DNA of 26,833 bases, from IMG/VR virus record IMGVR_UViG_3300038457_000107, positions 1-26,833 of that record; one strand, given 5' to 3'. The position numbers and the translations under genes are program-made. Numbering within the stretch: position 1 is the stretch's first letter; every line of letters begins with the position of its first letter. This DNA comes from a virus. Of this stretch, positions 1 to 26,833 are shown piece by piece. A model generated the notes under the pieces. It worked only from the letters and a program-made list of their open reading frames with translations, had not been told where the DNA came from and ran no database searches.

Positions 1-1605
1 CTGGAACGCCTTTGTCCAAATGTCGGAAATCAATGAGCCGTGGGCGTAGAAACCTTTCACGTGTAGTCCTGGACCGGCTACCTCGTAATTGTCGAGGGCT
101 GTTCCATTGTTAGACACCGTGGAACTATCAAGGTCAACGCCGTTGAGCTGCGCGGAAGTGGAGAGAGAGTAGTAGATTTCGACGTGATTGCCGTAAAAGT
201 TTCCCGTTCCGTTGTGATACTCGGCTGAAAGGCCGGCATCGTTCAATTCCACGTTTTCAATTCGCGCCCAGCAGGAATCCGTCAAATTGACACCATAGCC
301 AGCGGTAGGGGCCACGGTGCGAATGACGCTGAGATTGGTAAGATTGGGCGCCGTAAGCTGCCCAGCTCCGCAGTTTGCCCCCGTACCGACCATGTCAACT
401 AGATCACCAGTCGCGGTCGCAGAGGTTAGTACCGTAGAGAAAACGGTGAGATGTGGGCCATATCCGCAACCATTTAGCGTTGTGTAAGAATTTGCGAAGA
501 CAACTGTGCCGCCGGTGATCGTGTAGGACTTGCAGAGCAACTGGGTTGTACCGCCATCAACCAGAGCCGCCAGCGCCTTAGTGATCGGCGTGTAGTCGGC
601 GGTCCCCGTGACTCCCCACCATTCCGCATAGTTCACGGTCTGACCCGCGCCATGGGTAAATTTGCCCGTTCCAGCCACGGTGAGAATCTTCACATTCGGC
701 GGTGCGGAACCGACCACTAGACCCGACACTGTGACTCCGGTCGGCGCAACCAATGTGGCTCCTGTCCCAAAATGCAGCGGACAAGGCAGAGCATAGTTCG
801 ACGTGAAGGCGAACGCCCCGGCGGGCAACCACACTTCCGAGTTCGCGGCGCAAGCTGCGGTCATGGCGGTGGAATTGTCGGACGATCCGTTGCCGTTGCC
901 GGAGTAGTTTAGGAGAGAAGCGGCAAAGGTTTCCGTTCCGCCCGATACTGCCAGCGGCGAAGTAACGGCGGTGATGATCGGCGCCGCCTGGAAAGCTCCC
1001 GTCCCCAGCGCCCCGCTCGCACTCGGCTTTTGCCCGTGCGTTCCGTCCGCCACCATCGGCACTTCTGCCGTGGTCCCCGGATCGGCGGAAGTCGCCACTC
1101 CCGCCTCACTGCCAAAACTTGTGTACGACGTTCCCCAGGCCGATCCCGTGGAGTTCGGAATCCCGGCGCCGGGATAGACCATCGAGCCGCCGCCGCCTCC
1201 ACCCCCACTCAAGATCGACGCATTGACCGCTGGCGTGGCCGTCAAAAGGATGGTGGCCGAGCCGGACACGTAGGAGCCGACGCAGACCAGAAACTCGTCT
1301 GCCGAGCCTACCGGCGCGTAGTAACCGCCAGCCGCGGTAATCGTGGTCTGCGCGGTCGAGGAGTTGGTGGGGAAGACTTGCGCCCCGCGCGCCGCGCCGC
1401 CTTCAATCGCCACCTCGGGATTGAGCGTAATGGAGAAAGTCCCGGTTACGTCGATGAAAACGGTGGCCTGCCCTTGGGTGCCGATGGTCGCACACTTCGA
1501 GGTGGAGCTCGAGATGACGAATGGACCTGCCTTCGATTGAGAGAACACGGGCGGACCGAGGGCTAGACAGGCGAGGATAACGAACGCGAAACGGCGCAGA
1601 AGCAT
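1..1605 (-). CDS. Tailspike-like protein with pectate-lyase-like beta-helix and signal peptide (partial)
   Basis: The frame is open from an ATG at 1605 to the left edge (535 codons), so the C-terminus is missing. Residues 1-23 form a signal peptide (MLLRR, hydrophobic core, then PVFS|QS). Residues 24-130 are beta-rich, and a poly-Gly linker follows at 134-140. Around residues 235-265, SGNGNGSSDNSTAMTAAC followed by VWLPAGAF is the usual N-terminal signature of pectate-lyase-like right-handed beta-helix tailspikes. A second such start (NYAEWWGVTG, then the GGTTQLL strand) lies at 326-360. Eight cysteines are visible after the signal peptide. An SD-like AAAGGAGT seven bases upstream fixes the start. 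It is the last visible gene of the fibre cluster. In P22-like phages a protein at this place binds and often degrades surface polysaccharide; that role is inferred here, and the active site is not visible. Confidence 0.85.
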   Translation of the reverse strand, partial: MLLRRFAFVILACLALGPPVFSQSKAGPFVISSSTSKCATIGTQGQATVFIDVTGTFSITLNPEVAIEGGAARGAQVFPTNSSTAQTTITAAGGYYAPVGSADEFLVCVGSYVSGSATILLTATPAVNASILSGGGGGGGSMVYPGAGIPNSTGSAWGTSYTSFGSEAGVATSADPGTTAEVPMVADGTHGQKPSASGALGTGAFQAAPIITAVTSPLAVSGGTETFAASLLNYSGNGNGSSDNSTAMTAACAANSEVWLPAGAFAFTSNYALPCPLHFGTGATLVAPTGVTVSGLVVGSAPPNVKILTVAGTGKFTHGAGQTVNYAEWWGVTGTADYTPITKALAALVDGGTTQLLCKSYTITGGTVVFANSYTTLNGCGYGPHLTVFSTVLTSATATGDLVDMVGTGANCGAGQLTAPNLTNLSVIRTVAPTAGYGVNLTDSCWARIENVELNDAGLSAEYHNGTGNFYGNHVEIYYSLSTSAQLNGVDLDSSTVSNNGTALDNYEVAGPGLHVKGFYAHGSLISDIWTKAFQ

Positions 1606-1612
1606 AAACGAG

Positions 1613-1620
1613 ACTCCTTT
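1613..1620 (-). promoter_or_regulatory. Strong ribosome binding site of the tailspike gene
   Basis: AAAGGAGT on the minus strand lies seven bases before the ATG at 1605. It is the clearest Shine-Dalgarno in the fibre cluster and decides the start that includes the signal peptide. It lies in the 41-base gap after the FN3 gene; the other fibre genes rely on overlaps or near-abutting starts. Confidence 0.75.
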
Positions 1621-1646
1621 CGGTTTTGTTGTGAGAGATAGAGAAG

Positions 1647-2192
1647 CTAGAAGGTGGACCCTCGACCGGAACGCGAAACCGGCGTGGAAGATCCCGGCAC
1701 TACGGCAGTCACTTCGTTCGAATTTAGACTTTCACCGTTCGAGTTGACTGCCGTCACCACGTAGTAGTAAGTGCCCGGAGAAACCGATGTGTCGGAGTAA
1801 GTCGTGATCGGGCTCGAAGAAGAATAGATTTCGGAGTAAGGTCCACCGCTCGTCGTGCTGCGATAGACGTTGTTCGAGAGAACCGGGCCGCAAGTATTTC
1901 CCGAGTTCATCCAATCCGCAATTCCACCGTCGGTTGCGGTTTGGGTTAAGGGTGTCTGCACCCAGGTCGGAGCGGACGAGCCGCTGACCATACTTCCGCC
2001 GCCCGATTGCGCGAAAAAGACATAAGAGCCAGCATTCCCGCTCTGCGGGCAGATCACTTGCCCCGGAACGTAGGATGTGGAAGCTTGCCAGTCGGGAGGG
2101 ATAGACCCTTGCGTCCAAGTCAGATCCACCGTGCCCGCGAAAACGGGCAGAGACGCCAAGAGCAGCGCGAGTTGAAGTAATCTCTTGCACAA
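1647..2192 (-). CDS. Secreted fibronectin-III protein with a nested carbohydrate-module-like insert
   Basis: This 181-aa protein starts at a TTG one base after the TGA of the upstream gene, so translation is probably coupled. Residues 1-19 form a signal peptide (MCKRLLQLALL..LPVFA|GT). The mature protein begins with a fibronectin-III first strand (VDLTW). It is then interrupted by a W-x3-T-x-Y...TDGGIADW module at about residues 35-93. The FN3 fold resumes at NVYRSTTSGGPYSEI, with the typical YYYVVTAVNSNGES and SNEVTAVVP strands. FN3 domains with this wording are very common in secreted acidobacterial proteins (general family knowledge). There are two cysteines after the signal peptide. The likely role is a virion or cell-surface adhesin, by inference. 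The TTG start is the main uncertainty. Confidence 0.75.
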   Translation of the reverse strand: MCKRLLQLALLLASLPVFAGTVDLTWTQGSIPPDWQASTSYVPGQVICPQSGNAGSYVFFAQSGGGSMVSGSSAPTWVQTPLTQTATDGGIADWMNSGNTCGPVLSNNVYRSTTSGGPYSEIYSSSSPITTYSDTSVSPGTYYYVVTAVNSNGESLNSNEVTAVVPGSSTPVSRSGRGSTF

Positions 2193-2193
2193 G

Positions 2194-3027
2194 TCAGTTC
2201 ACGAAACCTCGGTGGCGGGGGACGGCGGAAGAAGGCGGCGAAGCCAACGCGTAGTGAGCGCCGTACATATCCCAGAGCCCCAGCGTGCCGACGAATTGCT
2301 GTGTGGTCGAACCGCTGAGCGAAAGGTTGTAGACGACTTGCCCAATGGTCGCAACCGATGCGTTGACCCCAAGCGTCCAACCGGATGCAGCGGTTAGATC
2401 ACTTCCGGGATAGCCGATCAGCGTGAAAAACATAAAACACGGCGAGGGAGTACAGGCATAAGTTTGCGCCGGGTTCGTGGGTGTGCCGGTTTCGTTTCCC
2501 GCCGGGGCGAGCAACGGCGAGAGGTAGGCACCGACCCCGGCAAACTCGTACAGGCTGAATTCCAACGTACAAACCACACAATGATCGCCAGAGGGAACGA
2601 CCGCCGTGACTACGGTCGTGGTAGCCGTGCTCATAACCGCCGCGTTCGCAATCTCGTAAACCGCCGTGATGCCGTATTTAGTCGCGGTGGCGTTGTCTTG
2701 ATAAGTGGATGCCTGCTCGCATTGAGACGGCCCCCCGAGACACGCCCAGGAAAAACCCGATGTCGTAGCCGCGATGTGGTTGTAGGCGACTCCAGTAAGT
2801 TCGCCGCCGCCGCTCTCCTGCACCCACGCCACAAGAAACAGATGATTCCCGAGTGTCGTGTTGCTGGAGAAACCAACCGCATTCGTGGTGAGCGTTCCAC
2901 CCCCCGTGAATGTCGCGCTTGCGCTTCCACCCGCATTCGCCTGCACCAGCGTGGCCGAGCCGAAGCCCGCCGTCGTCAGTAGGCAAAACAGCAGGCAGAA
3001 GAGAGCAAGGGTAAGAAGTTTTCTCAT
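2194..3027 (-). CDS. Exported beta-rich protein of the fibre cluster, unknown function
   Basis: This 277-aa protein begins with a clear signal peptide (MRKLLTLALFCLLF.., small residues GFGSA near 22-26). No family was recognised. The mature part is rich in Ala, Thr, Gly and aromatic strands, as in carbohydrate-binding or fibre jelly rolls. It has six cysteines, in close pairs ACLGGPSQC, HCVVC and CTPSPC, which fits disulfide formation outside the cytoplasm. It lies seven bases after the 154-aa fibre gene and one base before the FN3 gene, so it is part of the same transcript. The start is an ATG with no good Shine-Dalgarno. It could be an accessory fibre or a surface protein made by the lysogen. 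Confidence 0.75.
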   Translation of the reverse strand: MRKLLTLALFCLLFCLLTTAGFGSATLVQANAGGSASATFTGGGTLTTNAVGFSSNTTLGNHLFLVAWVQESGGGELTGVAYNHIAATTSGFSWACLGGPSQCEQASTYQDNATATKYGITAVYEIANAAVMSTATTTVVTAVVPSGDHCVVCTLEFSLYEFAGVGAYLSPLLAPAGNETGTPTNPAQTYACTPSPCFMFFTLIGYPGSDLTAASGWTLGVNASVATIGQVVYNLSLSGSTTQQFVGTLGLWDMYGAHYALASPPSSAVPRHRGFVN

Positions 3028-3034
3028 TGCGAAT

Positions 3035-3499
3035 TTAGTGGACTATCACCAGCGGAACAGACTTCCAAATCGCAGACCCAGCAGGGCCGGCAGAAGTGCA
3101 GAGGTACAGGAAATTTTGGTCCCAAGCGATTTGACCTTGCACGCAGGCCGTGCTTCCCGAGGATGGCGTCAGCGAATCGGAGATGGCGAAAGGACCGGAA
3201 ACTCTGGTCTCGGAACCGACGCCGATCTGACTTCCTCCATTCCGAACGTAAATGATCCCGTCGGCGACGATCACTCCATTGCCTGAGTTATCGGTGAGTT
3301 GCGCATCGCCGGTTCCTAAATCGGAGACGGAAGCGTGCGCACCTCCGGCGGTCGTCAGCAACATGCGGTGCCCGCCGATCTTGCCAACGATGGGCCCGGT
3401 CATGGTCCCGCCGGTCAGTTTCAGGTACACATCCGAGGTTGCGGCCAACAGGCCGAGACAGCAGAGCAGCAGAAACGCAAGCAGTAATTTGGTTTTCAT
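3035..3499 (-). CDS. Short tail-fibre protein with TGGTMTGPI motif and signal peptide
   Basis: The chosen ATG at 3499 gives 154 aa and an ATGA overlap with the stop of the 301-aa gene. A longer start at 3529 would put a charged extension before the signal peptide. Residues 1-20 are a signal peptide (MKTKLLLAFLLLCCLGLLAA). Directly after it comes YLKLTGGTMTGPI, the LTGG-T-xTG-P repeat typical of phage tail fibres. The C-terminal part (GQIAWDQNFLYLCTSAG..IWKSV) resembles the short beta-strand domains that end many fibre proteins. Two cysteines remain in the mature chain. A fibre motif right behind a signal peptide is unusual. Function as a small fibre or fibre-tip protein is inferred. Confidence 0.8.
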   Translation of the reverse strand: MKTKLLLAFLLLCCLGLLAATSDVYLKLTGGTMTGPIVGKIGGHRMLLTTAGGAHASVSDLGTGDAQLTDNSGNGVIVADGIIYVRNGGSQIGVGSETRVSGPFAISDSLTPSSGSTACVQGQIAWDQNFLYLCTSAGPAGSAIWKSVPLVIVH

Positions 3500-4401
3500 G
3501 GGCTCAACGTTGTGGAATCGACAGTCCAAGTCGTTTGGGTTGAAGCGCCGTCGGAGATGAAACTGAAATTAACAGCATCAAGGTTAGGGATTGTCCCAAT
3601 CGTGAGATTTAATGATCCCGCTTGCCCCCCGCCCGTTTTCGTGTTGTTGCAAGTGATCGGCGCGGTGAGGTAACTGGTTCCGGCATTGTTTTTTGCGTCC
3701 AGCGTGGAACTCCCGGCGTTGTCGGTGTAGCAGTGGATCGCGGTGATCTGCAAACTAAGCCCAGAATTATTGACACAGAAAAATTGCGGATACGTTCCTG
3801 ACGGGATCGCGTTCAAACCGTCGCCAAGTCCGGTTTGACAACTCTTCGCTACTGCAAGGGCCGCATCGATCCAACTTGGGACGCCGCTTTCATCTTCAGT
3901 TAAAACAATGTTTGTTCTCGCTGGCGGAGTCGTAGTGTTTCCCGTCAAGACGGTCCAATGCGCCCCGTCGTAGTAGCAAAGGTCTCCGGGATTCGCGCCG
4001 ATGCAAGCGCCGCCCGAACCGCCCAAAGTAACAGTGTAGGGGCCAAAGCAACTATTCGCGACGCAGACCGTGTAATCGTAGCGGCCCGGCGGAGCCCACC
4101 AGCCGATATTCCCTTGGGCATCACCCGTGCTTTGACAGGCCGAGGGCTGGGGTTGAGGCGTGTCTTGAGATCCTGAAGGACATGTAGCGCCGGTCGAAGT
4201 GAAAACCTGAGCATAGTTTGTGCAAGGAACTGCATTGGCTGGAGAATTACACACAGCCAAAACCGGGGAATTGGGCGGAATGTTCGCCAGAAGATAGGGT
4301 GTTGAAGTGCTCGAAGAGATAGAGGGAAAAGGCGCATCATAGCGAACATTTTGCCCAAAGGCCAACGGCGCCAGCAAAAAGAGCAGGAATAGTTTGCGCA
4401 T
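3496..4401 (-). CDS. Exported cysteine-rich protein of the fibre cluster
   Basis: This 301-aa protein has a short signal peptide (MRKLFLLFLLAPLAFG|QN). The mature chain has 12 cysteines, the most in this window, many spaced as pairs (CNSPANAVPC, VCVANSC, ACIGANPGDLC). Around residues 100-125, GWWAPPGRYDYTVCV resembles an Ig-like or head-binding strand set that ends a fibre N-terminal domain. The C-terminus (LNLTIGTIPNLDAVNFSFISDGASTQ) is beta-rich. No known family is claimed. It starts four bases after the 476-aa fibre gene and overlaps the next gene by ATGA, so it belongs to the fibre operon. The even cysteine count and the leader favour folding in an oxidising compartment. Confidence 0.75.
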   Translation of the reverse strand: MRKLFLLFLLAPLAFGQNVRYDAPFPSISSSTSTPYLLANIPPNSPVLAVCNSPANAVPCTNYAQVFTSTGATCPSGSQDTPQPQPSACQSTGDAQGNIGWWAPPGRYDYTVCVANSCFGPYTVTLGGSGGACIGANPGDLCYYDGAHWTVLTGNTTTPPARTNIVLTEDESGVPSWIDAALAVAKSCQTGLGDGLNAIPSGTYPQFFCVNNSGLSLQITAIHCYTDNAGSSTLDAKNNAGTSYLTAPITCNNTKTGGGQAGSLNLTIGTIPNLDAVNFSFISDGASTQTTWTVDSTTLSP

Positions 4402-4405
4402 ATTA

Positions 4406-5836
4406 TTAGTTGCTCAGCACCGGGGTCACGGACAGATAGGTTGCTTCCGCCGGCGAGAAGGTGAAAACGTCGCTATTCACGGTCACATACTGGGCGGCGT
4501 TGCACTGCACTTGTAGAGTGAAGGTCGGAGTTGCGCCGGCGGCATAAGTGTTTGACGAGATTTCCGATCCCGAGAGCGCCATATAGCCAAAGCCGTTGGA
4601 ATCCTGCCCGGAGAGCGCGAAGGCTTTCGCGTTGGTAGTGTCGATGACTTCCGCCGCGCACGCATTGTTGGCCGCCGAAAACCAGGCACCATAGCGAATG
4701 TCGGCGCGGTAGGTCCCAGGCCCGCTTGGGAATGTCACGGTTTCAGTCAGAACAATGGTCTGAGTCGTCGAGACGAGCGTCACCTGGGAGGCGAGGACAA
4801 CCCTCTGCGGGGGATTGAATGCGGCATTGCAGCCTGTTGTGGTGGCTCCGCCGTTGGTATCGGTACAGAAAACCACTCCCGGAGTGACCGAGGTCGTCCC
4901 CGCGGCTAAGAGTTTCGTATCCCCGCCCGATCCGCCGCCCTGGACCCCAACTTGCGGAACCGAGCCGCCGACTTCCAAAGTGGTGAAATTGCCCGTGTTG
5001 GGCGCGGTCGAGCCGATCGTCCCCGGACTGGCCCAGTCGTAGCCCTCGAGCAAATTGGCGTTGAGATTCGTGACTTCGGTCTGGGAAGCCACGATCAGGG
5101 GAGGATTTCCGGTGGCTATGGTGCTGGTCAACTGCGAGACCGAGCTTGTAGGCCCGTTTCCGGTCACGCACGGGCCTACTGCGGTAGCATTCGTGCCGTC
5201 ATAGACGAATTCTGCGGTCGTGACCTGGTTGGGGGCCGAACCGATGACGCAGCCGCCTACCGAGTTAGCCGGCCAGGAGAAAGTTCGCCCGCCGACCGCA
5301 TCCTGAATGATCTGAAAGAAGATCTCGGCCGGCGGGGAGATCCCGACGAAGGTCAGCGGTTGAGCGGAGGCGTTCCCGGTCAAAGTGAGAATAAATAGCT
5401 GGTTTTCGGCGGCGACGGGGAAATTGGGGGTAGCCGAGTAGGTGATTACCGTGGTGGCGTTGGTCGACCCCCCGCCGCCCAACCCATCAATTGTGACTAC
5501 GGTGCTCCCGCTCGCACAATTCGAGCCGCCAGCGCTTTTGATCACATAGCGATATGCGTTTCCACTTTGGATCCAGACGTTAGCCGTCCCGCCTGCCGAA
5601 AGAATTACGGGGTTGGCGTTGGCTGTGTTTCCTGTGTAATCAGTAAATGTGGCCAGCGGCGTCGTGGAAGCGATCTCGTAGGTAAAGACGCAGCCGAAGG
5701 CGTTGGGCTGGCCGTTTTGCAGGTAGGAGACGAACTGCGGCCAGGGAGACACGACCACGGCGGTCTGAGCGGGGGCGAAGGATGCGCAAAAGATTGCACA
5801 CAGCACGAAGAAAAGAGCGTGGAGGCGGTTGGTCAT
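4406..5836 (-). CDS. Tail fibre with virion-binding-like N-terminal domain behind a signal peptide
   Basis: This 476-aa protein has a signal peptide at residues 1-24 (MTNRLHALFFVLCAIF..APA|QT). The domain that follows (YLQNGQPNAFGCVFTYEI, TPLATFTDYTGNTANANPV, ANVWIQSGNAYRYVI; about residues 38-100) matches the pattern of head-binding domains that open podovirus tailspikes and fibres. A Gly-rich linker (DGLGGGGS) follows. The middle holds fibre segments, including NLLEGYDWASPGTIGSTAPNTGNFTTLEVGG, split here as a typical 'SPGTIGST.PNTGNFTTL' fibre repeat. The C-terminus (res. 345-476) is a beta-rich domain. Eight cysteines lie in the mature part. It is the first minus-strand gene after the plus-strand pair; only 12 bases separate its ATG from the opposite start. 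No Shine-Dalgarno is visible. Confidence 0.85.
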   Translation of the reverse strand: MTNRLHALFFVLCAIFCASFAPAQTAVVVSPWPQFVSYLQNGQPNAFGCVFTYEIASTTPLATFTDYTGNTANANPVILSAGGTANVWIQSGNAYRYVIKSAGGSNCASGSTVVTIDGLGGGGSTNATTVITYSATPNFPVAAENQLFILTLTGNASAQPLTFVGISPPAEIFFQIIQDAVGGRTFSWPANSVGGCVIGSAPNQVTTAEFVYDGTNATAVGPCVTGNGPTSSVSQLTSTIATGNPPLIVASQTEVTNLNANLLEGYDWASPGTIGSTAPNTGNFTTLEVGGSVPQVGVQGGGSGGDTKLLAAGTTSVTPGVVFCTDTNGGATTTGCNAAFNPPQRVVLASQVTLVSTTQTIVLTETVTFPSGPGTYRADIRYGAWFSAANNACAAEVIDTTNAKAFALSGQDSNGFGYMALSGSEISSNTYAAGATPTFTLQVQCNAAQYVTVNSDVFTFSPAEATYLSVTPVLSN

Positions 5837-5848
5837 AATAAATTTGTT

Positions 5849-6175
5849 ATGCTGTCAGGCATGACTCCCGAAGAACGCTGGAAAGTTGAAGGCCGCACCC
5901 GTGAAGAGTTCCGCAAAACCAAAGCCAGTGTCGGCATCCTGAAAGCGGACATCGCAGCCCATGCGGAGCGATTGAAAGAAGCGCATCAGCAAGTAACCCA
6001 GTTTCTTGCCGCACCCACCGGCGGACCCGGCCCAACCGGGATGACACCAGCGCAATACATCGTGCATTTCTTCCGCGATCTCATGCCGCGCGATCTCGAA
6101 CCCAAACTTCAAGAGCTTGCCGAACAGTCGGAACGGCTGGCCAGCCTGGAAAAACTGATCGCCGAATTCGACTGA
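5849..6175 (+). CDS. Coiled-coil protein on the opposite strand, unknown function
   Basis: This plus-strand frame of 108 aa begins at ATG 5849; a second ATG at 5861 (MTPEERWKVEGR) is equally possible. The frame also extends further upstream, but that part is antisense to the fibre gene and looks like shadow. The protein is charged and helical: an N-terminal helix with heptads (REEFRKTKASVGILKADIAAHAERL), a Pro/Gly-rich hinge (APTGGPGPTGM), and a C-terminal helix ending LASLEKLIAEFD. The ordinary amino-acid mix favours this strand over the Cys/Arg-rich opposite frames. No family was recognised. It sits head-to-head with the fibre gene with no room for a promoter between the starts, so its promoter must lie inside the fibre coding region. 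It is followed 58 bases later by a membrane-anchored protein. Confidence 0.6.
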   Translation: MLSGMTPEERWKVEGRTREEFRKTKASVGILKADIAAHAERLKEAHQQVTQFLAAPTGGPGPTGMTPAQYIVHFFRDLMPRDLEPKLQELAEQSERLASLEKLIAEFD

Positions 6176-6233
6176 GGAGTAGCCCGAACGTGGGGTGGAC
6201 TTTCGTATACCTGAGTGTAAGGATGGGGGCGCT

Positions 6234-6443
6234 ATGAGACAGTTCCTTTACCGCGTGCTGTTAGTGGCCATCGGAGTGTTTTTCGGATACGCTCTCGGCT
6301 ATCGTTCACCTGCGCCACCTGCAAAACCTGTTCCCGTGGCTTGCTTTGATTCGCAGGGGAAAGAGATTCCCGATTGGTTTGCGAAGTTTGGCGGCGTCCG
6401 CATCGCATGCGCTCCCGGCGAAGTTGCCAAACTGCCTCACTGA
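6234..6443 (+). CDS. Small membrane-anchored protein with two periplasmic cysteines
   Basis: The ATG at 6234 gives 69 aa; it is preceded by a G-rich stretch (GGATGGGGGC) that could serve as a ribosome binding site. A longer start at 6195 is possible. Residues 5-22 (LYRVLLVAIGVFFGYALGY) form one hydrophobic segment, followed by a Pro-rich stalk (SPAPPAKPVPVA). The C-terminal part has two cysteines (ACFDS, IACAP), so it could be disulfide-linked outside the membrane. It could be a spanin-like or other lysis accessory protein, or a lysogenic conversion gene. Size and topology are compatible, but no family motif is visible. Its 3' end overlaps the 3' end of the convergent ejection gene by seven bases. 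Confidence 0.6.
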   Translation: MRQFLYRVLLVAIGVFFGYALGYRSPAPPAKPVPVACFDSQGKEIPDWFAKFGGVRIACAPGEVAKLPH

Positions 6444-7513
6444 GTTTTCCCCGCCCTTGCCGCTTCGAGTGACTGCTGTAAAATTCCGGTCAAATCCTGC
6501 GTCCCCGCTTGCGCCTTCGGGATAACCTCACCAGTTGCCGTTCCCATCGTCGCGGTTTTTACTGGTACGCCGTTTTTTTTCACCAGCGGGCTTGAATTGC
6601 GGATAGCCGTCGTCCATGCTCGTCCTTTGGAATCCGCCGATTCAACCGCCGCTGCTTGCGATGGGGAAACGTCGCCATGTGTATAAGTCTGGCCATTGTT
6701 CGTGATCGCGGTAAATTCCTGCGCGGCTGGATCGTACTTGTAGCCCTTGATGACGCTCGACTGTACTGGAGTAAACCCCTCCGGCAATTTCCCGGCGGCG
6801 ATGGCTTGCGCGGCAGGCTGATTGCGCAGCGATACTCCGGGCTGTAAAGGCTTTCCGCCGAGCGCAGTTTCAAGCGCCTGCTGCACTTCGGCTGGCTTCG
6901 CCATTGGTGCGGACGGCTTCGCGACGATAACGTCGGAAAATTCAGGACGTCCGGTAGCAGGATCAATCTCAATCGTGCGCGGCGACGGCGCAGTGGGCTT
7001 CGGAGTGGCGGAAGGTCCTGACGGAGATGTACTCGGCTCTTCTCCCGGCACTGGTTCTTCGCCCGCGCCCCCCACTCGCCTGAGCCACGGCAGGAATTCA
7101 GCACCGGGGGGAATCAATTTTCCTACATAGGGGATCTGCCTTGCCTGGGAGATCGCGGCGCTCGCTACTGCATTCGAGATGATCGGATGTTTCGCGGCAA
7201 GTTGCGCAACCGGACGAATCGCAGCACTCGCAAGCGCCCCAACTTCAGGGCCAAGGGCCGGAATGCCTATTCCGGCCCCCAAAATTGCTCCCGTACCAAG
7301 GGCCTGCGCTTTAAGCCCGGCATCCACGGCACTCTTCGGTGCCATCTGCCCCGAGGCTTCAAAGCCCGTGGTAGTGCTCGGAATTTCAGCTTCTTCTTCG
7401 GGCCGGGAAACTGACCTGCCTCCGTACTTGGCCGCAAGCGCGGCAAGATCCGTTCCCGGTGGCATCGCGGGAGTTCCACCGTATTTTGCCGCCAATGCGC
7501 TGAGATCAGGCAT
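6437..7513 (-). CDS. Candidate ejection/internal virion protein with KTSC domain
   Basis: This 358-aa protein has two copies of DL(S/A)ALAAKYGG (residues 3-13 and 22-32) at its N-terminus. A Gly/Ala-rich hydrophobic stretch at about 68-120 (LGTGAILGAGIGIPALGPEVG..) could insert into a membrane. A Pro/Ser linker carries PATGRPEFSDV (185-195), which recurs in the preceding gene. Residues 248-312 fit the KTSC domain: SSVIKGYKYDP..., the GQTYTHGDVSP strand and ADSKGRAWTTAIRN. KTSC domains are small and found in phage and bacterial proteins; their biochemical role is not firmly known. The start overlaps the stop of the 553-aa gene by one base (TAATG). The position matches the P22 ejection proteins; that role is inferred. 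Confidence 0.75.
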   Translation of the reverse strand: MPDLSALAAKYGGTPAMPPGTDLAALAAKYGGRSVSRPEEEAEIPSTTTGFEASGQMAPKSAVDAGLKAQALGTGAILGAGIGIPALGPEVGALASAAIRPVAQLAAKHPIISNAVASAAISQARQIPYVGKLIPPGAEFLPWLRRVGGAGEEPVPGEEPSTSPSGPSATPKPTAPSPRTIEIDPATGRPEFSDVIVAKPSAPMAKPAEVQQALETALGGKPLQPGVSLRNQPAAQAIAAGKLPEGFTPVQSSVIKGYKYDPAAQEFTAITNNGQTYTHGDVSPSQAAAVESADSKGRAWTTAIRNSSPLVKKNGVPVKTATMGTATGEVIPKAQAGTQDLTGILQQSLEAARAGKTQ

Positions 7514-9174
7514 TACGGAATCCCGGCCTCTTTCTTGAAGGCATCGGCTGATTTCTGGTCAGGGAAGGTGAAGCCAGCCACGGTAACGCCCCCCCCGCCC
7601 GACTGCGCCTGATTTCGCGCCATCGGAGCCATCTGCACTGGCTGGAACTTCGAGCCGTAAGTCTGATTGATCGTGCTCAAGGTGTTCTGGTATTTCGTCT
7701 GCGAGCCTTCCGCCATGATCCTCTGCATGTCGCCCATATCGTTCAGCACGGAATCGGGGATCGATTTGCCGCTGAGAGCTTTTCCGATGTGACCTTCGAG
7801 GGCTTGCAGATAGGAACCGCCGCCGTAATTCTGAATCTCGGCCATGTTGATGCGGTGGATGCCTTGAGCCGTCACCACCTGCAACGCGCCTTCCTCAGGG
7901 AGCAACTGGTAGGAAACCACATTGCCTTTCTTCGCGTCGTCCATGATGGCCTGCAACCGCTGGCTGACTGACTGCGCCTGGGCGTAATCTTCCCCGGCCT
8001 TCGTCGCGGCTGCAGTGGCGGGTGCGACCAGATGCGGAGGAACCATCGCGAGAGCGGCGTTCGAGCCCCGCGCAATTTGGGCTTCGATGTTGGCGCGGGC
8101 TATGCCTTCGGCGGTGGCAACGGCAACCTTTCCCGCCTGAATTTGCGGATTGGTCGCTACAGCAACATCTTGTTGAACTTTCTGCTGGGTTGCTGGCGAG
8201 AGTCCTCCACCGGCCGGAATTACGTTCTGCTGTTCCACTTGGCTATGAGCAATTTGCCCCGGCCCTTCATTCTTTTGCTTCACATCGTCAATCACATCTT
8301 TTTCGAGCATCAGCGAGTGATTCAAGATTTGCAGTTGCGCCGGGCCGGGATACTGCGGAGGAAGGGACTGTGCGTATTTCGCCATCGTTGGATCGCGCCG
8401 CAAGGCATTGACCGCAAGTGAATACTGCGCCGCCTGATCCTCGGGAGGCGCTTCAAGTACGGCCTGCAAGCCTTGCGATATTTGCTTATTGGCGTCGGCG
8501 TGCGCGTCGAGTGTGGCCTTGTCCGCTCCTGCAACATCTTTCCGCATTTCGGTGTACTGCTTGAGGAATCCCATCTGCCCCTGAGCGGAAATCCCATATT
8601 TCGGGTCTTGAATGCGGTCGAGCAAAGAAGAAAGGCGGTCACCCGAATTTGTCGGCGCGGGAGTCTCGGAAGTCGGCGCGCTCGCGGCGGGCGTCGAAGA
8701 TTGAGCAGGAGCAGGCGCTGTGCCAGATTGACCGGGAGCGGTCGGCTGCTGAAGCGCCATCACATCGGAAAATTCCGGCGCGCCGGTCGCAGGATTTCTA
8801 ACCACAGTGCGCGGGGGAGCGGTTGACGGTGCGGAAGGCGACGCGCTTGCGCCTCCGGTTGATGCGCCTGGCTGGCGAAAGGTATCGCTAAGAACCTGCG
8901 CGAATCCTTGCCGGTCCTTAAGATCGAGCTGCTGTTGCTGGAGAGCGATGTTCTGTTGCTGAAGGGTTTGCTGCTGCCCCTTGAGTTGCCCCGGAAACAT
9001 CGCACCCTGCTGCTGCATCCGCTGCTGTTCCGCCGCCTGCTGCTGCTGCATGAGCGCGGTCTGCTGTTTCAGCTCGCCGATGCGGGCATACTCCGCCATG
9101 GCGTTCTGACTCGCCTCTTGCCCCATGGCAACATCTTGCGGGATATTCAGCGGGGTTGAAGTGTATCCGCCCAT
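7513..9174 (-). CDS. Large Gln-rich internal virion/DNA-ejection protein
   Basis: This 553-aa protein opens with a helical Gln-rich coiled coil (residues 17-90, many QQQQ runs). A Pro/Ala/Ser linker follows at 100-180 with PATGAPEFSDV at 128-138. The rest is a long helical part with an ISQGLQAVLEAPPEDQAAQYSLAVNALRRDP segment and VLNDMGDMQRIMAEGSQTKYQ near the C-terminus. It has no cysteine and no signal peptide. The C-terminal end (GGVTVAGFTFPDQKSADAFKKEAGIP) is a short beta-alpha unit, like the 'xVxGFxFPSxxAADAFKKxAGI' tails of podovirus ejection proteins. The position between the gp7/gp20-like genes of the P22 order supports an ejected protein that helps DNA cross the cell envelope. The family is inferred from layout and composition. 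Confidence 0.8.
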   Translation of the reverse strand: MGGYTSTPLNIPQDVAMGQEASQNAMAEYARIGELKQQTALMQQQQAAEQQRMQQQGAMFPGQLKGQQQTLQQQNIALQQQQLDLKDRQGFAQVLSDTFRQPGASTGGASASPSAPSTAPPRTVVRNPATGAPEFSDVMALQQPTAPGQSGTAPAPAQSSTPAASAPTSETPAPTNSGDRLSSLLDRIQDPKYGISAQGQMGFLKQYTEMRKDVAGADKATLDAHADANKQISQGLQAVLEAPPEDQAAQYSLAVNALRRDPTMAKYAQSLPPQYPGPAQLQILNHSLMLEKDVIDDVKQKNEGPGQIAHSQVEQQNVIPAGGGLSPATQQKVQQDVAVATNPQIQAGKVAVATAEGIARANIEAQIARGSNAALAMVPPHLVAPATAAATKAGEDYAQAQSVSQRLQAIMDDAKKGNVVSYQLLPEEGALQVVTAQGIHRINMAEIQNYGGGSYLQALEGHIGKALSGKSIPDSVLNDMGDMQRIMAEGSQTKYQNTLSTINQTYGSKFQPVQMAPMARNQAQSGGGGVTVAGFTFPDQKSADAFKKEAGIP

Positions 9175-9192
9175 ATTAAAAGTGTCCGATCT

Positions 9193-9918
9193 CTACCATC
9201 CGAAGTTGCCGCTGCCCAGCGTGCTCACGTAACTGCCCAACTGTCCCATCTGGTCGCTGCCCATCATGCCGCCAAGCGCACCTTGCCACGCTTGATTCGA
9301 TCCCATGGTGCCTTGGGCCCGCGCCATGGCTGCGTTGTTCAGTTGCAACGCCTGTTGCTGGCCGCCCGTGAGGTCGATGTTCGCGAGATTCTGCGCCCCG
9401 GCCTGCCCGAGTTGTCCCATTTGTCCGGTCGAGGTCAGACCCGCATTCGTCCCGCCCATCAGACTCTGATAGTTCGACATGTACTGCTGCAGGGCGTTGT
9501 TATAGGTCGATTGATACGCGGATTGCCCGAGGCCCTGGCCGTACTTCTGCAAGGCCGTGCCCTGCGTCCCGGACATGAGGTTGCCGGTGGCCGCGCCGCC
9601 TGCGTTGAGTGCCTGCGTGCCGGAATTGAGTTGGAACTGATAACCGGGAGTCTGCTGAGCTTGCTGAAGGGTCGGGGCCTGAAAGCCTTTTTGCAGGAGC
9701 GCCTGGAGTCCCGCCGCCGACGTTGAGCCGAGCTGCTGGTAGGGCTGTTCGGCTGCCTGGTTCGCCGCCGTCGCGCTAGCCTGCGAGCCCTGCGCCGCCT
9801 GCTGGTTTTTGAGTTCAAGCTGCTGCGCCTGCTGCGCGCCCTGTGCGAGTTGATTCGAGGCAGTTCCCGCGGCGCCCGCGCCGAGAATTCCGCCGACCAT
9901 CGATCCAATGAAGCCCAT
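9193..9918 (-). CDS. DNA transfer/ejection protein (Gly/Gln-rich, podovirus p32-like)
   Basis: The ATG at 9918 (MGFIGSMVGGILGAGAAG) gives 241 aa; the upstream extension to 9984 lies in the coding end of the GNAT-like gene and is unlikely. The N-terminal Gly-rich segment is hydrophobic and may insert into membranes. The body shows the recurring podovirus pattern YQQLGSTSAAGLQALL...TPGYQFQLNSGTQAL, then ATGNLMSGTQGTALQKYGQGL and Y..YNNALQQYMSNYQSLMG. The family is widely annotated as a DNA transfer or ejection protein. It has no cysteine. It begins 22 bases after the stop of the GNAT-like gene and is followed by the large ejection protein, as expected for the gp7/gp20/gp16-type cluster. The role is inferred from the pattern and the position. 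Confidence 0.82.
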   Translation of the reverse strand: MGFIGSMVGGILGAGAAGTASNQLAQGAQQAQQLELKNQQAAQGSQASATAANQAAEQPYQQLGSTSAAGLQALLQKGFQAPTLQQAQQTPGYQFQLNSGTQALNAGGAATGNLMSGTQGTALQKYGQGLGQSAYQSTYNNALQQYMSNYQSLMGGTNAGLTSTGQMGQLGQAGAQNLANIDLTGGQQQALQLNNAAMARAQGTMGSNQAWQGALGGMMGSDQMGQLGSYVSTLGSGNFGW

Positions 9919-9940
9919 AAGATTTATCCAGTTGCCAGTA

Positions 9941-10396
9941 TCATTTCGAGATCCCGAGCAAAAGCTGATGATGCAGCCGCGCATTTTTCAGCGAACTATG
10001 CTGATTCACTCCGTAGGCCGTCATCCCGGCCCGCAATGCACAATGAATCGCCGCCTCATTCCAGAGCGGGACTGAGCCGGTGATCCGCAAGCACGGCGTT
10101 TTCGCCCAAAGCCACTGAAAGACTTCCCGGAGAGCCCGCGCCCCCGTTCCCCACGAGGCAGGCAACATGCAGATATGCACTTGCCAGCACACGGAATTCT
10201 CCGGGAAGAATACGAACATGCCGCGCAAAATCTCGCCGTCATTGTCAAAAGCGAGCACGTACCAGACGCCTTCATGCAGAACCGGGGTCCACTTCTCCCG
10301 GTCGCCGGCCAAATCGTCGCCGATCCCTGGCCAGACTTTGGGGTGAGTGGCGATGGCACGGATCAGCTTCGCGTCTGCGGTGCGCTCGAACATCAT
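9941..10396 (-). CDS. DUF2824/GNAT-like phage protein
   Basis: The ATG at 10396 gives 151 aa and an ATGA overlap with the stop of the 115-aa gene; a second ATG follows at once. The pattern MFERTADAKLIRAIATHPKVWP, then VWYVLAFDNDGEILGMF-like strands, PENSVCWQVHICMLPASWGTGA and LRITGSVPLWNEAAIHCALRAGM follows the GNAT fold. This includes the pyrophosphate-loop region (WGTGARA) and the alpha-helix that carries the acceptor side. It ends HHQLLLGISK, as in many podovirus homologues of this family. These small acyltransferase-like proteins are common in podovirus structural operons, but no substrate is established. It sits between the neck and ejection genes. The classic R/Q-x-x-G-x-G/A loop is replaced by SWGTGA, so catalysis is uncertain. 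Confidence 0.8.
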   Translation of the reverse strand: MMFERTADAKLIRAIATHPKVWPGIGDDLAGDREKWTPVLHEGVWYVLAFDNDGEILRGMFVFFPENSVCWQVHICMLPASWGTGARALREVFQWLWAKTPCLRITGSVPLWNEAAIHCALRAGMTAYGVNQHSSLKNARLHHQLLLGISK

Positions 10397-10740
10397 CCAA
10401 CTTTCCACCAGCGAGTACCATCGCTTTTTATCTTCATAAAACTGCCGGGAGTCCCCGGAGCTCCGGTCAAGGTGAAGGGGCCGCCTTCGATTCCCTTCAA
10501 GGTGAAAGTGTTCCCGTCCACTGAAGTTTTCGTGTAGGTGATCTCTTTGCACTGCGCCGTCTGCCCGGTGGCCGGATTGAGGCCTGCTGGCGGTGGCGTC
10601 TCTTCCTCATCACCCTTCGAAGTGTCCACCAAATTATGCGGCTGCAAGCCATGCGAGATTAAAAGCCACTGGTAATCAGTCGGGGAAAGGCTTGACCCCA
10701 TGGTGGTCGGCGGCGGAGGGAGAATTTGCTTGGTGGGCAT
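10393..10740 (-). CDS. Small virion-operon protein, unknown function
   Basis: This 115-aa protein begins MPTKQILPPPPTTMGSSL and overlaps the stop of the gp10-like gene by one base (TGATG). A Pro-rich N-terminus is followed by a short helix (LSPTDYQWLLISHGLQPHNLVD), an acidic loop (GDEEETPPP) and a beta-rich C-terminus (NTFTLKGIEGGPFTL, FMKIKSDGTRWWKVG). No family was recognised. It lies where P22 has its tail needle gene (gp26), but the length and sequence do not show the trimeric coiled coil of a needle. It may be a tail-tube or cap accessory protein; this is a position-based guess. Confidence 0.65.
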   Translation of the reverse strand: MPTKQILPPPPTTMGSSLSPTDYQWLLISHGLQPHNLVDTSKGDEEETPPPAGLNPATGQTAQCKEITYTKTSVDGNTFTLKGIEGGPFTLTGAPGTPGSFMKIKSDGTRWWKVG

Positions 10741-12710
10741 CAGGCGAGTTGCGGTTCCACTTCTAAATATGCGTCAGCTATCCTGATCGGCACGGGGTCC
10801 GACCACGATACTTCCCAGACTCGCTTGCGCGCCCGTCCCAACATCCGCATGATGACTCGCGTGTCGTAGCCGCCTTGCGCGCCCACGCTCAAGGTGTAGG
10901 TGTTCGACCAGATTTTCCCGCCATCATTCGACCAGCGGAGCATCACTTGCGGAGGGCGGGGCTGGCCGTCGCCGTCAAGGAGCGGAGGCTGCGCGCCCAG
11001 GCCTACTTCCACGTCAAGCTCGATCTGCTTGAAATAGATCCACTTGTTTTCGTCGGAGATGGTCGGCGATCGGCGGTAGCCGCGGATAGCGTTGCCGAAG
11101 TCGTCATAAAACAAACTCGAAAGCTCGTACACCGTTCCTGTAGCCCAGTCGCCGACGAGATGCTTCTCAAAATTGAAGGTATGGCACATGGCACGATCCG
11201 CGGTGTAAGTTCCCGTGACTGAATTGTAGAAACCGCGCTTGCCCCAATATCCGGTGGAAAGGTCGTAAGCCCAAGTCGCACCCGCCCCGCCGTTCGCACT
11301 CGGAAAATTAAGCACCCAAAACGAGTGACCGTATTCCTGATACGTCCAGCCCACCGCGTCGGACGTGACCCCGTACTGCTGCCAAGCCAGTTCGGTGGCG
11401 TGCGTGGAGATTCTTTGCGCGTTATAGCCCTGGCTTCGATTTGCGATGAGCGCGCCGCGGTCATCTTGTGAAAGCCAAAACACACTCGGATCAATCTGCA
11501 CGGTGGCAAAAGCCGCGCCCGATCCGGTCTCTATAAAGGCGCCCTGAATCGGAATGAAGACAGGAAACCCAGCCCCGGAGTTGTAGTAGACGACCGCTTT
11601 CTTGGCCGAGAAGAAAACAATGGTGCGGTGGTCGCAGATCATGGACGTGATGTTGTCCGGGAAGTAGGAAATGGTCGAGATGTTGAGCCCGTTCCAAATC
11701 GTCGCGTCTTCCAGGTTCGATTGCTGAAAGGTGTGAGAATTCTGCAAGGTGGCGATCACGTAGCCATCGACGAAGCCGATCTGCGCGATCAGCCCGTTGA
11801 ACTGGGTCATGTCCACCGGATAAAAGTTGTTGTCCTGAACCGCGGTGATGTTGAATTGGAGCGTGCCGTCTCCGTTGCCACTGACGATCGTGGTCGGATT
11901 ATTGTTCTCGACGACATAGCCCGAGCCCGGCGTCAATTTGAAGCCGACCACCGAGCCGCCCGGCCCGATCGCGGTCACGGTGTAAGTTGCGCCAGATCCT
12001 GAAACCGAGCCGTCAACCGTTCCCTGATCGCCCGGCGCGTAATTCTGCCCGGCATAACCCGCGGTGATATTCAACTCCAGAGCGCCATCGCCCGCGCCCG
12101 CCGTCACCGCAGTTGCGGCGTTCGGAGTGGTCGAGTAGCCGGTCGATCCCGGCGAGATGGCAACCGTTTCAACCGGCCCGGTGGGGCCAGCACCGGTGAT
12201 GGCGGTTACGGTGTAGACTCCGCCTGCGCCCCCAGCGATCGTGCCGGTGTCATTAATGGCGTACCCGGTTCCCGCGTGACCGGCTGTTACCGTGGCGACT
12301 GAAATCATCCCCACGGTGATGATCGCGGCGGCGGTGATGGCGCCCTTGAAGGTCATCACAAAAAGATTGCCGTTCGCCAGGATGACCAGTTGGGTTTCGT
12401 TCGCGGTCATCATGGGCGGGGTCACCGGCGGACCCGCCAGCACGCCGCGAACAACCGGACCGGCGCCGGTCAGTTCATAGAGTTTCGAAGCCGCGGCAAA
12501 GGTGCGCCCGTTGACGGTGAAGAGGCCGGGAATCGAAGCCTCGCCCGCCATCGAAGCGAAGACTTTTTTCCCCGGCGTGTGCAGTAGGGCGATGGCCGTT
12601 TTCGCGGCGGGCGATTCCGACTGCTCGCAGTAGGCGTTCATACAATCCTCATCGTCGATGTTCGGCGACTGACTCATGTAAGTCGGACCGCAAAAGCCCC
12701 AGCCTTTCAT
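10740..12710 (-). CDS. P22 gp10-like packaged-DNA stabilisation/tail hub protein with inserted repeats
   Basis: This 656-aa protein resembles the P22 gp10 (Phage_stabilise) family. Its N-terminus (FCGPTYMSQSPNIDDEDCMNAYCE) matches the 'S.NID...CIN.Y.E' start of this family. Further family-like elements are GLFTVNGRTFAAASKLYEL, QTETQLVILANGNLF-like strands, PVDMTQFNGLIAQIGFVDGYVIATL, TF..SNLEDATIWNG and VFWLSQDDRGALIANRSQGYNAQRIST. The C-terminus (RWSNDGGKIWSN, RARKRVWEVSWSDP) is also family-like. In P22, gp10 forms the nozzle/hub that closes the head-tail channel. Residues 139-291 hold two tandem copies of a GTGYAIND...YTVTAI...GDGALELNIT beta repeat, inserted in the N-terminal domain. This raises the length above the roughly 470 aa usual for gp10. 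It follows the adaptor gene by three bases. Confidence 0.87.
   Translation of the reverse strand: MKGWGFCGPTYMSQSPNIDDEDCMNAYCEQSESPAAKTAIALLHTPGKKVFASMAGEASIPGLFTVNGRTFAAASKLYELTGAGPVVRGVLAGPPVTPPMMTANETQLVILANGNLFVMTFKGAITAAAIITVGMISVATVTAGHAGTGYAINDTGTIAGGAGGVYTVTAITGAGPTGPVETVAISPGSTGYSTTPNAATAVTAGAGDGALELNITAGYAGQNYAPGDQGTVDGSVSGSGATYTVTAIGPGGSVVGFKLTPGSGYVVENNNPTTIVSGNGDGTLQFNITAVQDNNFYPVDMTQFNGLIAQIGFVDGYVIATLQNSHTFQQSNLEDATIWNGLNISTISYFPDNITSMICDHRTIVFFSAKKAVVYYNSGAGFPVFIPIQGAFIETGSGAAFATVQIDPSVFWLSQDDRGALIANRSQGYNAQRISTHATELAWQQYGVTSDAVGWTYQEYGHSFWVLNFPSANGGAGATWAYDLSTGYWGKRGFYNSVTGTYTADRAMCHTFNFEKHLVGDWATGTVYELSSLFYDDFGNAIRGYRRSPTISDENKWIYFKQIELDVEVGLGAQPPLLDGDGQPRPPQVMLRWSNDGGKIWSNTYTLSVGAQGGYDTRVIMRMLGRARKRVWEVSWSDPVPIRIADAYLEVEPQLA
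11838..12296 (-). repeat. Two tandem ~75-codon beta repeats inside the gp10-like gene
   Basis: Residues 139-216 and 217-291 of the gp10-like protein share the order G-x-x-Y-x-x-(N/G)-D-x-G-T-(I/V), YTVTAI, a (V)-x-x-(V)-x-(I/L)-(S/T)-P-G-S-x-(G)-Y strand and GDG(A/T)L(E/Q)(L/F)NIT. A third, single copy is present in the 245-aa protein at 14641-14868. Such Gly-rich modules occur widely in phage virion proteins. Confidence 0.85.
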
Positions 12711-12713
12711 AAA

Positions 12714-13541
12714 TTACTCGGGAGGTCCCCCAGGACCTGAACCTGAAGCCCAATTGAAATCCGGTTTCGCTTTCCCCGATCTTGGCATTCCACTATCCTG
12801 AGTTGATATTCGAGGAGACTTGTCATTCGCGGAGAGCACCGCTTTCCGCGCGCGCAGCGCCGCAATATTGAGGCTGGGATTCTCCCCGCGATTAGAACCG
12901 GAGAGTAGGTTTTCAGCGAGCGTCAGTTTCAGCGCATTGCGCCAGCCGGGGGGCAAAGTTCCCGGTCCGCCAGGTCCGCCGATGGGATCTTGGATGGTGA
13001 CAAACTGCGAGATCGCGGTCCAGAACTGCAACCGCACTTGCTGTTGTGAGTTCGGCATTGGCCAGAAATAAAGCGAGCCATCGGGGAAGGTTGGATCGTA
13101 ATAAACATCGGTCGGGACGTTGGTCTGAATCTGCTTGACCTGATTCAGTGCCCACCAGGTATGATCGCGAACGTTCATGGGCAAATCGACCAGGCCCGGT
13201 GTCCCGGTATTCAGTAAAAGCGCCGCCGATTCAAGGCGCACCGGACGCGGCAAGCCATTCGTTGAAAATGTCGCCAGTCCCGAAGGTCCGACGGTGTGGG
13301 GACTCAACCCAGCCACCAGCGTGTACACGCTGAAAACATAGGAATAGACGTAGGCTTTGCGCGCGCTCCACTCATCGATCAAGTCGTTGAGTTTGCGAAA
13401 GGCCCACTGCGCTTCGTCCGGCGGAACATTGTTAACTTCTCCGGGAGAGAGCGCTCCGATCTCGATCAGAGCGTCGGCGCAGAGATCGAGCACCCTATAG
13501 CTGAGCGGGGCCGGGGGCGTAATTGGAGGGGAGATCGGCAT
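12714..13541 (-). CDS. Head-tail adaptor, P22 gp4-like
   Basis: This 275-aa protein has the pattern of podovirus head-tail adaptors. It opens with YRVLDLCADALIEIGALSPGE, a helix pair EAQWAFRKLNDLIDEWSARKAYVYS, LVAGLSPHTVGPSG and LPRPVRLESAALLL. The later PTDVYYDPTFPDGSLYFWPMP motif is typical, as is LPPGWRNALKLTLAENLL near residue 200. In P22, gp4 joins the portal ring and the gp10 nozzle; the same role fits here because the gene directly precedes the gp10-like gene. The C-terminal 50 residues are Pro/Gly/Ser-rich and probably flexible. It is longer than P22 gp4 (about 166 aa), so the assignment to this functional slot is better supported than direct orthology. Confidence 0.82.
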   Translation of the reverse strand: MPISPPITPPAPLSYRVLDLCADALIEIGALSPGEVNNVPPDEAQWAFRKLNDLIDEWSARKAYVYSYVFSVYTLVAGLSPHTVGPSGLATFSTNGLPRPVRLESAALLLNTGTPGLVDLPMNVRDHTWWALNQVKQIQTNVPTDVYYDPTFPDGSLYFWPMPNSQQQVRLQFWTAISQFVTIQDPIGGPGGPGTLPPGWRNALKLTLAENLLSGSNRGENPSLNIAALRARKAVLSANDKSPRISTQDSGMPRSGKAKPDFNWASGSGPGGPPE

Positions 13542-13547
13542 GGGTTG

Positions 13548-13931
13548 TTACTTGGCGTCGGCGGCGTCGAGTTCCGCGATCTCTTCGTCGGTCAGGCTAT
13601 GAGCACGCGGCGGTGGGGCGCTTTTCTTGGCGGCGCGGCCGTTGACGATCCGCGAATAGTCATAATTCGGCGAAGGTTGATTCTTGAAGCTGCGTCTCTC
13701 GGCTGCCTTCAACATCCGTTCGTCGCCCACCGTGAGTACATCGCCCGATTCGTGGTGATAGACCGTTTTGGGGAATTCCTGGTGGACGTAACGCGGAGTG
13801 ACCGGCTTCGAGAGGTCGATTTCGCGGCCCACCGGGGCGCTTCGCTGCAACTCGTCGAGTAGCGCGGCTTTCTGCGCCGGGCTCAGTGCATCGATCCCGG
13901 TTTTGTCGCTGAGAAAAGAATTCTGGGACAT
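13548..13931 (-). CDS. Small head-region protein, unknown function
   Basis: The ATG at 13931 (MSQNSFLSDKTGIDALSP) gives 127 aa. It was chosen over the GTG at 14024 because AAAAGGAA lies six bases upstream, and the extra N-terminus would be Arg/Thr-rich with no such signal. Residues 14-30 form a helix (SPAQKAALLDELQRS). The middle holds a possible WW-like strand set (YVHQEFPKTVYHHESGDVLTVGDERML). The C-terminus is basic then acidic (RAAKKSAPPPRAHSLTDEEIAELDAADAK). No family was recognised. It lies seven bases before the adaptor gene, in the place where many podoviruses encode a head decoration or maturation protein, but nothing in the sequence fixes that. Confidence 0.7.
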   Translation of the reverse strand: MSQNSFLSDKTGIDALSPAQKAALLDELQRSAPVGREIDLSKPVTPRYVHQEFPKTVYHHESGDVLTVGDERMLKAAERRSFKNQPSPNYDYSRIVNGRAAKKSAPPPRAHSLTDEEIAELDAADAK

Positions 13932-13937
13932 GGAAGG

Positions 13938-13945
13938 TTCCTTTT
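13938..13945 (-). promoter_or_regulatory. Ribosome binding site that sets the 127-aa start
   Basis: AAAAGGAA on the minus strand lies six bases before the ATG at 13931. It supports this start over the GTG 93 bases further upstream. Confidence 0.65.
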
Positions 13946-14027
13946 GGGTGTGAGTTCCCGCAAGCTGCGCTTCGAGCGTGGTACGCTCACGACGCGGCTT
14001 GCGGGTAGCTTCGTTCAAGGGCACGAG

Positions 14028-14231
14028 TTAGGCGACCGCTTTGACGATCCAGTCGTACCAGTGGCGTTGCTCCTCGGGAACGTCCGTCGGAGGAGGCAAC
14101 TCGATTACCGCCTCGGGAATCGGAGCGGCCGGCAAGGGAGGCGCGTTATACAGTTCCAGTTCGACGTGGTGCACGCCCTTGGCGAGCGGTGTTACTTTCT
14201 TGACTTTGAGTTTGCGCGATGGCTTTTTCAT
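14028..14231 (-). CDS. Small basic-then-acidic protein, unknown function
   Basis: The ATG at 14231 (MKKPSRKLKVKKVTPLAKGV) gives 67 aa; it is preceded by AGGAAAGGAACA, which contains a usable Shine-Dalgarno. The upstream part of the open frame (to 14351) is Arg/Ser-rich and antisense-like, so it was not used. The first 20 residues are strongly basic, followed by VHHVELELYNAPPLP, a Pro-rich acidic stretch and RHWYDWIVKAV. No family was recognised. It lies between the repeat protein and the 127-aa protein and probably shares their mRNA. Confidence 0.65.
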   Translation of the reverse strand: MKKPSRKLKVKKVTPLAKGVHHVELELYNAPPLPAAPIPEAVIELPPPTDVPEEQRHWYDWIVKAVA

Positions 14232-14253
14232 TGTTCCTTTCCTGTGTCGCCTT

Positions 14254-14991
14254 TTACTCTGCGACCGTTTCGGGCATGACGAATGGACTCGGGTCGAAGT
14301 TCTCGGTTTCGACTGGCGTTCCCGTCTGCGAGTCGATGGGGACCGGCTCATACATTTCGGTTTCGATGGGCCTTCCCGTCTGCAAATCTTGCGCTTCGGT
14401 TTCGTGAGGCGCAGCCACCGCTTTCACGTAGGGTCGTTGGCGCAAGTTGTCGAGTTCGACGCCGACCGCTTTGTCGTCATCGATCAGGAACGCGAGCCAA
14501 GCGCAAAGCACCGTGGCGTCGAAGATGGATAACGATCGGTTGGGATGCGTGGCGAACTGAATCTGGTCGCCGTAGTGGGTCGCCTTGGTGCGAGAGAGGA
14601 AAAACGGGTTGGCGTGGAGTACTCTCTGCCCGGAATCCCTAGCGATGAGGTTGAGCCTGAGCGCGCCATCTCCCGAGCCCGTGGTCACTGTCGTCGCAAC
14701 ATTGGCGCGAGAGCGGTCGTTGAGTAACCGACGATGCTGGGGAGAAATGGAAACCGCAGTCACCGCTCCGTTGTCTCCGATGGCGGTGACGGTGTAGATA
14801 ACGCCCTCGCCGGGAATCGTACCCGTGGCGTTGATGGCATAGCCGGTTCCGGCGGCTGCGATTGTAACTGCTGGAATCTGGTCGCCGCGGTAATCGGTTT
14901 TCTCGGCAAGGTCTACGCCGTGGTAAATCTCATGCGTGCGCAGATCAAAGGAGTTTTCTTGCGGCGGATTAAGCGAAGTCTCTGGGTCCAT
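14254..14991 (-). CDS. Repeat-containing virion-operon protein with a compensated frameshift
   Basis: The ATG at 14991 (MDPETSLNPPQENSF) gives 245 aa and has AGGAG nine bases upstream. Residues 42-117 carry one copy of the GTGYAIN...YTVTAI...GDGALRLN repeat found twice in the gp10-like protein. The repeat's middle (PQHRRLLNDRSRAN) does not match, but the +1 frame of the same DNA reads VGYSTT, as in the gp10 copy, so two small indels cancel out. Residues 120-200 are a helical and beta part (ATVLCAWLAFLIDDDKAVGVELDNL) of unknown type. The C-terminus has two 18-residue copies of (D)xQTGxP(I/V)ETE. Its role is unknown; from its place just behind the coat region it could be a head fibre or decoration protein, but this is inference. 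Confidence 0.7.
   Translation of the reverse strand: MDPETSLNPPQENSFDLRTHEIYHGVDLAEKTDYRGDQIPAVTIAAAGTGYAINATGTIPGEGVIYTVTAIGDNGAVTAVSISPQHRRLLNDRSRANVATTVTTGSGDGALRLNLIARDSGQRVLHANPFFLSRTKATHYGDQIQFATHPNRSLSIFDATVLCAWLAFLIDDDKAVGVELDNLRQRPYVKAVAAPHETEAQDLQTGRPIETEMYEPVPIDSQTGTPVETENFDPSPFVMPETVAE
14281..14388 (-). repeat. Tandem 54-base repeat encoding QTGxPxETE units
   Basis: Residues 202-219 (DLQTGRPIETEMYEPVPI) and 220-237 (DSQTGTPVETENFDPSPF) of the 245-aa protein are imperfect tandem copies. The DNA copies share CCCGTCTG-type blocks. The units are acidic and Pro/Thr-rich and probably extended. Confidence 0.8.
14641..14868 (-). repeat. Third copy of the gp10-type beta repeat, locally out of frame
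   Basis: Codons 42-117 of the 245-aa protein match the two repeats of the gp10-like gene in both protein and DNA (GGCTATGCCATCAA.., TACACCGTCACCGCCATC). Between the ISP and VATTV positions the reading frame is shifted; the homologous GYSTT codons are at 14715-14729 in the next frame. Confidence 0.8.
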
Positions 14992-15087
14992 GGCGATATT
15001 CTCCTGGGTGAAGAGTGAAAAAGGCAAGGGAAGCGCCGGCCTGGAGGCAAGCGCGACGCCTCCCTTGCGTGAGACTAAACAGCGTTG

Positions 15088-15891
15088 CTAATACGACGGG
15101 AAATATTTCTTATTCGTTCCGTCAAACGTGAAACACAGCTTTTTGTTCACGACCGCAGTAGATGCGAGCGCGATGTTATTGGTCGCAGTCGTGACCCAGG
15201 TAGCGTCGGGAATGGTGCAGAACGGCGCGCCGTAAGGCTGAGTGGCCGATCCGCCACCGCCAAGTAGACCCAGCGTAGCCGATGAGCCCCAAGCCGTGAT
15301 GGAGTAACCGCTGGTCCCGGTAACGTGGAACAGCGGGCCCGATGGATTGACCGCCGCGCCGCCCGAAACCGCAGCGACCGCGAAGGTCACGCCGGCAGGT
15401 TTTGCCTCATTGAAAAAGCCCGGCACCCATGAAGCTGTGATGCTGGAGCAAATCCACTGCCGCCCGCTTTGAATATTCACCGTGGGCGTGACCGAAGCTG
15501 AAGCGGTACAAGAGCCAGAGGGATCGACCGCGACAAAATAATTCGGCGGTCCTGCCAGCACCACCGAGCCGGACAAGTGCGCATTGGCCTGCGTGCCGTT
15601 GTAACCTCGCGTCACGCCGATCCTTGTGCCACTGACCGAGTTGACAAATACGGCTTCGGAGTTGCCCCCGGTGCCGTCTTCGATGTAAAGCAGGGTTGTA
15701 TTCGCGGTAATGCCGGTGGCCGAAGCTACCGTAAAGGTAGTGGTCGATTGCGTCACCGACGCCGAAAGGCTGGTGGCGGTGAGTAAAAGGTTGGTGGCAG
15801 TGGCTTGGGCGTGCGCTTGGTAAATTTGGTAGAACGGCGCGGCAATCACCAAAGCCAGGATGAGCGAGAGAGTAATAGTAAGTTTTTTCAT
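15088..15891 (-). CDS. Exported beta-rich protein downstream of the coat gene
   Basis: The ATG at 15891 gives 267 aa; GGGAG lies nine bases upstream. The frame opens further to 15927, but without such a signal. Residues 1-28 are a signal peptide (MKKLTITLSLILALV.., then YQAHA|QA). Residues 45-110 follow a common phage virion module: TTFTVASATGIT, LYIEDGTGGNSEAVFV, VSGTRIGVTRGYNGTQANAHLSGSVVLAGP. The remainder is beta-rich and ends KKLCFTFDGTNKKYFPSY. The mature chain has four cysteines. It lies 67 bases after the coat gene, far from the other exported fibre proteins, in the place where a decoration or minor head protein is usual. A leader peptide on a virion-type module here is unexpected. 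Confidence 0.8.
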   Translation of the reverse strand: MKKLTITLSLILALVIAAPFYQIYQAHAQATATNLLLTATSLSASVTQSTTTFTVASATGITANTTLLYIEDGTGGNSEAVFVNSVSGTRIGVTRGYNGTQANAHLSGSVVLAGPPNYFVAVDPSGSCTASASVTPTVNIQSGRQWICSSITASWVPGFFNEAKPAGVTFAVAAVSGGAAVNPSGPLFHVTGTSGYSITAWGSSATLGLLGGGGSATQPYGAPFCTIPDATWVTTATNNIALASTAVVNKKLCFTFDGTNKKYFPSY

Positions 15892-15958
15892 GGTTTTTGT
15901 CTCCCGATTGGAATGTACGTACAACACCGTACAACCAGGTGCGGGAAATCTCCTTTTC

Positions 15959-17203
15959 CTAGGCTCCCAGAATCGCTACTGCACCGTTGTCCTGGTACAG
16001 GTTGCCGAAACCGCAGCAAGTGTCAAAACGGTGGATTTGCATGGACCGAACCGGGTCCCAGGCTTTGACGAAGCGCACCGGAATCCCGGTTTGCTTGTCT
16101 TCCGCCTGCGAACGCGCTTCGACCGCCTTCGGCAGATAGAATCTCATTCCGACGATGGCGAATGCCTGCTTAGTCAGAGCGAGGCCGATGGTGCCGGTCA
16201 CGCCGTTCGGGGATTGGGTTCCGGGGAAGAGCGTCATCGCCGCCGTATCCGCGGGCAGCACATCGACGTTCTGGTACTGCGAGCCCGGCCCGTAGATCGC
16301 GGGCAGGATTTGCAGCACATCGGCCGCGTTGCCAGAACCCAAGCCAACCAACGACTGAGTTATGGTGAAAGTCTGCGGGGTCAGTGGTCCGGGACTTCTC
16401 CGGGTGCGCGGGTTCACCATGTTGACGTTCAAAATGGAGAACTTGTCGCCCTGGTTGAAGGTGTCGCTGGCGGTGCAGCTAATCGCAAGCGAGGTTCCGC
16501 TCTGGCCTGCGCCATGCACGGTGACTGCTCCCGCCCAAGTTCCGGCGGTTTGCGAGTACAGCGACTGCTCCTCGAAAACGTCGAAGCCTTTCAGCCGCCC
16601 CAGCGCGCCTTCCTTGAACGCCATGGTGATTTCATCGCTCGGTTGGAAAAGTGAAGTCACGGGCGTGTTGATCGAGTTGGTCTGCATCGAAGACGAGACC
16701 AAGGCGCAGCGTTTTCCCGGAGGCGCGGCCTTTTGCAAGAGCCGGGCGCGGGCATCGTCAAGGAACTTGACCGAGGTCGGGTCCGATCCCAAAATGCCGA
16801 CGATCTGCGAGGTGTTGTTTTTGGCGAAGAAAGCAGCCTTCGAGTCGATTTCTTGCGCGATCTGCACCCCTGCCGGTTCGAGGTATTGCTCCTTGATTTC
16901 CTCTTCGGAGCGTTCGGCTTTGACGGCGGCTTCGTAATCGTCCCACTGAAAGTCGATGCCAAAAGGTTGGTCGAGCGAGATGGTGGTTGAAATCCGGTCG
17001 ATGCCTTGCGGGTTGTAACCGAGGCCGTCGCGGATCAGGAACTGTTGCGGGAATTTGACCTGGATGGTGGTGCCGACGGCGAAGGTTTTGTTGTAGTCCT
17101 TCTCCCAGTCGGTGCTGAAATACTCCGCCACCTTCAAAGCGTTCTTGAGGTTGCGGAGCACTTCCATCGAGATCCAGGAAGTGTTGAGAAACTGGTTGGC
17201 CAT
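15959..17203 (-). CDS. Major capsid (coat) protein, P22 gp5-like HK97 fold
   Basis: This 414-aa protein has the P22 coat family pattern: MANQFLNTSWISMEVLRNLKN at the N-terminus, FPQQFLIRDGLGY, ISLDQPFGIDFQWDDYEAAVK (res. 76-95), the EEIKEQYLEPAGVQIAQEIDSKAAFF spine helix (101-126), and a C-terminal AFAIVGMRFYLPKA with DPVRSMQIHRFDTCCGFGNLYQDNGAV. Residues about 225-330 form a beta-rich segment in the place of the P22 I-domain. Length is close to that of P22 gp5 (430 aa). Its start abuts the scaffold stop (TAAATG) and has AAGGA upstream. It would form the icosahedral shell. The fold is inferred from the pattern and is well supported by the neighbouring portal and scaffold. Confidence 0.94.
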   Translation of the reverse strand: MANQFLNTSWISMEVLRNLKNALKVAEYFSTDWEKDYNKTFAVGTTIQVKFPQQFLIRDGLGYNPQGIDRISTTISLDQPFGIDFQWDDYEAAVKAERSEEEIKEQYLEPAGVQIAQEIDSKAAFFAKNNTSQIVGILGSDPTSVKFLDDARARLLQKAAPPGKRCALVSSSMQTNSINTPVTSLFQPSDEITMAFKEGALGRLKGFDVFEEQSLYSQTAGTWAGAVTVHGAGQSGTSLAISCTASDTFNQGDKFSILNVNMVNPRTRRSPGPLTPQTFTITQSLVGLGSGNAADVLQILPAIYGPGSQYQNVDVLPADTAAMTLFPGTQSPNGVTGTIGLALTKQAFAIVGMRFYLPKAVEARSQAEDKQTGIPVRFVKAWDPVRSMQIHRFDTCCGFGNLYQDNGAVAILGA

Positions 17204-18343
17204 TTATTTTCCTTTTTTGCGACGTTCGAGAGCACGGCGGTTTTCTTCGCGTATATAGCTCTCGGAGTCGCCGGTTTCGAGGGCCTCGGCGACGGGATCT
17301 TTTCCCACCGCTCCCTTGCCGGAAGTTTGGTGGGGAGGCCGAGGGGCCTGGGTCACGGGTTTCACAGAAGTTGTTTCGGTAACAGCAGACTTCGCATTGG
17401 GCTTGGCTTCGCCGCTGAGATAAGTATTCGCGAGCACGGCAAGGCGCGAAATTTGCTCAATCTGGCCGAGCTTGTAATCGGTGCCTTGCGGATTGCGCGC
17501 GAAAATCTCACGAATCGCTGGATCGTCGATGTTTTTGGCGAGGTGATACAGCAACGAGACGCCGCGATCCGGTTGCGCGAGAAAGAAGCGATCGAAGTGC
17601 GAGCCGTCTTGATAGAAAATCGCAGAACGGCCGTCGGCTTCTTTCGTTCCCAACGCGGCTTCCATGGTGGCGTCGTAGTCCGGGTGAACTTCACGCTGTT
17701 TTGTGACATGCTCGGTCAGACCCTGCTGTATCGCTTGCCTTTGTCGATCCTGCTCGCTCGCTTGCGTCGTCTGCGAAAACTTCTCCACGGCCCGGCGTTC
17801 GCCCTCTTCCACCAACCATTGATCTTTTGCCTCTTCATATTCGGCAAAGGATTTAAACTTCGGCTGGTTGGTTTTCGGGTCTACGTCGTCGATCTTGGGC
17901 TTGAGATTGGTTTTTGGCTTTGTCTCGGTTGCAGGTTGCGATTCCTGCACGGTTTCACGCTGAGGGGGTTTTTCGAGGCGTTCCAGACGTTCGCGCAGTT
18001 CGCGATTTTCACGGGTGATCTTCGCCCAGCGGTTTTCGCTGGTCGCTGCCGTCTTCTGTGCAGGTTTCGCGGGTTCCGAGCCCGCAGCGGTTTCGGATGC
18101 ATTGGGAGTCGCCGATTCTCCCTCTTTCACTGGCGGAACTTGAGTTTCTTTTTCCCGCTCTTCGCGGATCACGGCGGGAACGTGCTCACCATCATCCACT
18201 AACTGCGTGGCGGCAACGTCCAACTTTTCCGGCAATTCGCCGGTGAGTCGGTAGTTTTTGCCAGTCGGCAGAAAGCGAGATGTGGGTTCGCGATCGGGAG
18301 TGGAAACTGCCGAGGCTTCCTTAGTGACGGCGGGTGTGCTCAT
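17204..18343 (-). CDS. Scaffolding-type protein
   Basis: This 379-aa protein is acidic, helical and low in complexity, as scaffolding proteins are. A Ser/Thr/Pro-rich N-terminus is followed by a coiled coil (WAKITRENRELRERLERLEK, about 105-125), a linker rich in Lys/Pro/Thr, a helical region with FAEYEEAKDQWLVEEGERRAVEKF, and a conserved-looking helical core (HPDYDATMEAALG..LLYHLAKNIDDPAIREIFARNPQGTDYKLGQIEQISRLA). The C-terminus is basic (REENRRALERRKKGK), which in P22 scaffold is the coat-binding end. It lies between portal and coat, the canonical scaffold position, and has AAGGAAAATC before its ATG. It has no cysteine. P22 scaffold (303 aa) is shorter. Confidence 0.87.
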   Translation of the reverse strand: MSTPAVTKEASAVSTPDREPTSRFLPTGKNYRLTGELPEKLDVAATQLVDDGEHVPAVIREEREKETQVPPVKEGESATPNASETAAGSEPAKPAQKTAATSENRWAKITRENRELRERLERLEKPPQRETVQESQPATETKPKTNLKPKIDDVDPKTNQPKFKSFAEYEEAKDQWLVEEGERRAVEKFSQTTQASEQDRQRQAIQQGLTEHVTKQREVHPDYDATMEAALGTKEADGRSAIFYQDGSHFDRFFLAQPDRGVSLLYHLAKNIDDPAIREIFARNPQGTDYKLGQIEQISRLAVLANTYLSGEAKPNAKSAVTETTSVKPVTQAPRPPHQTSGKGAVGKDPVAEALETGDSESYIREENRRALERRKKGK

Positions 18344-18385
18344 GATTTTCCTTTTTTCCGCTTTACGCTGCGGGGGCGAGAAGAG

Positions 18386-20587
18386 CTAAACTTGGCCTTG
18401 ATTGGGCTGTGTGTTCTGCGCCATCGCCTGTTGATGGGCCTGATCCGAATCCTGCGTTTGCTGCTGCAACGTAGCCTGCTGGTCTGCCAACCCTTGCGCG
18501 TGCTCATGTTCGGCGGCCTGCATCCCGGCTTCGTGGGCGGCACCATGGTTTTCGACCCAGAAGGCTTTGTACATCTCCATCTCTTGCGCGGCGTTCTGAT
18601 TCTTGGCGGTGATTTCCGCGATCAGCACTTTAATGTCGTTCGCCAATTGCGCGCGCTGGTTGTCGCCGTCTTCCTTCATTTGCTGGAGCAACAATTTCGT
18701 CTGCTGTTCGAGAACTTTCCCGGCGTGCTCGGCATGTAGGCCCGCGGCTTCCTGCTGCACTTGCTGCAACTGCGCCTGAAGTTGAGAAACGACGGCTTGG
18801 GCCTCCGGTGGAAGATTCGATGGGGCGGGCGGGTCGAAGACTTCGGCGATCTGCTGGCCGATAGGTCCGAGGTCGGGCCGCATCCGAATGGCGAGCGCGA
18901 GTACCTTGGCCGCCGGGGTTCCGGGCTGCGGCATATTCGGCATGTTCTCAATCAGTTGATCGACGAATGCCGCTTGCTCTTCGCGTTCCGACTGATAGCT
19001 CGGCCCGGTAGAAATGGTTACATCGAAATCGCCTTTGCCGGTGTGAATGTGGTCCTCGGGAACATCCTGCACGTCATAATTACCTTGTTCGTCAATCGGA
19101 TGCGAGGTGTTTCCGATGACATGCACCAAACTGCGGGAGCCGTCGGGTTGAGTCACGGGCATTTCGCGCTGGGTGTCGAGGATCGGTTCGATCAATTCAT
19201 TGATCTGCCAGCCCATGTTGTGCAGGAAGCAGTTCTCATAGCGGTCCACGAAGTGAAAGGCGCCGAGCGATTCCATGTCGTCAATCTTTTCGAGGGCCAC
19301 GCCGGATTTCTGATTCCTACGTTGGGCAGCGTCGGGCAGGGGAGTGATGCCCATCGCGGCTTGCAGAGAACGGCCGGCAGAGTCTTTCGCCAGCTCGTAC
19401 TGCTGAAAGTTAGGTTCGTATTGCGGGCGCGTGGGGATCGGGAGAACTTGCCCGGTTACGCCGTCGATCATCACATCAACCTGAGCGATCGCGTGGGGAA
19501 CTTTGGTCAGCTCTTCCCAAACTTCGGCATCCGACTCAAATTGTCCCTTGTAGCCGATGAAGGGCGTTTTGGGCACCATGCCCGCCTCTTCGCACTCCTG
19601 GGTGGCGAGGAAGTCATACAGCATCTGCGGATCGCGCGCGAAGCGAACCATGGAGAGCAGTTCGCGCTTGCTGTTGCCGCCTTCGGTGGTCCAACGCTCC
19701 GGCCCGAAACAGGGAATAATCGGGATGCGCGTTCCGGCCCATGGAACATCGTCGAGAATCTCGAAACCGTTGGTCAGATACTGCATGACTTTGGGGATCT
19801 GGATTTTGCGGTCCCGCTTGACTGTCCCCTTGATTCCGGCTTCCTGCGCGGCCTTCCACTCGTCTTCGCGAAAGATAACCGGGCCTTTTTCGGTTTCGAC
19901 TAGCAACAGCATGTCGGTTTCGTGCTGCACCATCCAATACTCGGCACGCTGCACGAATTTATCTTTGATCCAGTCGGAGAGATGGGGGTCGGCATCGCTC
20001 GTAAAGTCGGTGATTTTCGCCTTGGGGTAAAGGCGCTTAAATTCCTTTTTCGGAACGAGTTCCAAAAGGAAGCCGTCGGAAACGTCGGAAGCGTCGGGCT
20101 GTTTGTAAGTGGGATTGAGAAGTACACAGTCCGGGTTCATCACCGGCTTGACAATAATTTCCTGGTCGAAGCTGTCGTCGTCCTTGTACTCAGTGCGGAT
20201 CACGGCGAAGCCATAACTGCGCTCAATCATGCTTTCAAAAGCATTCAGATAAACGGGCTGGGCCTGCGACCGTTCCTCAATTCCCATGATGAGGTTGGAA
20301 CGATTCTTGGCGTCTTTGTCGTTAGCACCATCGCCCTTCGGCATGGCTTTCACTGAGCGCTTGCTTTTGCGAACGTTGCCGATGGTCTGATTGAGAAATT
20401 GATTGATCTGGTCGAGGTGAACACAGGGGCGGCCAGCGTCTTTCCTTTGGGCGCGATCTTCCGCCGTCCAGGGGCCTTCGATGCTGATGGACTGCATATC
20501 GAGGCGGCCCTGCTCGCGAATATCCTGCCACTCTGAGCGGTAGTCGGCGTAGGCTTCCCTGATCTCTTTGGGTTCGGGGGGTTTCAT
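18386..20587 (-). CDS. Portal protein, P22 gp1-like
   Basis: This 733-aa protein matches the P22-like portal family in length (P22 gp1 is 725 aa) and pattern: an N-terminal helical AYADYRSEWQDIREQGRLDMQSISIEGPW, QFLNQTIGNVRKSKRSVKAMPKG (about residues 63-85), QPVYLNAFESMIERSYGFAVIRTEY, and MNPDCVLLNPTYKQPDASDVSD. Later come VMQYLTNGFEILDD and RFARDPQMLYDFLATQE, and FDVTISTGPSYQSEREEQ near 500. The last 150 residues are a Gln-rich coiled coil (AQLQQVQQEAAGLHAEHAGKVLEQQTKLL) that matches the long helical barrel of P22-type portals. The dodecamer would form the DNA entry vertex. Its start overlaps the stop of the zinc-ribbon gene (ATGA). Confidence 0.95.
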   Translation of the reverse strand: MKPPEPKEIREAYADYRSEWQDIREQGRLDMQSISIEGPWTAEDRAQRKDAGRPCVHLDQINQFLNQTIGNVRKSKRSVKAMPKGDGANDKDAKNRSNLIMGIEERSQAQPVYLNAFESMIERSYGFAVIRTEYKDDDSFDQEIIVKPVMNPDCVLLNPTYKQPDASDVSDGFLLELVPKKEFKRLYPKAKITDFTSDADPHLSDWIKDKFVQRAEYWMVQHETDMLLLVETEKGPVIFREDEWKAAQEAGIKGTVKRDRKIQIPKVMQYLTNGFEILDDVPWAGTRIPIIPCFGPERWTTEGGNSKRELLSMVRFARDPQMLYDFLATQECEEAGMVPKTPFIGYKGQFESDAEVWEELTKVPHAIAQVDVMIDGVTGQVLPIPTRPQYEPNFQQYELAKDSAGRSLQAAMGITPLPDAAQRRNQKSGVALEKIDDMESLGAFHFVDRYENCFLHNMGWQINELIEPILDTQREMPVTQPDGSRSLVHVIGNTSHPIDEQGNYDVQDVPEDHIHTGKGDFDVTISTGPSYQSEREEQAAFVDQLIENMPNMPQPGTPAAKVLALAIRMRPDLGPIGQQIAEVFDPPAPSNLPPEAQAVVSQLQAQLQQVQQEAAGLHAEHAGKVLEQQTKLLLQQMKEDGDNQRAQLANDIKVLIAEITAKNQNAAQEMEMYKAFWVENHGAAHEAGMQAAEHEHAQGLADQQATLQQQTQDSDQAHQQAMAQNTQPNQGQV

Positions 20588-21129
20588 TGAATGATGGTTT
20601 TTGGCGCGCAGGCCGGACAGACCATTTCCGGCGGATGTTCACTCGCCCGCCAGCCGTCGCGGTGCGCATCTTTGAATGCTGCTTTGCGAGTCTTACCGGA
20701 ATAACCTTGTTCGCGGGTACATCGAACACATCCAAGCGTCAGAAATCCCTTGGCTTCAGAGAGTTTGATTGCCTCGGTTGCTGCCTCTGCCAATCGGTGC
20801 TCTTCGCTCTTGATTTCCCCAGGCTTGAACGGCTTCGGGAAAGCCGAACCATCCCAAACGTCCCACTGCTCCCGCTCCGCCCTCTGCTTCACTTCCATTT
20901 CGTAATCTTCGAGCGATCGCGGCGTGAACGAAAGGTGGAGCTTCAAGCATTCATAGGCTTTTCGCCGCTCCGCGGGCGCAGTGGACATGAGCAACCCACG
21001 AAAAGAGTCGTGCGTCTTGTAGAGGGTCGCAATCTGAGCGTACAGGTTGCGATCTTCCAAGCCGCCGAAACCCAGCGTCTTCAACTCATGGTTGATGCGC
21101 TGGCGATCCTTGAGGGTGACGGCGGGCAT
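20584..21129 (-). CDS. Protein with C-terminal zinc-ribbon-like Cys pairs, unknown function
   Basis: This 181-aa protein starts directly after the stop of the preceding gene (TAGATG). The N-terminal two thirds is helical (INHELKTLGFGGLEDRNLYAQIATLYKTHDSFRGLLM; SLEDYEMEVKQRAEREQWDVW). The C-terminus contains C134-V-R-C137 and C171-P-A-C174 around an AAFKDAHRDGW helix. This looks like the small zinc ribbons with spacing CxxC...A..GW...CPxC that are common in bacterial proteins. It could bind DNA or the terminase complex; no family is claimed. It lies upstream of the portal gene and overlaps its start, so it is a packaging- or head-region protein by context. Confidence 0.75.
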   Translation of the reverse strand: MPAVTLKDRQRINHELKTLGFGGLEDRNLYAQIATLYKTHDSFRGLLMSTAPAERRKAYECLKLHLSFTPRSLEDYEMEVKQRAEREQWDVWDGSAFPKPFKPGEIKSEEHRLAEAATEAIKLSEAKGFLTLGCVRCTREQGYSGKTRKAAFKDAHRDGWRASEHPPEMVCPACAPKTIIQ

Positions 21130-21498
21130 CTAGGCTTTCAGGTCCTTTTCTTCCAACTCTTCCTCGGGGCCGTCAAGCTTTAGATGCTCGTGCAGTTTGC
21201 CCATCAGCGCTTCGCCATCTGGAGCGGAATAAGTGGTCGCTTGGCCGCTTTCCATGAAGGCGCCGCTCTTGCCGGCCGATTTCATGTGGGGAATATGCTC
21301 GACGGTGTGCGAGCCGTCGTCGTGGTGGGTAATCTCGGTGCGGTGAAACGGTGCTTTTTGCATGGCTGAGGAACCTTTCTTGTTATGTCCGAGTGAGGGA
21401 TCGGCATGCAACTCGGCATTCATCTTGTCTTTCTGCGAAGACGTGAGCGGCGAACCGCTCGATTCGAGATAACGAACTTGGCGACGAGTCCAGGGCAT
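21130..21498 (-). CDS. Small head-region protein, unknown function
   Basis: The ATG at 21498 (MPWTRRQVRYLESSGSPL) gives 122 aa and has TGGAGA about six bases upstream; the earlier ATG at 21516 lacks one. The N-terminus (Q-V-R-Y-L-x-S-x-G-S-P-L, then KMNAELHADPSLGHNKKGSS) resembles the short 'K..RYL.S.GSPL...QK.KM..ELHADP.MGHKKKG' proteins next to phage terminase and portal genes. The middle has HHDDGSHTVEHIP, and the C-terminus is acidic. The role of this type is not established to my knowledge. Confidence 0.75.
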   Translation of the reverse strand: MPWTRRQVRYLESSGSPLTSSQKDKMNAELHADPSLGHNKKGSSAMQKAPFHRTEITHHDDGSHTVEHIPHMKSAGKSGAFMESGQATTYSAPDGEALMGKLHEHLKLDGPEEELEEKDLKA

Positions 21499-21504
21499 AC
21501 AAAA

Positions 21505-21509
21505 TCTCC
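21505..21509 (-). promoter_or_regulatory. Ribosome binding site of the 122-aa gene
   Basis: GGAGA on the minus strand six bases before the ATG at 21498 supports this start over the ATG at 21516. Confidence 0.6.
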
Positions 21510-21607
21510 AAAACATTACCGGAGCTGTAGTAGTGACAGGGAGGAACTACAGCCCCGATCCCGGCGCTTGCGCCTATCCGAAGGAACGTGTAGCGCCGAG
21601 AACACCG

Positions 21608-22021
21608 TTAACTCGACAGCGAACAGCCCAGTTCGGCGCGCACGTACCACACGCCTTGGTAGGCTTCGAGGATGCACAAGGCTCCAATATGCGCGTTGAA
21701 GGTCATCACCGTGTCGTGGTCGCTCGTGTTGCCGTCGCGAATGTCGCCCGCGGCGGGCGTGGTGATGGTGTGGGCGTAAGCTGTGAGCGAAAGAATCTCG
21801 ATCAGCACGCCATCATCTGCGCCCACCGTCGGCGCGGCCAAAGTCAATGCAGCTGCAGCAGCATCGGTAACAACGTACTTGCCGGGAAGGTGAGGATTGA
21901 TCGCGCCCGAGGCGGTAATCGGAACGTAAGGACCAGCCAACAGCGAGGCTACCGCGCGATCAGTGAAAGCGCCGGTGGGGGTGTTCACTTGGTTGCCGGG
22001 GCCAGTGGATAGAGGGGTCAT
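21608..22021 (-). CDS. Small beta-rich virion-type protein
   Basis: This 137-aa protein has an AGGAG nine bases before its ATG. A short Thr/Pro/Gly N-terminus is followed by a beta-sandwich-like domain with the pattern KYVVTDAAAAALTLAAPTVGADDGVLIEILSLTAYAHTIT...VMTFNAHIGALCILEAYQGVWYV. This 'xLTLxAPTAGxDDGxxIxIxSxTAxAHTIT...ExYxGxWYV' arrangement is frequent in phage capsid-decoration and fibre-associated proteins. No enzyme motif is seen. It lies 34 bases after the Met/Pro-rich gene and ends about 110 bases before the next gene's start. A head decoration protein is plausible by context. Confidence 0.75.
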   Translation of the reverse strand: MTPLSTGPGNQVNTPTGAFTDRAVASLLAGPYVPITASGAINPHLPGKYVVTDAAAAALTLAAPTVGADDGVLIEILSLTAYAHTITTPAAGDIRDGNTSDHDTVMTFNAHIGALCILEAYQGVWYVRAELGCSLSS

Positions 22022-22054
22022 AAGTTTATTCTCCTAGTGAGCTAGAAAAGTCGA

Positions 22055-22381
22055 TTACATCGTTCCCATCATGCGCGCCCGCATGAAGTTCATCGCCGCG
22101 GGGTCCATGCCCCCGTTTTGCGGCATCTGGCCGGGCATCGATTGAGACATGCCGGGCGACATTTGACCAGGCATCTGCGGAACACCGGGCTGGGCCATGA
22201 TGGGATTTCCGTTTGGGCCTTGCGGCATCCCCATCGGCATTCCCGAAGGCATCCCTGGAGGGCGAAATCCGCCAGCCATGATCGGGGAAGCAACCGGGCC
22301 ACCCGCGCCCGCCATCGGAGCTTGCGGCGCCGTCATCCCGGTGCGTTGCGCGAACACGTTATTCTGATCAGCCATCAGCAT
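22055..22381 (-). CDS. Met/Pro/Gly/Gln-rich low-complexity protein
   Basis: This 108-aa protein starts three bases after the terminase stop. ATGs at 22381 and 22375 are both possible, and neither has a clear Shine-Dalgarno. From about residue 20 it is made of PMAGAGG, PPGMPSGMPMGMPQGPNG and PGQMSPGMSQSMPGQMP-type units, then a C-terminal AMNFMRARMMG helix. Methionine is unusually abundant (about 20 residues). Similar Met/Pro/Gln-rich proteins occur beside phage terminase or portal genes without a known role. The stretch is low complexity, so homology searches will be unreliable. Confidence 0.65.
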   Translation of the reverse strand: MLMADQNNVFAQRTGMTAPQAPMAGAGGPVASPIMAGGFRPPGMPSGMPMGMPQGPNGNPIMAQPGVPQMPGQMSPGMSQSMPGQMPQNGGMDPAAMNFMRARMMGTM

Positions 22382-22384
22382 GAT

Positions 22385-23884
22385 TTAAGACCAGGGGGAA
22401 TAGCTGCGCTTGGAACTTGATACCGTCGATTTCTTTTTGGGCAACACCGGCATGGCGAAGGTCAAGGCCAGCGCATCGCCATCGTCGGGCGAACTGGAAT
22501 CCGCGCCCATTTTAGCAAGACGCTTCTGCATCAGTTCCTTCGATTCCAGTTTCACGCGCTGCAAACGGTCGCCAACCAGAATCGGCTTCGAAAGATCGGC
22601 TTCGAGACCGGGATCTTTGTCAATCGCGCCGCCGTCCTGTAGCCACTGCTTCATCTTTCCCCACATCTCATCTCTTCGATAGGCATACTTCGGATCAGTC
22701 GAATCCTGACCGAAGTTCACTTCCATGATGTTGGTGTGGCCAAGGGCTCGCAGACGTTGCGCAACCGGGCCTGCGATTCCGGCTGAATCGCAGAAGAGCA
22801 TGGCGATTTTGTCGCCGTTGAAATTCTTGGAGAGCACGTCGGCGAGCTTACCGACCATCACTGCGGGGTTGCGAGTAAATTCACCCTTCACTTTTATGGG
22901 GGGAATACTTCGTCCATCAAAGCCCTTTCTAAATCGGATAACATTGTCGTCCGCGCCTCCCCACGCAAAATCGACTCCAGCGACCAAAGGATCGTCAGGG
23001 AGTGAAAGGGCAATTCTCTGTTGCGCGAGTTGAATGGTGCTGAGATCAATAAATTGTCCAGACGCTGCGCGAGGCGGTAAGCCTCGAACACGCACCCTAA
23101 AGAAATCGGAATCCTCGCCGTAGTCCTGCTCCCACTCAGCGATTTCTTCTTTGTTGGTGCCTTCGACGGTACGCGAGTCGATGACGTAGGTTTTCCAGCG
23201 GTGCCTTTGGTTGCCGTGGGTGCAGTCGTAGAAGTCGCCGGAGTTGAGCGTCGGGTTTCCGAACTTGAACCAGAGGATTTCCGTGTCACTATCAGTCAAT
23301 GCTCCTCGTCCGACTTCGGCGGAGATGACGGAGGCGATTTCCGAAGCCTCATCCATGATAATCACAATGCGCTTGCCTTGGTTGTGAGCACCGGCGAAGG
23401 CTTGCGCGTTTTCTTCGGACCAGGGATTGAAATCGGCGCGCCAGGTGCGATCGTGACCCTGCTCCATGACCTTGATGGAGGCAACGTTGACGGCGAACCA
23501 ATCGGAGTTCAGCGCGAGGCGAAACCACTTCGACGCTTCGGGCTGAGTTTTGGTATCGAGCTGGCCTTTGGTGTTCGCAGTGACGATCACTTTGCAATCT
23601 TCGAAGGTGGACATAGCCCACCAGATGATCATGGCGACCAGTGCGGATTTGCCGATGCCGTGACCGCTCGACACAGCACACTTGAAAGGCTGATGACACG
23701 TCTCGGGATTCTTCAGGTGCGCGCCCACGTCCGCAAGAATCGTGGCCTGCCATTGCCGCGGGCCGGCAGACTTTTCCAGTTCCATTTCACCCCACGGGAA
23801 GCCGTAGAGCACGGCGCCCAGCGGGTCGTGGGTAAAACCGCCTAAGTCGTCAGCGAGCATCTGCTGTTCGGATACCTGAATCAT
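22385..23884 (-). CDS. Terminase large subunit (packaging ATPase/nuclease)
   Basis: This 499-aa protein has a Walker A at residues 73-80 (SGHGIGKS), a Walker B at 173-179 (IVIIMDE), and the coupling GNPT motif at 209-212. The RNase H-like nuclease part has acidic residues D305 (AGVDFAWGG), D366 (LFCDSAG) and the cluster D467-D470 (SPDDGDALALTF). The length fits the family. It would cut concatemeric DNA and drive it through the portal. The start overlaps the stop of the small subunit (ATGA). No residue expected for activity appears to be missing. The gene belongs to the P22/Sf6-like (headful) type by its portal and coat partners, which is inference; the packaging strategy cannot be read from this sequence alone. 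Confidence 0.97.
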   Translation of the reverse strand: MIQVSEQQMLADDLGGFTHDPLGAVLYGFPWGEMELEKSAGPRQWQATILADVGAHLKNPETCHQPFKCAVSSGHGIGKSALVAMIIWWAMSTFEDCKVIVTANTKGQLDTKTQPEASKWFRLALNSDWFAVNVASIKVMEQGHDRTWRADFNPWSEENAQAFAGAHNQGKRIVIIMDEASEIASVISAEVGRGALTDSDTEILWFKFGNPTLNSGDFYDCTHGNQRHRWKTYVIDSRTVEGTNKEEIAEWEQDYGEDSDFFRVRVRGLPPRAASGQFIDLSTIQLAQQRIALSLPDDPLVAGVDFAWGGADDNVIRFRKGFDGRSIPPIKVKGEFTRNPAVMVGKLADVLSKNFNGDKIAMLFCDSAGIAGPVAQRLRALGHTNIMEVNFGQDSTDPKYAYRRDEMWGKMKQWLQDGGAIDKDPGLEADLSKPILVGDRLQRVKLESKELMQKRLAKMGADSSSPDDGDALALTFAMPVLPKKKSTVSSSKRSYSPWS

Positions 23885-24300
23885 TTCGGGGCAAGCGCAC
23901 GCTTGCGGGCTTTCTGGATGGCTTCCGAGAGTACGAGGTTCACGTTCATCTCAATCGGCTTGTCGTGCAGGTGGTTCACGGTGTCCACCGGGCGACCGTA
24001 GGCGCGGTCTTCGAGGTAGCGCAATAAATTCGTGAGCGGGATGATGGAGAACTTTCCCTGATAGTCGGGGCCTTCGATAGCACCTTTCGGCGGAGGCAAG
24101 AGTTTGCCATCGTCACCGATGCCGAGCCGGTTTTTCTCCAACTCGATAAGCGAATTCCAGAGCGTTTCCGACTTCGCCTGGTTGAGCACTCGCAACGCGA
24201 CATTGACGTTGGTCGGACGAACGGACTTTGGCCGCCCGAGTTTCTTTTTCTCGCCGGTCTTTGGATCGATGCCCGGTTCACGTTTTCCGCCGCGGCCCAT
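23881..24300 (-). CDS. Terminase small subunit candidate
   Basis: This 139-aa protein lies directly upstream of TerL, overlapping it by ATGA, and overlaps the HNH gene stop by one base (TAATG). It opens MGRGGKREPGIDPKTGEKKKLGRPK, a basic Gly-rich tail of the AT-hook/'GRP' type. A helical part (VNVALRVLNQAKSETLWNSLIELEKNRLG) follows, then an Asp/Pro/Gly-rich loop and a C-terminal helical part with NLLRYLEDRAYGRPVDTV, typical of DNA-binding small subunits that end in 'LxYLxDRAYGKP'. The position and the AYGRP motif favour TerS, which recognises phage DNA and loads TerL. The basic N-terminus is shared with the neighbouring HNH protein. No HTH is firmly recognised. Confidence 0.8.
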   Translation of the reverse strand: MGRGGKREPGIDPKTGEKKKLGRPKSVRPTNVNVALRVLNQAKSETLWNSLIELEKNRLGIGDDGKLLPPPKGAIEGPDYQGKFSIIPLTNLLRYLEDRAYGRPVDTVNHLHDKPIEMNVNLVLSEAIQKARKRALAPK

Positions 24301-24680
24301 TAGGTGAGAAATTTGTTGTGTTTTTTCAAGTAGGCAATCGCCTGTTCGAATCGAAGCGGATTTTCTTCACCGTTCCCTAGAAAAACATTGCATTTTAGGT
24401 GCAACAGTCCGCGCATTTTCCCAGTGAAGTGATCGTGATCAACTTGCCAGTGCTCTCTCAAGGGCAACTCACAAAGTGCACAACAGCCCTTCTGTTCAGC
24501 AAGCAGCTTTTCGAATTCCGCACGAGTAAGCCGATATCTTTTCAGCCTAACCGCTAGATAATGCTCAAACGCTTTTGGCTGTTTGATGAACGCTAGAATT
24601 CGCTCGGTTTCTGTCTTCGCTTTCGCTGGCCGCCCGAGCTTCTTTCCCAGTCCTGCGATTCGTGTCCCGCCTCGCGACAT
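24300..24680 (-). CDS. HNH endonuclease of the recombination Endonuclease VII type
   Basis: The ATG at 24680 (MSRGGTRIAGLGKKLGRP) gives 126 aa; it has GGGGGAG three bases upstream, which the longer 24731 start lacks. Residues 50-101 match the Endo VII family: YRLTRAEFEKLLAEQKGCCALC, then VDHDHFTGKMRGLLHLKCN..LG. The catalytic D81-H-D-H84 core and C70/C97-N98 (zinc ligands C67, C70 and the C97 side) are present. Endo VII proteins resolve branched DNA, and HNH proteins beside terminases take part in headful cutting in several phages. The first 20 residues resemble those of the small terminase. It sits just before TerS and overlaps it by one base, so it probably acts with packaging. Confidence 0.88.
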   Translation of the reverse strand: MSRGGTRIAGLGKKLGRPAKAKTETERILAFIKQPKAFEHYLAVRLKRYRLTRAEFEKLLAEQKGCCALCELPLREHWQVDHDHFTGKMRGLLHLKCNVFLGNGEENPLRFEQAIAYLKKHNKFLT

Positions 24681-24683
24681 ATA

Positions 24684-24690
24684 CTCCCCC
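24684..24690 (-). promoter_or_regulatory. Ribosome binding site of the HNH gene
   Basis: GGGGGAG on the minus strand lies three bases before the ATG at 24680. The spacing is short, but it is the only purine-rich signal in the 66-base gap after the recombinase gene and it decides the start. Confidence 0.6.
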
Positions 24691-24746
24691 CGCCAACAAA
24701 GGGTAGCAGTCTTGAGGCCAAAAAAGCCCAAATAGATTCAAACAAA

Positions 24747-25289
24747 TCAAAGGCCAGATGACCCCTGTAAGGCAAGCCCGATGGCAACCGCTGCCTCCGC
24801 ATCCGTCTTTTTCAGGTACGCCCCCGTGCTACTCATGGACTTGTGGCCGAGATACTGGCGAACGTTCTCAATTCCCGCGCTGTGAATGGTTTGCATGGCT
24901 ACGGTGTGTTTTAAAACGTGGGGATGACGCTTGCGCTCGGGGATCCCCGCGGCTTTCGCGTAGCGCTGCATCAGACGCCAGAAATGCTGCCGGGTGACGG
25001 GGAAAAGCTTTTGGTTGACGCGCATGGGACGAATGAAAGCTAAGAGCGCCGCACGCTCATCTAGAAGCGGTTCCAGATCCGAGATCAAAGGCTGCACAGT
25101 CCGCAGACTTCCCTTCAATCGAGCGACGGTCAGGTGCCCGTCGGCGACCGCATCCCTTTCGAGCCGTACCACTTCGCTTGCTCTCAAGCCGTGCGAGTAA
25201 GCCACAAGAATCATCAGCCAATTCTTCGGGCTGTGCGTCCTCGCCGCTTGCAAGAGGGAGATCAGCTCGGGCTTTGATAATGCCTCCAC
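24747..25289 (-). CDS. Short tyrosine recombinase/integrase (catalytic domain only)
   Basis: This 180-aa protein starts at a GTG. It carries the tyrosine recombinase fold: GLRASEVVRL with R36, the beta-hairpin lysine K59 (RLKGS), HPHVLKHTV with H124 and H128, YLGHKSMSSTGAYLKK with H149 and the nucleophile Y158. The second catalytic arginine of the HxxR box is a lysine here (H124-V-L-K127, codon AAA). The protein has no core-binding (SAM-like) N-terminal domain and is about the size of the FimB/FimE-type recombinases (~200 aa). No ATG or Shine-Dalgarno is near, and the terminator of the upstream cluster ends only 15 bases before the GTG. It may integrate the phage or invert a DNA segment; no attachment site is visible in this window. 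Confidence 0.88.
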   Translation of the reverse strand: MEALSKPELISLLQAARTHSPKNWLMILVAYSHGLRASEVVRLERDAVADGHLTVARLKGSLRTVQPLISDLEPLLDERAALLAFIRPMRVNQKLFPVTRQHFWRLMQRYAKAAGIPERKRHPHVLKHTVAMQTIHSAGIENVRQYLGHKSMSSTGAYLKKTDAEAAVAIGLALQGSSGL

Positions 25290-25304
25290 GAAGCAGCTAC
25301 AAGC

Positions 25305-25336
25305 AAAAAAGGTGACAGAAGTTCATATTGTCACCT
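25305..25336 (-). terminator. Rho-independent terminator before the recombinase gene
   Basis: On the minus strand, AGGTGACA (25336-25329) and TGTCACCT (25317-25310) form a perfect 8-bp stem with an 11-base loop, directly followed by a run of T (25310-25305). The stop codon of the 48-aa ORF lies inside the stem. It would end the LuxR-type operon and separate it from the recombinase. Confidence 0.75.
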
Positions 25337-25481
25337 ACTCCGCATTCCCCGCACGATACTCCACCAGGAACTGCGCGAGGTCGGGACAGGGCTGCGGGCT
25401 CCTAGTGTCCGGGTAATTGGGAAAGATGACGTGCAGGAGCGCCCGACTTTCTTCCACCGTGAACCACTCAAGAGCGCCCAT
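25335..25481 (-). CDS. Small ORF downstream of the membrane protein, unknown
   Basis: A 48-aa frame starts with ATG 25481, one base after the stop of the 99-aa gene, and ends at a TAG inside the terminator stem. The protein (MGALEWFTVEESRALLHVIF, then YPDTRSPQPCPDLAQFLVEYRAG) has a normal composition. No family or Shine-Dalgarno was seen; the one-base spacing favours coupling. The small size leaves its reality uncertain. Confidence 0.5.
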   Translation of the reverse strand: MGALEWFTVEESRALLHVIFPNYPDTRSPQPCPDLAQFLVEYRAGNAE

Positions 25482-25482
25482 C

Positions 25483-25782
25483 CTAGCGAAAGGTCAGCAG
25501 CACCCAGCGCACGATCTCGGGAGCGCGCGTGACCAGGCCGGTGACCACCGCCACCACCACCGCATTCCGCAGTTTGAGGTTAAATACCTGCTGGCTGAGG
25601 CGCCCGGTGTCGGCCTGTAAGCCGCGAATGTGATTCGATTGGGCGTTGACCGCGTGCAGCAGGGCTTCGGGTTGGGCGCGCTCGGGGCCGTCGTACTGGG
25701 CTCTGCGATCGATCTTGTTGAAGGTTCCAAGATACTTAGCGCGTTCGATGACATGAGGCGGAGCGTAGAGCGGATCTTTCAT
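25483..25782 (-). CDS. Small membrane protein of the LuxR-linked cluster
   Basis: This 99-aa protein begins MKDPLYAPPHVIERAKYLG and overlaps the LuxR-type stop by ATGA. The N-terminal 60 residues are charged and helical (AQPEALLHAVNAQSNHIRGLQADTGRLSQQVFNLKLRN, a coiled-coil pattern). The C-terminal 25 (NAVVVAVVTGLVTRAPEIVRWVLL) form one hydrophobic segment that ends at the C-terminus. This is the layout of a tail-anchored, coiled-coil membrane protein. It has no cysteine. It could be a regulatory partner of the HTH protein or a holin-like protein; neither is shown by the sequence. Confidence 0.7.
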   Translation of the reverse strand: MKDPLYAPPHVIERAKYLGTFNKIDRRAQYDGPERAQPEALLHAVNAQSNHIRGLQADTGRLSQQVFNLKLRNAVVVAVVTGLVTRAPEIVRWVLLTFR

Positions 25783-26054
25783 CGCTGCTCATACCTGCCG
25801 GCCATTTCCTCGCGTTGATAACGCACGGCCAGCTGCACCCGGTTGTCGCAGCCCACGCGCTCACACGATCTGTACACATACGCTTTGACGGTGTGGTAAC
25901 TCATCTTCAACTCTTTCGCGATTTCGCGATTCTCCAGGCCATCACGCACGCAGCCCGCGATCCTGAATTGCGTTTCGGTCAGAATATCGCGCAGAGAGGG
26001 AAGTAAATCAGGGATCTCGGTGCCGGAGACCACCAGGCTTAAGCCGGCGCTCAC
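25779..26054 (-). CDS. LuxR-type HTH regulator (DNA-binding domain only)
   Basis: The GTG at 26054 gives 91 aa and a GTGA overlap with the stop of the 85-aa gene. A longer frame to 26267 exists, but it is Arg/Pro-rich in this part and looks like antisense. Residues 25-79 carry a LuxR/FixJ-type HTH: LTETQFRIAGCVRDGLENREIAKELKMS-YHTVKAYVYRSCERVGCDNRVQLAVRY. The GLENREIAKEL helix and the TVKAYV recognition part agree with the family. No response-regulator or autoinducer domain is present, so it is not activated by phosphorylation or a ligand in the classic way. It is likely a phage regulator of the linked genes or of late transcription; the target is unknown. The downstream gene overlaps by ATGA. 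Confidence 0.85.
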   Translation of the reverse strand: MSAGLSLVVSGTEIPDLLPSLRDILTETQFRIAGCVRDGLENREIAKELKMSYHTVKAYVYRSCERVGCDNRVQLAVRYQREEMAGRYEQR

Positions 26055-26308
26055 GCCGTCACCACGCGCGAAGTGCGGAGCTGCATGACCAGAAATCCGA
26101 GCGAGGGCCGCGGCTGCCAATCCTGAAATGAAGCGGAGGGGCCGAAACGGAAGGGGCGCGCCGCGGGGCTGGGCGCGCAGAGGACGGGGATAGCTACGAT
26201 CGTGAAGTCGTCCAACCAGCGAAATCCGCCGCGGGCAACTTTCAATTTGGCGGTCGCTCGATTGCACTTTTTGACGCGATCGCCGAGAACGTTGACTTTT
26301 GCGGACAC
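26051..26308 (-). CDS. Small protein upstream of the LuxR-type regulator, uncertain
   Basis: A GTG-started frame gives 85 aa (MSAKVNVLGDRVKKCNRATAKLKVAR, then FRWLDDFTIVAIPVLCAPSPAA). Its stop overlaps the GTG of the regulator (GTGA), which supports it. Against it are the missing Shine-Dalgarno and the absence of any family. The basic N-terminus and the Pro/Phe-rich C-terminus tell nothing about its role. If it is not real, the stretch 26055-26481 is largely non-coding. Confidence 0.4.
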   Translation of the reverse strand: MSAKVNVLGDRVKKCNRATAKLKVARGGFRWLDDFTIVAIPVLCAPSPAARPFRFGPSASFQDWQPRPSLGFLVMQLRTSRVVTA

Positions 26309-26481
26309 GAGTAGCTGACAGGCGCGGAGGCAGGTACCCGGCTTTGGCGCGCGGGCAGCGATCGGAATGGCCCCAAAACGGTTACAAGGCAGAATATAGC
26401 ACGAAATGGTTGCCAGAACGGTAGGTTACTAAGGTGCTAGGGGGAGGATTTCGGGGATTTTGGGGTAAAATGGGCGCATGT
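26309..26481 (-). promoter_or_regulatory. Possible promoter region of the LuxR-linked cluster
   Basis: This 173-base gap has no convincing gene. On the minus strand a TATATT (26398-26393) with a preceding TGC could be an extended -10 element; no good -35 is seen. It lies about 85 bases before the GTG at 26308. The assignment is weak. Confidence 0.3.
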
Positions 26482-26769
26482 CTAAGCCTGTTTCGGGTCG
26501 CCGTGCTTCTCGAAAATTTTCTGCATCTCAATTACGTCGGAAAATCGTTGCCGCGCTTCTGCGTGGGGATCTAGTTTCGCGAACTCCTGCTCTACCTCTT
26601 CAATCAGCTTTAACCCTTCTTTTGGAAAACCCGGACTCAGCCGCGCTGCTACAACGACTTTCAGAGCGCGAACTGCAACTTGAAGCTTTGCTAAAGTCTC
26701 ATCAATCGCGTGGAACTCTTCGGCGATCTTCTGCAAGGCCACGTCGAGCTGTTTCCGGGAAATAGTCAC
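26482..26769 (-). CDS. Small coiled-coil protein, unknown function
   Basis: This 95-aa protein starts with a GTG at 26769 (MTISRKQLDVALQKIAEEFH). It is amphipathic and helical almost throughout, with heptad-like LDVALQKIAEEFHAIDETLAKLQVAV and a second helix GLKLIEEVEQEFAKLDPHAEARQRFSDVIEMQKIFEKHG. The overlapping plus-strand frame (26478-26765) is Ser/Arg-rich and looks like its shadow. No family was recognised; it could be a small structural or regulatory protein of the phage early region. Its GTG lies six bases after the TGA of the upstream gene. Confidence 0.7.
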   Translation of the reverse strand: MTISRKQLDVALQKIAEEFHAIDETLAKLQVAVRALKVVVAARLSPGFPKEGLKLIEEVEQEFAKLDPHAEARQRFSDVIEMQKIFEKHGDPKQA

Positions 26770-26775
26770 GACGAA

Positions 26776-26833
26776 TCACGGCTTGACTTTCTTATGCGCT
26801 TTCCAGCGGGCTTGGGCGGCCCCTTGAGCGATC
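26776..26833 (-). CDS. C-terminus of a small basic protein (partial)
   Basis: The last 18 codons before a TGA at 26778-26776 read IAQGAAQARWKAHKKVKP; the rest lies outside the window. The A-A-Q-A-R-W-K motif is typical of the ends of small basic proteins of the 'AR(K)AAQARW' type, common in phages, plasmids and chromosomes, whose role is not settled. It is followed by the 95-aa gene at six bases. Confidence 0.5.
   Translation of the reverse strand, partial: IAQGAAQARWKAHKKVKP

Follow-up and report, generated by a model that had tools for sequence, protein, structure and literature searches.

Export signals on the host-recognition fibres and a post-capsid protein, and not on the core, of a widespread group of P22-like soil phages suggest that the outer virion parts are exported

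Leader-bearing genes of a P22-like podovirus

The window, by which we mean the whole stretch of 26,833 bases of a virus record that was analysed, belongs to a P22-like podovirus (Table 1). Its major capsid protein is assigned to the P22 coat family by profile searches (PF11651, E = 1.9e-24; phrog_283, E = 1.5e-51), and the phage also has terminase, portal, and tail genes. The IMG/VR search returned 325 capsid relatives. A near-complete twin record of 43.6 kb, G001, has a 100% identical capsid protein. The closest isolated relatives are phages of Proteobacteria, namely Xanthomonas phage PBR31 and phages of Vibrio, Shewanella, and Thalassomonas; homology between the internal proteins of the window and those of PBR31 is not detectable.

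Table 1. Coordinates of the leader-bearing genes and of the core genes in the window. Leaders and cleavage sites are predicted.
Feature	Position	Strand	Leader	Mature N terminus	Remarks
F1, fibre gene	1–1605	−	MLLRRFAFVILACLALGPPVFS	QSKAG	Cut by window edge
F2, 181 aa	1647–2192	−	MCKRLLQLALLLASLPVFA	GT	TTG start; 2 mature Cys
F3, 277 aa	2194–3027	−	MRKLLTLALFCLLFCLLTTAGFG	SA	6 mature Cys
F4, 154 aa	3035–3499	−	MKTKLLLAFLLLCCLGLLAA	TS	Weak tail-protein PHROG match; 2 mature Cys
F5, fibre gene, 301 aa	3496–4401	−	MRKLFLLFLLAPLAFG	QNVRY	Modular N-domain; 12 mature Cys
F6, tailspike-type gene, 476 aa	4406–5836	−	MTNRLHALFFVLCAIFCASFAPA	QTAVV	8 mature Cys
F6 predicted Sec/signal peptidase I leader, 23 aa	5768–5836	−
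F6 head-binding domain, 99 aa	5471–5767	−			P22-type, from mature residue 1; Cys26/Cys84
Three successive genes	6437–9984	−	None		Ejection/internal-protein position of P22-like phages; 0 to 2 Cys
Tail stabilisation protein, P22 gp10-like	10740–12710	−	None		Identity from gene order
Post-capsid gene	15088–15891	−	MKKLTITLSLILALVIAAPFYQIYQAHA	QATAT	Immediately after major capsid gene; mature 239 aa, 4 Cys
Major capsid protein, P22 coat family (PF11651)	15959–17203	−	None
Terminase large subunit	22385–23884	−	None

The six minus-strand genes F1–F6 each start with a basic n-region, which is followed by a hydrophobic core and by small residues at the predicted cleavage site, as the preliminary description of this DNA had reported. 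That description recognised a set of six, all of which we confirm, but the set is larger: it missed a seventh member, the gene that follows the capsid gene, and G001 carries an eighth leader gene downstream at 30286–31083, beyond the window and with an odd Cys count. The post-capsid leader begins at an internal ATG (15891) of the open reading frame 15088–15927. For F3, cleavage at GFG/SA or at GSA/TL is possible. The F1 gene is full-length in G001, where it encodes 851 residues.

Leaders were called with a heuristic scorer based on a basic n-region, an uncharged 9-mer with a mean Kyte–Doolittle hydropathy of at least 1.8, and small residues at −3 and −1. With this scorer, the six fibre-cluster genes reach 4.2–4.8 and the frame at 15088–15927 reaches 5.07, and no further minus-strand gene of the window comes close to these seven. 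The N termini thus have the features of Sec/signal peptidase I substrates, that is, a basic n-region, a hydrophobic h-region, and small residues at −3 and −1. None of the seven window leaders has a lipobox or a +1 Cys for signal peptidase II, which excludes a lipoprotein reading for these genes. Leaderless isoforms made from internal starts are unlikely, since the first internal Met lies at mature residue 49 or beyond or is absent, F4 being the exception with a Met at mature residue 13.

That these leaders are artefacts, either chance hydrophobic N termini or the product of miscalled start codons, is highly improbable. The start codons are predicted and the scorer is heuristic; however, none of 205 homologues of eleven core families in 27 related records passes a score of 3.9, and of 4,100 shuffled core N termini only 3 do (0.07%). 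With pass rates this low, six neighbouring matches lie far beyond chance. Shuffled N termini of the leader genes themselves pass in 2.3% of cases. The leaders are, moreover, retained in records that have diverged and are present in annotated isolates.

Conservation of the leaders, the head-binding domain, and the cysteines

Homologues for the comparison of leaders were recruited by their mature domains alone. Across the 27 related records, no member of the capsid, portal, terminase, scaffold, tail, or internal-protein families reaches a leader-bearing score, and almost all homologues of F6, F5, F1, and the post-capsid protein do. Several low-scoring homologues that were handled badly by the scorer or the open-reading-frame caller show a leader upon inspection of the N terminus (F6 in G003, G007, G021, G006, and G025; F5 in G018 and G033; the post-capsid protein in G015), and the calls for G026 F6, G010/G009 F1, and G024 are impossible to judge. 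Only the post-capsid gene of G033 is a genuine exception and lacks a leader.

The predicted leaders diverge faster than the domains that they precede, with a median pair identity of 0.32 for the leader versus 0.53 for the mature domain in F6 and of 0.41 versus 0.51 in the post-capsid protein. As they diverge, they keep their hydrophobicity, their positive charge, and the −3 and −1 residues, and the post-capsid leaders are devoid of acidic residues. This is the pattern of a working signal peptide. A Gln residue occupies position +1 after all 31 post-capsid leaders and after 28 of 39 F6 leaders. The “Q-rule” that describes a +1 Gln was formulated for Bacteroidetes; in a small sample from Acidobacteriota, Gln is likewise the most frequent +1 residue (7 of 21).

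The mature part of F6 opens with a domain that, in a profile search, matches the solved structure 7eeq (“Tailspike head-binding domain”, E = 1.2e-7). An AlphaFold model of this domain searched with Foldseek matches proteins of P22, Pam1, Pan3, and Sf6, with 2xc1, 7eeq, and 9vyg at E ≤ 2.3e-4 and 2vky at E = 2.5e-3. Similar to a tailspike gene, F6 is located after the internal-protein genes. The first residue of the head-binding domain coincides with the predicted cleavage point, and nine leaderless phage proteins have this domain only a few residues after their initiator Met. Since these relatives start at the same domain, a leader has been gained by, or lost from, an otherwise complete virion-attachment protein. 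P22-type tailspikes are synthesised and assembled in the cytoplasm and lack a leader, whereas F6 and its leader-bearing homologues have one. The tailspikes of P22/Sf6 and of the cyanophages Pam1 and Pan3 share the head-binding fold and the phage type with F6 but differ in that F6 has a Sec leader before the domain and a Cys pair within it.

The leaderless proteins include those of the proteobacterial relatives. In PBR31 and the P22-like phages of Vibrio, Shewanella, and Thalassomonas (PMC10975493), the capsid protein is ∼26–30% and the head-binding domain ∼33–42% identical to that of this phage, and the tailspike starts at the head-binding domain, with neither leader nor Cys pair. The preliminary description had held that leaderless homologues would count against export. 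Such proteins do exist, but they form a different branch, that of the proteobacterial phages, and lack the Cys pair; because they start at the very point where the leader-bearing proteins are predicted to be cleaved, they strengthen the case for export.

The cysteines track the leaders. Recruiting non-redundant members by the head-binding domain alone, we find the domain Cys pair in 46 of 47 leader-bearing and 1 of 11 leaderless proteins (Fisher p = 2e-9), and the mature Cys count is even in 47 of 49 non-redundant leader-bearing fibre and post-capsid proteins (p = 4e-12), although both p values overstate independence, as the statistics derive from related sequences and non-independent events. 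The single leader-bearing protein without the pair (L268) is misclassified and truly leaderless, with its start 4 residues before the domain, and a leaderless contig pair (L244/L245) retains two Cys in the head-binding domain. In the alignment, Cys26 and Cys84 are present or absent together, and the members that lack them (G015, G033, and G025) bear other pairs. The N-domain of F5 has four invariant Cys and one pair that is lost jointly. Among core proteins, 49 have even and 67 odd counts, and Cys density is 0.66 per 100 residues, compared with 2.05 in the leader-bearing proteins. From the post-capsid gene through F6 to F1, the last counted from G001, the mature proteins of the seven window genes contain 4, 8, 12, 2, 6, 2, and 16 Cys. 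Even totals are expected if all Cys are paired, which would imply folding in an oxidising compartment, and we infer from the even counts that these proteins are disulfide-bonded.

In the post-capsid protein, a conserved N-terminal domain that contains two invariant Cys is joined to an exchangeable C-terminal domain. The latter is of two kinds, which mostly have a Cys pair of their own; all 40 complete homologues have 2, 4, or 6 Cys. Its structural model gives weak matches to phage structural β domains, including those of the VP1 capsid protein and the GP4 portal-tail complex. That this protein is an adhesin bound to the capsid is plausible, but no more than a guess.

Taken as an exported phage adhesin set, which is how the preliminary description had framed it, the leader-bearing proteins now have strong sequence support for export, through the conserved leaders, the −3/−1 residues, the +1 Gln, and the Cys that track them. 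Very unlikely is a variant in which the leaders are uncleaved membrane anchors that hold the fibres at the inner membrane, with particles docking there. Some leaders are indeed long and have strong cores, for instance those of F6 in G021 and G007, but the small −3/−1 residues and the +1 Gln are conserved, the head-binding domain starts precisely at the cleavage site, and, to judge from the even Cys counts, the mature part lies outside.

Probable hosts and other phages

Strong matches to the head-binding domain occur in 3 of 396 Acidobacteriota genomes (G035, G276, and G316), all of them leader-bearing and one a 6.4-Mb chromosome in which two more leader genes adjoin. Because leader-bearing homologues occur in these genomes, the host of the clade is probably an acidobacterium. 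A capsid match is likewise found in 3 of the 396 genomes, and a scan of bacterial genome contigs for the capsid gene identified two contigs in metagenome-assembled genomes (Acidobacteria and Betaproteobacteria), both leader-bearing.

Two near-identical cultivated podophages of Tunturiibacter psychrotolerans X5P2, Tunturi_1 and Tunturi_2 (PMC11924767), counted here as one instance, carry Sec leaders on gp12, gp13, gp14, and gp17 and also on gp16. Their mature Cys counts are 20 (gp12), 10 (gp13), 20 (gp14), 32 or 34 (gp17), and 1 (gp16). Similar to the clade described here, they are podoviruses with leaders and even Cys counts on large fibre or tailspike genes, and their host is an acidobacterium, as that of the clade probably is; their compared fibre, capsid, portal, and terminase proteins are not detectably similar to those of the clade. 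For Tunturi_1, the comparison of fibres, capsid, portal, terminase, and tail with those of the clade gave no meaningful similarity except for one 48-residue stretch. Signal peptides are unmentioned in the text of PMC11924767. The structural genes checked in Tunturi_3, a phage of the same host strain, lack leaders, which rules out a habit imposed by the host, and those examined in Tunturi_4 and Tunturi_5 lack them as well. Since cultivated phages with the trait (Tunturi_1/2) and without it (Tunturi_3) share a host strain, the question is directly testable.

Signal peptides on phage genes have precedents of other kinds. The virion proteins of filamentous phages carry them, but those phages are assembled at the membrane and extruded, and, unlike the phage of the window, are not tailed and do not lyse the cell. 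Phages of Porphyromonas gingivalis carry type-I signal peptides that follow the Q-rule on five genes of unknown function (PMC10367356); the type-I leaders and the +1 Gln are alike, whereas the genes are non-fibre genes and were read as possible modifiers of the outer membrane. The Bacteroides phage crAss001 is a podovirus with several tailspike genes and a host phylum that obeys the Q-rule, yet none of its fibre or tailspike proteins is leader-bearing by the heuristic scorer, so that an extension to Bacteroidota phages is not borne out. A description of leader-bearing tail fibres was not found in the open-licence literature searched.

Possible completion of the virion outside the cytoplasm

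To our knowledge, standard accounts all place the assembly of tailed phages in the cytoplasm. The region that runs from the tail gene to the end of the fibre block was inspected in eight records. All recognisable fibre genes in it are leader-bearing, no leaderless fibre candidate was seen, and the leaderless genes near the fibres are small conserved genes or the Cys-poor internal-protein set. The head-binding domain, the gene order, and the lack of any other fibre lead us to infer that these proteins, once exported, are incorporated into the virion. Of the two functions that the preliminary description had offered, virion parts added outside the cytoplasm therefore fits better, on the strength of the P22-type head-binding domain, the tailspike gene position, and the lack of a leaderless replacement fibre; for the other, decoy or surface display by the lysogen, we found nothing that links export to lysogeny.

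A virion-attachment domain is recognisable in only one of the fibres, and F2, F3, and F4, in which none is recognised, could be secreted proteins of another kind. It is nonetheless unlikely that the leader-bearing proteins as a whole stay apart from the virion and work, once exported, as adhesins or depolymerases directed at the infected cell or at neighbouring cells, in receptor stripping, superinfection exclusion, as decoys, or in biofilm attachment. The evidence for export would be identical, several members are long, modular, and adhesin-like, and the Acidobacteriota chromosome G276 carries a leader-bearing fibre cassette without a recognised capsid gene in its vicinity. However, the mature N terminus of F6 is a P22-type head-binding domain, F6 occupies the position of a tailspike gene, and no leaderless candidate was seen in the tail and fibre block; a phage whose virion had no fibre would be odder.

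The reading that we favour, and regard as quite likely, is that the exterior adhesins are exported and oxidised and join particles built in the cytoplasm at lysis, so that the last steps of virion assembly take place outside it. The adhesive parts of the exterior, which comprise the tailspike with its head-binding domain, the further fibres, and the post-capsid protein, would each be made as a Sec precursor and cross the inner membrane. Signal peptidase I would then cut the precursor, usually leaving the +1 Gln at the N terminus, and the mature adhesins would fold in the periplasm with disulfide bonds. Meanwhile, the leaderless capsid, portal, tail hub, and ejection proteins would assemble around the DNA in the cytoplasm as usual. 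Upon lysis, the two pools would mix, and the head-binding domain of the tailspike, its N terminus released by signal peptidase, would dock on the tail machine. Joining after lysis appears feasible because P22 tailspikes bind preformed heads in vitro. It would have to succeed in dilute medium, which is a difficulty.

Export might also serve twice, for oxidative folding and, before lysis, for stripping or blocking receptors, with the proteins joining the virion afterwards. This is a version of the export-and-join reading and does not exclude it; it follows from having exported receptor-binding proteins, and nothing contradicts it, but direct evidence for the receptor-blocking step is lacking, and we regard it as possible though doubtful. 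In its broadest form, the export-and-join reading holds that the core is cytoplasmic, that all exterior adhesins, including the capsid-associated one, are oxidised in the periplasm and fitted after lysis, and that this mode of assembly arose in at least two unrelated podophage lineages, probably all with acidobacterial hosts. In that form, it appears moderately likely.

If entire sets of receptor-binding proteins are indeed oxidised after export and before assembly, virions are finished outside the cytoplasm, these proteins can make use of disulfide bonds, and they may be shed or displayed by infected cells ahead of lysis. The leaders also bear on annotation, where caution is warranted with the common rule that a signal peptide marks a bacterial and not a phage protein; the absence of signal peptides has, for instance, been taken as support for a phage origin of DGR proteins (PMC6199706).

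Exchangeable domains and segment sharing in the post-capsid and tail proteins

In the protein encoded directly after the major capsid gene and in its homologues, the N-terminal domain is conserved and the C-terminal domains are exchangeable, an arrangement that resembles that of receptor-binding proteins. As seen in the near-identical twin record, G001, a segment of the gp10-like tail protein (approximately residues 138–223) recurs in a neighboring gene with 55% identity.

Fibre genes and leaders in relatives

A three-gene, leader-bearing fibre cassette is found in an Acidobacteriota chromosome (G276:C1:5998692-6004679, L324), and no capsid gene was recognized near it. The head-binding protein of L244/L245 is leaderless, yet its domain contains two cysteines; the leader was possibly lost recently.

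Recombinase region and plus-strand genes

The tyrosine-recombinase-like and HNH-like genes immediately precede the terminase genes, and the phage may be temperate. One of the two small genes next to the fibre cluster encodes an N terminus with a strong hydrophobic stretch and is perhaps a lysis or membrane protein.

Positions of the features discussed, in window coordinates
Feature	Position	Strand	Remark
Two small genes	5567-6443	+ (opposite)	between internal-protein genes and fibre cluster
gp10-like tail protein	10740-12710
Gene with recurring segment	14254-15027
Post-capsid protein	15088-15927
HNH-like gene	24300-24731		read from sequence
Tyrosine-recombinase-like gene	24747-25289		read from sequence
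LuxR-type helix-turn-helix regulator	25779-26267		adjoins recombinase region; read from sequence
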